A stretch of 64,000 nucleotides of DNA, taken from positions 186,001 to 250,000 of the forward strand of contig JAUHXH010000004.1 of the NCBI GenBank assembly GCA_030427085.1. The letters run 5' to 3'. Below are positions 1 through 64,000 of the stretch, piece after piece. This DNA is from Gammaproteobacteria bacterium. GTDB lineage: Bacteria > Pseudomonadota > Gammaproteobacteria > Pseudomonadales > Halieaceae. How positions within the stretch are numbered: the stretch's first letter is position 1; each line of letters begins with the position of its first letter. The notes under the pieces were generated by a model, which saw only the letters and a program-made list of their open reading frames with translations, did no database searches and had not been told where the DNA came from. Position numbers and translations under genes: made by a program.

Positions 1-235
1 TGTCCTTGATGTTGATAGCAATACCCAGAGTCTGTAGGTAAGCGATCAACTTGTTCTGGTTGGCAATCAGTTCAAGCTTCTTGTTGGTGTCGTCGGTCGA
101 TGCGATCTTCTTACTCAGGGAACGAACCTTAGAAGCAAGGTACACCGATGTACCCTTGACCCACACCGGATGACCCAGCGACCGGTTAGCTCGTACCTTT
201 TCTTCCAGAGACACCACCTGCTTGAACGTCATCAT
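1..235 (-). CDS. Partial hypothetical protein of a HUH-element operon
   Basis: Open frame running off the left edge; 78 codons are visible, starting at the ATG at 235 (a second ATG follows directly). The start overlaps the stop of the upstream gene as ATGA, so it is probably translationally coupled. The visible part is basic and rich in Lys, Ser and Leu, looks helical, and has no motif I recognise. It is the last visible member of a minus-strand chain of tiny genes beginning with the Rep-like gene at 1647. Function unknown. Confidence 0.6.
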   Translation of the reverse strand, partial: MMTFKQVVSLEEKVRANRSLGHPVWVKGTSVYLASKVRSLSKKIASTDDTNKKLELIANQNKLIAYLQTLGIAINIKD

Positions 236-435
236 CGGTGCTTGACCACGATCAACGACAGCTCACCCGTTCCGGTACTCAGTGAACGTATAGCCTTCTC
301 AACATCCTTCAGGTCCTTGACCTCGACATCGTCCCACACCTGAACTTTGCTGATCGACAACCGTTGTAGGCTTGAGATCAACTGTTGTTTGTTGGCAGGG
401 GAATTCACCGTGGAAATCATGATCTTGCTCTCCAC
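232..435 (-). CDS. Small hypothetical protein (67 aa)
   Basis: A 67-residue acidic/basic mixed protein with no recognised domain. It overlaps the end of the preceding gene (417-761) by 19 bases and its stop overlaps the next start as ATGA, typical of a compact phage, plasmid or satellite operon. An internal Met (codon 6, MISTVNSPANK) is an alternative start. The tight overlaps on both sides are the main reason to believe it is real. Function unknown. Confidence 0.55.
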   Translation of the reverse strand: MESKIMISTVNSPANKQQLISSLQRLSISKVQVWDDVEVKDLKDVEKAIRSLSTGTGELSLIVVKHR

Positions 436-761
436 TCAGATTCGGACATCCACTCTCCGGTGGTAGGATGTTTGACAGCGCCTCTAAACGAATCTGAAGG
501 CGTTAGTCCCTTCAGGCTATGATCTTTACCCGATAAATTTTTCGTTCCGTATACACGGTTTGAGAAGGTCTGATCCACGGTCTTGTGGACTTCGGATTTC
601 CGGGCTATCTCGGGGACCATAACTTCGATGTAGTTTTCCATCATACGAATGACTTCCGTGGTCATCGACGTACTGTTCAGCTTACACAGCTTAGAAAAGC
701 TTGATCCCACCGAAAGCGGTACTAGGAAATTCATTAGTCTACGTTCGCATTGTTCCGCCAT
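417..761 (-). CDS. Small hypothetical protein, possibly RHH-like (114 aa)
   Basis: The start at 761 is preceded by a strong GGAGG ribosome-binding site (GGAGG, then ATAC, then ATG). Residues about 12-48 (a beta-strand-like LVPLSVG stretch followed by two predicted helices) are loosely reminiscent of a ribbon-helix-helix fold, which is only an impression. The C-terminal half is basic, ending in GEWMSESEWRARS. It belongs to the minus-strand operon with the Rep-like protein, 10 bases after the gene at 772-1053. A small DNA-binding regulator is possible; the function is not established. Confidence 0.6.
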   Translation of the reverse strand: MAEQCERRLMNFLVPLSVGSSFSKLCKLNSTSMTTEVIRMMENYIEVMVPEIARKSEVHKTVDQTFSNRVYGTKNLSGKDHSLKGLTPSDSFRGAVKHPTTGEWMSESEWRARS

Positions 762-771
762 GTATCCTCCG

Positions 772-1053
772 TTATTGGTCTATGAACATCATTAGATTGT
801 TTACTTCATCGTCCGTGACTACAGTGCCTACCGTTACGCAACTGTATTCCTTTTGTAGTTGTGTAATCGGCTTACCAGTCTCTACAGCCACAAACTTCAA
901 TACCGTATTTAGTTCTTTGACCGTGATAGGTTCGTTAGAACGTAGCTTGCTTCCAACTCGGTTAAGGAATGGCTTTATCTCTATAGTACGTTTACGGCAA
1001 AATCGGCTAAGGTAGCTGACAAGTTCTGCTGTCTTATTCTGTTTATACGTCAT
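772..1053 (-). CDS. Small basic hypothetical protein (93 aa)
   Basis: A 93-residue basic protein (many Lys and Arg in the first 40 residues) starting at the ATG at 1053. It overlaps the 37-codon ORF before it by 11 bases and lies 10 bases upstream of the next gene, so it sits in one transcriptional chain with the HUH initiator. No domain is recognised. By position it may be an accessory replication or regulatory protein of the element, which is inference only. Confidence 0.55.
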   Translation of the reverse strand: MTYKQNKTAELVSYLSRFCRKRTIEIKPFLNRVGSKLRSNEPITVKELNTVLKFVAVETGKPITQLQKEYSCVTVGTVVTDDEVNNLMMFIDQ

Positions 1054-1156
1054 ACAGGCACCTATCTACTTTTCTCCGGACATGGTTAAGATTAAAGGCT
1101 CTCACCGAACCTTTATTCCTGTGGATAGACTGGGACAGGTAGGAGTGTGTACTCAT
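1043..1156 (-). CDS. Very small ORF coupled to the Rep gene (37 aa)
   Basis: The ATG at 1156 shares its A with the Rep stop codon (TGATG), the classic arrangement for translational re-initiation, and the frame ends inside the start of the next gene. The product is a 37-residue Arg/His-rich basic peptide beginning MSTHSYLSQS. A longer reading of the same frame overlaps Rep and is less likely. Coupling on both sides supports a real gene; the function is unknown. Confidence 0.4.
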   Translation of the reverse strand: MSTHSYLSQSIHRNKGSVRAFNLNHVRRKVDRCLYDV

Positions 1157-1647
1157 CAGACCCGGTAATAGTTTTCCCAATCTATTTCGTTGGTTGATTT
1201 CTGTTTGATCATGTAGTCGATCCAACCACCATTGATGCAGTGCTCGATCTTTATTTCCCGGTATCCCCACTGAGTTTTGGTCCAACACTCTCTGATCAAC
1301 ATATCGAACCTGAGTGGATCACTGAGCCACGGATTCCGTATAGCTATGTGATAGTGGAGTCGGTTGTCCGGTGACCATTCCAGAGCAGGTACAACTTCAA
1401 GTCGTTTCCCAAATCGACGATGGGCATTCCCAAACACAGACTTGTTTAACAGGTTCATGAAGTGGGTAAAATTCTGGGACGATTTAATTTGGTCCAGGTA
1501 CTCACCCTCGACCCCCTGTTTCATTGTCAGGGTCACAGCCCACCACTGTTTGAGGTCATCAACATCAATGAACTGTCTCAGTTTTTCTGTCGGATCAACC
1601 CCCACCACGGTATGACTCACCTCACTCTTTAGATAATATTTATACAA
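1156..1647 (-). CDS. HUH-type replication initiator-like protein (Rep)
   Basis: A 163-residue protein with the three signatures of HUH endonucleases in the usual order: motif 1 WAVTLTM (36-42), motif 2 LHYHIAI with the metal-binding pair His98 and His100, and motif 3 WIDYMIKQ with the likely nucleophile Tyr145 and Lys148. Such enzymes nick one strand and attach covalently to the 5' end to start rolling-circle replication or transposition of plasmids, filamentous phages and satellites. It is short for a phage or plasmid Rep, so it may be a minimal one-domain form. It heads a minus-strand chain of small overlapping genes and is divergent from the gene at 1676, with only 28 bases between. A relaxase or transposase role cannot be excluded. 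Confidence 0.7.
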   Translation of the reverse strand: MYKYYLKSEVSHTVVGVDPTEKLRQFIDVDDLKQWWAVTLTMKQGVEGEYLDQIKSSQNFTHFMNLLNKSVFGNAHRRFGKRLEVVPALEWSPDNRLHYHIAIRNPWLSDPLRFDMLIRECWTKTQWGYREIKIEHCINGGWIDYMIKQKSTNEIDWENYYRV

Positions 1648-1675
1648 TCTTTATTTTTGAGAACTGACCGAGCCA

Positions 1676-2404
1676 ATGTCCGGAAACGTCCCCTACGAAC
1701 ACCAGACCCCTCGAATGAAGTCACGGAAACAACACATCCGTCTGTGGTTCGAGTACTACAAACTGGCTTGGGAACAACCCGAACTTCAGGACAACCTGAA
1801 GAGGTCCAAGGACTACTATGTTCTGTGGGGTACAGTGATCGGCGTCGAGTTTGATCAATGGTGGAAGACACACTCCCACCTGTTTGGTGAAACTAAAGTA
1901 CAGAAGGTACAACGAGTCTCCAAAAGCCCGAATGTCATCAATGTGGCAGTACCGATTGATCAACCGGTAACCGAATCTCTTCGAACTATCAAACAGATGG
2001 TCGAAGATCGTCAGAATGAACGAATTAAAGAGCTCGGTATCAATCCGTCACGAGTAAAGTCCAAAGCCAAGGTTCTCCAGGGGAAATACCAGTTCACTCC
2101 CGGAGTGGAACTCCGGGGAAAAACTGACTACGAGATTCAACTGATCTACAAGTTGTGGCTGGAACTTGGGAAGCCGGCTATCAACGACGACTTTTGTATG
2201 AAGGTGGTCGACTGGTTCAAATCTCGACCTCGGAAGAGTTGGGTTCCATACCAGTTGTCCGTTGACCCTCAGAAGAATAGGAAGGGAAAACTCGAATACT
2301 CCGAATCACAGATTCGACAAATCCGTCGGTACATCAAAAAAGCCGAGGGAATTTGTGAATCCGTGTCCAGAGGTCAGTTTCCCGGTAAAACCCGGTTACG
2401 TTGA
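1676..2404 (+). CDS. Hypothetical protein of the HUH element (242 aa)
   Basis: A 242-residue, strongly basic protein with many Trp and Tyr residues in the first 65 positions (LWFEYYK, YYVLWG, FDQWW) and a Lys/Arg-rich C-terminus. No family is recognised. It is divergent from the Rep-like gene and overlaps the convergent gene at 2396 by 9 bases. The start is uncertain: the ATG at 1676 is the longest form and the ATG at 1715 is an alternative; neither has an obvious ribosome-binding site. The basic character suggests nucleic-acid binding (inference). Confidence 0.55.
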   Translation: MSGNVPYEHQTPRMKSRKQHIRLWFEYYKLAWEQPELQDNLKRSKDYYVLWGTVIGVEFDQWWKTHSHLFGETKVQKVQRVSKSPNVINVAVPIDQPVTESLRTIKQMVEDRQNERIKELGINPSRVKSKAKVLQGKYQFTPGVELRGKTDYEIQLIYKLWLELGKPAINDDFCMKVVDWFKSRPRKSWVPYQLSVDPQKNRKGKLEYSESQIRQIRRYIKKAEGICESVSRGQFPGKTRLR

Positions 2405-2995
2405 GAGACGCTCCGGTTCGACTTCACTGAACCACTCTAAAGCCTCGTCGGTAACATCGATCAGAGCCAGTGGATCGTAATCGTCGTACTTGTAGAACTG
2501 GAATTCCTTAAACGGGACTACTTCCTTGTAACCAAATTCCTCATGTTCAAAAGTACGACTGACTTCCGAAACAGCGAAGTAAGTTTCTTCATTAGATTTC
2601 TCGTAGATCTCTGATTTCAATTTATCGACAAGATCGGTACGTTCCTTCTGAATGATCCATGACACACGACCGTTACGGGATCGTTTTTTGTATCCGATCT
2701 TCTCCGTCACGTCGAAGAACACCTCTATGGTGTCCACATTACGAAGTACCTCATCATCGTAGAATGCCCGATCCAGAGCACTGAGAAACATTCCACTGGC
2801 GCCGGACTCGAACACTACGGAATCCCCCTCTTGTCTGAGGTCAGTAATGTTATCCAGACTGAGCCCGTGGCACCCGAGAACCAGTTCCACGACCTTCCGG
2901 GGTGTCGTGTCACCGATGACAACCGGTGTGTTCAGTTGGTCACATACCGTTTGATCCATACCACCACCCGTCAGACGTACTTTAATCTTACTCAT
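2396..2995 (-). CDS. Hypothetical acidic protein (199 aa)
   Basis: The ATG at 2995 is preferred over the ATG at 3001 because GGGGA lies six bases upstream of it. The protein is acidic; its N-terminal 60 residues alternate strand-like segments (IKVRLTGGGMDQ, PVVIGD), and the middle carries a basic patch, YKKRSRNGRVSW. The acidic C-terminus ends DEALEWFSEVEPERLST. No family is recognised. It is divergent from the small ORF and recombinase at 3059-3834, with a palindrome between them. Confidence 0.55.
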   Translation of the reverse strand: MSKIKVRLTGGGMDQTVCDQLNTPVVIGDTTPRKVVELVLGCHGLSLDNITDLRQEGDSVVFESGASGMFLSALDRAFYDDEVLRNVDTIEVFFDVTEKIGYKKRSRNGRVSWIIQKERTDLVDKLKSEIYEKSNEETYFAVSEVSRTFEHEEFGYKEVVPFKEFQFYKYDDYDPLALIDVTDEALEWFSEVEPERLST

Positions 2996-3025
2996 ATCCA
3001 TTCCCCATGTTTCCCGTTAATAATC

Positions 3026-3041
3026 TGAGGACGTTTCCTCA
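3026..3041. promoter_or_regulatory. Palindrome in a divergent intergenic region (candidate operator)
   Basis: TGAGGA, four bases, then TCCTCA: a perfect 6-base inverted repeat in the short region between the divergent genes starting at 2995 (minus) and 3059 (plus). The position fits an operator controlling one or both directions. No terminator-like T tract follows. The binding protein is unknown. Confidence 0.35.
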
Positions 3042-3058
3042 ATCTCGGGTGTAATTTT

Positions 3059-3208
3059 ATGAGTTTGGACGATCGGTTCTTAGGACGAACGTTGTGGCTA
3101 GATTCGTCCCCTGTGACCCCACTGACCCTGCGTTGTCTAGCTTGTGGGGTTAGCAGATGCTTACAAGGCAAACCAACATTTGCCTTGTACGGATTGATCA
3201 AAATATGA
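3059..3208 (+). CDS. Small FLGRTL ORF coupled to the recombinase (49 aa)
   Basis: A 49-residue ORF whose TGA overlaps the ATG of the serine recombinase (ATGA), so it could drive the recombinase by coupled translation. Its N-terminus (MSLDDRFLGRTLWLDSS) resembles that of the ORF at 4911 (MDLAGSFLGRTLLVDMS). The C-terminal part contains CLACGVSRC, a possible metal or disulfide cluster. It may instead be the coding shadow of a recombination site, because the matching DNA forms a 33-bp repeat. Function unknown. Confidence 0.4.
   Translation: MSLDDRFLGRTLWLDSSPVTPLTLRCLACGVSRCLQGKPTFALYGLIKI
3077..3109 (+). repeat. 33-bp direct repeat, copy 1 (candidate recombination site)
   Basis: Matches 4929-4961 at 29 of 33 positions; the first 19 bases (TTCTTAGGACGAACGTTGT) are identical. 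Weaker similarity extends about 20 bases upstream in both copies (TTTTATG and TTTGG). The copies are direct, 1.85 kb apart, and bracket the serine recombinase gene. Size and spacing fit attL/attR- or res-type sites, but the repeat is also coding (FLGRTL), so ancestral gene duplication is the alternative. Confidence 0.5.
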
Positions 3209-3834
3209 CCGATTATGTGGTGTACTACCGGGTTTCAACCCAGAGACAGGGTCGATCCGGGCTTGGGCTGGATGCTCAACGGGCTATGGTCGAGTCGTTC
3301 CTGTCCCCTACGGACTCCGTGATACAGGAATTCACCGAGATACAGTCAGGGGCAAAGGACAACAGGGAACAACTACAGAAATGTATCGCTCTGGTGAAGA
3401 AAACTCGGTCCAAGTTGTTGATACCCAAGCTGGACCGGTTTTCCCGGAAAGTGTCTTTCATCTCGTCGATCATCGACCAGGGTGTTGAGATCGTCGTTTG
3501 TGAACATCCCAACGTGTCTACGTTCTTTCTTCACCTTCTGGCATGTTTCGCCGAAGAAGAACGACGTCAGATAGCCGAACGGACCCGACTGGCTCTATCA
3601 GAAGCTAAGAAGCGGGGTACTGAACTCGGGAAGAACGGAAAAGTCCTCGCCGAGGTCAATCACCAGACCAAAGTTGAGTTTGTTCAGTCAGTTCGACAAG
3701 ACATAGAACGGGCTCATAGCATCTCCGGATCATTTGCCGGTACAGCCCGGTTACTGAATGACTGGGGGGTATCAACTTTTAAGGGTCGTACGTGGCATCC
3801 TTCCACGGTTAAGAACTATCTGAGCATTTTGTGA
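3205..3834 (+). CDS. Serine recombinase, resolvase/invertase size (209 aa)
   Basis: The N-terminal catalytic domain has the family signature YYRVSTQRQ (active Ser about residue 12) followed by GLGLDAQ, and the LDRFSRK motif with catalytic arginines near residues 80-85. The tail (GSFAGTARLLNDWGV...WHPSTVKNYL) is a recombinase HTH. At 209 residues it has Tn3-resolvase/invertase size rather than large serine integrase size. It cuts and rejoins DNA at paired sites through 5'-phosphoserine links. Its ATG overlaps the stop of the 49-residue ORF, and the 33-bp repeats on either side are candidate substrates. It probably acts in resolution, inversion or integration of the element in the left block. 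Confidence 0.85.
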   Translation: MTDYVVYYRVSTQRQGRSGLGLDAQRAMVESFLSPTDSVIQEFTEIQSGAKDNREQLQKCIALVKKTRSKLLIPKLDRFSRKVSFISSIIDQGVEIVVCEHPNVSTFFLHLLACFAEEERRQIAERTRLALSEAKKRGTELGKNGKVLAEVNHQTKVEFVQSVRQDIERAHSISGSFAGTARLLNDWGVSTFKGRTWHPSTVKNYLSIL

Positions 3835-3910
3835 CCTACACAGGGCACCTTACTTGCACTGCTATGACTTGTAGGGAAAACTGTCGGTACATCTTTAGAT
3901 TGGTGTACAG

Positions 3911-4372
3911 ATGTCGAAACAATATTGCCCACTCGAACATGCCAAATCTGAAACGTCTATTCCGGAATTGGAAACACTTCGAAGAAATGCCTATAGAAAT
4001 GACCGTGAAGACGTAGCTGACGCTTGTACGGATCGTATTATTGTCCTCAAGTTGATTGCTGAAGGGGCAACCAATCAGTTTGAGCGAGACTTCTACTCAG
4101 CCCTTCAAGCTTATGAGAAAGTCTTAACGGATAAGAACGGAAAAGTCACCTACGCACAGTATACCCGTCGGAAAATTGACAACGTCGGCGTACAACAAAC
4201 ACTCACCGACTTAATGAAAAAGGGTGATCAATCCTACGGACTCGGTGTACTTCGTGAGCGAAATGCTCTGGAGTTTGCCTTCGAGAACGTAGTGATCAAT
4301 CACCCCGATAGGTTTAATGAAGAAACTGTTAAGTCAGCTCATAGAAACCTTGAGAATGAGACTTCTCACTGA
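3911..4372 (+). CDS. Hypothetical protein (153 aa)
   Basis: A mostly helical, soluble 153-residue protein without a recognised domain. It lies 76 bases after the serine recombinase on the same strand and its stop overlaps the stop of the convergent gene at 4366 by 7 bases. It is inside the segment bracketed by the 33-bp repeats and so may move with the recombinase. Function unknown. Confidence 0.5.
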   Translation: MSKQYCPLEHAKSETSIPELETLRRNAYRNDREDVADACTDRIIVLKLIAEGATNQFERDFYSALQAYEKVLTDKNGKVTYAQYTRRKIDNVGVQQTLTDLMKKGDQSYGLGVLRERNALEFAFENVVINHPDRFNEETVKSAHRNLENETSH

Positions 4373-4839
4373 GACAAGTGTTCGTCGCATACTCTGATTG
4401 AAATTTCAGCGGAGTCTTTTTCTATGAGAGAAACACATTTACGTTTCTCCCAGCAACCTATAGCTGACCATGCGTCTTTCTTGAGCCATGAGAAATCGAA
4501 AGACAAGATATCCCGCCATAGATCAGACCACCCACTGTTTTCCAAGACGTACTCAATCTCTCCCAGCCAGTCATCTATGAGTCCAGCAAATGCCTTTCTT
4601 GCTTCAGGGTCATCAACTGAGAACCTTAAATCACCACAGAAATCTAAGAAGTTCTCCTCATCTGTCTCTGGAAATGCATTCAGCAATTCTTTCAGTTGTT
4701 GAATATAGTCGTAGTATGCAGCTCTCAAAACACCTCGAGCGTCATCAGACATGCCGTCAATAATATGGTATTCAAAAACTTCGTCTAAGTCTCCACCAAC
4801 GTGGTCGAGGTAAGTCTCGAGTTGTTCATAAGTAATCAT
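4366..4839 (-). CDS. Hypothetical acidic protein (157 aa)
   Basis: A very acidic protein (clusters such as DHVGGDLDEVFEYH and PETDEENFLDF) with a predicted all-helical fold. The ATG at 4839 is followed by ITYEQLETYLDHVGG. It is convergent with the preceding gene. Small acidic proteins on mobile elements are often DNA mimics, antitoxins or immunity proteins, but nothing here assigns one of these roles. Confidence 0.55.
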   Translation of the reverse strand: MITYEQLETYLDHVGGDLDEVFEYHIIDGMSDDARGVLRAAYYDYIQQLKELLNAFPETDEENFLDFCGDLRFSVDDPEARKAFAGLIDDWLGEIEYVLENSGWSDLWRDILSFDFSWLKKDAWSAIGCWEKRKCVSLIEKDSAEISIRVCDEHLSQ

Positions 4840-4910
4840 AATAATCTCCTAATGTTTAGAAATTGATCAACAGTTGTGTTCCGGTCATGTCAGAACACAG
4901 GGGAGATTTT

Positions 4911-5051
4911 ATGGATTTGGCGGGGTCTTTCTTAGGACGAACGTTGTTGGTAGATATGTCCGAGTATGGCATTTCCAAAGTCCGATACCACCTCGTGACA
5001 CCTTATGAGTATACATCCGAGCATGAAGTTAACTTCTCTCTCAGCGCTTGA
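4911..5051 (+). CDS. Small FLGRTL ORF, second copy (46 aa)
   Basis: The ATG at 4911 has an excellent ribosome-binding site (GGGAG, then five bases). An upstream in-frame ATG at 4863 lacks one, so the shorter form is preferred. The N-terminus resembles that of the 49-residue ORF at 3059 and carries the second copy of the 33-bp repeat; the remainder (SEYGISKVRYHLV...) differs. The family is unknown. Confidence 0.4.
   Translation: MDLAGSFLGRTLLVDMSEYGISKVRYHLVTPYEYTSEHEVNFSLSA
4929..4961 (+). repeat. 33-bp direct repeat, copy 2 (candidate recombination site)
   Basis: Partner of 3077-3109, with 29 of 33 positions identical. The four differences are all in the right half, so the conserved left 19 bases would be the stronger candidate for recombinase contact. 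The repeat lies in the same reading frame of an FLGRTL-encoding ORF in both copies. Confidence 0.5.
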
Positions 5052-5108
5052 CAAATAACCAATTTTGCAAAACAATGATGTCACCGCCACCGAAGAAGTG
5101 TTGAACAC

Positions 5109-5717
5109 ATGTATTCACAACCCTGGGATCTGAACGCTGACCTTCAAAAGTACCGACTTCTCCAGTTAGCACACTTCATAGCCGCCGTTAGAAGTGAGGT
5201 CATCGACCTCTACGACGAAAGCCTCGGCGATACACGTTTATCACTTGGTATGAGGGCATACGAGTGTTGTCGGAGCCGTATATTGAGGGCAGCGGACTCT
5301 GGAGAGTTCCCATACTTATCAATTCTTACACCGGAGGGCAGGTTCACTTTCCAAATCGGTGGAACTCCCGTCAGGTTCAGTCGCAACGACCCCGATCATT
5401 TGCCCGATCGCAAGATAGTAGTCTCTGAAGCAGCAATGAATCAGATGAAGCTGTTCGGTGATACTGACCAGAATTCTACTATCCGCTGGTTCTTCGTTTT
5501 CGATACAGACTTCAAAAGTGCAGCTGATAGCGTGTACTTCGTTGGCTATTCAGAGACAGGTGACATTGTTTGCCAATGGGAAATTCCGCTTGAAGATAGC
5601 GTTACCCATATTACGGATACCAAGGATAATCTCAGTCAACCAGTCGACCTGCCAAAACCTGCGGTTGGTATCAAGAAGGTAGTTCCCGACAATGATAAAG
5701 AAAAAGATGGAAGCTGA
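5109..5717 (+). CDS. Hypothetical protein paired with the XRE-ImmA/IrrE gene (202 aa)
   Basis: A soluble 202-residue protein with a helical first 90 residues, a strand-rich middle (FPYLSILTPEGRFTFQIGG) and a charged tail. It overlaps the next gene by 26 bases, so the two form an operon. A conserved-hypothetical partner upstream of an XRE-ImmA/IrrE protease is the layout of RosmerTA-type toxin-antitoxin defence modules as I recall them; in that reading this is the antitoxin-like partner. The assignment rests on gene order, not on a motif in this protein. Confidence 0.55.
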   Translation: MYSQPWDLNADLQKYRLLQLAHFIAAVRSEVIDLYDESLGDTRLSLGMRAYECCRSRILRAADSGEFPYLSILTPEGRFTFQIGGTPVRFSRNDPDHLPDRKIVVSEAAMNQMKLFGDTDQNSTIRWFFVFDTDFKSAADSVYFVGYSETGDIVCQWEIPLEDSVTHITDTKDNLSQPVDLPKPAVGIKKVVPDNDKEKDGS

Positions 5718-6831
5718 GCAGTTCAATGGAGACAGACTAAGGCTCGCACGACTACTACACGGATACACTCAGGCACAATTGGGTGACTGTGCGTCGGTTA
5801 CTCGCCAGTACGTACACCAATTGGAATCTGGTAGTAAGCACCCAGCCGACGATGTCTTGCTCGCACTTTGTGAAGCTCTTCAAGTCGAAGAGGCGTTTTT
5901 TTATGCCCCCACAGGGAATGAAGTTAAAGCAGAGCAGTGTCATTTTCGTAAACGTAGAACTACACCTGTTGGCTTAACCAATAGAGTGGTCGCTTATAGT
6001 ACTATTTTCGAAAGATTAGTCGCTTGGCTTCACAGCCACTTAGACCTACCACCCGTAAACTTTATTGAGTCCGCCTCTTCGGGTGATAACTACACCAACG
6101 AGGAAATCGAACGTGCTGCCGAGGACTGTCGAAAACATTGGCATCTTGGCTTAGACAATCCCATTTCGAGTATGACAAGGGTACTCGAGAATGCAGGAGT
6201 GGTTATCACCCATTTCGACGGGGTTTCCGATAAAGTCGATGCCCTTTCGCTTAAAAGAAAGTACCCAATAATTATTCGTAACATAGCGAAGGAAAGCGTA
6301 TGCCGGATGCGCTTTGACCTGGCTCATGAGTGTGGGCATTTCGTATTACATGAGGGCTTAGAGACCGGAGAGCCGGTCACCGAAAAGGAAGCGGATAAGT
6401 TTGCCAGCGCCTTTTTGTTTCCTAGGATGGCATTCCTAAAGGAATTCCCCGATCTTACTCGTCAGAGAAATCTCGATTGGAAGAAGATATACGGCTTGAA
6501 GTTACGCTGGGGGATGAGTGCCCGAGCAATAATTTATCGTGCTCATTTCCTAGGAAAAATAACGGCTCAGCAGTATCGCAGTGCCAACGTATGGCTCAAT
6601 AGATCAGGGCAATCGAAGACCGAAAAGTATGATGAAGCTATTACTCCTGAGACGCCAGAAATTCTCTTCACAGCATTCGAACTGTTATCGGAGACGCTGG
6701 GTATAAGCTTTAATGCTGTAGCCAAAGAGCTAGCTGTTTCCGCAGATGTACTGTCTCAGATAACCGGAATTATCCCTTCCGAAGAAGGTCACTTAGAAAA
6801 TATTACTCCATTCCGGCATTCTATCGGTTAG
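5692..6831 (+). CDS. XRE-family HTH protein fused to ImmA/IrrE-type metallopeptidase
   Basis: Residues about 10-70 are a helix-turn-helix of the Cro/CI (XRE) type (TQAQLGDCASVTRQYVHQLE), and about 190-245 form a gluzincin-type zinc site with AHECGHFVLH followed by the downstream acidic ligand region EKEADKFASAFLFP. This two-domain architecture is common in regulators that cleave repressors and in toxin-antitoxin or phage-defence modules. The ATG at 5692 is the longest start; the ATG at 5707 fits the domain boundary equally well. It is co-transcribed with the preceding 202-residue protein. The target of the protease is unknown. Confidence 0.85.
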   Translation: MIKKKMEAEQFNGDRLRLARLLHGYTQAQLGDCASVTRQYVHQLESGSKHPADDVLLALCEALQVEEAFFYAPTGNEVKAEQCHFRKRRTTPVGLTNRVVAYSTIFERLVAWLHSHLDLPPVNFIESASSGDNYTNEEIERAAEDCRKHWHLGLDNPISSMTRVLENAGVVITHFDGVSDKVDALSLKRKYPIIIRNIAKESVCRMRFDLAHECGHFVLHEGLETGEPVTEKEADKFASAFLFPRMAFLKEFPDLTRQRNLDWKKIYGLKLRWGMSARAIIYRAHFLGKITAQQYRSANVWLNRSGQSKTEKYDEAITPETPEILFTAFELLSETLGISFNAVAKELAVSADVLSQITGIIPSEEGHLENITPFRHSIG

Positions 6832-6993
6832 CATAAAATTTCGTACATTCTCTTTAGATTGCTCGGTTCACACGTTGAGCCAACATGAGTAACAAGCCAT
6901 TTCCGTTTCACCTACTCCGGGAACTGAAGGGGACGGATAGTATTGCTTCACCGCTAAAAGTTGCTCTCTGTTCCCGCATGACTAACTAGAAGA

Positions 6994-7280
6994 GGAGTTA
7001 TAACTGAATCTGGTGTTTGAGGATTTGAAAAAAAGCGGCGTATCTGGTTGATTTGTTGTCGCCAAACAAGTCAATCAACCAAAGAGATACGCCACTATGA
7101 GTAAGAGTAACGTCATTGAATTTGAAGGTCGAGTAGAGAGTGCTGATCCGTCAGCGAGGCTTCAACTATCTGGCAAAGGTCATCACCGGAGTGAAATTTA
7201 GAGATGGAATTGAGGTAACAGAATCAGACCAGGTCGCCGCTTGATTCGGGCCTCTGAACACCAGATTTGACAATAACTCC
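6994..7280 (+). mobile_element. Internally deleted IS256-family element (MITE-like, 287 bp)
   Basis: Terminal inverted repeats at 6994-7017 and 7257-7280 match at 19 of 24 positions (GGAGTTAT, five variable bases, AATCTGGTGTT). They are flanked by a 7-bp direct repeat, TAGAAGA (6987-6993 and 7281-7287), the signature of transposition. Inside, an ATG at 7097 opens MSKSNVIEFEGR, typical of the N-terminus of IS256 transposases. After a junction near 7160, in another frame, an IS256-like C-terminus (FNYLAKVITGVKFRDG) runs to a TGA at about 7244. The centre of the transposase is missing, so the element can only move if a complete relative supplies the enzyme. The rest of the 595-bp gap between 6831 and 7427 holds nothing else I can identify. 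Confidence 0.8.
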
Positions 7281-7426
7281 TAGAAGAGCAGCCTCTGTTA
7301 TGAGTCTCGTGTATACTTTACCCCCCCCACGGCTACAAAGGGATCAACCCCACTGGCCATATCGATAACCCACTCGACAGACCAGTGAATCAACTAAGTC
7401 CACCCAAATTGTCATAGGAGACAGTT

Positions 7427-7876
7427 TTGTTTTGGTTGATAGTAGAAAATTACGACAATTGGTGTCATGACAGAGAAAATAGCTTTGCATACTATGGCAT
7501 CGCCGAAAAAAAGATAAAGCTTGCTGAGACCATCAAGAATGGCGACATTTTAATTACATATGTATCGGGAAAGAGTGCTTTCGCTGACGTACGGAAAGTG
7601 CAGGATGACAAATTACTAAACATCCACAGAAAACATCAATACGATATTCCTTTTAGACTAGCTGTATCCACAAAACCCATAGCTATTCTAGATGAAGCTC
7701 AATGGATACCAATGAAGTGTCTGGTAGACAAACTTTCGTTTACAAAGCACCTCAAATCGTACGGAATGACAATGATTAACCCATTAAGAAAGCTAGATGC
7801 TTCAGATGCTGCGTTGATTATTGATCAAATGGAAGCCAATTCTAATACGTCAATTCATAAACTTTTGCTCAAGTAA
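7427..7876 (+). CDS. EVE-domain protein
   Basis: A 149-residue single-domain protein beginning FWLIVENYDNW and containing a GDILITYVSGKSAF segment, which matches the EVE fold (PUA/YTH-like) that binds modified bases. It starts at a TTG with AGGAG six bases upstream. EVE proteins often sit beside restriction-modification genes and are thought to read modified cytosine or adenine in DNA. Here it precedes two DNA methyltransferases, so a specificity or anti-modification role within the same defence cassette is likely (inference). Confidence 0.75.
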   Translation: MFWLIVENYDNWCHDRENSFAYYGIAEKKIKLAETIKNGDILITYVSGKSAFADVRKVQDDKLLNIHRKHQYDIPFRLAVSTKPIAILDEAQWIPMKCLVDKLSFTKHLKSYGMTMINPLRKLDASDAALIIDQMEANSNTSIHKLLLK

Positions 7877-7997
7877 ATCCACCGTACCTGCTCGCTTTTG
7901 GTGTTCTCAAACACCGCATTATCCTCAATAATCTTTTACTCGATCGGCGAATTTTTCTGATAGCTGGCTAGTCTAATACAAGCCCACGTTGTAATAT

Positions 7998-8015
7998 ATG
8001 TTACATAAGTAACAT
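7998..8015. promoter_or_regulatory. Palindromic operator upstream of the RHH regulator
   Basis: ATGTTAC, four bases, GTAACAT: a perfect 7-base inverted repeat ending 11 bases before the ATG at 8027. It lies where a repressor would block transcription or translation of the RHH gene and the methyltransferases. The adjacent 65-residue RHH protein is the obvious candidate ligand, giving autoregulation comparable to C-proteins of R-M systems (inference). Confidence 0.55.
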
Positions 8016-8026
8016 GGGATAGCAAA

Positions 8027-8224
8027 ATGAGTATTGGTAAAAGTGGCCGAGTCGTCGTAGAAATCGACCCCGAGCTGAAGAAGAAACTATACGCAGACCT
8101 CACGTCTCAAGGGCTGTCATTGAAAGAGTGGTTCATCGATTCAGCATGCAAGCACCTGAAAATAGAGCCTGAACACTATCTCGAAACTAATTCTGAAGAT
8201 GGAACACCGCATGTCCGCAGCTGA
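8027..8224 (+). CDS. RHH-type small regulator of the R-M cassette (65 aa)
   Basis: The first 45 residues (a GRVVVEIDPELKKKLY strand-helix, then the LSLKEWFIDSACKHL helix) have the strand-helix-helix layout of Arc/CopG-like ribbon-helix-helix DNA-binding proteins. It overlaps the first methyltransferase gene by 26 bases, so they are expressed together. A palindrome just upstream is a likely operator. It probably sets the timing or level of methyltransferase expression (inference). Confidence 0.65.
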   Translation: MSIGKSGRVVVEIDPELKKKLYADLTSQGLSLKEWFIDSACKHLKIEPEHYLETNSEDGTPHVRS

Positions 8225-9095
8225 AAAGAATCCGACACCCACGGAGAAAGAACCCAAGAAGGGTAAGTACGATCCTAGAAACAAGCTTAACGATCTAACT
8301 TCTAGCGAATGGATTCCCGAAACTATTTCTGTTTGGAATCAGAAAGGCCTGGGAGCCAAGCATCCAGATGTAAAGATTGAGAAGCAACACCCCGCTCCAT
8401 TCTCATTCACAGATGTCGCCAGGCTCATTCGCTTCTTCACAAAGCAAGGTCAGACCGTCCTCGATCCCTTTCTAGGTGTTGGATCAACTCTTAAAGCTTG
8501 CGCTCTTGAAGGCAGAAACGGTGTAGGAATTGAACTAAATGAAAAGTACGTCGACCTTTCACATGAGCGTTTAGATGTTGAGTTAGACGATATCTTCGCA
8601 AGGGAGTACGAGCAGACAATTCTACATGGAGATTCCCGTCTTGTAGTCGAGGACTTGGACGAAAATTCTATCGACTTCGTTGTTACTAGCCCGCCCTATT
8701 GGAACATTCTCCATAAAGAAGATCACAAGGTTAATCAAGAGAGAAAAAGTAGCAACCTGGACACGAGATACAGCGACTCAGAGCATGATCTAGGCAATAT
8801 TGATGACTATGAAGTTTTCCTTGAGGAACTCGCAAAAATTTTAGGCAAGTGTGGACGTGTTCTGAAACCACAGAAGTATATGGCAGTAGTAGTCAGTGAT
8901 TTCCGAGACAAATCAAAGTACATAATGTTCCACGCCGACCTAGCAAGGGCACTTGAGCCTTTTAAGTTGGAAATGCGAGGCTTGAAAGTTCTGTATCAAC
9001 GACATAAGCGAATTTTTCCTTATGGTTATCCATATGCTTATGTTCCCAATATCCATAACCAATATATTCTGATACTGCAAAATGCAAAGAAGTAA
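8199..9095 (+). CDS. DNA methyltransferase 1 (N4-cytosine/N6-adenine type)
   Basis: A 298-residue amino-methyltransferase. The AdoMet-binding motif I DPFLGVGST (89-97) comes before the catalytic motif TSPPYW (163-168), the opposite order to the second methyltransferase. The TSPPY form is more frequent in N4-cytosine enzymes but also occurs in N6-adenine enzymes. The start overlaps the RHH gene; the ATG at 8211 is an alternative. It overlaps the second methyltransferase by 14 bases. It would protect one strand of the recognition site from the nucleases encoded convergently. Confidence 0.85.
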   Translation: MEHRMSAAEKNPTPTEKEPKKGKYDPRNKLNDLTSSEWIPETISVWNQKGLGAKHPDVKIEKQHPAPFSFTDVARLIRFFTKQGQTVLDPFLGVGSTLKACALEGRNGVGIELNEKYVDLSHERLDVELDDIFAREYEQTILHGDSRLVVEDLDENSIDFVVTSPPYWNILHKEDHKVNQERKSSNLDTRYSDSEHDLGNIDDYEVFLEELAKILGKCGRVLKPQKYMAVVVSDFRDKSKYIMFHADLARALEPFKLEMRGLKVLYQRHKRIFPYGYPYAYVPNIHNQYILILQNAKK

Positions 9096-9861
9096 CCTTA
9101 ACATTATCCATCATCAAGACTGTATCGAGGGTCTAAAAAGCTTAGAAGAAGAGTCAGTGGACTTGATTATTGCGGACCCCCCTTACAATCTAAACAAAAA
9201 TTTTGGGGCATGGAACGAGAGCAAAAACAAGGATATATGGTTACCTTGGAGCAAGGAGTGGTTAACTGAATGTGAAAGAGTACTGAAAACAAATGGGAGT
9301 ATTTTTGTTTACGGGATACATCACCACCTATGCTGGATTCAGTGCTTTCTTTATGAGCTTGGATTGAACTATCGTCGTCAAATTATCTGGTACTACGAGA
9401 ATGGGTTTTCAGGGTACAAGGGAACCCTTCAAGCCCACTATGAGCCCCTCCTTTGGTTTTCAAAGGGTGAGTCGTTTACTTACAACGAGATTCGTGAGCC
9501 TTATAAAAGTAAGGAACGCCTGAAACACAAAGTCACTAAGAACGGTAAAGTTTGGACTCCACACCCAGACGGAAGGCTTGCAGGCGACGTTTGGAATTTT
9601 CCGACACTAGCTGGCAGGAGGTTTAGAGACGAAAAAGTAGATCACCCAACCCAGAAACCTCTCTCTATATCTGAGCGTATTGTTAAACACTTTTCACATG
9701 AAGGAGATCTAGTTTTAATTCCTTTTGCTGGAAGTGGTTCAGAGTGCGTAGCTGCTAAAAAACTAAATCGTAAATATATCGGATTCGAACTCAACTCAGA
9801 TTACATTGAGATAGCCAACGGTCGATTAACTGCACCTACACAAGCTGAAATCATCACTTAG
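9082..9861 (+). CDS. DNA methyltransferase 2 (N6-adenine, beta-class order)
   Basis: A 259-residue methyltransferase with the catalytic motif ADPPYN near residues 31-36, then HPTQKP and the AdoMet motif FAGSGSE near the C-terminus, the beta-class order typical of N6-adenine enzymes. It overlaps the first methyltransferase and its stop overlaps the stop of the convergent ferredoxin-nuclease gene by 8 bases. Two methyltransferases of different class next to one restriction unit are typical of systems with asymmetric (type IIS-like) sites, where each strand needs its own enzyme. Confidence 0.85.
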   Translation: MQRSNLNIIHHQDCIEGLKSLEEESVDLIIADPPYNLNKNFGAWNESKNKDIWLPWSKEWLTECERVLKTNGSIFVYGIHHHLCWIQCFLYELGLNYRRQIIWYYENGFSGYKGTLQAHYEPLLWFSKGESFTYNEIREPYKSKERLKHKVTKNGKVWTPHPDGRLAGDVWNFPTLAGRRFRDEKVDHPTQKPLSISERIVKHFSHEGDLVLIPFAGSGSECVAAKKLNRKYIGFELNSDYIEIANGRLTAPTQAEIIT

Positions 9862-10864
9862 CGGCTTCGATCAAACTGTCTGGGGTGGCGATACCTACCT
9901 CCCGCCCCAGTGCCCTAGCGGTATATTCTCTGAGCGACATGTTGTCTCTGTCTAAAAAGCAATCGCCTAGATTTATTGGCCGTCTGTTCCACACTAGCAT
10001 GAGTAGGACAGCTATTGTAACGTTCATTATCGACAGTCCAAGTACATTACGGATATCAGAGAACAACTCCCAGTATTCAGTCCGTTTATTTGGAAGGTGA
10101 GAAGAAACAATCAAACCCTCAACATTGTCTAGGGATTCATTGTATCTAGAGCAGTAAACAGCGATGTCATCTAGTATGTCTCTTGGGGCATCTAGATTTG
10201 TATCAAGCTCTATCTCTATTACTATAGTTTTCTCTTCGATTAGTCCTAGCCCGTCCATTCGTAAATTTACATCGCCCTGCCTAGTTAGTTGACAAGTCAC
10301 TCCTACATTGGCTAGTAGATTCTGTACCATCCTATTTAAAGAGAGTTTATTATCACCTCTCAATTTGATACGTTCGATAATGCTCTCTATTAACTCCGAG
10401 TTCTCATCAATTACCGGGTTTGCATACACATCACTCCCAATACAACCTAAGGACTGTGCGTTTTCAGATTTTTCGAATATATGATTGTCATGCTCTATTA
10501 CTGCTAGCTTGTTCTCATCTAGATAAATTGCCCCCAGGGGGCATGCTGCGATACACAGTCCACACCCTACGCAATCTTGTTTATCGATTTGAACAAGGCC
10601 TGTTTCATCAATTTCTATTGCTTCTGTCGGGCATAGTTTATTGTATTGGCTAAGTGTTAGTTCCTCTAAAACGCCTTCATTTTGATTAGATACCAGACAT
10701 GACATCTCTTCACACATGATGCAAGAGCTTTGTACATGCACTCCATTTTGAAATTGTAATAGTGCTGAGGAGTGTTGCTGGTAAATGATTGAGGCAACTT
10801 CAAAATTACTAGGTAATGCCAAGTGATCAACATCAATCTCGTTTTGCTTAAAAATTTCAGGCAT
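9854..10864 (-). CDS. Ferredoxin-domain protein fused to a nuclease-like domain (R-M partner)
   Basis: Residues 48-108 hold eight cysteines in a 2[4Fe-4S] bacterial ferredoxin layout: C48, C51, C56 and C78 (LCPTEAI), then C98, C101, C104 and C108 (CVGCGLCIAACP). Residues about 175-260 resemble a PD-(D/E)XK nuclease core: VTCQLTRQGDVNLRMDG with D204, then VIEIELD with E217 and E219; the usual lysine is not evident. A hydrophobic segment (MNVTIAVLLMLVW, about 281-293) follows. It is the second gene of a minus-strand pair, overlapping the AlwI-like nuclease gene by 8 bases. Context implies a restriction subunit; the cluster may be structural or a redox switch. I know of no named family with this fusion. 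Confidence 0.65.
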   Translation of the reverse strand: MPEIFKQNEIDVDHLALPSNFEVASIIYQQHSSALLQFQNGVHVQSSCIMCEEMSCLVSNQNEGVLEELTLSQYNKLCPTEAIEIDETGLVQIDKQDCVGCGLCIAACPLGAIYLDENKLAVIEHDNHIFEKSENAQSLGCIGSDVYANPVIDENSELIESIIERIKLRGDNKLSLNRMVQNLLANVGVTCQLTRQGDVNLRMDGLGLIEEKTIVIEIELDTNLDAPRDILDDIAVYCSRYNESLDNVEGLIVSSHLPNKRTEYWELFSDIRNVLGLSIMNVTIAVLLMLVWNRRPINLGDCFLDRDNMSLREYTARALGREVGIATPDSLIEAAK

Positions 10865-12533
10865 CGACTATTCCTAGCTTTTCAGATAATTCATCGAAAC
10901 TTACAATGTTGTCGTTTCTAATACAGTCAACTGCAAGCTGTAACAAATAATCAATGCCCAGTACCGCCACTTTGATGTTGTAGGTACTATCAATGTCATT
11001 TATTAGAGTTCCGACATCAGCTCTGTTGTTTGGAAGCTCAAACCCTACAGCTAGACTATTCGATGTTCGTTGATTTGCTACTGCCTGTCTTGATTGTAAG
11101 ATTATTTTGTTTTCGACTGCTTGTCGTACAGCCTTTACTGAAAGGTGAACCTCTTCGGTCGGGGATTTAATTTCTATGGGGATCGAGTCATTTTCCTCAA
11201 TTATTATCGCATCCCATCTCCGAGAGTTAACGCCATGTGGGGATACATGGCAATTCAAACCCATTACGCAAAATATTTCTCCTATGAGAGTGTAATACTC
11301 TTCTTTTCCGAAGCCTGAGTAGCGTGGTTTTAGGTTTGCTACTATATCTCGATCTGCAAGTTCGGCCAGTTCGCTAACGGACTGGAAAAAACTATTTTCT
11401 CGGTTTATAGGCTCTTCTTCTGGCCTAGTAATGGTCGCAAGCTGATCTCTCATGAAATCGTTTGACTGTTCAGTGTCGAGATTCCTTGGGGAATAAATTG
11501 ATTCCCTGCGAGCGGTCGGAATCGAGTAGTTGAATATCCTTGATAGGCTTTCAGAATCATATGCTTGGAAAGGCGAAAAGAGCACATTCTCGGTTCCAAG
11601 AATTTCAATAACTGTAGCTTTAAGTTCGGCTATTTCTTCTCTCTTGCTACTAAGATCAAAGCCCGAATTAGTAAGCATCGTATAGTATGAGTACTTCGCA
11701 ATACTATCGCCTAACTCACCATAATTTTCGATATCTTCCAATCGAAGATCTAATGAAGAATCTAGTTCTTCTACTTTCAATCGTCCTTTTTCAGTAAGTC
11801 GATAAACTCTGGTGGGGCTCTCAAAGTGATCAGTATCTCTATCTTGCTCAGCCCACCCAAGCCACCTAAGTGCCCCAAGTGGGAATCGGGTATAGTTACC
11901 CGCTGTTATCTTCGTAATTCCTCGGTCTTCTAGCATTGCTTCAAATGCTGCATCAAATAATGCTGGGTCAGCCCGATACTCCTGCACTTTGTCGATGTAG
12001 CTTTCTATGGCTACTGGAGTTTGATCGTTCTCAAAACAAAGTGGCCCAATAATTATCTCGTCTCTTGTCATTACTCCATCTAGTTGCGCCATACATTTGA
12101 GTATCGATGCAAAGGGTCTGATGTTATTAGCTCCGTTGACAGCTAGAGCTTTATTGGGGAATTCAATACCTATGAAACACTCTTCAATTAACGCTTTCGA
12201 ATCTACTTGAGCCGTAGCTATATGATCACCCAAAAATGTAAAACAGTAGTCAAGTGCTCTTTCAGCACTTTGCATCCAACCTAGAGACCTGTATATCTCT
12301 GCATACATTTTGCATTGGTTGTACGACCTATCTCTAGAAAGGTCTACATTTGCACCCCTCAGTAGCGCTTCTGCACCCATAGTCCCAGAGGAGCTAATGA
12401 GCCCATTTACTACTAAGATCTCCTGCATGTCATGAAGGCCAAACAAGACATCTCTATTGATGTTTTCATACAACAGCTCAAAACACTTAATAAGATTGTC
12501 TATGTTTGAACCAGGGTTGGGAAAGCGGTGCAT
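10857..12533 (-). CDS. Restriction endonuclease with PD-(D/E)XK domain (possibly AlwI/type IIS-like)
   Basis: A 558-residue protein. A clear nuclease core lies in the C-terminal third: RRWDAIII with D441, a short loop, then PIEIKSPTE with E454 and K456. The N-terminal 260 residues contain winged-helix-like segments (RFPLGALRWLGWAEQ, VYRLTEKGRLKVEEL), as in AlwI/MlyI-type recognition domains; that likeness is from memory. It would cut DNA not methylated by the two convergent methyltransferases. It starts at the ATG at 12533 and is co-transcribed with the ferredoxin-nuclease gene, suggesting a two-subunit enzyme for an asymmetric site. Confidence 0.75.
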   Translation of the reverse strand: MHRFPNPGSNIDNLIKCFELLYENINRDVLFGLHDMQEILVVNGLISSSGTMGAEALLRGANVDLSRDRSYNQCKMYAEIYRSLGWMQSAERALDYCFTFLGDHIATAQVDSKALIEECFIGIEFPNKALAVNGANNIRPFASILKCMAQLDGVMTRDEIIIGPLCFENDQTPVAIESYIDKVQEYRADPALFDAAFEAMLEDRGITKITAGNYTRFPLGALRWLGWAEQDRDTDHFESPTRVYRLTEKGRLKVEELDSSLDLRLEDIENYGELGDSIAKYSYYTMLTNSGFDLSSKREEIAELKATVIEILGTENVLFSPFQAYDSESLSRIFNYSIPTARRESIYSPRNLDTEQSNDFMRDQLATITRPEEEPINRENSFFQSVSELAELADRDIVANLKPRYSGFGKEEYYTLIGEIFCVMGLNCHVSPHGVNSRRWDAIIIEENDSIPIEIKSPTEEVHLSVKAVRQAVENKIILQSRQAVANQRTSNSLAVGFELPNNRADVGTLINDIDSTYNIKVAVLGIDYLLQLAVDCIRNDNIVSFDELSEKLGIVDA

Positions 12534-12659
12534 GTATTTTGTCCCCCGAGTGAGGGACTCATACTAGCAATCAGGTGCTTGTGGAGGAAGTTAGTTTCTG
12601 TGTGTGTTTGGGTCTATAGGCCAATGATTAGGGGATGGGGCGTTTACACAACAAAGTTA

Positions 12660-12986
12660 TCAGTCTGAAATCCACATCTTCGTTAGTTCATATCGTTTAT
12701 TCGAATTGTTCTCGCTTTGTCGTTCAAGAAAATACCTTTCCATACTCCAGACCAACACCGTCGAGAACTCCCTACCACGAACCGTCAGATACCCTTTCTC
12801 CCTGAATTTTCTCGCTATCTCGCTATTGGACCACCCCTCCGACTTCAGCTCGAAGATTTGGTCCAACAAGAAATGTTGATAAGGAGATAAAGGGGGAACA
12901 CAAAGGGACTTCGTGGAGATCACGAGGTCGAACTCGAGAAACAGGGAGGGTTCAGGGGGCTTCGAAAAACCCCCTAACCAACTCAC
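12660..12986 (-). CDS. Small recombinase-like HTH protein downstream of glmS
   Basis: A 108-residue protein; the GTG at 12986 overlaps the glmS stop (GTGA). Residues about 45-90 (FELKSEGWSNSEIARKF, then GYLTVRGREFSTV) look like the helix-turn-helix seen after the catalytic domain of large serine recombinases, here without any catalytic domain. It may be a free-standing DNA-binding protein or a recombinase remnant. An inverted repeat (AGGGGG at 12954-12959 and CCCCCT at 12970-12975) inside the first codons could act as the glmS terminator, so the true start may lie downstream. Confidence 0.5.
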   Translation of the reverse strand: MSWLGGFSKPPEPSLFLEFDLVISTKSLCVPPLSPYQHFLLDQIFELKSEGWSNSEIARKFREKGYLTVRGREFSTVLVWSMERYFLERQSENNSNKRYELTKMWISD

Positions 12987-14815
12987 TCCACCGTGACGGA
13001 TTTCGCCAGATTCCGCGGCTTGTCCACATCGGTGCCTTTCTGCACAGCCACATGGTAGGACAAGAGCTGCAGGGCAATGGTGTAAACAAAAGGCATCAGG
13101 ATTTCAGGGCAGGCCGGCATGTTCAGCACATGCGTTTGTTTGCCGTCCTTAAATCCTGCTTCTTCGTCGGCGAACACATACAGTTCGCCGCCGCGTGAGC
13201 GCACTTCTTCCAGGTTGGATTTCAGTTTTTCCAGCAGGGTGTCATTCGGCGCGACTGCGACCACCGGCATATCGCGATCTACCAGCGCCAGTGGGCCGTG
13301 TTTCAGTTCACCGGCAGGGTAGGCTTCGGCGTGAATGTAGGAAATTTCCTTGAGCTTCAGAGCCCCTTCCAGGGCGATGGGGTAGTGAATACCGCGACCC
13401 AGAAACAGCGCGTGGTTTTTCTCGGTGAACTGTTCCGCCATGCGGGAAATCGGCGCGTCCAGTTCGAGTGTGCGATCCAGCAGCGCAGGTAGGCGGCGCG
13501 CCGCGGCCAGCAGTTCGGCTTCGCGCTCGGCGTCCACGCCGTGGCGGCGGCCCAGCACCAGGCCCAAAAGCAGGAAGGCGGCCAACTGGGTGGTAAAGGC
13601 TTTGGTGGAGGCCACGCCAATTTCAATGCCGGCCTTGGTCAGGAATACCAGATCGCTTTCGCGTACCAGGGCGCTGTTATCCACATTGGCGATTACCAGC
13701 GAGGCGAGAAACTCACCGGGCTGGGCATTGCGCAGGGCGGCCAGGGTGTCGGCGGTTTCACCGGATTGCGACACGGTAACCAGCAAGGTGCCGGGGTGTT
13801 GTACCCGCTTGCGGTAGCGAAACTCGGAAGCCACCTCTACCTGACAGGGCACACCAGCCCACTCCTCGAGCCAGTAACGTGCTACCAGGCCGGAGTGATA
13901 ACTGGTGCCACAGGCGACGATCTGTACCGCTTTCACCTGATCGAAAATTTCTGTGGCGCCGTTGCCGAAACAGCTTTCATTCAGGGTAGAACCATTTAAT
14001 GCCGACTGGAATGTGGCGCTCAGTGCCGCAGGTTGCTCAAAAATTTCCTTGATCATGAAGTGGTCGTGCTGACCGAGGTCCGCCACTTCCACTTTATCGG
14101 ACAAACGGACTTTTTCCCGCTCTATTTCGGCACCACTCTTATCCCAGATTCGCAGCGAGCCGGGCGTGAGGTGAACCACATCGCCCTCTTCCAGATAGAT
14201 AAAACTGTCGGTGACCTGACGCAGGGCCATCTGGTCGGAGGCCAGGAAGTTCTCTCCAATACCCACACCCACCACGAGCGGGCTGCCGAGGCGTGCCGCT
14301 ACCACTTCTGCGGGGTTGTCGGTATCAATGGCCGCCAGCGCAAAGGCGCCTTCGAGTCGAGCTACTACCGATTGCATTGCGCGCGTGAGGGTTTCGCCGG
14401 CCGACAATTCCCGATGCAATAAATGAACGATCACTTCGGTGTCGGTAGCGGAGGAGAATTCATACCCGGCCTGACGCATCTCTTCGCGCAGGCTCTCATG
14501 ATTTTCGATAATGCCGTTGTGCACCAAGGCTACGCGCCCGCCGGACAGATGCGGGTGGGCATTGTCGGTGCTGGGTTCACCGTGGGTAGCCCAGCGGGTA
14601 TGAGCGATTCCGGTAATGCCCTGAATCGGCTGTTCGGCCATTAGTGCCTCCAGGGAAGCGACTTTACCGATGGTTTTGTGCAGGGCGATTTGATCGTGCT
14701 CATCGATCAGGGCAAGGCCAGCGGAGTCGTAGCCGCGGTATTCCAGGCGACGCAAACCTTCCAGGAGGATTTCCGATACTTCACGCCGCGCCGCGGCGGC
14801 CACGATGCCACACAT
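12983..14815 (-). CDS. glmS: Glutamine-fructose-6-phosphate aminotransferase (isomerizing)
   Basis: A 610-residue cytosolic enzyme making glucosamine-6-phosphate from fructose-6-phosphate and glutamine, the first step to UDP-GlcNAc for peptidoglycan and LPS. The N-terminal glutaminase begins MCGIVAAA with catalytic Cys2; two SIS domains follow (SQSGETADT, GRGIHYPIALEGALKLKE), and the C-terminus ends DKPRNLAKSVTVE as expected. Length is normal. It lies 2 bases after glmU in an operon. Its 3' end is the usual attTn7 target region; here it borders the accessory block, but no tns genes are next to it. Confidence 0.97.
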   Translation of the reverse strand: MCGIVAAAARREVSEILLEGLRRLEYRGYDSAGLALIDEHDQIALHKTIGKVASLEALMAEQPIQGITGIAHTRWATHGEPSTDNAHPHLSGGRVALVHNGIIENHESLREEMRQAGYEFSSATDTEVIVHLLHRELSAGETLTRAMQSVVARLEGAFALAAIDTDNPAEVVAARLGSPLVVGVGIGENFLASDQMALRQVTDSFIYLEEGDVVHLTPGSLRIWDKSGAEIEREKVRLSDKVEVADLGQHDHFMIKEIFEQPAALSATFQSALNGSTLNESCFGNGATEIFDQVKAVQIVACGTSYHSGLVARYWLEEWAGVPCQVEVASEFRYRKRVQHPGTLLVTVSQSGETADTLAALRNAQPGEFLASLVIANVDNSALVRESDLVFLTKAGIEIGVASTKAFTTQLAAFLLLGLVLGRRHGVDAEREAELLAAARRLPALLDRTLELDAPISRMAEQFTEKNHALFLGRGIHYPIALEGALKLKEISYIHAEAYPAGELKHGPLALVDRDMPVVAVAPNDTLLEKLKSNLEEVRSRGGELYVFADEEAGFKDGKQTHVLNMPACPEILMPFVYTIALQLLSYHVAVQKGTDVDKPRNLAKSVTVE

Positions 14816-14817
14816 AG

Positions 14818-16188
14818 TCAGTCCTTGTTGTCTTTTTTCACCGGGCGTTGCCAGCCGGTGATATTGCGTTGCCGCGCACGGGCCACGGCAAGCTCTTCCT
14901 GATTCACCGGGCGCGTCACTGTTGAACCAGCGCCCACAAAGCCGCCGTCTTCAATTTTCAGCGGGGCCACTAACGTACTGTTGGAACCGACAAACACGCC
15001 GTTGCCGATTTCCGTTAAATGTTTGTTCACGCCGTCGTAGTTACAGGTGATAGTCCCGGCGCCGATATTCACCCCGTCACCAACTTCCGCGTCACCCACA
15101 TACGCGAGGTGATTGGCTTTGCTGCCCTCACCGATGCGGGCCTTTTTGGTTTCCACAAAGTTGCCGATGCGGGCACCGCGCCCCAGGTCGGTGCCGGTGC
15201 GCAGTCGCGCGTAGGGCCCTACGTTGGCCTCCTCACCCACAACTGCGTCTTCCAGATGACTCATGGCATGGATCTGAGCGCCTGCGGCAACCGAAACGTT
15301 GCGTAGAACGCAATTCGGGCCGATGCTGACGCCATCGCCCAAGGTAACTTTGCCTTCGAACACGGCGTTGATATCAATACTGACATCCACCCCGCAGCTG
15401 AGTTCACCACGAACATCGATGCGACTGGCATCCGCCAGGTGCACACCGGCTCGCATCAGGGCCTGCGCCTGGCGAAGTTGGTATTCACGTTCCACCAGAT
15501 TCAATTGCAGGCGATCGTTCACACCCTGCACTTCCAGTTCACTGGCGGCCAGCACGGTACCCACGCTCAAGCCATCGGCAACGGCGAGCGGCAGGATATC
15601 GGGGAGGTAATACTCGCCCTGATTGTTGTCGTTTTTCACCTGCGGCAGGTAGGTGTTCAAAAGTGCAGCCGGCGCGGCCAGCAGCCCGGTATTGATTTCA
15701 GGGATGGCCTGTTGCTCGGATGTGGCGTCTTTCTGCTCCACCACGGACTGCAGGGCGCCGGCGTTATCCCGAATAATTCGTCCGTAGCCGGTGGGATCGG
15801 CAACGATGGCGGTTAATAGAGAAGGTGCTTCGCTCGCCTGCGCCACCAGTTGCGACAAAGTGGTCGGCAAAATCAGGGGTACGTCCCCATATAACACCAG
15901 CACGGTGCTGTCGGTAGCGATGCCCGGCATGGCCTGGGAGACCGCGTGGCCAGTGCCGAGCTGTTGCTCCTGCACCACCCAGTTCAGGTCCTCGGCAGGC
16001 AATGCTTCGCGCACCTGTTCGGCGCCGTGGCCAACCACCATGTGTATAGCGTTGGGTTCCAACGCGCGAGCGGCGTTGATTACGTGCCCCAGCATTGAGG
16101 TGCCGGCAACCGGGTGCAGTACCTTCGGCAGGGCGGATTTCATGCGAGTTCCCTGCCCGGCGGCAAGGATGACAACTTCCAGACTCAT
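14818..16188 (-). CDS. glmU: Bifunctional N-acetylglucosamine-1-phosphate uridyltransferase / acetyltransferase
   Basis: Performs the last two steps to UDP-GlcNAc. The N-terminal nucleotidyltransferase carries LAAGQGTRMKS; the C-terminal half is a left-handed beta-helix acetyltransferase with hexapeptide repeats (VGEEANVGPYARLR, GAGTITCNYDGVNKH). The start is placed at the ATG at 16188 (MSLEVVILAAGQGTRM); an upstream in-frame start at 16233 would add 15 residues not seen in the family. At 456 residues it is of standard length. It is expressed with glmS, two bases apart. Confidence 0.97.
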   Translation of the reverse strand: MSLEVVILAAGQGTRMKSALPKVLHPVAGTSMLGHVINAARALEPNAIHMVVGHGAEQVREALPAEDLNWVVQEQQLGTGHAVSQAMPGIATDSTVLVLYGDVPLILPTTLSQLVAQASEAPSLLTAIVADPTGYGRIIRDNAGALQSVVEQKDATSEQQAIPEINTGLLAAPAALLNTYLPQVKNDNNQGEYYLPDILPLAVADGLSVGTVLAASELEVQGVNDRLQLNLVEREYQLRQAQALMRAGVHLADASRIDVRGELSCGVDVSIDINAVFEGKVTLGDGVSIGPNCVLRNVSVAAGAQIHAMSHLEDAVVGEEANVGPYARLRTGTDLGRGARIGNFVETKKARIGEGSKANHLAYVGDAEVGDGVNIGAGTITCNYDGVNKHLTEIGNGVFVGSNSTLVAPLKIEDGGFVGAGSTVTRPVNQEELAVARARQRNITGWQRPVKKDNKD

Positions 16189-16296
16189 GGGATATCCAGA
16201 ACTAGTGTTGGTGGGTGTGGATTTTGGGCGCACTCAGCATATTAAACAGCTTTATGGCCAATACAAATGAATTAATGCCGTCTGTGATGGAGGCCC

Positions 16297-16328
16297 AAAA
16301 ACGAAAAAGCCCCGGATATACCGGGGCT
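16297..16328 (-). terminator. Rho-independent terminator of the atp operon
   Basis: On the minus strand an 8-bp perfect stem (AGCCCCGG / CCGGGGCT, five-base loop; arms at 16308-16315 and 16321-16328) is followed by TTTTCGTTTTT. It lies 25 bases after the atpC stop and before glmU, so it separates the two operons. Confidence 0.9.
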
Positions 16329-16352
16329 TCAGTCGGAACACGCTAAGCGGGA

Positions 16353-16781
16353 TTAACCGCGGCCGGCCCGGTTTTTCATCTTGCGCAGGGTAGCCAACTG
16401 GGCAGCGGCTTCGGCAAGCTGCGAAGACGCGCGGCCGTAGTCGAAATCACCGCTCTGGTTGGCCAGGGCGTGCTCCGCTTCGCGGCGAGCTTCTTCAGCG
16501 GCAGCTTCGTCCACGTCGCCAGCGCGCAGGGCGGTGTCGGCCAGGATCGATACCACGCCGGGCTGCACTTCCAGGAAGCCGCCAGAAACGTAGTACACCT
16601 GCTCTTCACCGCTCTGGGTGACGATGCGAACGGGGCCGGGTACCAGCGAGGTCAACAGCGGTGCGTGGCCGTAGCTCACACCCAGTTCACCTTCGCTGCC
16701 CGTTGCCACCAGCATCTCGACCAGCCCGGAGTAAATTTCTTCCTCAGCGCTAACGATGTCACAGTGGATAGTCATAGCCAT
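16353..16781 (-). CDS. atpC: ATP synthase epsilon subunit
   Basis: A 142-residue F1 epsilon subunit. The N-terminal beta-sandwich ([33 protein letters not shown]) and two-helix C-terminus match the family; it couples rotor and catalytic head and inhibits ATP hydrolysis. Codon 3 is also an ATG and could be the true start. It is the last gene of the atp operon, followed by a strong terminator. Confidence 0.95.
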
Positions 16782-16807
16782 ATGCTAGAGACCTCGTTCA
16801 GTCCCGC

Positions 16808-18283
<1,476 letters not shown>

Positions 18284-19147
18284 TTAGCTAATGGCCGCCG
18301 CGCCGCTCACGATTTCCGACAGTTCCTGGGTAATCGCAGCCTGGCGGGCCTTGTTGTAAATCAGTTGCAGATCATCGATCAGCTCGCCCGCGTTTTCGGT
18401 GGCGTTTTTCATCGCCAACATCCGCGCGGCCTGTTCACAGGCACCGTTTTCCACAACCGCCTGGTACACCTGGGACTCAATGTAGCGAGTCAGCAGGCCT
18501 TCCAGCAGTTCCTTGGCGTCGGGCTCGTAGATGTAGTCCCAGTGGTGGGCCATTTCCTTGCTGTCTTCCGCTTCCAGAGGCAGCAACTGCTCCACCGTGG
18601 GCGTCTGTGTCATGGTGTTCACAAACTCGTTGCTCACCAGGTACAAACGATCAATCTTGCCTTCCGCGTAGGCGTCCAGCATGGTCTTTACCGAACCGAT
18701 CAGGTCCGCCAGTACCGGCTCTTCACCCAGGTCACGGGTAGCAGCTACCACATTGCCACCGTAGCTGTTGAAGAAGGCAGCCGCCTTGGCGCCCACCAGG
18801 CACAGGTCGATCTCGATGTTCTGGTCAGCCCACTCTTTCATCGACTTCACGGTGCGCTTGAACAGGTTGATGTTCAAACCGCCGCAGAGGCCGCGATCGG
18901 TGGAGACCACAATGAAGCCCACGCGCTGAACTTCCCGTTCCACCATAAACAGGTGGCGGTATTCAGGTGCGGCGTTGGCGATATGACCAACTACCGAACG
19001 CATCCGGCGCGCGTAGGGCTTGCCGAGCTCCATGCGATCCTGGGCCTTGCGCATCTTGCTCGCCGCAACCATTTCCATGGCGCTGGTGATCTTCTGCGTG
19101 CTCTGGATGCTGGAGATCTTGGTGCGGATTTCTTTTCCGACTGCCAT
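18284..19147 (-). CDS. atpG: ATP synthase gamma subunit
   Basis: A 287-residue central-stalk subunit. The conserved N-terminal helix [20 protein letters not shown] and C-terminal helix [20 protein letters not shown] form the rotating coiled coil; [11 protein letters not shown] is also conserved. It transmits rotation from the c-ring to the alpha-beta hexamer. It sits between atpA and atpD in the operon. Confidence 0.97.
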
Positions 19148-19165
19148 GTTCAGCGATCCTCTGGC

Positions 19166-20710
<1,545 letters not shown>

Positions 20711-20741
20711 GCTCTGTTCCTCAATCCTTTAATCCTACTCA

Positions 20742-21278
20742 CTAGGAATTCATTGCTTCGGCCAGCTTGCTGAGCCTGCCGCGTACTGAGCCGTCGATAA
20801 CCGTGTCGCCGGCGCGAATTAACACACCACCCAGCAGTGATTCGTCCTGGGCGGTAGTCACTTTGACTTCACGCGCCAGACGCTCGCCGAGTGCGGCCGC
20901 CAGTTTGCTCACGGTTTCTTCCTCCACCGGGAAGGGGGAAACCAGCTCTACATCTACCGATTTTTCCTGATTGGCTTTCAAAGCCACGAACTGGGCGTGG
21001 ATCTGGGGCAGCAGCGCCAGGCGCTTGTTGTCCGCCAGAATGGCCACGAAGTTCTGCGCCTCGTTACCCAGACTGTCGCCACACAGCTCTACCAACGTGG
21101 CAGCCTGTTGCTCAGCCGTCAGGGATGGGTTGGTCAGTACAGTAACGACAGCGTCGTCCTGCACTACCGCGGCGGCGGTGGCCAACTGGCTCTGCCAGTT
21201 GTCCAGGCTGCCTTTGTCCCGGGCGTACTCGAACGCGGCCTTGGCGTAGGGGCGCGCCAGTGTGCTCAATTCAGCCAT
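20742..21278 (-). CDS. atpH: ATP synthase delta subunit
   Basis: A 178-residue F1 delta (OSCP) subunit that ties the head to the peripheral b2 stalk. N-terminal [16 protein letters not shown] and the C-terminal [20 protein letters not shown] signature are clear. It sits 12 bases downstream of atpF. Confidence 0.96.
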
Positions 21279-21290
21279 AGTCGCCTCTAG

Positions 21291-21761
21291 TTACAGTTGT
21301 GCCGCCAGCTTGTCGACCAACTCGGCGTGAGCGTTGCGGTCGATTTCAGCTGCCAGGATTTTCTCAGCACCGGCTACTGCCAGTGTTGCTACCTGGCCGC
21401 GCAGTTGCTCGCGCGCACGGTTCACTTCCTGGTCGATTTCAGCCTGAGCGGAAGCCTTGATACGACCGGCTTCCACCGTCGCGGTATCCTTGGCTTCGTC
21501 AACGATCTGATTGGCGCGCTTGTTAGCGGCATCGATGATACCGGCCGCTTCCTCGCGTGCCTCTTTCAGACGCTCAACGGCCTTCTCCTGCGCCAGTTCC
21601 AGATCGTGGCTAGCACGATCGGCGGCGGCGAGACCGTCGGCAATTTTGTCCGCACGCTCACCCATGGCGGCGATAATGGGCGGCCATACGTATTTCATGC
21701 AGAACAGGACAAACGCGACGAACGCGATCATCTGCCCGATAAGCGTAAGATTGATATTCAC
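21291..21761 (-). CDS. atpF: ATP synthase subunit b
   Basis: A 156-residue peripheral-stalk subunit with one N-terminal membrane segment ([20 protein letters not shown]) and a long charged Ala/Glu-rich helix that dimerises as a coiled coil. Length and sequence are standard for gammaproteobacteria. Confidence 0.96.
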
Positions 21762-21827
21762 GCCATGCTCCTCACAGATTCATCAGGGCCACTCACAGGA
21801 GCGGCCCACCAAACACGTCGTTCTGTC

Positions 21828-22064
<237 letters not shown>

Positions 22065-22093
22065 CTAGTGTGAATAGATAAAGTTAAAGTGAA

Positions 22094-22984
<891 letters not shown>

Positions 22985-23419
22985 CTACGTCTGTTTCGTT
23001 GTCTGTTGGGTGCCAACCGGGCGGCGCATCAGCCACCAGCCCCCGGCAATCTGCATCACCATCATGAGCAGATACGCGGTAAACACAGCCAGGCCACTGA
23101 TTGGGCGCATGGTTGCGAACACCAGGGCAAAACCGGCCGCGCTGAGCGCGAACTTCCCCACTTCACCCGCATATCCGGAGCGGGCAACCTGCTGCGCTGA
23201 ACGGGCACCGCGGTGGCGGAACAGGCGCGCTGCAAAAAAAGCCTGCGGCAGTATGGCGATCAAACCTCCGGCCAGCGCCGACAGGGCGGCCACGGGGTGA
23301 TACCAATACAGAACCAGGCAGGACGGCAGCAAAAATCCCAATTGCGCCAGGGTAATGCGGTACACCGGCGGCTGCGGAATGTGGGCACCACTCATGCTTG
23401 CCGTATCCTCGCGCGCCAC
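22985..23419 (-). CDS. atpI: ATP synthase subunit I (AtpI)
   Basis: A 144-residue protein with four membrane segments (LGFLLPSCLVLYW, ALAGGLIAILPQAFFA, FALSAAGFALVFATM, AVFTAYLLMMVMQIAGG), matching AtpI, which assists c-ring assembly or magnesium uptake. The start is the GTG at 23419 or the ATG at 23395; both have GAGG-type sites. It is the first gene of the operon, 13 bases upstream of atpB. Confidence 0.9.
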   Translation of the reverse strand: MAREDTASMSGAHIPQPPVYRITLAQLGFLLPSCLVLYWYHPVAALSALAGGLIAILPQAFFAARLFRHRGARSAQQVARSGYAGEVGKFALSAAGFALVFATMRPISGLAVFTAYLLMMVMQIAGGWWLMRRPVGTQQTTKQT

Positions 23420-23447
23420 TTCGGTTGTCCTCGTTCAGGGCGCGCGC

Positions 23448-23476
23448 ATTATAGGTGTATTACAACGCCTGTTCAA
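23448..23476 (-). promoter_or_regulatory. Sigma-70 promoter of the atp operon
   Basis: On the minus strand TTGAAC (23476-23471), a 17-base spacer, then TATAAT (23453-23448), a near-consensus promoter. Transcription would begin about 20 bases before the GTG start of atpI. It lies in the 203-bp gap between parB and atpI. Confidence 0.8.
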
Positions 23477-23622
23477 CCGCACCATAGTGGCTATCAGGCA
23501 GAGAAATAGCGGCTTTTCGGCGCTTGATCGCGACCAGATTTACGCAGTTTCGCAGTGGGTCAATCGCCACCCCACTATGTGGTGGAAATTGGTAAGAGCG
23601 CCACTATATACTGTGCCCAATA

Positions 23623-24543
23623 CTATTTGATGTGTGCGAGAATACCGTCCAACTCGGCCAGACTGCTGTAATTCAGTACCAGTTTGCCCTTGCCCTTGGC
23701 GGAATGCTGGATCTGCACCGGCGCTCCCAGCTTCTGGGACAGGTCGTCCTGTAGTTTGCGGATGTCCGGATCGATGCGTTTTTCGGTGGTGGGCTGGTCT
23801 TTTTTGGCCAGCAGATTGCGCACCAGGGCTTCGGTCTGGCGCACCGACAAGCCGCGGCCAACCACATTGCGCGCTGCCTCCGCCTGCGCGCCACCTTCCA
23901 GCGCCAGCAGCGCCCGGGCGTGGCCCATTTCCAGGTCACCGCGCTCAAGCAGGGTCTTAACGTCCTCACGCAGGGTCAGCAGGCGCAGCAGGTTAGCCAC
24001 TGCGGAGCGGGACTTGCCCACTGCCTCGGCCACTTCCTGTTGCGTCAGTTCGAATTCCTGTTGCAATCGCGACAGCGCCAGCGCCTCTTCCATCGGATTC
24101 AGGTCTTCGCGCTGGATGTTCTCGATCAATGCCATGGCGATGGCCGCCTCGTCGGGCACATCGCGAATAACTGCGGGAATGACGTCCAGTCCGGCTAATT
24201 GGGCCGCGCGCCAGCGGCGTTCGCCGGCGATAATCTCGTAGGGGACCTTCGCCGCTTCCACCGGGCGTAACACGATGGGTTGCATCACGCCCTGGGCCTT
24301 GATGCTCTCGGCCAGCTCCTGCAGGGATTCGGGCTCAAAATCCCGACGTGGCTGATAACGGCCGCGTTGAATCAGATCCAGTGGTACCCGGCGAAGTTGT
24401 TCGCCCTCGGTCGCCGGGGCGGCGGCGGGCATGGCGATGCCGGGTTCTTCTGCAGCAGGTGCTTCCTCGGCCTTGGTCGCCGGGGCGCCAGCGCTGAGCA
24501 GAGCGTCCAGGCCGCGGCCCAATCCGCGTTTCTTAGTCGCCAT
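23623..24543 (-). CDS. parB: Chromosome partitioning protein ParB
   Basis: A 306-residue DNA clamp that loads on parS and spreads, using CTP, to organise origin segregation. It has an N-terminal ParA-interaction segment (RGLGRGLDALLS), the ParB nuclease-fold/CTP motif GERRWRAAQLAG, a central HTH (LTQQEVAEAVGKSRSAVANL) and a C-terminal dimerisation domain. Two matching parS sites occur in recF. It lies 1 base after parA. Confidence 0.97.
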   Translation of the reverse strand: MATKKRGLGRGLDALLSAGAPATKAEEAPAAEEPGIAMPAAAPATEGEQLRRVPLDLIQRGRYQPRRDFEPESLQELAESIKAQGVMQPIVLRPVEAAKVPYEIIAGERRWRAAQLAGLDVIPAVIRDVPDEAAIAMALIENIQREDLNPMEEALALSRLQQEFELTQQEVAEAVGKSRSAVANLLRLLTLREDVKTLLERGDLEMGHARALLALEGGAQAEAARNVVGRGLSVRQTEALVRNLLAKKDQPTTEKRIDPDIRKLQDDLSQKLGAPVQIQHSAKGKGKLVLNYSSLAELDGILAHIK

Positions 24544-24544
24544 C

Positions 24545-25402
24545 TCAGTACTCTCCTACCGCTGGCCCGGCATTGTCGTTCGCCGTTGTTGTTTCTGTAT
24601 GTGTTTCTGATTGTGCCTCGACTGCTACCTGCGACTGGTACTCCTCACGACGGATTAGCTCCCCCGACAGCGCCAGGTAAGCCTTGGCCCCGCGGGACTG
24701 GCTGTCGTAATGCACCACAGGCAAACCGTGACTGGGCGCTTCGGCCAGGCGCACATTGCGTGGAATAACGGTGCGATACAGTTTGTCGCCGAAGAATTCC
24801 TGCAGTTGGGCTGACACATCGTTGGTCAGGCTGTTGCGTGGGTCGTACATGGTGCGCAGCACACCGGCGATAGCCAGATCGGCGTTGGCGGCAGTGCGTA
24901 CCATCTCAATGGTTCTCACCAGTGCGGAGAGCCCCTCAAGGGCGAAGTACTCGCATTGCACGGCAATGATTACGCCGTCGGCGGCAACCAGCCCATTGAG
25001 GGTAAGCATGTTCAGGGAGGGGGGACAGTCGATCAGCACGTAGTCATAGTCGCCGGACACCTGTTCCAGCGCAGCGCGCATCCGGCGCTCCTTGCCGTCC
25101 ACTTCCAGCAGATGGACTTCCGCTGCGGTGAGGTCACCATTGGCGGGAACTACGTCATAGCCACCCACTTCGCTGCGGGCGGACACGGAAGAGACCGGGA
25201 GCTGATCGATCAACAGGTCGTAAACGCTGTTTTCCAGCTCATGCTTGTCAACACCGCTGCCCATGGTGGCATTGCCCTGGGGGTCGAGATCCACCAGCAG
25301 TACCCGGCGTTTCATCGCGGCGAGAGAGGCAGCGAGGTTGATGCAGGTGGTGGTCTTGCCCACGCCGCCTTTCTGATTCGCTACCGCGAAAATTTTTGCC
25401 AA
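24545..25402 (-). CDS. parA: Chromosome partitioning ATPase ParA (Soj)
   Basis: A 285-residue deviant-Walker ATPase (KGGVGKTTTCIN at the N-terminus, VLLVDLDPQGN, DYVLIDCPPSL) that forms DNA-bound gradients and pulls ParB-parS complexes. The C-terminal 25 residues are a Thr/Glu-rich extension. It is the usual parA-parB pair downstream of rsmG. Confidence 0.97.
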   Translation of the reverse strand: MAKIFAVANQKGGVGKTTTCINLAASLAAMKRRVLLVDLDPQGNATMGSGVDKHELENSVYDLLIDQLPVSSVSARSEVGGYDVVPANGDLTAAEVHLLEVDGKERRMRAALEQVSGDYDYVLIDCPPSLNMLTLNGLVAADGVIIAVQCEYFALEGLSALVRTIEMVRTAANADLAIAGVLRTMYDPRNSLTNDVSAQLQEFFGDKLYRTVIPRNVRLAEAPSHGLPVVHYDSQSRGAKAYLALSGELIRREEYQSQVAVEAQSETHTETTTANDNAGPAVGEY

Positions 25403-25428
25403 AGTGTATCCCCCGGAACCCCTCGCAA

Positions 25429-26058
25429 CTAGCGCAGGCTGATTTCCAACAGGTGCCGCTGTTCGCCCAGGCCAGGCACATCCAGCGTGTGAACCGCATT
25501 GATGTCACACCAGGTACTGATGGCGTCCATCTCGTCCTGCGGCAGTTGGCCCTTCATGGCCCAAAAGCGACCGTCGCTGCGCAATAGGTGGCGGCAGCCG
25601 GTGACCATGTCCTCCAGGGAGGCAAAGGCCCGTGACAACACACCGTCAAACAGCGCTTCATCACGGTACTGTTCCACCCGCGCATGGTGGACGGTCATAT
25701 TATCCAAGCCGAGGTCAGTTTTCACCTGAAACAGGAAACGGGTCTTCTTGCCGTTGCTGTCCAGCAGATGAAATTCGCGTTTCGGGTAGAGAATCGACAG
25801 GGGCACACCGGGCAATCCGCCGCCGGTGCCGACGTCGATAAAGCGCTGGCCGCGCAGGGGCTGGGCTACTGCCAGGCTGTCCAGCAGGTGCCGCACCAGC
25901 ATCTGGCGCGGATCGCGAATGGCGGTGAGGTTGTAGGCCTTGTTCCATTTTTGAAGCAGGGCCAGATAGGCCAGCAGCAAGTCGCGTTGGGCGTTGCCAA
26001 GTGGCACACCCAATGCAGAGGCGCCGCGCTCGAGCTCGCGCTGTAGCAATTCATCCAT
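25429..26058 (-). CDS. rsmG: 16S rRNA (guanine-527-N7) methyltransferase
   Basis: A 209-residue AdoMet-dependent enzyme methylating G527 of 16S rRNA. The motif DVGTGGGLPGVPLSI and the NLTAIRDPRQML segment identify the family (also called GidB). It is six bases downstream of mnmG, as in most gammaproteobacteria. Confidence 0.96.
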   Translation of the reverse strand: MDELLQRELERGASALGVPLGNAQRDLLLAYLALLQKWNKAYNLTAIRDPRQMLVRHLLDSLAVAQPLRGQRFIDVGTGGGLPGVPLSILYPKREFHLLDSNGKKTRFLFQVKTDLGLDNMTVHHARVEQYRDEALFDGVLSRAFASLEDMVTGCRHLLRSDGRFWAMKGQLPQDEMDAISTWCDINAVHTLDVPGLGEQRHLLEISLR

Positions 26059-26064
26059 GGGCGA

Positions 26065-27951
26065 TCAGGCGATCTGCCGTTCCAGTTTTCCGCGTTTTTT
26101 GAGGTAAACCAGCAACAGCGATACCGCCGCTGGTGTAACACCGGGGATGCGACCAGCGCGGGCAAGGGTTTCCGGTCGGGCATCGCCTAGCTTCTGCTTG
26201 ACCTCGTTGGAGAGGCCATCAACCAGCGTGTAATCCAGATCTACGGGTAGCTGGGTGTCTTCGTAGCGGCGCAGGCGGTCGATCTCGTCTTTCTGACGGT
26301 CGATGTAACCAGCGTACTTGGCCTGGATTTCCACCTGTTGGGCAGCCTGCTCGTCGGTGCACGGCTCACCAGACAGGCTCGCCACATCGGCGTAGGTCAA
26401 TTGTGGCCGTTTCAGCAGGTCAGCCAGCGAGTATTCACGTGACAGGGGTTGATCCAGTTTGGCAGACACCAGCATCGCGGCCTCGCTGCCCGGTTGCACC
26501 CAGGTGCTGGCCAGGCGCTGGTTTTCCGCCTCCATAGCCTCGCGCTTGGCGCTGAAACGCTGCCAACGGGCTTCGTCCACCAGACCCAGCTCGCGGCCCT
26601 TCTCGGTAAGGCGCAGGTCGGCGTTGTCTTCGCGCAGCAACAAACGGTATTCGGCACGCGAAGTGAACATGCGATAGGGCTCCAAGGTGCCCATGGTAAT
26701 CAGGTCGTCCACCAGTACGCCGATGTAGGCCTCATCCCGGCGCGGACACCAGGCCTCCTGCCCGGCAGCTTGCCGTGCAGCATTGAGCCCTGCCAACAAG
26801 CCCTGCGCGCCCGCTTCCTCGTAACCGGTGGTGCCGTTGATTTGCCCGGCAAAATACAGGCCGGCAACATGGCGGGTTTCCAGCGAGTATTTCAGGTCAC
26901 GAGGGTCGAAGAAGTCGTATTCAATCGCATAACCGGGTCGGGTGATGTGGGCGTTTTCGAAGCCCGCAATGGAGCGCACCAGATTGATCTGCACATCGAA
27001 GGGCAAACTGGTGGAGATACCATTGGGGTAGAGCTCGTTGGTGGTGAGCCCTTCCGGCTCCACGAAAACCTGGTGGGAACTCTTGTCGGCAAAGCGGTGG
27101 ATCTTGTCCTCCACCGAGGGGCAGTAGCGCGGGCCAGTGCCTTCGATCACCCCGGTGTACATGGGAGAACGATCCAGTCCGGCACTGATGATTTCGTGGG
27201 TGCGCTCGTTGGTGTGGGTGATCCAGCAGCAACGTTGCTCGGGATGTTCGTCGCGAGAGCCCAGGAATGACATCACCGGACGCGGCTCGTCGCCCCACTG
27301 CTCTTCCAACTGGCTGAAATCGACACTGCGCGCGTCCAGGCGCGGCGGTGTACCGGTTTTCAGACGCTCCACGCGGAAGGGCATTTCACGCAACCGCTGG
27401 GCCAGGGCAATGGATGGCGGATCACCAGCGCGGCCGCCGGATGAGTTCTCCAGACCGATATGGATTTTGCCGCCCAGGAAAGTGCCCACCGTCAATACGA
27501 CCGCAGGCGCGCGGAAGCGCAAGCCCATCTGGGTGACCACACCACACACGCGATCGCCTTCCAGGATCAGGTCGTCGACACTTTGCTGGAAGATACTCAA
27601 GCCCGGTTGGTTTTCCAGAATCTCGCGAATGGCATTGCGGTACAGCACGCGATCCGCCTGGGCGCGGGTGGCCCTCACCGCAGGGCCTTTGCGGGCATTC
27701 AGGGTACGAAACTGAATACCGGCACGGTCGGTGGCACGGCCCATGGCACCACCGAGGGCATCGATCTCTTTCACCAGGTGGCTTTTGCCGATTCCGCCAA
27801 TCGCCGGGTTGCAGGACATCTGGCCCAGGGTATCCACGGAGTGAGTGAGCAGCAGCGTACGGGCACCCGAACGCGCCGCGGCCAAGGAGGCCTCGGTGCC
27901 GGCATGTCCGCCGCCTACAACGATCACATCAAATTGTTCGGGATAGTCCAC
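26065..27951 (-). CDS. mnmG: tRNA uridine-34 5-carboxymethylaminomethyl synthesis enzyme MnmG
   Basis: FAD-binding subunit that with MnmE modifies U34 of several tRNAs. The N-terminal dinucleotide motif is [11 protein letters not shown], and [16 protein letters not shown] is conserved. The start is placed at the GTG at 27951 (codon for the residue before DYPEQFD) because AGGAG lies upstream and the resulting 628 residues match E. coli length; the frame from 28023 would add 24 atypical residues. Confidence 0.95.
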
Positions 27952-28438
27952 GGGGCGCTCCTGAGCGCTGCCTGCCAGATTTGTCGGGGGCGCGATTATA
28001 CGCGTCGGACCGGGCTTGTTCAAAAAATGTTCAGCGCTGAATTCTTCTTAAAAGAATATAGGTATATATATAGATATGTAGGTATTTAGAAGGTTATTTG
28101 TTGTTGTTTTATATAGGGCGGCTGATTTCTGTGGTTAAGTCGCTTTATTGCTTACAGATCAAGGTGTTGCAGCAGGTATAAGCGCCGAGAAAAGCCCTGA
28201 TTCTGGCGGGGAAATGGCCTGATTCCAGTGGGGACGGTTAGGGGATAGAATCCGGGCCATCGCTGAAACGTCGAGATATGCCCATTCTGTCCCGGTTTCA
28301 TCCCGGTGTTGTTCCGACCAGATTGTTCTTTATCGCACGGAGCTGATGAACGCGTTAGCAGAGCGTGGGAAAGACAGGAATAAGCTGTGGAGGACTGTGG
28401 ACAAGTTTTTGGCTGGGTTTAAAGCTGTGGGTAGCCTG
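27952..28438. other. mnmG upstream intergenic region, AT-rich part
   Basis: A 487-bp region between the end of mnmE and the start of mnmG. Positions about 28040-28110 are strikingly AT-rich (runs of TATATATAGATATG) within a GC-rich core, and a DnaA-box-like TGTGGACAA lies at 28396-28404 with further CTGTGG repeats nearby. It is probably the mnmG operon leader and promoter. In enterobacteria oriC lies next to this gene, so a relic or accessory origin is conceivable but not shown. Confidence 0.4.
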
Positions 28439-29824
28439 TTATTTACCAATGCAGAAGCTGGAGAAAATGTGCCCGAGCAACTCGTCGCTGCTGACAGTGC
28501 CGGTGATCTCCCCCAGGGCGTGCTGGCACTGGCGCAGGTCTTCTGCCAGCAATTCTCCGGCACCACTCCCCTCCAGTTGCAGCAACCCTTCGGTGAGAAA
28601 ATGCTCGGCGCGATCCAGCGCGTCGAGATGGCGCCGGCGGGCGCTGAACAGTCCTGCCTCACTACTGGCGTAGCCCACAGACTCTTTCAGGTGCTGGCGT
28701 AATAGGTCGAGGCCTTCACCAGTAAGGGCCGACAGGCCGATGACGGTGGCATCGTCTCTTACTTCAATGGAAGGTGAACGCTGCAGCGAATCGATCTTGT
28801 TGTGTACTACTGTGACCGGAATGTTGCGGGTGCGATGTTGGTCTTTTTCGGGCCAGATGGAATGTGAATTTTCATCGCGCTGGGTTGCCTGTGTGGCGTC
28901 GACCACCAGGATGATGTGATCGGCACTTTCCATTTCCTGCCAGGCGCGGCGAATGCCTTCCTGTTCCACTGCGTCGTCGCTGTCACGCAAACCTGCAGTA
29001 TCCACCACATGTAACGGAATGCCGTCGATCTGGATGTGCTCGCGCAATACGTCCCGCGTCGTGCCCTCGATGGGTGTGACGATGGCCCGGTCCTGTCCAC
29101 TCAGGGCATTGAGCAAGCTGGATTTGCCGGCGTTGGGGCGCCCGGCAATGACCAGTTTCATACCGTCTCGCAACAGGCTGCCCTGTTGGGCCTGACTGTG
29201 GACGCGTTCCATCTGGCTTTTAATAGCAAGTAGCTGTTCTTTCACCTGCCCCTCAGCGATGAAATCGATTTCCTCTTCCGGGAAGTCGATGGCCGCTTCT
29301 ACGTAGACGCGCAAGGCGGTGACAGCGCTTACCAGTGCCTCTATTTCCCGGGAGAAGGCACCCTGCAGGGATTGCGTGGCATTGAGTGCTGCCGCTTCAG
29401 TGGTGCTGTCGATAAGATCGGCAATGGCTTCGGCCTGTGTCAGGTCGATTTTATCGTTGAGGTAAGCGCGTTGGGAAAATTCACCGGGCAAGGCAAGGCG
29501 GGCACCCAATTGGCAGCATTCACGTAACAGGATGTCGAGAATGACCGGGCCGCCGTGGCCCTGAAGTTCCACTACATCTTCGCCGGTAAAGGAATGCGGG
29601 CCGGGGAAGGCCAGGGCCACGCCGGAGTCCAGCAGGCGCTGGTCCTGATGGCTCCTGAATTCGCAGAAATGGGCGAAACGGGGCCGGAAGTCGACCCCGG
29701 TAATTTGCTGCGCAATCGGCAGGGCCTGGGGCCCCGAGAGGCGGATAATACCAATGCCACCGCGTCCCGGCGCGGTGGCGATGGCGGCGATGGTATCGCC
29801 GTCGAGCGAACTCAATTCAGTCAT
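28439..29824 (-). CDS. mnmE: tRNA modification GTPase MnmE
   Basis: A 461-residue potassium-dependent GTPase partner of MnmG. The N-terminal tetrahydrofolate-binding domain begins [20 protein letters not shown]; an inserted G domain has [14 protein letters not shown] and [11 protein letters not shown], and the protein ends with the catalytic CIGK. Length is normal. It lies 41 bases downstream of yidC. Confidence 0.97.
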
Positions 29825-29865
29825 GGCTCGCAGTATAAGCCAGCCTCAGTCCGAATGAAGCCCGG

Positions 29866-31584
29866 TCAGGCGGTGGCTTTCGCGCCTTTCTCGATCTTGC
29901 GTGTGATGTACCACTGTTGGGCCATGGACAGCAGGTTGTTCACCAACCAGTACAGTACCAGGCCCGCGGGGAACCACAGGAAGAAGAAGGTAAACATCAC
30001 CGGCATCCACTGCATGATTTTGGCCTGCATGGGATCCGGCGGAGCGGGGTTCAGTCGTTGCATGAACCACATGCTGGCGCCCATCAGGAGGGGCAGCACG
30101 AAGTAAGGGTCCATCACGGAAAGATCGTGAATCCACAGGGCGAACGGCGCGTGACGCAACTCGACGCTTTCCATCAGCACCCAGTACAGGGCGATGAATA
30201 CCGGCATCTGCACCAGGATGGGCAGGCAGCCGCCCATGGGATTAACCTTTTCCTTGCGGTACAGGTCCATCATCGCCTGTGACTGCTTCTGTTTGTCGTT
30301 GGCGTATTGTTCGCGCAACGCCACCAACTGCGGTTGTACCCGGCGCATATTGGCCATGGAACGATAGCTGGTGGCAGACAGCTGGAAGAAGGCTGCTTTC
30401 ACCAGCACGGTCAGCAGAATAATGGCTACACCCCAGTTGCCCACCAGGCCGTGAATTTTATTCAGCAACCAGAACAGGGGCTGGGCAATCCACCACAACC
30501 AACCGTAATCAACTGTCAGGTCGAGATAGGGGGAGATCTCTTCCAGGCGGTACTGGTCTTTCGGGCCGGCATAGAATCCGGCGCTCAAGGTGCCACTGTT
30601 GCCCGGATCGAGTACCAGCGCGGGACTGGTGTAGCCGGCGATGTTGAAGCCGCTGCGGCTAACGCGGGTACTGTAGGTATTTAACTGTTCAGCCCCGGGG
30701 ACCCAGGCGGAGAGGAAGTAGTGTTGCACCATGGCGATCCAGCCGCCCTGGATTTGCCCTTTGAAGGGCTCTTCGCGCATATCATCGAAGTTAAATTTGG
30801 TGAAATTTTCTTCCGGCTGGGTCAGCGCTGCACCGAGGAAGGGGGCCAGACCCATGCCTGAAGTGCTGGCGGACGGGTCGGCACTGCTATCGCGTTTGAT
30901 CTGGCCGAACATATTGCCCTGCCAACGCGCATCACTGTTGTTGGTGACCAGGTAGCTGACCTTCACCAGGTAATCACCGCGGGTCAGGGTAAAGCGCTTG
31001 ATGACTTCCACGCCGTTGTCACCTGACCAGTGCAGGTCCACCTGCATGGTGTTCTCACCGGCGGGCAACTCGTAGTGCATTTGACTGGTGCTGAATTGGG
31101 CGCGGCCGCCGCGATCAATACCATTTGGGCCGATCAGACCACTTTGGGCGACATACACACGGCGGCTGTTGTTTTCCAGCAGCACGAAGGGCTCGGGCTG
31201 GTTGAGCTGCTCCAGGTATTGGCTGAGGGCCACCTCGATGATGTCGCCGCCTTGTAGGTCAACGGCCAGTTGCAGGGTATCGGTGGTAATTTCAATAATG
31301 CGGCCGGGACTGGCATCGCCGGGAGCCACCTGATTTTCTGCTTGCGCCGTTACAGGGTCGACGGGCAACTCATCGGCAGTGCTTTGTTCAGGCTCTGCGA
31401 CGGGCAGGTCAGGCGTTTCCAGCGCAGGGCTGGCTGCCGATCCATTCCCATTTTGCCCGGTCAGGCGTTCGGCCACCGGTGCATTGGCAGCGATTTGCTC
31501 TTCTTTGAAGGCCACCCATTCGGTGAGCAACATAAAGGACAGCACCGCGATGGCGCCAATCAACAGAAAACGCTGAACATCCAT
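29866..31584 (-). CDS. yidC: Membrane protein insertase YidC
   Basis: A 572-residue inner-membrane insertase/chaperone. It has an N-terminal membrane anchor (LLIGAIAVLSFMLLTEW), a large periplasmic beta domain (about 60-350), and the conserved five-helix core ending with MQWMPVMFTFFFLWFPAGL. It works alone or with SecYEG. The linker around residues 38-80 is Glu/Pro/Ala-rich and probably flexible. Confidence 0.97.
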   Translation of the reverse strand: MDVQRFLLIGAIAVLSFMLLTEWVAFKEEQIAANAPVAERLTGQNGNGSAASPALETPDLPVAEPEQSTADELPVDPVTAQAENQVAPGDASPGRIIEITTDTLQLAVDLQGGDIIEVALSQYLEQLNQPEPFVLLENNSRRVYVAQSGLIGPNGIDRGGRAQFSTSQMHYELPAGENTMQVDLHWSGDNGVEVIKRFTLTRGDYLVKVSYLVTNNSDARWQGNMFGQIKRDSSADPSASTSGMGLAPFLGAALTQPEENFTKFNFDDMREEPFKGQIQGGWIAMVQHYFLSAWVPGAEQLNTYSTRVSRSGFNIAGYTSPALVLDPGNSGTLSAGFYAGPKDQYRLEEISPYLDLTVDYGWLWWIAQPLFWLLNKIHGLVGNWGVAIILLTVLVKAAFFQLSATSYRSMANMRRVQPQLVALREQYANDKQKQSQAMMDLYRKEKVNPMGGCLPILVQMPVFIALYWVLMESVELRHAPFALWIHDLSVMDPYFVLPLLMGASMWFMQRLNPAPPDPMQAKIMQWMPVMFTFFFLWFPAGLVLYWLVNNLLSMAQQWYITRKIEKGAKATA

Positions 31585-31599
31585 AGTTTATTAGCTATC

Positions 31600-31833
31600 T
31601 CAGTGGGAGTGCTGGCACGGTGGTACCGGATCTTCACCGCCTGCATGCCAAGGGTGGCATTTCGAGAGGCGGCGAATGGCGAGCCAGGAGCCGCGAATTG
31701 CACCGTGGGTTTGAATGGCTTCCACTGCGTAGCTCGAGCATCCGGGCTGGAAGCGGCAACTGGTCCCCAGGTAGGGACGCAGGGCCAGCTGGTAGCATCG
31801 GATCAAAAAGATCAGTGCGCGGCTCATAACCAT
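31600..31833 (-). CDS. yidD: Membrane protein insertion efficiency factor YidD
   Basis: A small protein with the family signature YLGTSCRFQPGCSSYAVEAI and a C-terminal CHPWHAGGEDPVP. It supports YidC-dependent insertion. The start is taken as the ATG at 31833, one base past the rnpA stop (the ATG at 31827 is equally possible); an upstream frame overlapping rnpA is rejected. Standard rpmH-rnpA-yidD-yidC order. Confidence 0.93.
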   Translation of the reverse strand: MVMSRALIFLIRCYQLALRPYLGTSCRFQPGCSSYAVEAIQTHGAIRGSWLAIRRLSKCHPWHAGGEDPVPPCQHSH

Positions 31834-31834
31834 C

Positions 31835-32212
31835 TCATTCGGGGTTTTGCTTCGCCTGTGTCGCCTGGCGTTCCAGCCTGCCCCATTGCTGCCGCAATAT
31901 AGAGGAAAGCTCGGCGTTGTCCAACTCATCGACACCACGCCGGGCCAGAAAGACCACGTCCAGTGCCGGCGCAGTGTCCGGAAGTTGGCGAAAGTACTCC
32001 CGGGCGATGCGTTTGATCCGGTTGCGCTGGACGGCGAGTTTTACATTTTTCTTGGCGATTACCAGACCCAGACGTGGTCCGGGTTGATCATTGGTGGCCG
32101 CCAGAAGCAGGAGGTTGCGATGGGAGGCGCGGTATTGCGCCCCGTCGAACACCCGGCTGTATTGCGCTGCGGTGAGCAGGCGCTTGCCCCGAGTAAAGCG
32201 TTGATCACCCAC
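31835..32212 (-). CDS. rnpA: Ribonuclease P protein component
   Basis: A 125-residue basic protein that binds the RNase P RNA for tRNA 5' maturation. It has the RNR signature in KLAVQRNRIKRIARE and RFTRGKRLLTAAQYSRVF at the N-terminus. The start is the GTG at 32212, 16 bases after rpmH. Confidence 0.95.
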   Translation of the reverse strand: MGDQRFTRGKRLLTAAQYSRVFDGAQYRASHRNLLLLAATNDQPGPRLGLVIAKKNVKLAVQRNRIKRIAREYFRQLPDTAPALDVVFLARRGVDELDNAELSSILRQQWGRLERQATQAKQNPE

Positions 32213-32228
32213 CCAGGGAACGAATCAC

Positions 32229-32828
<600 letters not shown>

Positions 32829-34337
32829 TTGCCTGAAATGACCTGGCAAAAATGTGTGGACTGCCTGCAGCGAGAGCTCCCTTCCCAGCAGTTCAATACA
32901 TGGATTCGACCGTTGCGGGCCGATATTGATGGGGAACAACTCCGCCTTGTAGCACCCAACCGCTTTATCCGCGATTTTGTTTCGGACAAATTCTACCCAC
33001 GCATCGTTGAATTGCTGCAGGAGATCCTGCCCAGCCAATCGATCGACGTTAGTCTGGATATTGGTGAATCAACCGCACCTGCTTTCAAGCCCGCCCCATC
33101 CGAGGCACCTCGGGTTGCGTCGAAAGCTTATGCGGACCCTGTTCCTGTAGCTGAGACTACCAGTGTCCCCCGTACCCGCCACGACGACAGCGGCACCCGA
33201 GCCAAGGCAGCACCACAAACCGGTTTTAGGGATTCTGGCCCGATGGTGTCTGGCACGGCAGTTACCCGTCAAAACTCCAGGGTACGCAGCGAGCCGGTGG
33301 AAGGCGCCATCAACCAACAACACTTCCTGGTGGAAGGTTATACCTTTGATAACTTCGTAGAAGGTAAATCCAACCAACTGGCGTTGGCAGCTGCCCGGCA
33401 GGTGGCGGAGAATCCCGGTGATTCCTATAACCCCCTGTTCCTCTACGGTGGTGTTGGCCTGGGTAAAACCCACCTGATGCACGCTGTTGGTAATGCTTTG
33501 CAGCAGTCCAAGCCCGGCGCCAAGGTGGTGTACTTACATTCCGAGCGTTTTGTTGCCGACATGGTAAAGGCCCTGCAACTCAATGCCATCAGCGATTTCA
33601 AACGCTATTACCGTTCTGTCGACGCCCTCCTGATTGACGATATTCAATTCTTCGCTCGTAAGGACCGTTCCCAGGAAGAATTTTTCCATACCTTCAATGC
33701 GCTGCTTGAAGGGGGTCAACAGATGATCCTCACCTGCGATCGCTACCCGAAGGAAATAGACGGCTTGGAAGAGCGACTCAAATCCCGTTTTGGTTGGGGG
33801 CTGACGGTTGCGGTGGAGCCGCCGGAGCTGGAAACGCGGGTGGCGATTTTGATGTCCAAAGCCAGCCAGGCGCGCATCGAGTTGCCACCGGATACGGCCT
33901 TTTTTATTGCGCAACGCATCCGCTCTAATGTTCGGGAGCTTGAAGGCGCATTAAAGCGTGTAATCGCCAGCGCCAATTTCACCGGGCGCGAGATCGATAT
34001 CGATCTGGTCAAGGAAAGCCTGAAAGACCTGCTCGCGCTGCAGGATAAGCAGGTGGGTCTGGATAACATTCAGCGCACCACAGCGGAGTACTACAAAATC
34101 AAGGTAGCGGATTTGATGTCGCGCCGCCGCAGTCGTTCTGTTGCCAGACCACGCCAGGTGGCCATGGCGTTGGCAAAAGAACTGACTAATCACAGCCTCC
34201 CTGAGATTGGAGACAGTTTCGGTGGCCGAGACCACACGACAGTGCTGCACGCTTGTCGTAAAATAAAAGAGTTGCGCGAAACCAATTCGGATATTCGCGA
34301 AGATTACAAAAACCTGTTGCGATCGCTGACTACCTGA
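32829..34337 (+). CDS. dnaA: Chromosomal replication initiator DnaA
   Basis: AAA+ initiator that binds DnaA boxes and opens oriC. N-terminal domain I ([17 protein letters not shown]), a variable Pro/Ala-rich linker (about 85-170), AAA+ core with [15 protein letters not shown] and [12 protein letters not shown], and C-terminal HTH with [15 protein letters not shown]. The TTG at 32829 is chosen: GGGGG sits at the right distance and it gives six residues up to the conserved Trp, as in Pseudomonas DnaA. The ATG at 32838 is the alternative; the frame from 32694 would run into the origin. Confidence 0.95.
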
Positions 34338-34421
34338 GTGGGCGAGAAGGACGTACTGCCGCAGGGCTTTCCTGGCCGGGCGGTGTATAACAACAAGGCC
34401 ACTGTCATTTAAGGAAACTCT

Positions 34422-35528
34422 ATGAAGTTCGTGGTATCCCGGGACGCGCTGCTCAAGCCCCTGAACCTGGTTGCTGGCGTGGTTGAGCGCCGTCAAACAC
34501 TGCCTATTCTGGCGAATGTATTGATGGTGCTGGAAGGTGATCGCCTTTCACTCACCGGTACCGATCTTGAGGTGGAACTGGTTGGCCGCGTGACGCTGCC
34601 CGCCGCGGGTACCGACGGTGAAGTGACCGTTCCCGCCCGTAAACTGGTTGATATCTGCAAATCATTGCCCGATGGCTGTGACATTGAATTCAGCGCCGAT
34701 GGCAGCAAAGTGGTGGTGAAGTCCGGTCGCAGCCGATTCACACTCTCTACCCTGCCCGCCCGTGAGTTCCCCAGTGTCGACGACAGCATGGGCACGCACC
34801 AGTTTACCGTTGCCCAGGGTCAGCTCAGGCGCCTGATCGAACGCACTGGTTTCGCCATGGCACAGCAGGATGTGCGCTATTACCTCAATGGCATGTTGTG
34901 GGAAGTGACGGCAGAGCAATTGCGCGTGGTGGCTACCGACGGACACCGCCTGGCCATGTGTGATCTGAAAGCGCCGCTGGGTGTGAGTGAAACCGCCCAG
35001 GTGATTCTGCCCCGTAAGGGCGTACTGGAATTGTCGCGCTTGTTGATGACCGAAGACGCCGACGTAGCCGTGGTGATCGGCAGCAATCATGTTCGAGCGA
35101 CCACTGAGGAATTCACCTTCACCTCAAAACTGGTGGACGGTAAATTCCCCGACTACGAACGCGTATTACCCCGCGCGGCGGATAAGACTGTTATTGGTTC
35201 CAGAGTGGAACTTAAACAGGCCTTCACACGCACGGCGATTCTGTCAAACGAGAAGTACCGCGGAGTGCGACTCCTGCTGGCCGACGGCAATCTCACCATA
35301 ATCGCGAGCAACCCCGAGCAGGAAGAGGCAGAGGAAGTGGTGCCCGTAGAGTATGCGGGCGACGGACTGGAAATTGGCTTTAACGTTAGCTACCTGTTGG
35401 ACGTGCTCGGTGTGCTGAGCGGCGAAGCAGTCAAGCTGTCGTTGGCTGATGCCAATAGTAGTGCACTCCTCGAAGAGGCGGACGACGACGGCGACTCACG
35501 CTACGTGGTCATGCCCATGCGCCTTTAG
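34422..35528 (+). CDS. dnaN: DNA polymerase III beta subunit (sliding clamp)
   Basis: A 368-residue clamp with three similar domains, beginning MKFVVSRDALLKPLNLV and ending YVVMPMRL, both typical. AAGGAAAC precedes the ATG. It lies 84 bases after dnaA in the standard dnaA-dnaN-recF-gyrB order. Confidence 0.97.
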   Translation: MKFVVSRDALLKPLNLVAGVVERRQTLPILANVLMVLEGDRLSLTGTDLEVELVGRVTLPAAGTDGEVTVPARKLVDICKSLPDGCDIEFSADGSKVVVKSGRSRFTLSTLPAREFPSVDDSMGTHQFTVAQGQLRRLIERTGFAMAQQDVRYYLNGMLWEVTAEQLRVVATDGHRLAMCDLKAPLGVSETAQVILPRKGVLELSRLLMTEDADVAVVIGSNHVRATTEEFTFTSKLVDGKFPDYERVLPRAADKTVIGSRVELKQAFTRTAILSNEKYRGVRLLLADGNLTIIASNPEQEEAEEVVPVEYAGDGLEIGFNVSYLLDVLGVLSGEAVKLSLADANSSALLEEADDDGDSRYVVMPMRL

Positions 35529-35547
35529 GCACTTACCCTCCCCCATT

Positions 35548-35590
35548 GCGGATAGGCGAACTGCCAAATTCTTTGGTGTTGCCTATCCGC
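35548..35590. other. Nested perfect hairpin between dnaN and recF
   Basis: Outer arms GCGGATAGGC (35548-35557) and GCCTATCCGC (35581-35590) are perfectly complementary over 10 bases. The 23-base loop contains a second perfect hairpin, CCAAA-TTC-TTTGG. No T tract follows, so it is not a classic intrinsic terminator. It could be an attenuator or RNA-processing site setting the dnaN to recF ratio. Confidence 0.6.
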
Positions 35591-35603
35591 CAGGGCGCTC
35601 CGT

Positions 35604-36734
35604 TTGTCCCTACATAGACTCAACATCTCCCACATCCGCAATTTGCGATCCGTGCAGATCAATCCACTCGGCCGGCTGAATGTATTTTATGGCGCCAATG
35701 GCAGTGGCAAGACCAGTGTGTTGGAAAGTGTCCACGTACTCGGGCTTGCGCGTTCTTTTCGCGCTGGCAGCACACGCAACCTGGTTACTCACGGCGAAGA
35801 ACGCCTGACCGTGTTTGCGGAGCTCGCTTCGGGTGGTGGCGTTGGCAGAACGCCAGTCGGTGTGGAACGCGCGGTGCAGGGTGAGGCGTCGATACGCATT
35901 GCAGGCGAAGATGTTCGATCCATTGCGAGTCTGGCCGAGCACCTTCCAGTCCAGGTTATTAACGCTCAGAGTTTTGAACTTCTGGGCGGTGCCCCCGCTA
36001 CTCGTCGCCAGTTTCTCGACTGGGGAGTGTTTCACGTGGAACAAAGCTTTCTAGCTACCTGGCGAAGGTTCCAGAGGGCAATAAAACAACGGAACAACAT
36101 ACTGCGGCATGATAAAATCGACAGCGGCCAGTTGGCCGCATGGACGCAGGAGTTAGCCCAATCAGGAGAGCGTATAGCTGAGAGCCGACAGGCATACGCC
36201 CAACGTCTGATACCCGAGTTCGAAAGCGTTTTGAATACCCTGGCGCCGGAGTTGGATTCTTTGACGCTACGGCTGCGCCGAGGCTGGGAAGAGCGGACAA
36301 GCTATGCCGAGGCTTTACAGCAATCAGAACCGACTGACCGGGAACGTGGATATACCCATACCGGGCCACAACGCGCGGACATACGCTTATCAGTTGCAGG
36401 GCACCCTGCCGCAGAGACTCTGTCTCGTGGACAGCAAAAGCTGGTGGTTTGCGCATTGAAACTGGCCCAGGGCCGCGTCCTGACCAGGGAAAAGCGCCAG
36501 CATTGCGTGTATCTAGTAGATGATCTGGCGTCCGAGTTGGACAAGCAGCACGCCGAACGAGTTTGTCGCGTGCTGGAAGAATTACAGGCGCAGGTATTTA
36601 TTACGTGTGTCGATAAATCAGAAATACTCGATGTGTGGCCAGACAGTGCCCCGGATCTATCAGTGTTTCACGTGAAACATGGCCTTATCGAGCGCGATGA
36701 GACCGTAAAAAGTGGATCGGGCGATCACCATTAG
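35604..36734 (+). CDS. recF: DNA replication and repair protein RecF
   Basis: A 376-residue SMC-like ATPase helping RecA load at gaps. N-terminal LNISHIRNLRS, Walker A GANGSGKTSV, signature LSRGQQKLVVCALKLAQG and Walker B VYLVDDLASELD. The start is a TTG at 35604 giving MSLHRLNIS, in line with the family. The coding sequence contains two parS sites, one near the middle and one near the end, so its codons are constrained there. Confidence 0.95.
   Translation: MSLHRLNISHIRNLRSVQINPLGRLNVFYGANGSGKTSVLESVHVLGLARSFRAGSTRNLVTHGEERLTVFAELASGGGVGRTPVGVERAVQGEASIRIAGEDVRSIASLAEHLPVQVINAQSFELLGGAPATRRQFLDWGVFHVEQSFLATWRRFQRAIKQRNNILRHDKIDSGQLAAWTQELAQSGERIAESRQAYAQRLIPEFESVLNTLAPELDSLTLRLRRGWEERTSYAEALQQSEPTDRERGYTHTGPQRADIRLSVAGHPAAETLSRGQQKLVVCALKLAQGRVLTREKRQHCVYLVDDLASELDKQHAERVCRVLEELQAQVFITCVDKSEILDVWPDSAPDLSVFHVKHGLIERDETVKSGSGDHH
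36028..36043. promoter_or_regulatory. parS: parS site 1 (ParB-binding) within recF
   Basis: TGTTTCACGTGGAACA, one base off the perfect palindrome at 36664. The core CACGTG is intact. ParB encoded at 23623-24543 is the expected ligand. Confidence 0.85.
36664..36679. promoter_or_regulatory. parS: parS site 2 (perfect) within recF
   Basis: TGTTTCACGTGAAACA, the exact 16-base palindromic consensus for chromosomal ParB. It lies 636 bases from site 1, close to the recF stop. Origin-proximal parS sites near dnaA-gyrB are known from pseudomonads. Confidence 0.95.
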
Positions 36735-36759
36735 ATTGGCCGAGTACATATAAAGGTAG

Positions 36760-39189
<2,430 letters not shown>

Positions 39190-39212
39190 GTTGAGGGTCC
39201 TCTGCGTTACCT

Positions 39213-39244
39213 CATAAGTTGTCCAATGAGCGCATAATTTGTCC
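39213..39244 (+). repeat. Twin 12-bp direct repeat after gyrB
   Basis: CATAAGTTGTCC (39213-39224) and CATAATTTGTCC (39233-39244) differ at one position and start 20 bases apart. Tandem motifs of this spacing are typical of transposase-binding ends. A small inverted repeat (AACCTAT at 39292-39298 and ATAGGTT at 39307-39313) follows. No transposase gene is adjacent. The rest of the 194-bp gap before 39384 shows nothing else. Confidence 0.35.
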
Positions 39245-39383
39245 GGACTAGTCTGGATCTTTGCGCTCGATGGGCGGCGATTAGATGAAATAACCTATAT
39301 ATAACAATAGGTTAGATCTCACAGGGTTGCTGATCGCTGAATAGCCTCGAGCTTGGGGGACTTTTAGTCCGACATTGGAGCAC

Positions 39384-40112
39384 CTAGTACTCCCAGTCTT
39401 CATGAGCGAGTGGGGACCGGTTTAAAGTTTTTTGGTACTGACGCCACTGTGGGAGAAACTGATCAAGTAGTTCTTTGAAGCGCTGGTTATGATGCCGTTC
39501 ATGCAAATGGATTAGCTCATGCACCAGAATGTATTCAAGGCACTCGGGGGGTTTCTTCGCTAACTCCAGGTTCAACCAGATTCGGCGTTGCTCGATATTG
39601 CAGCTGCCCCACTTGGTCTTCATTTTTTTGACTCCCCAGGCATCGGCTCTCTTGCCGATGATGGGTTGCCACTTATCCAGTAGTTCAGGAATTACCTTCT
39701 TCAGCTCTTCTCTATACCAGGCGTTGAGCACTTTTTCCTTACTCTCCACCGAGGCTTCTGGCCTGACAAACAGTTTCAGCTTGCCGGACTTAAGGAGCTT
39801 AATCTCCGGTGCACTATTCCGCTCGATCAGTTCGAGGCGGCACCGCTTACCAAAGAAATAGTGGCATTCTCCTGAGATGTATTCCCGCTCAGATTGCCGG
39901 GGCTGATCCAAGAACTCCTGCTTCTGTTTCTTTATCCAGGTCAGCTTTTGTACGACTGCCAGGCGCACATTGTCATCGCTAACATGTCTGGGTACGGCTA
40001 CGCGGACATGACCATCCGGTGGATAAACGGCCAGATGCAGGTTTTTGATATCCTTCCTCACCACCTGCACGGCGATACCACTGACGGTTATGCTGGAGCT
40101 AGTTTCTACCAC
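39384..40112 (-). CDS. YgjP-like metallopeptidase (DUF45) of the hsd operon
   Basis: A 242-residue protein with the zinc-binding signature VHELIHLHERHHNQRF near the C-terminus (HExxH plus downstream His) and the preceding KTKWGSCNIEQRRIWLN motif, both defining the YgjP/DUF45 family. Members often sit beside type I restriction genes, with an unknown role. It is the last gene of the operon; its start overlaps the hsdR stop by one base. Confidence 0.85.
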   Translation of the reverse strand: MVETSSSITVSGIAVQVVRKDIKNLHLAVYPPDGHVRVAVPRHVSDDNVRLAVVQKLTWIKKQKQEFLDQPRQSEREYISGECHYFFGKRCRLELIERNSAPEIKLLKSGKLKLFVRPEASVESKEKVLNAWYREELKKVIPELLDKWQPIIGKRADAWGVKKMKTKWGSCNIEQRRIWLNLELAKKPPECLEYILVHELIHLHERHHNQRFKELLDQFLPQWRQYQKTLNRSPLAHEDWEY

Positions 40113-43100
40113 TAGTCGTATTCCGGCTGGTTCTTGATGAGCTCGATGAGCTCGTCAAAATTGATATCGTATGTACCTACCTCCTCCCTGACTGCATTCT
40201 CTACATCACGTAGTTTGAATCGGTTGGTTTTCCAGTCCGCCTTTTTGGTATAACGGATAGCCGTATCGATGCGCGTGACCAGATCCTCATTCTTATTGAG
40301 GTTGTCGTACAGGGATTGTTTAGCTCGGGTATCCATTGAATCGGGATACTCGGTAGTCGCTTCCGGCTTCTTGATGTTCGCCGCGAGAGCCTTTATCTCT
40401 CTGAGATATTCTTCATAAGTAAGCGCTTCCTTACGTCGCTGCTCAATCAGTGCATCGAGCAGTTCAGACATTTTCTCGTAGTACTTGGGATTGATCGGCT
40501 GCTCGTCGATAATCACCTTGCGCATGTTGTTCTCAATGGTTTCCGCCATCGCTTCTGGAACGATCTTTCCTGAGGGATCAGCCGGATTCTGTTTGGCCTT
40601 CTCAACGATCAACTCGATCAGGCCCAGCTCTTCAAAATCGATAACGGTTTCACTGTCGTTGGCCTTGATATAGGTGTCCAGTAATCTGCGCATGGCCGGC
40701 TCGTACTGCTTCATATCCACTTCATCACCGGAGGCAAGTTTGATCTCCTGGCGCATTTTGCTGAAGTGTTCTACCTCGGCTTTTATTACCTGGGCCTCTT
40801 TGGCGCTGTAGCCTGCCGCCTCCATTTCATTGGCCATACTGGAATAAGCCCGGATCAGTGCAGCCACGTTTTTGTACAGGGAAACACGTTTGGCCTCGTT
40901 GAGTTTTAAGTCGTCGCTTTTTGCGACATCTCCACAAAAGTATCGAATATAGTCGATTAACTCCTTCGGCTCTAAAACCGGTTCGCATAAAGCCTTGGTG
41001 GTTTCTCTGGCCTCTTCCAGCTTCTCTCTGCTCTTTTCAAGGCGATTCGTTAGAAGCCCCGCCACATCTTCACTGTCATAAGCATCGAAGGCGCCACTGG
41101 TGTAATCACCGATAGAGGTCTCTAAACTGTGAAAGAGGTCTTTGTAATCGACTATATATCCGTATTCCTTATCGTCACCATCCAGGCGGTTGACGCGACA
41201 AATGGCCTGGAACAGGCCATGGTCTTGCATTTTCTTATCGATATATAAATATGTAGCTGATGGCGCGTCAAAACCGGTCAGTAATTTATCCACGACAATC
41301 AATAGCCGCATTTGACCGGGTTCTTTCTTGAACTGTTTCTTTACCCGTACTTCAAAATCTTCGGCCTTTTTGATGGCCTCCTCTTTGGGCTCTTCGAAGT
41401 ACTCAGCCAGCATCTGCTGGTAAATCTCATATTGGTGCAGCTTCTCAGTTAAGCCCTCCCCGGTTTCCTCACCCTTGATATCGGCCGGTGATGGCAGGTA
41501 ACTGGTGACGATGGCGCACTTCCCCTTTAGCTCAGTTTTGCTGAATAGCTCGTACACCTTGCAAGCCTGGTAAATGCTGGCACACACCAGCATGGCGTTG
41601 CCACGGCCATCCATCAGGCGGGGCCGGGTATCCATATCCAGCAAAATGTCGTTGACTATCTGCTCCAAGCGAGACTGGCTGGATAAAACTTTTTGCAGGG
41701 TGCCCCACTTCTGTTTCAGCTGAACCCTAGCCATATCTGAGAGGCCTCGGGTTTTGGCCTCGAACCAGGTATCGATCTTGTCCTGTGAGGTGATGTACTG
41801 GTCGATATCCCGGGCCTCGTATTGCAAATCCAAAACCACACCGTCACTCACGGCCTCATCGAATTTGTAGGTATGGATATACGAGCCGAATACCTCGATA
41901 CTCTTCTGCTTGTCCTGTTTGAGTAATGGCGTACCGGTAAAGCCCACAAAGATGGCATCCGGCAAGATGGCTTTCATGGCCTGGTGTAGTTTGCCCGACT
42001 GGGTGCGGTGGCATTCGTCCACAAAAACAAACAACGACCCTTTGGCGTGGAAATCGCTGGGCAGGTTCTGAGTAAGCTCGTCCAGGTAATCATCTGTGGC
42101 CCTGTCATCGGTACTCTCGCTTCCCTGGCGGCCGAATTTGTGGACCAGCGAGCATAATAGCCAGGGTTCCGCCTCGTTGAGTGTGCCGACCAGATCCGTT
42201 CCGCTGGTGCTGCGGTAGATCTCCTCTTCAACCCCCAGGAACACGCCTTCTATCTGCTCGTCAAGCTCGGTTCTATCAGTGATAACCAGCACGCGAGCAT
42301 TCTCGACATTCTCCCGAATCCACTTGCCCAGCCATACCATGGTAAGGCTCTTACCCGAGCCCTGTGTGTGCCAGATAATACCGCCATCGTTATCATGGAT
42401 GCGCTTCTGTGCGGCCCTGACGCCAAAGTACTGGTTTTGCCGGCAGGTCTTTTTGACACCAGCATCGAAAACAATGAAGTTATGAATTAGCTCCAGAAAT
42501 CGTTCTTTCTGGCAGAGATTCGTGATATCGAAATCAAGGACATCGCTGGCATAGTCCACTTCGTGGACAGACAGGTACTTGTTACTGCGTTCGTCAACGC
42601 CAGCACTAAAGGTAGGTTTCTCTTCTTTCCAGCTGTAGTAATGCTGCTGCGGGGTTTCGATGGTGCCATAGCGTAGCCCCTCGGTATCGTTGCCCGCCAT
42701 CACCAATTGCATGGTGCTGAAGAAATCGCGGATAAAGGTTTTCTTCTGATTGTCCAGGTTCTGGCGGATGCCCTCAGTGACGGCGACGGAAGAGCGCTTT
42801 AGCTCAATCACGCCCAGCGCGATACCGTTTATATAAATGACAATGTCCGGTCTCTTGGTGTTTTCGCCCTTGACCGACACTTCTTCGGCAACGGCAAATT
42901 CGTTGTTTAGAGGGTTTTTCCAGTCGACCAGCCAGACGGTTTTGGTATTTTCTCCCTGCCCATGTCGGACTTTCACCCCGTAACGCAGCAGGCTGTAGAC
43001 TTCCTTATTAGCGTGATAGAGCTTCTTACCGTCCCCCATTGTGGCCGCTTGCTTGAACTGGCGGATCGCGTTGGTGATTAATCCATCGTCAACTCCCTGA

Positions 43101-43252
43101 TTTGTAAGCCAACCGCGCAGATAGCTTTCTTCGATATTGGAATTATCGGCACGATCCTGCCAATCACCGTAGTATTGGTAGTCCAGTTGATTCTGGAAGA
43201 GTTTTACCACGCGGTTCTGTGTGGCCCGTTCCTTTTGGCCTATGGCACTCAT
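40112..43252 (-). CDS. hsdR: Type I restriction enzyme R subunit (HsdR)
   Basis: A 1046-residue motor-nuclease. The N-terminal PD-(D/E)XK nuclease has RPDIVIYING and VIELKRS; superfamily 2 helicase motifs include Walker A TQGSGKSLTMVW, DECHRTQ and the late motif VDKLLTGFDAPS. It translocates DNA and cuts far from the unmethylated recognition site. It overlaps hsdS by 4 bases (ATGA). Confidence 0.96.
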   Translation of the reverse strand: MSAIGQKERATQNRVVKLFQNQLDYQYYGDWQDRADNSNIEESYLRGWLTNQGVDDGLITNAIRQFKQAATMGDGKKLYHANKEVYSLLRYGVKVRHGQGENTKTVWLVDWKNPLNNEFAVAEEVSVKGENTKRPDIVIYINGIALGVIELKRSSVAVTEGIRQNLDNQKKTFIRDFFSTMQLVMAGNDTEGLRYGTIETPQQHYYSWKEEKPTFSAGVDERSNKYLSVHEVDYASDVLDFDITNLCQKERFLELIHNFIVFDAGVKKTCRQNQYFGVRAAQKRIHDNDGGIIWHTQGSGKSLTMVWLGKWIRENVENARVLVITDRTELDEQIEGVFLGVEEEIYRSTSGTDLVGTLNEAEPWLLCSLVHKFGRQGSESTDDRATDDYLDELTQNLPSDFHAKGSLFVFVDECHRTQSGKLHQAMKAILPDAIFVGFTGTPLLKQDKQKSIEVFGSYIHTYKFDEAVSDGVVLDLQYEARDIDQYITSQDKIDTWFEAKTRGLSDMARVQLKQKWGTLQKVLSSQSRLEQIVNDILLDMDTRPRLMDGRGNAMLVCASIYQACKVYELFSKTELKGKCAIVTSYLPSPADIKGEETGEGLTEKLHQYEIYQQMLAEYFEEPKEEAIKKAEDFEVRVKKQFKKEPGQMRLLIVVDKLLTGFDAPSATYLYIDKKMQDHGLFQAICRVNRLDGDDKEYGYIVDYKDLFHSLETSIGDYTSGAFDAYDSEDVAGLLTNRLEKSREKLEEARETTKALCEPVLEPKELIDYIRYFCGDVAKSDDLKLNEAKRVSLYKNVAALIRAYSSMANEMEAAGYSAKEAQVIKAEVEHFSKMRQEIKLASGDEVDMKQYEPAMRRLLDTYIKANDSETVIDFEELGLIELIVEKAKQNPADPSGKIVPEAMAETIENNMRKVIIDEQPINPKYYEKMSELLDALIEQRRKEALTYEEYLREIKALAANIKKPEATTEYPDSMDTRAKQSLYDNLNKNEDLVTRIDTAIRYTKKADWKTNRFKLRDVENAVREEVGTYDINFDELIELIKNQPEYD

Positions 43253-44433
43253 ACCAGTCGAGTTCTCCCTGTGAGTAGCTCTTGCATCATGCCCTTCTTC
43301 AAATTCTGTGTTTTGATGAGACGATCCTGTATCCCTTCAATATCAGATTCCATATCTGATAGTGTTGCGGCAATTGCGATCTGTTCAGGTAAAGGCGGCA
43401 AAATCACGGGACATGCGAAATAGGCCACCGTATTGATTCCTGTTAATGCCGTTTGAATGCTGTTTGTTATCATGTGGTCTCGCGCAACTTTAGATGCTAA
43501 ATAATAGTAAAGATAGTTGGGAGAAACTTTTGCGGTTGTCACTGAATACCTTCTCGTGTGCCAAGCGAAAGCAGTTCCAGCCCCTTTTTCTGTTACATAT
43601 ACCGTTCTTGCAATTCCTTCTCTTACAAGAGAAGACTCTCCATATATAAGATCGCCTTCCTTTAAGGTGTATTTTTTTTGGTCTTCGGGTGTCAATGGTG
43701 CTTTCGAAAATTCTTGCCCGTCTACCTTGGATATGTCGTACATATCACCCACGCCAGCAATATTGTTCCCGCGCCCATACAATTCTTTTTTTACATATAT
43801 GCCGGAATTGTGACTGATCACCAAGCGATTTAATGGCTCTATCTGCCAGTCTCCCGGAATTTCACCCAGCTCGGTTTGTTTGTAACCAGTATGGGATTGA
43901 TCAAACGGTGGTAGGCGTTTTTTGCCGGTGAGCAGTAGCTGCATGGCCGCGGTTTTAATGGCGAGTTTTTTGTCGATTAGCTTTTCTAGTGAAGTGATGA
44001 GGACATCGACATCGGAGAGCACGTTGGCGATGGCGATTTGCTCTTCTAGAGGGGGTTTTGAAACTCTCAGCTCATGAATATCGTTTCGATTAATGCCCGG
44101 AACACCACTTTTTCCACTATGTGAAGCAAAATCAACTGTGCGGAGAAGATAGGAGATGTAATGCGGATTATTTCCCTTAAAGTCTTTTACAAACAGAGTG
44201 GTATTCAGCGGCCAAAAATTCTCTTCGATGTAGAAAACTTCACCTATTGTCCCATAGCGGCCTGTCACGACACCTGGAGCTTCAACCTGATACCTATCGT
44301 GAAAATCATATGGTCCGGCTGAGGACACAATTGGGACATTGCCCTGCTTTCTCAGCCGACTAGGCAGATCGAATCCGCGTTGAAGGGTAAACATTTCACC
44401 TAAACTCATTTCTTTCCAGTTGTCGGTTACCAT
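43249..44433 (-). CDS. hsdS: Type I restriction specificity subunit (HsdS)
   Basis: A 394-residue subunit with two target-recognition domains, each followed by a conserved helix. The first helix region reads PPLEEQIAIANVLSDVD and the second PPLPEQIAIAATLSDME, a near repeat. The two TRDs read the two halves of a bipartite site. A single hsdS is present, with no inverted silent copies nearby, so no phase-variable shuffling is apparent here. Confidence 0.95.
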   Translation of the reverse strand: MVTDNWKEMSLGEMFTLQRGFDLPSRLRKQGNVPIVSSAGPYDFHDRYQVEAPGVVTGRYGTIGEVFYIEENFWPLNTTLFVKDFKGNNPHYISYLLRTVDFASHSGKSGVPGINRNDIHELRVSKPPLEEQIAIANVLSDVDVLITSLEKLIDKKLAIKTAAMQLLLTGKKRLPPFDQSHTGYKQTELGEIPGDWQIEPLNRLVISHNSGIYVKKELYGRGNNIAGVGDMYDISKVDGQEFSKAPLTPEDQKKYTLKEGDLIYGESSLVREGIARTVYVTEKGAGTAFAWHTRRYSVTTAKVSPNYLYYYLASKVARDHMITNSIQTALTGINTVAYFACPVILPPLPEQIAIAATLSDMESDIEGIQDRLIKTQNLKKGMMQELLTGRTRLV

Positions 44434-46865
44434 GACAAGCCCATCTTCTTTAAATGCTCGTCTACGTTCGAACTAAGAGTCTCCGCACTTTGGATTAAAG
44501 CCGGCAGCGGCTCGGCATAGCGCTCTTCCAATACTCTTACTCGGTTGGCCAGTTGCTGAGTAACCCGTTCTATCTCGCCGATGATGTTGGCCAGTAAGGT
44601 AGCCAGCCATTTGTCGTCGACGATCAGAGCTTTGATGTCTGCTTCGGTGAGCTGGGGATATTTTTCAAAGACCAGCTGATCAATTGCCTCCTTAGCGGCT
44701 TTGACGTCTTTCTTGTTAGCGGCCTCTGCTTCGAATAAATGCTTTGTATTATCGAGCGCTTTGATCTCATCTTCATCGGTAGCCACTTTCAACCTGGCTG
44801 TTACGCTACCTTTATTGACTTTGCCGCTATCATTAATGGCTTCTTCAAGCAGGCCACCTTCAACGGCATGCTCCTCGATAAACGATTCCAACTCCTGCGT
44901 ACAGGCATCGAGTACGGTTTGCTTTTCTTCGATCTCGGCTTGTTTATCGGCGAAGTATCGCCTGACGATAAGTGCCGGGGGAATCAATTCGGCTTTGTAC
45001 TTGGTCCTGTTGATAATCAGGTCGGGCGTCTCTTTTAGCTTCTCGCCTTTTTTCACCACCAGTTCACGGATACTGTTGGCCGCCAGCCACCCATCTTGGG
45101 TGATGAAGTAGACATCGTCCTGCATGATTTCAAACCAGTAATCCATCATGATCTGGTACATGTCGTACCGGTCCAACAGGGAGGCTTCCGTATAGGCTTC
45201 CAGCAAACTTTCGGAGATACGATGGATAACGTCTTTAGGGAAGTCGCCTTGGCTCAACCCCGATAAACTGGCATCACCTTTCCATTGCTCGAATAAGGCA
45301 AGAGACGCCTGCGCAAACTGTTTGAATTCAGCATGTTCGAGGATGGTGGTTTTCACTTCAGAGGCTTTTACCAACGCTCGGCTGTAACCAGGTCGCTCAT
45401 CTTCGAACAAGGTTTTACGCAATGTGGGAAAGACCTGCCAGTAGCGATCCAGGGCTTCGATATCGGCATTGGGAATACCGCCACTGAGGTGGGCGCTGAG
45501 GTCATGCAGGTCTTCGGCGGCTGCACTGTCGATATACCGGGGTATATTGAGGTTATAGTCGTTGCCTGCAATCTCGTTGAAGCCGACCATGCGGCTGTAG
45601 CCCGGCTGCTCGATCTGATTGTTGAATACATCGACGATTTTATGCAGATCCTGGTCGCGTAGCCGGTTCTTGGGGCCGTCCTTCATAAAGCCTTTGCTGG
45701 CGTCGATCATGAAGATACCGCTGTCTTCATCTTCCAAACGCGCCTTGGCTCCGTCTTTATCGATGACAATAATGCAGGCGGGTATACCGGTGCCATAAAA
45801 GAGGTTGGCCGGTAAGCCGATGATGCCCTTGATATAGCCCTGGCGAATCAGATTGCGACGAATACCGGCTTCGGCATTGCCCCGGAAGAGCACACCGTGG
45901 GGCAAAATCACAGCGCCTTTGCCGGTGCTCTTGAGAGACTTAAGGATATGCAGCAGGAAGGCATAGTCGCCGTTCTTCTCGGGCGGAATACCGTATTCAA
46001 ATCGAGCGTACTCATCTTCCTCAGGTAAAAACCCGGTATTCCAGGCCTTGAAGGAAAATGGTGGATTCGCCACTGCGAAATCGAAGGTTTTGAGTGCAGA
46101 GTTGTCTTGCTTGAACTCGGGCTCAGCCAGGGTACTGTGGCCACCCGGTGCTATTTCGGCATCGGCATTGTTGTGCAGGATCATATTCATTCGGCACAGT
46201 GCTGTCGTTGCGACATCCATTTCCTGTCCATAGATGCTTAAGCCCTTGCTGGCTTCATCAGCGGCTTTAAGTAGCAGGGAGCCTGAGCCACAAGTAGGGT
46301 CGTACACGGTGTGGTCTTGAGGGGTGTCTTGGGTAATGCCCACCACCTTGGCCAGAATGCGTGACACTTCGGCCGGGGTATAGAACTGGCCTTTGCTTTT
46401 CCCGGATTCCGTGGCGAAGTTACGCATCAGGTATTCATAGGCATCCCCCAGCAGGTCATCCCCCTGGGCGCTGTTGCCACCAAAATCCAGGCCCTCAAAA
46501 ATCCCAACCAGCGCCGACAGCTTGTCGACCATCGCTTTGCCTTTGCCGAGGCGCTCTTCGTCGTTGAAGTCGTTGTCCTTGTTCGCGAGCCAGGGCAGTT
46601 CATTTTCCTTGGCGATGCCATCAAGAACGATGTTGAGCTTCTCCCCTATTTCCTTATCGCCTTTTAGCTTGACCATGTCGGGGAAGGTGCACCCTTCCGG
46701 GACGACGATCATGGCCTTGGGATCACTCAGATACTTGTCGGAGACATACTTCAGGAACAGAAAAGTCAGTACGTAGTCTTTGTACTGTGAGGCGTCCATG
46801 CCACCGCGCAGTTCATCGCAGCTTGCCCAGAGAGAGGAGTAGAGCTCGGTCTTCTTGATAGCCAT
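44427..46865 (-). CDS. hsdM: Type I restriction modification methyltransferase subunit (HsdM)
   Basis: An 812-residue N6-adenine methyltransferase. The N-terminal HsdM helical domain is followed by motif I DPTCGSGSLLLKA and catalytic NPPF (AVANPPFSFKAW). The C-terminal 300 residues form a long, coiled-coil-rich extension (KAELIPPALIVRRYFADKQ, then charged helices) that makes this longer than EcoKI-type HsdM. It is first in the hsdM-hsdS-hsdR-ygjP operon. Confidence 0.96.
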   Translation of the reverse strand: MAIKKTELYSSLWASCDELRGGMDASQYKDYVLTFLFLKYVSDKYLSDPKAMIVVPEGCTFPDMVKLKGDKEIGEKLNIVLDGIAKENELPWLANKDNDFNDEERLGKGKAMVDKLSALVGIFEGLDFGGNSAQGDDLLGDAYEYLMRNFATESGKSKGQFYTPAEVSRILAKVVGITQDTPQDHTVYDPTCGSGSLLLKAADEASKGLSIYGQEMDVATTALCRMNMILHNNADAEIAPGGHSTLAEPEFKQDNSALKTFDFAVANPPFSFKAWNTGFLPEEDEYARFEYGIPPEKNGDYAFLLHILKSLKSTGKGAVILPHGVLFRGNAEAGIRRNLIRQGYIKGIIGLPANLFYGTGIPACIIVIDKDGAKARLEDEDSGIFMIDASKGFMKDGPKNRLRDQDLHKIVDVFNNQIEQPGYSRMVGFNEIAGNDYNLNIPRYIDSAAAEDLHDLSAHLSGGIPNADIEALDRYWQVFPTLRKTLFEDERPGYSRALVKASEVKTTILEHAEFKQFAQASLALFEQWKGDASLSGLSQGDFPKDVIHRISESLLEAYTEASLLDRYDMYQIMMDYWFEIMQDDVYFITQDGWLAANSIRELVVKKGEKLKETPDLIINRTKYKAELIPPALIVRRYFADKQAEIEEKQTVLDACTQELESFIEEHAVEGGLLEEAINDSGKVNKGSVTARLKVATDEDEIKALDNTKHLFEAEAANKKDVKAAKEAIDQLVFEKYPQLTEADIKALIVDDKWLATLLANIIGEIERVTQQLANRVRVLEERYAEPLPALIQSAETLSSNVDEHLKKMGLSW

Positions 46866-47051
46866 TCAGGTTCCCAGATCGGAGATGATATGTAGTTATC
46901 GGGTGTTTTCGAGCGATTTTACACTTTGTTTATGTCATCCTATAAAGGTTTCTTTCTCAATCTCGATAACGCGAAAATACTTTGCACTGAGCATTTTTAA
47001 AACTGGCCAGGCGCAAATATAGTTGCCCACCCACTTGAAAGGACTCGAGTA
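46866..47051. other. Divergent promoter region between hsdM and the Kiwa operon
   Basis: A 186-bp AT-rich spacer between hsdM (leftward) and the small zinc-ribbon ORF (rightward). It must contain the start signals of both defence operons. AAAGGA stands before the ATG at 47052. I could not fix a convincing -35/-10 pair on either strand. Confidence 0.4.
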
Positions 47052-47225
47052 ATGGCTAATCCGGCGTGTAAGCACTGCCAAGCAGAGATGGTCAAAATCA
47101 GCGATCAGACGCTGGCTGAAATCCGATCAAAGTTGGCACCCAACGTCAAGACTCTCGCTTCTAGAGCGATTTCTGGGTGGTGGGAGATATGTCCATTATG
47201 CGATAGCTATGCCCTTGGTATGTAA
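47052..47225 (+). CDS. Small zinc-ribbon-like protein upstream of kwaA (57 aa)
   Basis: A 57-residue ORF with AAAGGA upstream of its ATG. Two cysteine pairs, CKHC near residue 6 and CPLC near residue 48, would bind one zinc. It ends in TAA immediately followed by the next ATG. It shares the transcript with the Kiwa genes. No partner of this kind is part of the Kiwa system as I know it; it may regulate or sense. Confidence 0.5.
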   Translation: MANPACKHCQAEMVKISDQTLAEIRSKLAPNVKTLASRAISGWWEICPLCDSYALGM

Positions 47226-47321
47226 ATGGAGAAAGGCTTTTCAATCCGAACCGCTAAAGGAGAGCTTACAGATATCCACGAGTTAGCAGAATCTGTTGGC
47301 TTCCAAGTACGTACACAATGA
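47226..47321 (+). CDS. Mini-ORF coupled to kwaA (31 aa)
   Basis: The ATG follows directly on the previous stop (TAAATG) and its TGA overlaps the kwaA ATG (ATGA). The 31-residue product starts MEKGFSIRTAKGELTD. The coupling on both sides suggests a leader ORF controlling kwaA translation or a real small component. No homology is recognised. Confidence 0.35.
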   Translation: MEKGFSIRTAKGELTDIHELAESVGFQVRTQ

Positions 47322-47866
47322 TCAATATATTATTTCGTCTTCTGTTAACCCTGAATGCTACGTCCCTGTTGGTAATCATTTATCTGGTGAAAACGGGGTA
47401 CACGCTAGATCACTTCTTTTGTGTGCCGCCCTTTCTCGCTGACCTTCCCCATGCGGTCTCATACGCTACGTATTTTGCTATCCCTGTCTTATTCACTGGG
47501 TTGAGTATTATTCTGAGTTCCAAGTTGGGGAGTGATCAATTTAAAGAAGGCGGCATAACAAGCATTGAGCACGCTAATAACAGCTTCTTGCCGAGTTATC
47601 TTGGATATTTTTTCGTTGCTTTGAGCATTCCGAACGAGGAAACACTCGTATTCGTGTATTCAATCCTGTTTGTATTTACATTTTCATCACAGGCGCTGTA
47701 TTTCAATCCTCTATTTCTGTTGTATGGCTACAAGTTCTATAACATTCGAACTTCATCTGGCACGGCGATATTTTTAATTTCTAAGCACAGCTATAAAGTC
47801 CCGCTTGAAGTAGCTATTCCAAAGGCATCTCGCATTAACGATTACACATTTATTGAACGGGCGTAA
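47318..47866 (+). CDS. kwaA: Kiwa defence membrane protein KwaA
   Basis: A 182-residue protein with four hydrophobic segments (ILFRLLLTLNATSLLVIIYL, YATYFAIPVLFTGLSIIL, SYLGYFFVALSI, LVFVYSILFVFTFSSQALYF), matching the four-helix KwaA component of the Kiwa anti-phage system, which senses phage at the membrane. The identification depends mainly on its DUF4868-like neighbour, two bases downstream. Confidence 0.75.
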   Translation: MINILFRLLLTLNATSLLVIIYLVKTGYTLDHFFCVPPFLADLPHAVSYATYFAIPVLFTGLSIILSSKLGSDQFKEGGITSIEHANNSFLPSYLGYFFVALSIPNEETLVFVYSILFVFTFSSQALYFNPLFLLYGYKFYNIRTSSGTAIFLISKHSYKVPLEVAIPKASRINDYTFIERA

Positions 47867-47868
47867 AA

Positions 47869-48702
47869 ATGGACCACGTTTTAGCTAGGGTAAAAGGACT
47901 ACGAAAAAGTCCATTCTTGAAGATGATTTCAGATTACACCCTATTTGACGAAGTGATAGTGAATGTTGGGGTTTGCGTTGAGTATGATCCCGACCATAAC
48001 CTGGACGAAGACTCCTGGTTCAAAATCGAAGAGTTTAGTGAACAGAACTATTGCATTGATTTCCTGAAAACGGAATTTGATTCGGTAAACTACAATGATC
48101 TAAATAAGGAGCAATTTTCAAAGATTGCCTACCTTTTGTCGATACAGGGAGATGATACATACTTTCAAAAACTAACTCCCTCTTTATTCATTCGGCGTAA
48201 AACAATGGTTTTTGGTGAGACAGCCGAAGTTGAAGAGAGCAGCAACCGTCTCGTTATTAATGCATTACCCGATGCGGTCTATTATAAGGCTTCCGATACA
48301 CTCATATTCAAAAATCTGGCCACGATATCTAGTATCTTCAAAGGTGTTGATGAACTTTATAAAGAAGCTACTAAAGAAGAGGTTGAGCAGTTTCTGGACG
48401 AGTCGTTTATCGAGTTGGCCGACGGCTATGACGTAAGTAAGGTGTCCAAGCCCAATAGAAAGCGTATTGCACTGGCAATGGCATCCCTTGACGCCATGTC
48501 AGATGACGACAAATCGAGCATGTTGTCCTATGTGAATGATTACTGCGAGAACAAACTCAATTATGACTATGAAAACAACAAGTTCGAAGTGTCGACGGAT
48601 AACGATTTAAAGCTATTGTTGTACGGAATAGAGCAAAGGTTCTATACCACTCCATTTGGACAGGAAAAGCGCATAGCGAATTCTGTCCAACCGATTGACT
48701 GA
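47869..48702 (+). CDS. kwaB: Kiwa defence effector KwaB (DUF4868)
   Basis: A 277-residue soluble protein. The middle (SLFIRRKTMVFG, LPDAVYYKASDTLIFKN, ISSIFKGVDELYKEA) follows the DUF4868 pattern of KwaB, the DNA-binding partner that stops phage replication and transcription. The two-gene kwaA-kwaB order and sizes are as expected. It is next to a type I R-M operon, a frequent setting for Kiwa. Confidence 0.78.
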   Translation: MDHVLARVKGLRKSPFLKMISDYTLFDEVIVNVGVCVEYDPDHNLDEDSWFKIEEFSEQNYCIDFLKTEFDSVNYNDLNKEQFSKIAYLLSIQGDDTYFQKLTPSLFIRRKTMVFGETAEVEESSNRLVINALPDAVYYKASDTLIFKNLATISSIFKGVDELYKEATKEEVEQFLDESFIELADGYDVSKVSKPNRKRIALAMASLDAMSDDDKSSMLSYVNDYCENKLNYDYENNKFEVSTDNDLKLLLYGIEQRFYTTPFGQEKRIANSVQPID

Positions 48703-48708
48703 TGATGA

Positions 48709-48741
48709 TTGAGAAAATCAATTTTAAAAAATTATTCTCAA
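48709..48741. terminator. Possible terminator hairpin after kwaB
   Basis: TTGAGAA (48709-48715) and TTCTCAA (48735-48741) pair over seven bases around a very AT-rich loop, seven bases after the kwaB stop. The stem is weak for an intrinsic terminator, so the call is tentative. Confidence 0.35.
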
Positions 48742-48801
48742 CTTTCGATTGAAGCAAGTAGTCCTAGGACTGAGCCTGCATGGGATCGGACATAAAGCTA
48801 G

Positions 48802-49704
48802 ATGCCACAACCTTATACAATTAGGCTATTTGTACCCGATGGAAATCCGGATAATCTGAAAGTCATCGATAAGATGAATTGGACCGGTGTTGGCCTGGAA
48901 ATCAGTCGTAGCGCTTGGGCTGCACATAAGAGCCGACCGGAGTTGCAACAGGCTGGAGTGTATATTCTGTTGGGATACTCGGAAGGAGAGGATCTTCCTA
49001 CTATATATGTCGGTCAAGGTGATGGTGTCTATGGGCGCATAGACTCACATGAAAAGAAAAAAAACTTCTGGGACAGGGCTCTCGTCTTCGTGTCCAGTAA
49101 TGGGGGTCTGAATCGAGCACACATTACTTGGTTGGAATGGGCCCTGATACAAAAAGCAACAGCTGCCGGACGGTGCAAACTGGATAATGCCGCAAATCCG
49201 ACTGAGCCAGTATTGACGGAGTCGGAAAAAGCGGATACCCGTGAGTTTTTGAATGAAATTCTGAGTGTATTACCGCTGGTAGAAATTCGTCTATTCGAGA
49301 AACCGATTAAGATTAAGGCAGCCCAGGATACCGAGGCTGGCATTTCTGCAAAAATTATACAGGATACGGTTGTTGTTCCTGCTCAGGCTGATGGCTTCAA
49401 AGATGTATTTCTTGGAGAGAACTGCTGGTATTCGATTCGAATTGGTGGCGGAAAACTTAAGGATATCAAGTATATCGCCGCCTACCAGACAGCGCCCGTT
49501 TCTGCCGTAACGCACTATGCGAAAGTCGAATCCATCGAACCCTATGGCGACGGGGGCAAGTACAAGCTCAACTTTGAAGCCCCAGCAGAGAAAATCGGAC
49601 CAATACCCTACGGGAATGCAAAACAAGGCATGATGCAGAGCTCTCGCTACACGAGTCACGAAAAGCTGTTCACAGCCAAGGTACTTGATGACTTATTTAG
49701 CTAA
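48802..49704 (+). CDS. GIY-YIG nuclease-domain protein
   Basis: A 300-residue protein. Residues about 51-120 have the GIY-YIG core: GVYILLGYSEG, then TIYVGQGDGVYGRI, and a downstream Glu in TWLEWALIQKA as the likely metal ligand. The C-terminal 150 residues form a separate strand-rich domain (AEGIS-like KIIQDTVVVPAQAD) of unknown function. It may be a stand-alone defence nuclease or a DNA-repair type protein. It follows the Kiwa genes by about 100 bases. Confidence 0.75.
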   Translation: MPQPYTIRLFVPDGNPDNLKVIDKMNWTGVGLEISRSAWAAHKSRPELQQAGVYILLGYSEGEDLPTIYVGQGDGVYGRIDSHEKKKNFWDRALVFVSSNGGLNRAHITWLEWALIQKATAAGRCKLDNAANPTEPVLTESEKADTREFLNEILSVLPLVEIRLFEKPIKIKAAQDTEAGISAKIIQDTVVVPAQADGFKDVFLGENCWYSIRIGGGKLKDIKYIAAYQTAPVSAVTHYAKVESIEPYGDGGKYKLNFEAPAEKIGPIPYGNAKQGMMQSSRYTSHEKLFTAKVLDDLFS

Positions 49705-49811
49705 TTGGCCGAAATAGATACAACTGACGATATCATCCGGGTAGTCATATCCTTGCCCGCGCTTTATTCGGAAGCCAACAGGTTATTTTTGAAGCGCCTT
49801 CTCGACTATAT

Positions 49812-50261
49812 TTATCTAGGAAAACGGTCCTCAGTGAACCTCATCTTATCTGTGTATTCCTTTAAGTCTTCTTTCGAAAGCTCAAATACATCCGGCCATG
49901 CTCTATTTAAGTCTTCGTACAAATCAGTGAACTGGGCTATCTGATCGTCTCGAGCATTTACTAAGCCAGTTGTTAGGTCCTCAACTTGCTCCGGATAGGA
50001 GCCCGCACCTCTCCCGTATTGCTTGGCAAATTCTTTAGCTAGCTGGTTGTAGGTGAGTGGCCGATAAAAGTCGGTCTGCTTTAGTGCATATACCAACCTT
50101 ATCCAGGGGGAGAAAAACGACTCGTATGTAAATTTCTCCTCCATGTCCCGAATCGCCTTAAGGCGTTTTGAACTGTCGCGACTCAGGTTGAAATAGACGG
50201 CTAGCCCCTTCTTTTCACGAAATCGTTCCTGCTTTGTTTTATCGTTCCGTGGTTCGGACAT
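49812..50261 (-). CDS. Hypothetical protein at the transposon boundary (149 aa)
   Basis: A soluble, highly charged helical protein. The ATG at 50261 is favoured over the ATG at 50267 because GAGG stands at the right distance. The N-terminal 15 residues are basic and the rest contains Tyr/Asp-rich helices. No family is recognised. It is convergent with the GIY-YIG gene and divergent from the Tn7-like genes, so it is probably just outside the transposon. Confidence 0.55.
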   Translation of the reverse strand: MSEPRNDKTKQERFREKKGLAVYFNLSRDSSKRLKAIRDMEEKFTYESFFSPWIRLVYALKQTDFYRPLTYNQLAKEFAKQYGRGAGSYPEQVEDLTTGLVNARDDQIAQFTDLYEDLNRAWPDVFELSKEDLKEYTDKMRFTEDRFPR

Positions 50262-50330
50262 TGGCATTCCTCTATGACCTTCTCTAATTAAAAAAGCAGA
50301 TCTAATTCCAAAATAACCTAATAAATTCAG

Positions 50331-50400
50331 TGTCCTAGGCTATATTCAATAGTCGCTAGTAACGGTATCTAGCGACCAGCCATAGCGACAGTCGCTATGG
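50331..50400. repeat. Candidate Tn7-like transposon end with TnsB-site-like repeats
   Basis: Four copies of the 7-mer TAGCGAC/GTCGCTA occur in 46 bases (50352-50358, 50370-50376, 50383-50389, 50391-50397). The last two form a perfect 10-base inverted repeat (CCATAGCGAC and its complement around a single A, 50380-50400). A TGT at 50331 fits the usual 5'-TGT terminus of Tn7-family ends. The distance to tnsA (about 300 bases) is right. The matching far end is not in the window, so this is not confirmed; an operator for the tns operon is the alternative. Confidence 0.5.
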
Positions 50401-50635
50401 CTTCCGGGGCACCTTGACACGTGGTGATACGTTAAATGACAAGTCGCCCAACTAGTGGGTGGCGCCATGGAGTAGAAGTGTAACCGAACTCGACAAAAGC
50501 GTTGAGTAAATACAAGAAATCGGTGGTTTTAAAGTTCTGTTAACAGGGCTGAAGCTCCCGATCGAATAGAGCACACATCAGGCTCACTTCTTTGGCTCAA
50601 AACCGGAAGAAAGGCACGTGAAGAGGAGCGATAAC

Positions 50636-51265
50636 GTGATTAGAAAGATTGATAGCAAGTCAGCCGTTACTAATAGGTCGAGAATTCCGTCGGCCAAGAA
50701 TGGATGCCTGGTTCGTGTGGAATCTATGTTGGAAAGAGACATGGCACTTCGTCTTGAAATGTCCCCTCTTGTGATCTCTTACAAGGAGCAGGCAGGGCCC
50801 TTTCACTTTGAGCACCTAGGCAAACCGGTCAAAGCAATACCGGACTTCGAGATCGTATTTGCTGACGGATCTATTGAATACATCGAGGTCAAGCCTTGGC
50901 AGAAGGCAAGCAGTGAATCTAGGGCAAGCAAGCTACGAGCGACAAAGGTGCATCTGCATGAACTTGGCTACAAATATGAAGTCATGACGGAAAGGGAGAT
51001 TCGAAGTTGTAACCAGTTGCTTCAGAACTGCATGTACCTAAACCCGTTTAAGTGGAGATCTAGAAACCGTACTGAGGAGCTTTTCGACCTGGTGCCAGAC
51101 CAAGAGACTACGATCGAATCGCTAGGAAAGTCGATAGATAATCCGCAGGCCGTTATAGAGCTGATATCACATCAGTTCGTGTACTGCGATCTTTACCAAA
51201 GAATCACTATGGACTCCAGGATAAGACCGGTTACGGATGGTGACTACTGGTCGTTGTACATCTGA
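50636..51265 (+). CDS. tnsA: Tn7-like transposase endonuclease subunit TnsA
   Basis: A 209-residue restriction-like endonuclease that cuts the 5' ends of the transposon so it moves by cut-and-paste. Catalytic residues are visible in MLERDMALRLEM (Glu33), IPDFEIVF (Asp70) and YIEVKPWQ (Glu84, Lys86). The GTG at 50636 is chosen because GAGGAG lies seven bases upstream; a GTG at 50618 would add six residues. It is first in the operon. Confidence 0.85.
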   Translation: MIRKIDSKSAVTNRSRIPSAKNGCLVRVESMLERDMALRLEMSPLVISYKEQAGPFHFEHLGKPVKAIPDFEIVFADGSIEYIEVKPWQKASSESRASKLRATKVHLHELGYKYEVMTEREIRSCNQLLQNCMYLNPFKWRSRNRTEELFDLVPDQETTIESLGKSIDNPQAVIELISHQFVYCDLYQRITMDSRIRPVTDGDYWSLYI

Positions 51266-51286
51266 GCTGTTTCGGGAGACGAACGA

Positions 51287-53224
51287 ATGATTGCCACGCT
51301 GCAGAAAGACTCGATTGTAACTATTAGAAATAGGCGATTGAATGTTGAAGAGCTGAACATGACGACTGGCCAAATTCGCCTTGTCGACGGAATGGGAAGG
51401 GCCTGGATTAAGACCATCTCTGAGTTCACGGAACTCTACCTTAGCAAGGAATTGAAACTAAAGCCGAATGAACGGGACATGCATGTCTGCGCAGAGAGTA
51501 GTCGACGTTCTCTAGAACGCATGCTTACCCAGAAAGAGATTGATGAAGCCCAGCGAAGGCTTGGCTATGTGATGAGCATTCTGGACGAGCAAGGCAGCAA
51601 GATTAAGTCATCTGTAGAGAGAGTCCGCCGGCTGAAACAACATGCTGTTTCAATCGGCGAGAAAGTGGCCATGAGCGACCGTAATGTGACACGTCTCTAT
51701 TCAAATTGGCATGCGAATGGACGTGTCATTGATCACTTAGTTCCGATGTATCGAAACTGTGGTAATCGTACTGAACGGCTGAAGACCCTTGTATGTGATC
51801 TCATTGAAGAGACAATCCAAAATGAATACATGAGTGAAACCAGGCCAACGGTACAGAAAATAGTAAACCTAATTAATGAACGGATAAGACGAGAGGCGAA
51901 ATATTTGGACTGCACCGAGGTTGCCAGGTCTACCGTGCAACGGAGGATAGACGCGATCCCGGCCTACGATAAATGTGTAGCGAGAGAGGGCTTCTTTGCC
52001 GCCCAACGTAAATTCCCTCATGGCTCAAAGGTAGTAGAGCCCTGCTATCTCAACCAGGAGGCGGAGTTAGACCACACACCGCTGGATGTTGAGGTACTTT
52101 GCCCTGATACGGGAGAGGTAATTGGCCGGGTTTGGCTGACTCTGGAAGTGGAGAGAAAAGCCGGTTTGATCAGGGGATATTACCTCTCCCCCAATGCCCC
52201 AAGCGCTAGAAGTGTGATTGAAACCGTTAAATGTGCGGCCCTTCCAAAGGACCACATACTGCAGCGATATGACGAAACCAAAGATTCTGAGTGGCCTTGT
52301 TGGGGTCAGGTTACGACCTTGGTAGTCGACAACGGACCTGACCTGCATAGCAAGCTCGTCCTAAACGGAATGACAAATCTCGGCATTACCGTCCAATACA
52401 ATCCGAAGGGGAACCCTCGCTATAAAGGAAAGGTAGAGCGGGTGCTAGGTGTACTTAATGAGGAAATAACAGAGATTATGCCGGGTCGTACATTCTCGAA
52501 CTATGTTGTCAAAGGAGACTACAAATCGAAGAAGAATGCGATTCTAACTCTAGATGACTTAGAAAAAATTCTGGTTATTTGGATCGTCAGAGACTTTCAC
52601 CAGCGCAAGGTTCGTCAAACTAAGATGTCGCGCCTGGAAAAATGGAAGCAGCATGAAATGGAAATTCCAGCGATTGGACTACCGCCAACGGCCGAGGACT
52701 TCGACAAGCTCCTCTGGAAGAAAGATTCAAGAACACTTGGCTACAAAGGCGTTGAGATTAATTGTCGGTACTACAACTCAGTTGAGCTACAGAATATCGC
52801 CAAGTTGAAGAATCACGGTTGTAAAGTCGACGTATACACGGATGAGACAGATATCAGCATTATTCGCGTGAACATACCAGGCACTGAAGACGTGATCGAT
52901 GTAGGTCTCGCTGATAGCGAGTACGCCCGATTGAACCTAAGTCTCGACGACCATGAACAGGCCATCGAATTAGCAAGAAAGCGAAACCCCAGTATCAAAA
53001 GGCCAGGGAAGCTTTCGGAGGCAATGCTGATGTCAGCTTGGAACGAGATCATACGTATCCGCGAGGAAGCTGCCGTCTCGAAAAAAGTTCGAAATCGTGA
53101 AGCTGAGAGTAAGAGACGAATTAAGTCTATCGCCAAAAAAGGCGATGGCACTCAAAAGAACAGCAAAGAGCGACACAGAGAAATTGAATCAGTGTCGTTG
53201 ATACCAAACCCGGAGGACGTTTAG
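51287..53224 (+). CDS. tnsB: Tn7-like DDE transposase TnsB
   Basis: A 645-residue integrase-fold transposase that cuts and joins the 3' ends. Catalytic triad candidates are Asp262 (ELDHTPLDV), Asp348 (TLVVDNGPD) and Glu384 (KGKVERVLGVLNEE). N-terminal HTH regions for end binding precede them, and a basic tail (KKVRNREAESKRRIKSIAKK) follows, probably for TnsC contact. It lies 21 bases after tnsA. Confidence 0.92.
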   Translation: MIATLQKDSIVTIRNRRLNVEELNMTTGQIRLVDGMGRAWIKTISEFTELYLSKELKLKPNERDMHVCAESSRRSLERMLTQKEIDEAQRRLGYVMSILDEQGSKIKSSVERVRRLKQHAVSIGEKVAMSDRNVTRLYSNWHANGRVIDHLVPMYRNCGNRTERLKTLVCDLIEETIQNEYMSETRPTVQKIVNLINERIRREAKYLDCTEVARSTVQRRIDAIPAYDKCVAREGFFAAQRKFPHGSKVVEPCYLNQEAELDHTPLDVEVLCPDTGEVIGRVWLTLEVERKAGLIRGYYLSPNAPSARSVIETVKCAALPKDHILQRYDETKDSEWPCWGQVTTLVVDNGPDLHSKLVLNGMTNLGITVQYNPKGNPRYKGKVERVLGVLNEEITEIMPGRTFSNYVVKGDYKSKKNAILTLDDLEKILVIWIVRDFHQRKVRQTKMSRLEKWKQHEMEIPAIGLPPTAEDFDKLLWKKDSRTLGYKGVEINCRYYNSVELQNIAKLKNHGCKVDVYTDETDISIIRVNIPGTEDVIDVGLADSEYARLNLSLDDHEQAIELARKRNPSIKRPGKLSEAMLMSAWNEIIRIREEAAVSKKVRNREAESKRRIKSIAKKGDGTQKNSKERHREIESVSLIPNPEDV

Positions 53225-53226
53225 CA

Positions 53227-54168
53227 ATGAATGAACCAAGTCTTGACCTGCAGGATCGACTACTTTCATCCGTCGTTCACTATGAAAAATTCGATGAGGC
53301 CTTAAGGGTTTTTGGTCGACTTACAGATTTCAGCTTAATGGGGGGAAAGGCCCAAGGTCTGCTACTTGTGGGAGAGTCCTCCAACGGCAAAACCACGCTG
53401 GCGAGAGAGATGATCGAATTGTATCCCGTCGTTAGAGAAGAGGAACGGATGCGCATCAGGGTCATAATGCTAAGTATGCCCGCGAATCCGACGATAAGAA
53501 CATTTTGCATGCGGCTTCTGGATTCGTTTGGTAGGCATTATGGAAATCGTGACTCTGAAGCGAAGCTCACTCAAGAGGTACTTGAACTGCTCAAGGGATG
53601 TGGGACTGCGATGTTAATTATCGATGAAGCACAGCACTTAGTAGATGGCAAAAAGATTAACAAAACACCTGCTGAAGTTGCTGACTGGATAAAGCAGCTT
53701 ATGAACGATGCAAATGTATCGGTATCGCTAATCGGAACACCCAGAGTTGAACAGCTACTGGTGGCCAATGGGCAACTCCGTAGCCGTTTCTCGAGGAAGA
53801 TCGAATTAACCGGTTACAGTATCGACTGTCAGGAATCCATACAGGACTTTTGTAACATTGTCGCAAGACTTATCAAAGAATCTGAATTCACAGGTGACCC
53901 TAGCTACATATACGATACAAATGCCCTGTCTCGCCTATATCACGCAACTGACGGCAGAATAGGATACATCGCTAAGCTGTTGGCAGAAGCAATCTGGATA
54001 TGCCAGTCCCAGAATGAAGACGCTCTCACCAGAGAGCATTTTGCAAAAGCGTTTGAAACTGTAGTTTGGTTTGGCGCTAGTAGTAAGAACAACCCTTTCG
54101 ATGGAGAACTTAACTATAGAAAACTAGTGGAGGAAGGTGAACCCTTTTTCCCAGGGGAAGTACATTGA
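53227..54168 (+). CDS. tnsC: Tn7-like AAA+ regulator TnsC
   Basis: A 313-residue ATPase linking target selection to the transposase. Walker A GESSNGKT (49-56) and Walker B AMLIIDEAQ (128-136); GTPRVEQLL and SRFSRKIEL fit sensor and arginine-finger regions. It is shorter than E. coli TnsC (about 555 residues), resembling the compact TniB-like form. It lies two bases after tnsB, and its stop overlaps the first tniQ start. Confidence 0.9.
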   Translation: MNEPSLDLQDRLLSSVVHYEKFDEALRVFGRLTDFSLMGGKAQGLLLVGESSNGKTTLAREMIELYPVVREEERMRIRVIMLSMPANPTIRTFCMRLLDSFGRHYGNRDSEAKLTQEVLELLKGCGTAMLIIDEAQHLVDGKKINKTPAEVADWIKQLMNDANVSVSLIGTPRVEQLLVANGQLRSRFSRKIELTGYSIDCQESIQDFCNIVARLIKESEFTGDPSYIYDTNALSRLYHATDGRIGYIAKLLAEAIWICQSQNEDALTREHFAKAFETVVWFGASSKNNPFDGELNYRKLVEEGEPFFPGEVH

Positions 54169-54887
54169 GTAGTCAGCTTCTAGTTCACCCCCGACCGAGT
54201 GTTGGACAAAGTGTTGAATGCTATCTTAGGCAGTTGGCCAGAGAAAATGGTTTTCCCAGTGCGTTGTATATGCTCAGGCAGGTTCTAGGAACTATGGGAC
54301 CGTTCTCCGATAGGATTTCGATGAGTCAGCTACGGCGATTCACCGGTCATAGTGAAGACGTGCTTTCACAAACACGATTATCACTGTTGGACTCGGAAGG
54401 TCACCCAGAATATGCCTTTGGTGCGATTAGAATACCGAGCTACCAACTTCGTTCAGATGAAGGTTACTGCCCCTTCTGTTATAAAAATCTGGGATATATG
54501 AAGGCACATTGGCGTATAGCCTGGCTTCCCGCGTGCCTGGAACATCAGTGTTGGCTTGAGCCCCACGATGGCAAAGCAGTGCATGAGGACTATATAGACT
54601 TAAACGACTTATCGCGAACCTTCAGTGTTCCCGAGTATGTTCTCAAGGTTCAGCACGTGTTGGAACAACGCTTGCAAATCGAGGCACAGCAATATGGTTC
54701 CAACCCTACTGAAGATAGTGTTATCGAACTTATTGATCAGCACCTGCTAAAAGCGCTAAAACTGGATAACATCGAGTCGATTCGTAAACGAAAACGCCGC
54801 CACCCTATGAGGTACTTTCCCTTAGACGATAAAGATACATTGAAGTTTATGGAGTGCCTTCATGTACAGCTGGCTGCTGAAGAATGA
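54165..54887 (+). CDS. tniQ: TniQ-family target-selection protein 1 (240 aa)
   Basis: A short TniQ protein. The N-terminal TniQ signature LLVHPRPSVGQSVECYLRQL is followed by a zinc finger (YCPFCYKNLGY then WLPACLEHQCWL: CxxC and CxxH). It ends soon after, with no long DNA-binding C-terminus, so it may be an adaptor to TnsC rather than the site-reading protein. It overlaps tnsC and the second tniQ by 4 bases each. Confidence 0.87.
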   Translation: MSSQLLVHPRPSVGQSVECYLRQLARENGFPSALYMLRQVLGTMGPFSDRISMSQLRRFTGHSEDVLSQTRLSLLDSEGHPEYAFGAIRIPSYQLRSDEGYCPFCYKNLGYMKAHWRIAWLPACLEHQCWLEPHDGKAVHEDYIDLNDLSRTFSVPEYVLKVQHVLEQRLQIEAQQYGSNPTEDSVIELIDQHLLKALKLDNIESIRKRKRRHPMRYFPLDDKDTLKFMECLHVQLAAEE

Positions 54888-56641
54888 CCGTCGACCGGCA
54901 TTTATTAGTATTCCCGCGACCGAAGATCGGAGAGTGCGCAAGGGCGTTTGCATGGCGGCTTTCCAAAATGAATGGCCTCCAGTCTCCCGCGCTCCTGGTT
55001 AAACACCACTCAAGTAAGCGCTGTCTGGAAGACGGTTTGTGGGATATCTACAGAAAGAATCTATCGGCCGAGTCTCTGAACGTTCTGTCTAATCGATTAA
55101 AGCGCGCTGACGAGCGTAACTGGTTGAGGTCTGGCTTCCGAGTTTGCCCAATTTGTTATAAATCTGAACCCTATCTGCGCAACAAGTGGCAGTACGCGCT
55201 GGCGCCGGTCTGCAGAGCCCACCGGCGGCCGCTTCAAGAGCTTGGCCCAATCTCTAAGCTCGATTGGTGTTTGGATGACCTGTCTCTCTGGGGGCATCCT
55301 GAAGAACTCGGTGAAGGCGATACTGGTGGATCATTAGAGCTCCAGGAGTACATTGAATTTCGTCTGGGCTTCATCGATACGTGTCCGACTACACATGTTG
55401 CTCGTCACCTCAAAAACCTCACCATCGATCAAATAGCGAAGCTGCTGATACTGCTTGGCGGGTATCTCTCTCATGGGCTTCGTTTTCAACCTCGTAAAGC
55501 TCCTGTCAAATCATCTTCTCAAGCTGCGTTTGAAGTCTTGGCTGCCGCCGCTAGCGTCCTGTGTACGCGTGATCTCGATATGAACCTATTTTTAGACAGA
55601 TTAATTAGTACGAAGGAGAAGTGTAGGAGTCTACAGGCGCGGATTGGTTACGTGCACATGGCTATGAATCGGGAGCTCCGTGATAATGAGTTCAAACCAT
55701 TTAAAGATGCGTACTACGCTGCCGTACGAGCTAAATGGCCGGAGTCAATTGATATTAAGAGTTCAGCGGTATCGCGGGCTAAGAATGGTAACTACACCAG
55801 CGGCACCGCGTTTTCGCGTAGCGTTGGCGTGAGCAGTGAAACCACTGTGAGGTGGATAGAATCAAAGCGAATTGCGGGTCACATTAGAACAACCCGGAAT
55901 GGACGGCGCCAAATATCGGTTAAGAATGGGCAGTTAGAAAAAGCTCGCCGGTTGATGTCGTCGTTTAGCCTAAAGGAAGCCGCTGAATATCTGGGTCTAA
56001 AGAAAAAAGCGGTAAGACTGCTCATCGAATCTGGGGACATTGCAGCTTGTCGTGCTACCGCAAGCGGGCCCTGGTATTTGGAAAGAGCTACTCTAGATTG
56101 GTTTACTAGTCGACTAGCGGAGAACTCCAAGAACCTTGAGAGCAAGATACCTACAGTAACCCTTGATCGATTTATGCGGTACTACGCGCCTAAGGGAGTA
56201 TCACAACATTCAGTCCTAATGGCTCTTTTAGCAGGCCAGTTAAACTTCAGGCTGCTGAAAAGCCGAGGCCGATTGAGTAAGAGGCTGTGTCTCGAGGCAG
56301 AATCTTGTAGAGATTGGTGTATCGGAAGCTCCCAATATACTGTCCCGGCCCTCGCCAGAATGCTCAAAGTGAAGCAAGACGTGGCTTACCACCTAATCAA
56401 TCAAGGCTTTATCGAATCCAGCTCCCGGGGACGTATCGGCAGAGTCGTCGGGGAGAAGGCCATTAATTCGTTCAAGGGCCGGTACGTGTTAGGGCGTGAT
56501 CTGGCATCGCAGCTGGGTGTGAGTCCGAAGTCACTAGCCGCAAGTTTGTCAGTAAAGGGGATTAACCCGGTCTCAGGCCCAGGCATCGATCGAGGTAGAC
56601 AACTAGTTTATCTTCGTAGCGAGGCGCTTAATTCTAGCTAG
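54884..56641 (+). CDS. tnsD: TnsD/TniQ-family target-selection protein 2 (585 aa)
   Basis: The TniQ domain (LLVFPRPKIGECARAFAWRL) and zinc finger (VCPICYKSEPY, APVCRAHRRPL) are followed by about 400 extra residues holding several helix-turn-helix units: SGTAFSRSVGVSSETTVRWI, FSLKEAAEYLGLKKKAVRLL, TVPALARMLKVKQDVAYHLI and GRDLASQLGVSPKSLAASL. This array suits recognition of an extended attachment site, as TnsD does for glmS. The target here is unknown, though glmS is in the same window 40 kb away. It is last in the operon. Confidence 0.85.
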   Translation: MTVDRHLLVFPRPKIGECARAFAWRLSKMNGLQSPALLVKHHSSKRCLEDGLWDIYRKNLSAESLNVLSNRLKRADERNWLRSGFRVCPICYKSEPYLRNKWQYALAPVCRAHRRPLQELGPISKLDWCLDDLSLWGHPEELGEGDTGGSLELQEYIEFRLGFIDTCPTTHVARHLKNLTIDQIAKLLILLGGYLSHGLRFQPRKAPVKSSSQAAFEVLAAAASVLCTRDLDMNLFLDRLISTKEKCRSLQARIGYVHMAMNRELRDNEFKPFKDAYYAAVRAKWPESIDIKSSAVSRAKNGNYTSGTAFSRSVGVSSETTVRWIESKRIAGHIRTTRNGRRQISVKNGQLEKARRLMSSFSLKEAAEYLGLKKKAVRLLIESGDIAACRATASGPWYLERATLDWFTSRLAENSKNLESKIPTVTLDRFMRYYAPKGVSQHSVLMALLAGQLNFRLLKSRGRLSKRLCLEAESCRDWCIGSSQYTVPALARMLKVKQDVAYHLINQGFIESSSRGRIGRVVGEKAINSFKGRYVLGRDLASQLGVSPKSLAASLSVKGINPVSGPGIDRGRQLVYLRSEALNSS

Positions 56642-56961
56642 AGTTCGCTTGCAAAGACTCGGCTAGCAGCTATCTTTTTTATTGGACGTCTGATTGAAAG
56701 TTCTGCATTGATGGAAAAATTCGAGAAATTGGTGTTGCACCAGTCCATTGCTTGGCGCTAGTACTTTAGCCGTGTCCTATCACTCGAGCACCAGAGTGTA
56801 GGGTCCAGTGCTCAAACTTTCCGCCAATCGTTAGAACAAAGAAAGGCGTCTGGCCGAGTATTTGAAGAGCCACTTAAGTAAGCGCAGATAAATCCTCTTA
56901 AGATGTAGATCGGCAATCAAAGTTCAATAGTAAGCGTTTGTGTTAACTCATGGAGAAAATT
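56642..56961. other. Gap between tnsD and the 134-residue cargo gene
   Basis: A 320-bp gene-free stretch after the transposition genes. No terminator with a T tract, no TnsB-like repeats and no ORF with a ribosome-binding site were found. It probably holds the promoter of the gene at 56962. Confidence 0.3.
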
Positions 56962-57366
56962 ATGAATGAACTGGAAGTTCTAAACGACGACTTAAGCGTA
57001 TTCTTTTCGGATGATGAGACTCTAGTTAGCGAAGTTTCGGCAGAAGAAAGGCAGATAAATGACGAGGAAGATAAATATTACTCAGGAAGCGATGAGGCTC
57101 TTACAAGATCTTGCGCGAGAATTCGATACGGTTCGTCTTGCGGTTTCGCAAAATCTGGACGTATTGCGTATGTAGTCAATGCAAGGAATGACCGCCGCGT
57201 CAGAGCGACAGTAAGAGTGAGGTGGCGTCAAGGAATCAATAATGGTCAATATGACCGGGTACACGTAATCCCAGCCGGCAGTGAAAAACAGCTTGGATGT
57301 ACGCGTAGTGGTAGCATTCCTGTGGCTGACTATAGCTTCAGCGTTGTAGGGTGTGAGGTATTGTAG
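56962..57366 (+). CDS. Unknown cargo protein with acidic leader and basic beta-rich C-terminus (134 aa)
   Basis: The ATG at 56962 has GGAG six bases upstream; that GGAG includes the upstream ATG at 56950, so the shorter form is preferred. Residues 1-45 are very acidic (NDDLSVFFSDDETLVSE, INDEEDKYY) and leader-like; residues 55-134 are basic and strand-rich (RIAYVVNARNDRRVRATVRV) with four Cys. The shape, and the position next to peptide-maturation genes, would suit a second modified precursor or an exported small protein. No family is recognised. Confidence 0.55.
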   Translation: MNELEVLNDDLSVFFSDDETLVSEVSAEERQINDEEDKYYSGSDEALTRSCARIRYGSSCGFAKSGRIAYVVNARNDRRVRATVRVRWRQGINNGQYDRVHVIPAGSEKQLGCTRSGSIPVADYSFSVVGCEVL

Positions 57367-57646
57367 TTGGGTCACTATGAGATTGACTACAGAGCGATTG
57401 GCAACGAAGTAACTCGATGGGCGTGACTGTGAGTTGCGCTCATCGTCCACCTCTATGGCTATTACCTCTTGTCTAACCCCGAGGCTGAGTGGGTTAGTGA
57501 GTTTGAGGGTGGAAATGCTAATGAATGCAGCAGCCGTTCGCATGTCTTGGTTGAAAAAGTTGGAACCTATCAGCCCCAGTTGAGATTTCTATCTTGATGG
57601 CATGGGCCTTTGATACAGCGAACTCTGATTAATCAAAGATTAGGGA
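57367..57646. other. Spacer between the unknown cargo protein and the HExxH gene
   Basis: A 280-bp region between convergent genes. No ORF with a start signal is visible. TGATTAATCA near 57628 is a small palindrome close to the end of the minus-strand operon. Nothing else is identified. Confidence 0.3.
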
Positions 57647-58720
57647 CTATATGGCTCGATCGTTTAACAACGTGATCTGCTCAAGAACGCGTTGTGAAAT
57701 CTTGTGTTTGTGTTCCTCTAATGGTTTAAGTATACCAATCTTGAATCCTTGCTCGGCTCGTTGAATCAAGTAGTCACTCTCCTGGGTCTCAAGCCCGCGT
57801 GCTACTAGCTGCCACATCTTAAAGACCGAGAACCATATAAAGCAGGCCTGAACATATGTTGAAACTGAAAGGAAGGACTGAGTCCAGGGGGATTGAACCA
57901 CTCTCTTTTGATCACAGGATGTAAAGGGGAAATCTAGCTCCACTAGATCAAGTAAGGAATGCACGGATTCGTGTAGCAAGCATTCAACTACACGCTCTAC
58001 AGATGCTGAAGATAAATGGGGATTGTGAAAAACGGGCCTACCGTGACAAATCGGTGTTGAGCATGATCTGAACCGGCCATCTGATTCATCTCTACGAACT
58101 ACTATTACATGGGTTAGGGTATTGATGATCTCTAGATGCTTTGGAGCGTATAAATCTAGGATTTCCGCTGACTTTCGAAACTTTCTCACGCATTCATCAA
58201 ATAAATCGGGCGTCCATCCCTCATGAACCCCTGTAACTTGCTCGAGTCTTCCCTGCATTTGGGTGCTATATCCGTCAACTGGTATTCCGCCCGCTATTGT
58301 TGGCGACCGGTATATCTCCTTGCCGAAAATCTTTGCGTCGCCAAGCGCAGTCCATTTACCATCGTCCTGACGGATAATGCTTTCTGAGCTAAACAGTCCA
58401 CTTGAGTCGACTAGCTCTTCGACCCTGAGGTAATACTTAAGCCTCTGGAGCAAGTGGCTTGAGTTTGTCTTGGGTTTTGATATCAATTCCCACAGTACGG
58501 GAGAGCAAATTACTCGATCAAACAACTTGGTAGAGGCGTTTGACGCGATTTTTTCTAGCTCCTCGATACACACCCGAGATGATTCCGACCGGTCAAGGCG
58601 AAGAAGTTCACCAATCCGCAGTCCGATTTCTTTTTGCCTTCTTTCTTTCAGTAATCTGAGAGTCGAACTTGTGCTCGATTTACCAGAAACTACATTGACT
58701 ATTTCTTCCACCGATATCAA
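57647..58720 (-). CDS. HExxH peptide-modification protein 2
   Basis: A 357-residue protein with ECLLHESVHSLLDL (metal ligands His250 and His254, Glu251). It is a clear paralog of the protein upstream: both have an HExxH motif followed about 40 residues later by SPW and then QACF(I/V)W. The pattern matches the HEXXH-motif family linked to radical SAM RiPP clusters, members of which are annotated as alpha-ketoglutarate-dependent peptide beta-hydroxylases (from memory). It is the last gene of the maturation operon, four bases after its paralog. Confidence 0.7.
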   Translation of the reverse strand: MISVEEIVNVVSGKSSTSSTLRLLKERRQKEIGLRIGELLRLDRSESSRVCIEELEKIASNASTKLFDRVICSPVLWELISKPKTNSSHLLQRLKYYLRVEELVDSSGLFSSESIIRQDDGKWTALGDAKIFGKEIYRSPTIAGGIPVDGYSTQMQGRLEQVTGVHEGWTPDLFDECVRKFRKSAEILDLYAPKHLEIINTLTHVIVVRRDESDGRFRSCSTPICHGRPVFHNPHLSSASVERVVECLLHESVHSLLDLVELDFPFTSCDQKRVVQSPWTQSFLSVSTYVQACFIWFSVFKMWQLVARGLETQESDYLIQRAEQGFKIGILKPLEEHKHKISQRVLEQITLLNDRAI

Positions 58721-58724
58721 AGGT

Positions 58725-59903
58725 TCAAAGCTCCGGAAAGTCCCCTTCGATAACTCGCTTCTGTATGTTGTCTATAGTTTCCACTAGTTCAGGATCTGTA
58801 TGGCATCTCCAATCCTTGATGTGATCTACCAGTCGAGATTTATAGAAGCCTGTGCGTGCATCGAACGCCATTCTGGAGCTCCTCTCTTCCCCGAATACAG
58901 CTGCGCTCTGAGGGAGAGACCAAAACATATATAGTCCATACCAGACAAAACACGCCTGCATAAACTGTCTAGGCGTGAGCGGCCTTCCGCTCCAAGGCGA
59001 CTCACTACTGTAGCCATCTCCAAAGTAGACATCCGAATCTGTCACCCAGGGTTTGAATCGTTCTTGCATATAAAGAACAGAGTGGATCGCTTCGTGGACT
59101 AAGCCATCAGCCAGTACAGCACTATCAACTCCGTGAGCTGTTGGATTGATCAAGCATGTCCGACCCACATATTGGCCTGTTGAGCCAGAAGTAAATCTCC
59201 TAGGATTTTGCTCGTCCTTACGTATTACAAGGCTAAGAGTAAATTGCCGCACGAAATCCTGTACGTTTTTGTTTACCTCTCCAATCATTTGATAGGAATC
59301 TTCTAATCGGCGAACGATCTGTTGCTCCTCCTCCAATGTATAGCAACTGATTGGCTGGTCAGAGCACAGCCTTTTGAGTTGTTCGATGCTCATTTGGGGG
59401 TTGGTGGGTTCTAGTGAAACGGCGAGTGCATGTGGACTTCGAAAGTCAATCGGTATCTTGCCGTCTAGATAAGCTGTCTCTATCACACGCCGTTTTTCGC
59501 TGGGAACTATCTTTAGATATTCTTTGTTGACTAGAGTTTTCTCTCCATTGCAAGACCATAGCAATGAATCAGATCCTTGGGGATCTATATCTTCTAGGTG
59601 CTCTGCGGCTAAGACTCTTTTAAAGTAGCTCTTGTTCTGTTCCGCACGGTTAGCGAAAAAGAAAACATAGAAACTAGTTTCTGCTGAATGGATGATCTTC
59701 TCATGATAACTGTCTTGGCAGTGGCCCCAAGAATCGATGAGTTCATCTCCATTTTGACTGTCTTCTTTCTTTATTGAAGCAAATGACCGGCCAATTGCTT
59801 TAGCTACAGTGTCGTGATAGCTGTTGAATAGGTCCGCTAGATGAGGGACAGATTCTTCGCCCCACGTGAGCCAGGATGGTGTGTTTTCTAGTGAGATACT
59901 CAT
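58725..59903 (-). CDS. HExxH peptide-modification protein 1
   Basis: A 392-residue protein with DGLVHEAIHSVLYM (His270, Glu271, His274) and the downstream SPWSGRPLTPRQFMQACFVW segment typical of the HEXXH-motif RiPP family. The N-terminal 200 residues differ from the paralog and may bind the precursor. It overlaps the radical SAM gene by 4 bases (ATGA), so it is translationally coupled. A hydroxylase acting on the precursor is the likely role; a peptidase is less likely. Confidence 0.75.
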   Translation of the reverse strand: MSISLENTPSWLTWGEESVPHLADLFNSYHDTVAKAIGRSFASIKKEDSQNGDELIDSWGHCQDSYHEKIIHSAETSFYVFFFANRAEQNKSYFKRVLAAEHLEDIDPQGSDSLLWSCNGEKTLVNKEYLKIVPSEKRRVIETAYLDGKIPIDFRSPHALAVSLEPTNPQMSIEQLKRLCSDQPISCYTLEEEQQIVRRLEDSYQMIGEVNKNVQDFVRQFTLSLVIRKDEQNPRRFTSGSTGQYVGRTCLINPTAHGVDSAVLADGLVHEAIHSVLYMQERFKPWVTDSDVYFGDGYSSESPWSGRPLTPRQFMQACFVWYGLYMFWSLPQSAAVFGEERSSRMAFDARTGFYKSRLVDHIKDWRCHTDPELVETIDNIQKRVIEGDFPEL

Positions 59904-61123
59904 GATCCCTCCCTTGATCGCTTCTCTTTGACCCTTGCCAGCGCCTTTCGGCGGAGAATTGTCTCGCTAACGGAGACTTCCAAGTTACTCCTGACGGTGT
60001 CAAAAATAGATAAAATGTCTGCACACCAAACCGATGGATAATCAAAATTCCCTAATGCTTGTTCGGAATCTGTGGGTCGAAATCTATGAGGCAGGTAGCC
60101 ACCACCACAAGTTGTGTACTCTGGGCAGGAAGAGCAAAGCGAGGGCTTAGGAATATCTCCCCTCAGCGCCATTGACGCTAGTCCTTCATGTCTTATGTAG
60201 TCTTCGACTGTATGATCAAAGACATTTAGCCCACTAACACCATGATCACCATCACAAATTTTAAGTACGTCTAAACCTTCCAGTTCGCCGTTCGTTTCTA
60301 TAAAGATGTAGGGGCAACCCTCGCCACCCAGGGTGTCATTGATTGAAACTCCACCCATCACTATCCCAGCGATCTGTCTAAATATAGAAACATTCGTATC
60401 TAGGCTGGAGTTTTGCCACCAATACTCGAATATCGGGATCAGAAAATCCGCTACGGGTGTTGGCCCGAATTCTTTAGAAATCTGGATGTGCTCCTTCAGA
60501 CTTACATCAGGAAAAAGGTAATCAATATTCTTAAAACCTAGATCAAGTAGTGTTTCGTGGACGTCCAAAGGCTTCTGCCCAAGCGGTATCACGCATAGAG
60601 CACCGAATGATAAGCCTGCCTCTCTCAACGCGTTTAGTCCCAACCTCACCCTCTCAAAGGTACCCTTACCTTGGTGGTCAATACGATGCCTATCGTGGAC
60701 GTGCTTTGGCCCGTCGATGCTTACTCCAATACTCACATCAAAGCGGCGAAAAACATCTATCCACTCGGAGGTAATTAGGGTCGCATTCGTTTGAATAGCG
60801 AATCGTAGGTCGTCTACAGGTAAGTTCTTCTGTGCATATTCACAGAGCTGTTGGAACTCTCTAGCTCCGAAAAGCGTTGGTTCCCCACCATGGAAGGTTA
60901 AGCGCACTTCGTTCAATTTGTGCGCTGTGCAGTAATCCGAAATACGGTTTATTGCTTGTTTTTGTACTTCAGGCGGCATTAGTTTGGGTTTGGTGGCCCA
61001 ACTGCTGTCCCCCTTATGGTAGACATAGCAATAGGTGCAATCGATGTTGCACCTAGAGGCAATTTTCAGAATAAAAGACTTGACCTTGGGTGATGGTCTT
61101 CCAACACCCTGCGAAGCGGCCAT
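59900..61123 (-). CDS. Radical SAM/SPASM peptide maturase (cyclophane-type)
   Basis: A 407-residue enzyme. Radical SAM cluster C25, C29, C32 (SRCNIDCTYCYVYHKGD), GGEP motif in LTFHGGEPTLFG, and a C-terminal SPASM domain with auxiliary-cluster cysteines (GGEGCPYIF, LKICDG, SLCSSCPEYTTCGGGY, SVWCADI). The sequence style (IASRCNIDCTYCYVYHKGD) matches the FxsB/XyeB-like group that joins an aromatic ring to a beta-carbon two residues on (three-residue cyclophanes). It lies 17 bases after the precursor gene and overlaps the first HExxH gene. Confidence 0.85.
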   Translation of the reverse strand: MAASQGVGRPSPKVKSFILKIASRCNIDCTYCYVYHKGDSSWATKPKLMPPEVQKQAINRISDYCTAHKLNEVRLTFHGGEPTLFGAREFQQLCEYAQKNLPVDDLRFAIQTNATLITSEWIDVFRRFDVSIGVSIDGPKHVHDRHRIDHQGKGTFERVRLGLNALREAGLSFGALCVIPLGQKPLDVHETLLDLGFKNIDYLFPDVSLKEHIQISKEFGPTPVADFLIPIFEYWWQNSSLDTNVSIFRQIAGIVMGGVSINDTLGGEGCPYIFIETNGELEGLDVLKICDGDHGVSGLNVFDHTVEDYIRHEGLASMALRGDIPKPSLCSSCPEYTTCGGGYLPHRFRPTDSEQALGNFDYPSVWCADILSIFDTVRSNLEVSVSETILRRKALARVKEKRSREGS

Positions 61124-61140
61124 GTGGATCGGCGCGATTG

Positions 61141-61410
61141 TTACAGACGAGTTTGAGCTAAAAACTCTTTTGCAAATTCTTTGTCGGCTGCCTCTGACAG
61201 CCGAACAACATCCTCTTGGTTAAAAATCTGCGCTCGACTGAAGTCGTGGCCACTGCGACTGTGATGAGAACCAGTGCTTCTTGAAAAGCCGCCTTCACCC
61301 CCTCCTTCCTGGGTATAGGCTCGAAGAGCCAGTTGTCCCTCTAGGCTCTCTTTCAAGGCGTCCATAACAAGAACCTTGGATTTCGACTTTGGAGAATCAT
61401 ACTTGCTCAC
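61141..61410 (-). CDS. RiPP precursor peptide with three aromatic-Ser-Arg motifs (89 aa)
   Basis: The GTG at 61410 is preceded by a perfect AAAGGAG eight bases upstream. Residues 1-35 are leader-like (LVMDALKESLEGQLALRAY); the middle has a Gly/Ser/His-rich core with three Ω-Ser-Arg triads: Phe42-Ser-Arg44, His50-Ser-Arg52 and Phe57-Ser-Arg59. A helical tail (DVVRLSEAADKEFAKEF) follows, so the core is internal. Aromatic-X-X triads are the substrate of three-residue cyclophane maturases, and the third residue, Arg, is also a possible peptide-arginase substrate. It is first in the operon. Confidence 0.75.
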   Translation of the reverse strand: MSKYDSPKSKSKVLVMDALKESLEGQLALRAYTQEGGGEGGFSRSTGSHHSRSGHDFSRAQIFNQEDVVRLSEAADKEFAKEFLAQTRL

Positions 61411-61525
61411 AACTACTACTCCTTTAGCGTTTGTTAACAGTGCTGAATCTGCATATTCTTACGTTGCGGGAAAGGTTTCCTGCATTGTGAACTAGGCGTC
61501 ACTTCCGACCTAAGGAACACCAGTC
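61411..61525. promoter_or_regulatory. Divergent promoter region of the RiPP cluster
   Basis: 115 bases between the precursor gene (minus) and the arginase-fold gene (plus). It contains the AAAGGAG site (61419-61425) of the precursor. It should contain start signals for both directions; no clear -35/-10 pair could be fixed. Confidence 0.4.
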
Positions 61526-62506
61526 ATGAAATGGTACGAACTGTATTCCGATGAGGCAGGAAAAGATAGCAACGCCATCATATCCCAACTTAGCTCCGTT
61601 ATCAGGAATGTCAACCTAGAGTTGTCAGAAAAAATAGATCGGTTCCGGATCTTGGGTCCGAATATGAGCCATATGAATGCTGATCCAGAGTTAAAAGAGG
61701 TGTTGGCAGAGTCGGGTCTAAACTACTCTGCTGACTCTGTGCTTAGATTTCACGAGTCTTGCTCGGCATATGACTTCTCGTTGGAAGACTCGTGGAGCGG
61801 TTACTTCATCGCTAAAGAACTGAGTAAGAATCCTGATGTGAGTACTTTTGCAGTTCTTCACTTAGATGACCATATGGACATGATGCCCGCGTTACTAACT
61901 AGTGTTGACGGAGCATTGTACGATCTAGCTTCAGGTTCTGCGTTTCACTGTAAGAGCCCGGGTGATTGGGAGGGGGCGATTAAATCCGGGGGAGTGGGTA
62001 TCGGGAATTTCTTTACGCCATTTTTTTGGTCCATGAAGTGGGTAGACATTGTTCATTTGAGCGCGCACCCAGCTCTCCAACGGGAGAAGCTCAAGGTAGT
62101 ACTAAAACCTTTGCCGGTTCCGCTCACGCGAAATACAAAAATTATTGGGCTACGCTTGACAGACCAATCGGATGTACCCGCAGTAGGAAGCTATTTTCGC
62201 ACAGATGACCCATACGAGGCGCTTTCGATGCTGCCGAAGGGTACAGTGTTTGGCCATGTTGATCTTGATTACTTTGAGAATTCTTATAACGGACGTGGTG
62301 GATTGGGCAAGAATAAGGAAAAGTCTTCAATCAGCCGCGAGGGACTGTCCCGTATGAGTAGTTTTCTAGGTGCATTGCGAGAAACTGATCATGTCTTCAA
62401 ACGGTGGATAGTTGCTACCTCTCCCGGATTCTGTGCCGCCCGCTACTGGAAGACTTTCACTGATGAGCTCGCATTGGTTTTACCAGGCACAAGAAACCTG
62501 CCCTAG
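61526..62506 (+). CDS. Arginase-fold protein, probable peptide arginase (UPF0489-like)
   Basis: A 326-residue protein with arginase-type metal motifs: VLHLDDHMDM (Asp114, Asp115, His116, Asp118) and GHVDLDYFEN (Asp246, Asp248). Members of the UPF0489 family with this layout, found in RiPP clusters, hydrolyse arginine side chains of a precursor to ornithine. The precursor opposite offers Arg in each of its three aromatic-Ser-Arg triads. It is divergent from the precursor by 115 bases. A free-arginine ureohydrolase is less likely given the context and the deviating motif spacing. Confidence 0.72.
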   Translation: MKWYELYSDEAGKDSNAIISQLSSVIRNVNLELSEKIDRFRILGPNMSHMNADPELKEVLAESGLNYSADSVLRFHESCSAYDFSLEDSWSGYFIAKELSKNPDVSTFAVLHLDDHMDMMPALLTSVDGALYDLASGSAFHCKSPGDWEGAIKSGGVGIGNFFTPFFWSMKWVDIVHLSAHPALQREKLKVVLKPLPVPLTRNTKIIGLRLTDQSDVPAVGSYFRTDDPYEALSMLPKGTVFGHVDLDYFENSYNGRGGLGKNKEKSSISREGLSRMSSFLGALRETDHVFKRWIVATSPGFCAARYWKTFTDELALVLPGTRNLP

Positions 62507-62754
62507 CCATTTTCCATCTCGGGCCTATTTCGCTGAAAGCCATCTTTTCAAGTTGGCTGATCCTTAAATGAATCTATAGTTCTCCGCTCTTCTGTCGGTC
62601 GACGACGCGTTGGAAGTTTTCAGAATGGGCTTTGGAGAAGCCCATCTTTTTGACGGATTGCCACTTGATAGATGAAAGCCTATTTCTCTGGTTTAATGGG
62701 AATGAGTCAACTAAAAAGCTAGCTTACAATAGAATCCAAGGAAGGCCCCCTACG

Positions 62755-63702
62755 ATGCTAACTTTAGAGGAAGGAGTAGAAGAGCTCACACCGCTACTTA
62801 AGTCGGGAAGACTCATTGCATTTGTCGGTTCCGGGATGTCGATAGATTCAGGCCTACCGAGCTGGGATGGATTCCTCGAAGACTTCATTAGCTTCTGTAG
62901 AAACATCAAAGACCAGTACGGTCGTAGAGAGACTGGTGTATTCGACACATTGCTACCGGATAAGCTTCTTGAAGATGCAGGAGTAGAGAAGGAATTTAGG
63001 CCTGCGCATGTTGCGATGGTTCTTAAGGATGCCATATACAGTACTCCCGAGCATATTAGGAGCAACATCGAAAACGATTTTAAAAAATGGTTTTACCGTC
63101 AGTTCGTAATGGCGGAGCCGAACAAAAATCATTATCAAATTGTCGGTACTAAATACCCATTCATTCTCACATCGAATTACGATTTGTTACTTGAGGAGGC
63201 GCAAAAATCTATCGGCGTCCCATATGGTAGCTATTCGCTCTTTGATAAGGAGCGCGTCGTTTCTGCAATTTATCAAAATGCACCCTCCATTATTCATGTA
63301 CATGGAAAATACGACGAAGCACTCTTTGATAAGATAGTGTTTACTGCGAAAGACTATATTGAGATAACGAAGAATAAATATCCCGGCTCTAGGTTCATTC
63401 TTCAAAGTCTTTTTGCGCAGTATTCGACGGTCTTTTTTGGTTACGGGGCTAGCGACCCACATCTAGAGGATTTGGCTGAGGAATTGAGCTACTACCTTGA
63501 TTTCTCAGTCGATGTGGATTTGCCAAAGAGCTATTTAGTAGTTCTGAAATCGAAAATAAAAGACGATGGCATTTTTGACAGATATAAAGAGGCCCTAAGA
63601 ACAAAGTTGATAGGAATCAACGACCTACAGGAATATGACCAGCTTTTATGGAAGCTAAACATGGCGGCGCCTCGGGAGAAAATCGACTTTTCTCAGGATT
63701 GA
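62755..63702 (+). CDS. SIR2-domain protein, probable defence NADase
   Basis: The ATG at 62755 (AAGGAAGG upstream, MLTLEEGVEEL) is preferred over a longer frame from 62632. The N-terminal NAD site RLIAFVGSGMSIDSGLPSW matches SIR2_2-type proteins, with ILTSNYDLLLEEA, IIHVHGKYDE and VFFGYGASDPHLEDL following in the expected order. Such proteins deplete NAD upon phage infection in several abortive-infection systems. A second gene follows 21 bases downstream, suggesting a multi-gene defence operon. It is part of the Tn7-like cargo. Confidence 0.85.
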   Translation: MLTLEEGVEELTPLLKSGRLIAFVGSGMSIDSGLPSWDGFLEDFISFCRNIKDQYGRRETGVFDTLLPDKLLEDAGVEKEFRPAHVAMVLKDAIYSTPEHIRSNIENDFKKWFYRQFVMAEPNKNHYQIVGTKYPFILTSNYDLLLEEAQKSIGVPYGSYSLFDKERVVSAIYQNAPSIIHVHGKYDEALFDKIVFTAKDYIEITKNKYPGSRFILQSLFAQYSTVFFGYGASDPHLEDLAEELSYYLDFSVDVDLPKSYLVVLKSKIKDDGIFDRYKEALRTKLIGINDLQEYDQLLWKLNMAAPREKIDFSQD

Positions 63703-63723
63703 TACAATAAAAGGGAATCACAC

Positions 63724-64000
63724 ATGATTTCAGGGAAGAGCATCGGGTCAATAGCTCATCGCTTCGTTGAAGTGGGAAAACTACGGCCAAAAATCAGGTC
63801 ATTGAAGCGAGAAAACTATTGCAAGCGGCATCTGCATAAAAGCATTAGTGGCGAAATAGCTTACTTGAAGCTAATAGAAGAATACTGTGATTTTGTGCGA
63901 TGCACATATAGTGAAGAATCGGCCGAACTTGTGAACAATGTTGAGGTCTTTATCGACCAACTCAATCAGTTAAAGCATGACATTGATAAAGTAATATCCG
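63724..64000 (+). CDS. Partial gene downstream of the SIR2 gene
   Basis: The ATG at 63724 has AAGGGA upstream; 92 codons are open to the window edge. The visible part is basic then helical (MISGKSIGSIAHRFVEVGK, HLHKSISGEIAYLKLIEEY), with no recognised domain. By position it could be the sensor partner of the SIR2 protein. Confidence 0.55.
   Translation, partial: MISGKSIGSIAHRFVEVGKLRPKIRSLKRENYCKRHLHKSISGEIAYLKLIEEYCDFVRCTYSEESAELVNNVEVFIDQLNQLKHDIDKVIS

What the first reader, a model, noticed from the sequence alone, without database searches (positions are those of the whole stretch)
57647..62506. A RiPP cluster combining radical SAM/SPASM, two HExxH proteins and an arginase-fold enzyme
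Seen: a precursor gene (GTG start, perfect ribosome-binding site), a radical SAM/SPASM gene, two paralogous HExxH genes in one operon, and a divergent arginase-fold gene. Known: FxsB/XyeB-like maturases make three-residue cyclophanes; HEXXH-motif proteins and UPF0489 peptide arginases are RiPP tailoring enzymes. Inferred: the product would carry cyclophane crosslinks, hydroxylations and ornithines together. I do not know a characterised cluster with this exact set in a gammaproteobacterium.
Basis: partly seen in the sequence, partly recalled or inferred. Interest (0 to 1): 0.88.

Follow-up and report, generated by a model that had tools for sequence, protein, structure and literature searches.

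The report
Cyclophane RiPP cluster with divergent arginase
This is a small horizontally acquired gene cluster that very probably turns a ribosomal peptide with three aromatic-Ser-Arg motifs into a cross-linked, hydroxylated peptide, and that carries a poorly known arginase-like enzyme, lacking one usual metal-binding residue, which probably changes the arginines of the cross-links into ornithines.

Summary
A GTG-started 89-aa precursor, a radical SAM/SPASM enzyme, two HExxH proteins (one operon, minus strand) and a divergent arginase-fold gene are all present at the stated places. The radical SAM protein belongs to the FxsB/YhhB group of three-residue-cyclophane formers but scores below both curated cut-offs. 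The precursor core, GGFSRSTGSHHSRSGHDFSRAQIF, has three aromatic-Ser-Arg motifs; YhhB is known to join Tyr/His to the beta-carbon of Arg in such i,i+2 motifs. The arginase-fold protein has no family match of its own. Its few relatives sit beside a radical SAM gene in Caballeronia telluris and after yhhB in yhhA-yhhB clusters on five alphaproteobacterial plasmids. Profile and fold searches place them with the peptide arginase OspR, but the whole family has Ser where OspR has its metal-binding His (EEH to (E/Y)DS). No activity has been shown. Verdict: new variant of a known kind; the altered arginase paired with Arg-cyclophanes is the interesting part.

The parts
61141..61410 (-). Precursor peptide, 89 aa, GTG start; predicted core region about residues 40-63 GGFSRSTGSHHSRSGHDFSRAQIF with FSR (42-44), HSR (50-52), FSR (57-59); acidic follower after it
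   Evidence: ORF and ribosome-binding site AAAGGAG; position directly before the radical SAM gene as for yhhA and L029; three aromatic-x-Arg motifs; no homologue found
59900..61123 (-). Radical SAM/SPASM enzyme, 407 aa, FxsB/YhhB group; predicted to form aromatic-to-Arg(beta-carbon) three-residue cyclophanes
   Evidence: CNIDCTYC motif; NF041707 291.5 bits, TIGR04269 282.5 bits; ChlB radical SAM domain best PDB match, E 1e-51; 42% identical to Rhizobium enzymes paired with an HExxH protein
58725..59903 (-). HExxH protein 1, 392 aa, predicted aKG/Fe-dependent peptide hydroxylase
   Evidence: TIGR04267 E 9.5e-10, 38.7 bits, 40.6 bits; HEAIH and the downstream Glu conserved; profile of the group matches ChlH 8S5F, E 6e-13
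57647..58720 (-). HExxH protein 2, 357 aa (TTG start), predicted aKG/Fe-dependent peptide hydroxylase
   Evidence: TIGR04267 E 2.9e-12, 46.9 bits over cut-off 40; HESVH and downstream Glu conserved
61526..62506 (+). Arginase-fold protein, 326 aa, divergent from the operon; metal motifs DDHxD (114-118) and DxDYF (246-250); Ser89 where peptide arginases have the His ligand
   Evidence: Relatives only in radical SAM clusters; profile hits OspR 8BRP, E 6e-5; alignment to OspR; fold search of the Caballeronia relative returns OspR and ureohydrolases
61411..61525 (.). 115-nt divergent intergenic region, presumed to hold the promoters of both arms
   Evidence: Coordinates; no promoter-like excess in the consensus scan, so regulation is inferred

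Best explanation
A triceptide-type RiPP cluster. The radical SAM enzyme joins Phe42, His50 and Phe57 of the precursor to the beta-carbon of the Arg two residues on (FSR, HSR, FSR), giving up to three cyclophanes (inferred from family and motif). One or both HExxH proteins then hydroxylate residues in or near these rings (inferred from ChlH, which needs a preformed cyclophane). The arginase-fold enzyme, from a divergent branch related to the peptide arginase OspR, acts on the guanidine of the core arginines, most likely giving ornithine and urea (inferred). Leader/follower removal and export depend on genes not in the cluster. Shown here: gene set, families, motif plan, fold, and the repeated linkage of this arginase branch to cyclophane-forming radical SAM enzymes. 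Not shown: any chemistry, order of steps, or bioactivity.
For: Radical SAM family. YhhB makes Tyr(C3)-Arg(beta) and His(C2)-Arg(beta) links (PMC11002830), and YhhA cores end YDRMHHRHNRS, three aromatic-x-Arg motifs, as in the window (FSR, HSR, FSR). A genome of the same family has YNR/HNR/HNR with radical SAM, YhhC-type 2OG oxygenase and HExxH genes. HExxH: TIGR04267; ChlH hydroxylates His and Asp of a cyclophane peptide (PMC12636437). Arginase arm: all relatives found lie beside a radical SAM gene: Caballeronia, 34%, next to a GrrM/OscB-like enzyme, and five plasmids, with yhhB. Its start overlaps the yhhB stop in Novosphingobium, and in R. tumorigenes it is fused to a GNAT in one frame; in phaeornamide a GNAT acylates hydroxyornithine made by an arginase and a hydroxylase (PMC9505594). 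OspR similarity by profile, alignment and fold. Relatives without core Arg (L013, L015) lack the arginase gene.
Against: Arg in a cyclophane core does not require this enzyme: L025/L026 and L031/L032 have FxR motifs and no arginase gene beside them. The arginase family has lost the His ligand, so it may have another activity or none. In the window the arginase gene is divergent, not in the operon. The Caballeronia peptide has no aromatic-x-Arg motif. The middle residue of each motif here is Ser, not the Asp/His/Asn of yhhA, so what the HExxH enzymes hydroxylate is unclear; both also have Gln where ChlH and most relatives have a conserved His. No precursor homologue, no protease or exporter in the cluster.
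Confidence: 0.62

Rival explanations
1. The arginase-fold protein is not an arginase in action: with the His ligand replaced it holds one metal or none and either hydrolyses a modified guanidine (for example N-hydroxy- or cross-linked Arg, as the arginase-fold N-hydroxyarginine hydrolase with a Cys at a metal-site position does) or serves as a binding, immunity or scaffold protein.
For: (E/Y)DS in place of EEH is invariant in all relatives while DxHxD and DxD are kept, which looks like a changed but selected site; the N-hydroxy-L-arginine hydrolase, whose structures are named by mutation of Cys86, is among the closest folds. That its Cys86 sits at the same ligand position is my own recollection, not tested here.
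Against: Five of six ligands are kept; the fusion to a GNAT fits production of a free amine on ornithine.
Confidence: 0.25
2. The HExxH and radical SAM enzymes do other chemistry: oxidative backbone cleavage (as PflC/PosC) that trims the peptide, or cross-links at other motifs such as HHS or HDF instead of the three aromatic-Ser-Arg sites.
For: HExxH enzymes of Pseudomonas cleave the backbone to make an amide terminus (PMC12636437); the cluster has no protease; two different HExxH proteins suggest two jobs; Rhizobium relatives act on repeats MHDQTHSEGG with no Arg.
Against: The window precursor has no ARMD-like motif and the triple aromatic-x-Arg plan matches YhhA.
Confidence: 0.2
3. The cluster is an anti-phage or island-maintenance cassette rather than a secreted antibiotic.
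For: Neighbours: SIR2_2 gene just downstream, type I restriction genes and a Tn7-like module upstream; related clusters sit beside pAgo/Aga (L008) and CBASS (L009, L010).
Against: Defence genes cluster on mobile islands anyway; no background rate was measured; the Caballeronia neighbour tested has no PADLOC hit.
Confidence: 0.12
4. A decaying or chance assembly on a mobile island, with no product.
For: Island setting; one other genome of 98 relatives has such a radical SAM gene.
Against: All five frames open, tight spacing and overlaps, ligands kept in both HExxH proteins.
Confidence: 0.05

Closest known systems
yhhA-yhhB-(arginase-fold)-GNAT-glycosyltransferase clusters of Rhizobium and Novosphingobium plasmids (YhhB family NF041707)
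   Same: Cyclophane-forming radical SAM, HExxH domain, arginase-fold protein; precursor with three aromatic-x-Arg motifs
   Different: There radical SAM and HExxH are one protein (split by an IS in one), core is YDRMHHRHNRS, GNAT and glycosyltransferase follow; here radical SAM and two HExxH proteins are separate, middle residue is Ser, no GNAT or glycosyltransferase, radical SAM only about 32% identical
Chl cluster (ChlB/ChlH, fused radical SAM + aKG-HExxH)
   Same: Cyclophane formation followed by HExxH beta-hydroxylation; ChlB and ChlH are the best PDB matches
   Different: Fused there; two unfused HExxH proteins here, both with Gln for a His that ChlH has; I know of no arginase in Chl
Biphenomycin clusters (bip/bpm/pbs)
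   Same: Aromatic cross-link by a radical SAM enzyme, HExxH hydroxylase (BipH/BpmH) and peptide arginase (BipC/PbsE) on one peptide
   Different: B12-dependent radical SAM, MNIO, JmjC hydroxylase, TldD protease there; biaryl not cyclophane; standard UPF0489 arginase with EEHxE
Peptide arginase OspR (8BRP) and UPF0489 (PF12640)
   Same: Ureohydrolase fold; HVDEHSDL and DIDYF motifs align; C-terminal helix aligns
   Different: OspR has EEH with the His ligand; the whole family here has (E/Y)DS; no PF12640 match over the cut-off
Rhizobium lusitanum / R. ruizarguesonis radical SAM + HExxH loci (L013, L015)
   Same: Closest radical SAM found (42%), separate HExxH protein just after it
   Different: Long repetitive precursor with MHDQTHSEGG repeats there and no Arg in the repeat, NAL1-like peptidase-domain gene, no arginase, one HExxH gene

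Membership tests
YhhB / FxsB cyclophane-forming radical SAM/SPASM (NF041707, TIGR04269) | Score over the curated cut-off | tested here: not met
   291.5 of 445 bits and 282.5 of 370 bits
YhhB / FxsB cyclophane-forming radical SAM/SPASM (NF041707, TIGR04269) | CxxxCxxC and full-length homology to the family | tested here: met
   CNIDCTYC; aligned over residues 14-382, E 8e-87
Triceptides (three-residue cyclophane RiPPs) | Precursor with repeated aromatic-x-x motifs next to the enzyme | tested here: met
   FSR, HSR, FSR
Triceptides (three-residue cyclophane RiPPs) | C-C cross-link between aromatic ring and beta-carbon at i+2 | not testable with these tools
   Needs co-expression and MS/NMR
aKG-HExxH peptide hydroxylases (TIGR04267) | Score over cut-off 40 bits | tested here: met
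   P0001 46.9; P0002 borderline, 38.7 or 40.6
aKG-HExxH peptide hydroxylases (TIGR04267) | HExxH plus downstream Glu conserved | tested here: met
   Both proteins
aKG-HExxH peptide hydroxylases (TIGR04267) | aKG and Fe dependence | not testable with these tools
   Biochemical
Peptide arginases, UPF0489 (PF12640) | Score over Pfam cut-off 27 bits | tested here: not met
   No match for P0005 or P0008; best relative P0012 22.9 bits, E 1.2e-4
Peptide arginases, UPF0489 (PF12640) | DxHxD and DIDLDYF motifs | tested here: met
   DDHMD 114-118, DLDYF 246-250, key residues invariant in relatives
Peptide arginases, UPF0489 (PF12640) | EEH(N/H)EAF with the His metal ligand | tested here: not met
   (E/Y)DS in all relatives, aligned to OspR EEH
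Peptide arginases, UPF0489 (PF12640) | Ureohydrolase fold | tested here: met
   Low-confidence model of the relative P0008, yet OspR first in Foldseek and ureohydrolase-fold chains fill the VIA-align list; profile E 6e-5 to OspR
Peptide arginases, UPF0489 (PF12640) | Arg to Orn activity | not testable with these tools
   Biochemical
Biphenomycin-type RiPPs | MNIO and B12-dependent radical SAM in the cluster | tested here: not met
   Neither among the five genes or the two flanking genes tested

The most novel reading that the evidence does not exclude
A separate branch of arginase-fold enzymes, with the His metal ligand replaced by Ser, that acts only on arginines already built into radical-SAM cyclophanes (perhaps also hydroxylated), giving ring-bound ornithine that partner GNATs acylate in some clusters; the cassette travels on mobile islands among phage-defence genes.
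Probability: 0.25. Interest if true: 0.8.

Novelty: new variant of a known kind. Interest (0 to 1): 0.6.

Why it matters
If the chemistry holds, the product would carry a residue not described in the papers found here: an ornithine whose beta-carbon is bonded to a Phe or His ring. The arginase branch is unannotated in every record seen ('hypothetical protein', or GNAT where fused), so naming it would give a function to a gene that follows yhhB in several plasmids and would help read what those clusters make. The missing His ligand is also a clean test of what the arginase metal site needs.

Tried and rejected
Structure model of P0005 itself (two-sequence alignment): mean pLDDT 49, Foldseek gave only G-protein chance hits; not used. 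Model of the relative P0008 is also low (pLDDT 43) but its matches are consistent, so used as support only. Precursor homologues in plasmids: none. Arginase relatives in phages and viral contigs: none; viral radical SAM hits were 24% and not followed. Relatives in sampled genomes: none but the window in 369 class and 398 phylum genomes, none in the 199 other genomes of the Caballeronia family, none in G027, which has a YhhA-like core but a contig end beside it. Recent duplication of the two HExxH genes: rejected, 22% identity and no supported joining in the tree. A strict rule 'Arg in core means arginase gene': rejected (L025, L026, L031, L032). Transposon ends with target-site duplication: not found. 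Promoter and terminator scans: no excess over shuffles. UPF0489 in 60 genomes and the controls: no hits, so uninformative.
Full report
What is there. The five genes of the finding are present at the given coordinates. On the minus strand a precursor gene (61410-61141, GTG, AAAGGAG upstream) is followed after 17 nt by a radical SAM/SPASM gene (61123-59900), which overlaps the first HExxH gene (59903-58725); the second HExxH gene (58720-57647) follows after 4 nt. On the plus strand, 115 nt from the precursor start, lies the arginase-fold gene (61526-62506). G+C is 46% in the operon and 53.5% in the chromosomal stretch 1-39189 of the window. The island lies between gyrB (36766-39189) and ordinary chromosomal genes that resume just past the window and carries a type I restriction system, a Tn7-like tnsA-tnsB-tniB-tniQ module and a SIR2_2 gene. 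The two HExxH genes are the only ones in the genome, and one other genome of 98 relatives has a radical SAM protein of this kind.

Radical SAM enzyme. NCBIfam places it in the cyclophane-forming group: YhhB E 8e-87 (291.5 of 445 bits), FxsB E 5e-84 (282.5 of 370 bits); the best solved structure is the ChlB radical SAM domain, E 1e-51. It is thus a member of the group but of neither named family. The closest sequences found are two Rhizobium plasmid enzymes at 42%, each followed by an HExxH protein.

Precursor. No homologue was found, but its plan is telling: three aromatic-Ser-Arg motifs in the core (FSR, HSR, FSR; 0.4% of within-core shuffles reach three aromatic-x-Arg motifs). YhhA peptides of Rhizobium and Novosphingobium end in YDRMHHRHNRS, and the other genome of the same family has YNRTHNRHNR, each with three aromatic-x-Arg motifs. 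YhhB is reported to form Tyr C3-Arg beta-carbon and His C2-Arg beta-carbon links (PMC11002830). The most economical reading is three Phe/His-to-Arg cyclophanes.

HExxH proteins. Both match TIGR04267. A profile of them and three relatives matches ChlH (8S5F), E 6e-13. HExxH and a Glu seven residues on are kept in both; a His conserved in ChlH and most relatives is Gln in both. ChlH hydroxylates His and Asp of a peptide with a preformed cyclophane (PMC12636437). In the window the middle residue of every motif is Ser, so the target cannot be copied from ChlH or YhhB; related HExxH enzymes can also cleave the backbone (PMC12636437). The two proteins are old relatives, not a recent duplicate.

Arginase-fold protein. 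Pfam and NCBIfam do not recognise it. Relatives are rare: one in the GTDB species set, in Caballeronia telluris, 34% identical, beside a GrrM/OscB-like radical SAM gene and a 52-aa peptide gene ending SWGSAMRK, and five plasmids, where it directly follows yhhB or its split copy. In Novosphingobium the genes overlap by one base; in R. tumorigenes one frame holds this protein and the following GNAT; in R. leguminosarum yhhB and this gene read as one frame, which may be a sequencing slip. A profile of five members finds OspR (8BRP), the solved peptide arginase, first in the PDB at E 6e-5; one member reaches UPF0489 at E 1.2e-4 but under Pfam's cut-off. Aligned to OspR, HVDEHSDL matches H(V/L)DDHxD and IANFIYPALYQGVFSQVYWLRQ matches the GIGNFFTP region, but OspR's EEH is (E/Y)DS throughout. 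The His of that motif is a metal ligand (PbsE His10; PMC12257519; six-ligand motif in PMC12703449). A model of the Caballeronia relative is of low confidence (pLDDT 43), yet Foldseek puts three OspR chains first and the 50 entries listed by VIA-align (Z 8.5-10.5) are ureohydrolases or, in one case, an arginase/deacetylase-fold polyamine hydrolase, OspR at 10.3.

How it most likely works. Radical SAM cross-linking of FSR/HSR/FSR, HExxH hydroxylation, and conversion of core Arg to Orn by the arginase-fold enzyme. The link of the last step to Arg is circumstantial: in all arginase-bearing loci with a recognised precursor the peptide has Arg in its C-terminal part, and the HDQ/HSE repeat systems L013 and L015 lack the gene, but several FxR systems lack it too (L025, L026, L031, L032). 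Biphenomycin work also found that clusters whose precursor lacks the Arg lack the arginase (PMC12257519). In phaeornamide an arginase, a hydroxylase and a GNAT act in turn on one residue (PMC9505594), which makes the GNAT fusion a fair pointer to ornithine. The missing ligand is the main reason for doubt.

Comparison and novelty. The combination is not unprecedented: biphenomycin A needs a radical SAM cross-link, an HExxH hydroxylase and an arginase (PMC12257519, PMC12707348), and yhhAB plasmids carry an uncharacterised version of the present set. I did not find this branch described in the papers held, but key subscription papers (Sugiyama 2022; the ChlB/ChlH paper of 2024) could not be read, so earlier mention there is possible.

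Noticed in passing
window 50618-56641: Tn7-like transposition module (TnsA, TnsB-like, TniB, two TniQ) next to the cluster, downstream of gyrB; no clear ends or target-site duplication found.
   Followed up: partly
window 62632-63702: SIR2_2-domain protein just downstream of the arginase-fold gene, resembling parts of several candidate defence proteins (Dsr, ThsA, PDC-S25).
   Followed up: partly
window 39384-46865: Type I restriction-modification genes with a metallopeptidase-like gene, between gyrB and the Tn7-like module.
   Followed up: no
window 56950-57366: Orphan 138-aa protein with four Cys and no family match between tniQ and the RiPP operon.
   Followed up: no
L008-L010, L014: Related radical SAM/HExxH clusters lie next to pAgo/Aga, CBASS and Pycsar genes on rhizobial and Novosphingobium plasmids; whether this exceeds chance was not measured.
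   Followed up: partly
L011:8698-10209: Arginase-fold domain and GNAT in one 504-codon open frame, annotated only as GNAT.
   Followed up: yes
L025:6453-6722 and L026:5132-5390: Radical SAM genes with glycine-rich precursors full of FRR/FVR motifs and no HExxH or arginase gene.
   Followed up: partly
L013:5054-6196 and L015:4229-6127: Very long precursors with many MHDQTHSEGG-like repeats before a radical SAM and HExxH gene, and a NAL1-like peptidase-domain gene after them.
   Followed up: partly
L028:1451-6510: Radical SAM, HExxH and an apparent peptidase-domain ABC transporter with a 37-aa GG-type precursor ending WNRTGRG.
   Followed up: no
L005:8920-13833: Caballeronia cluster joining the arginase relative with a radical SAM enzyme, a GMC oxidoreductase and a carbamoyltransferase.
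   Followed up: partly
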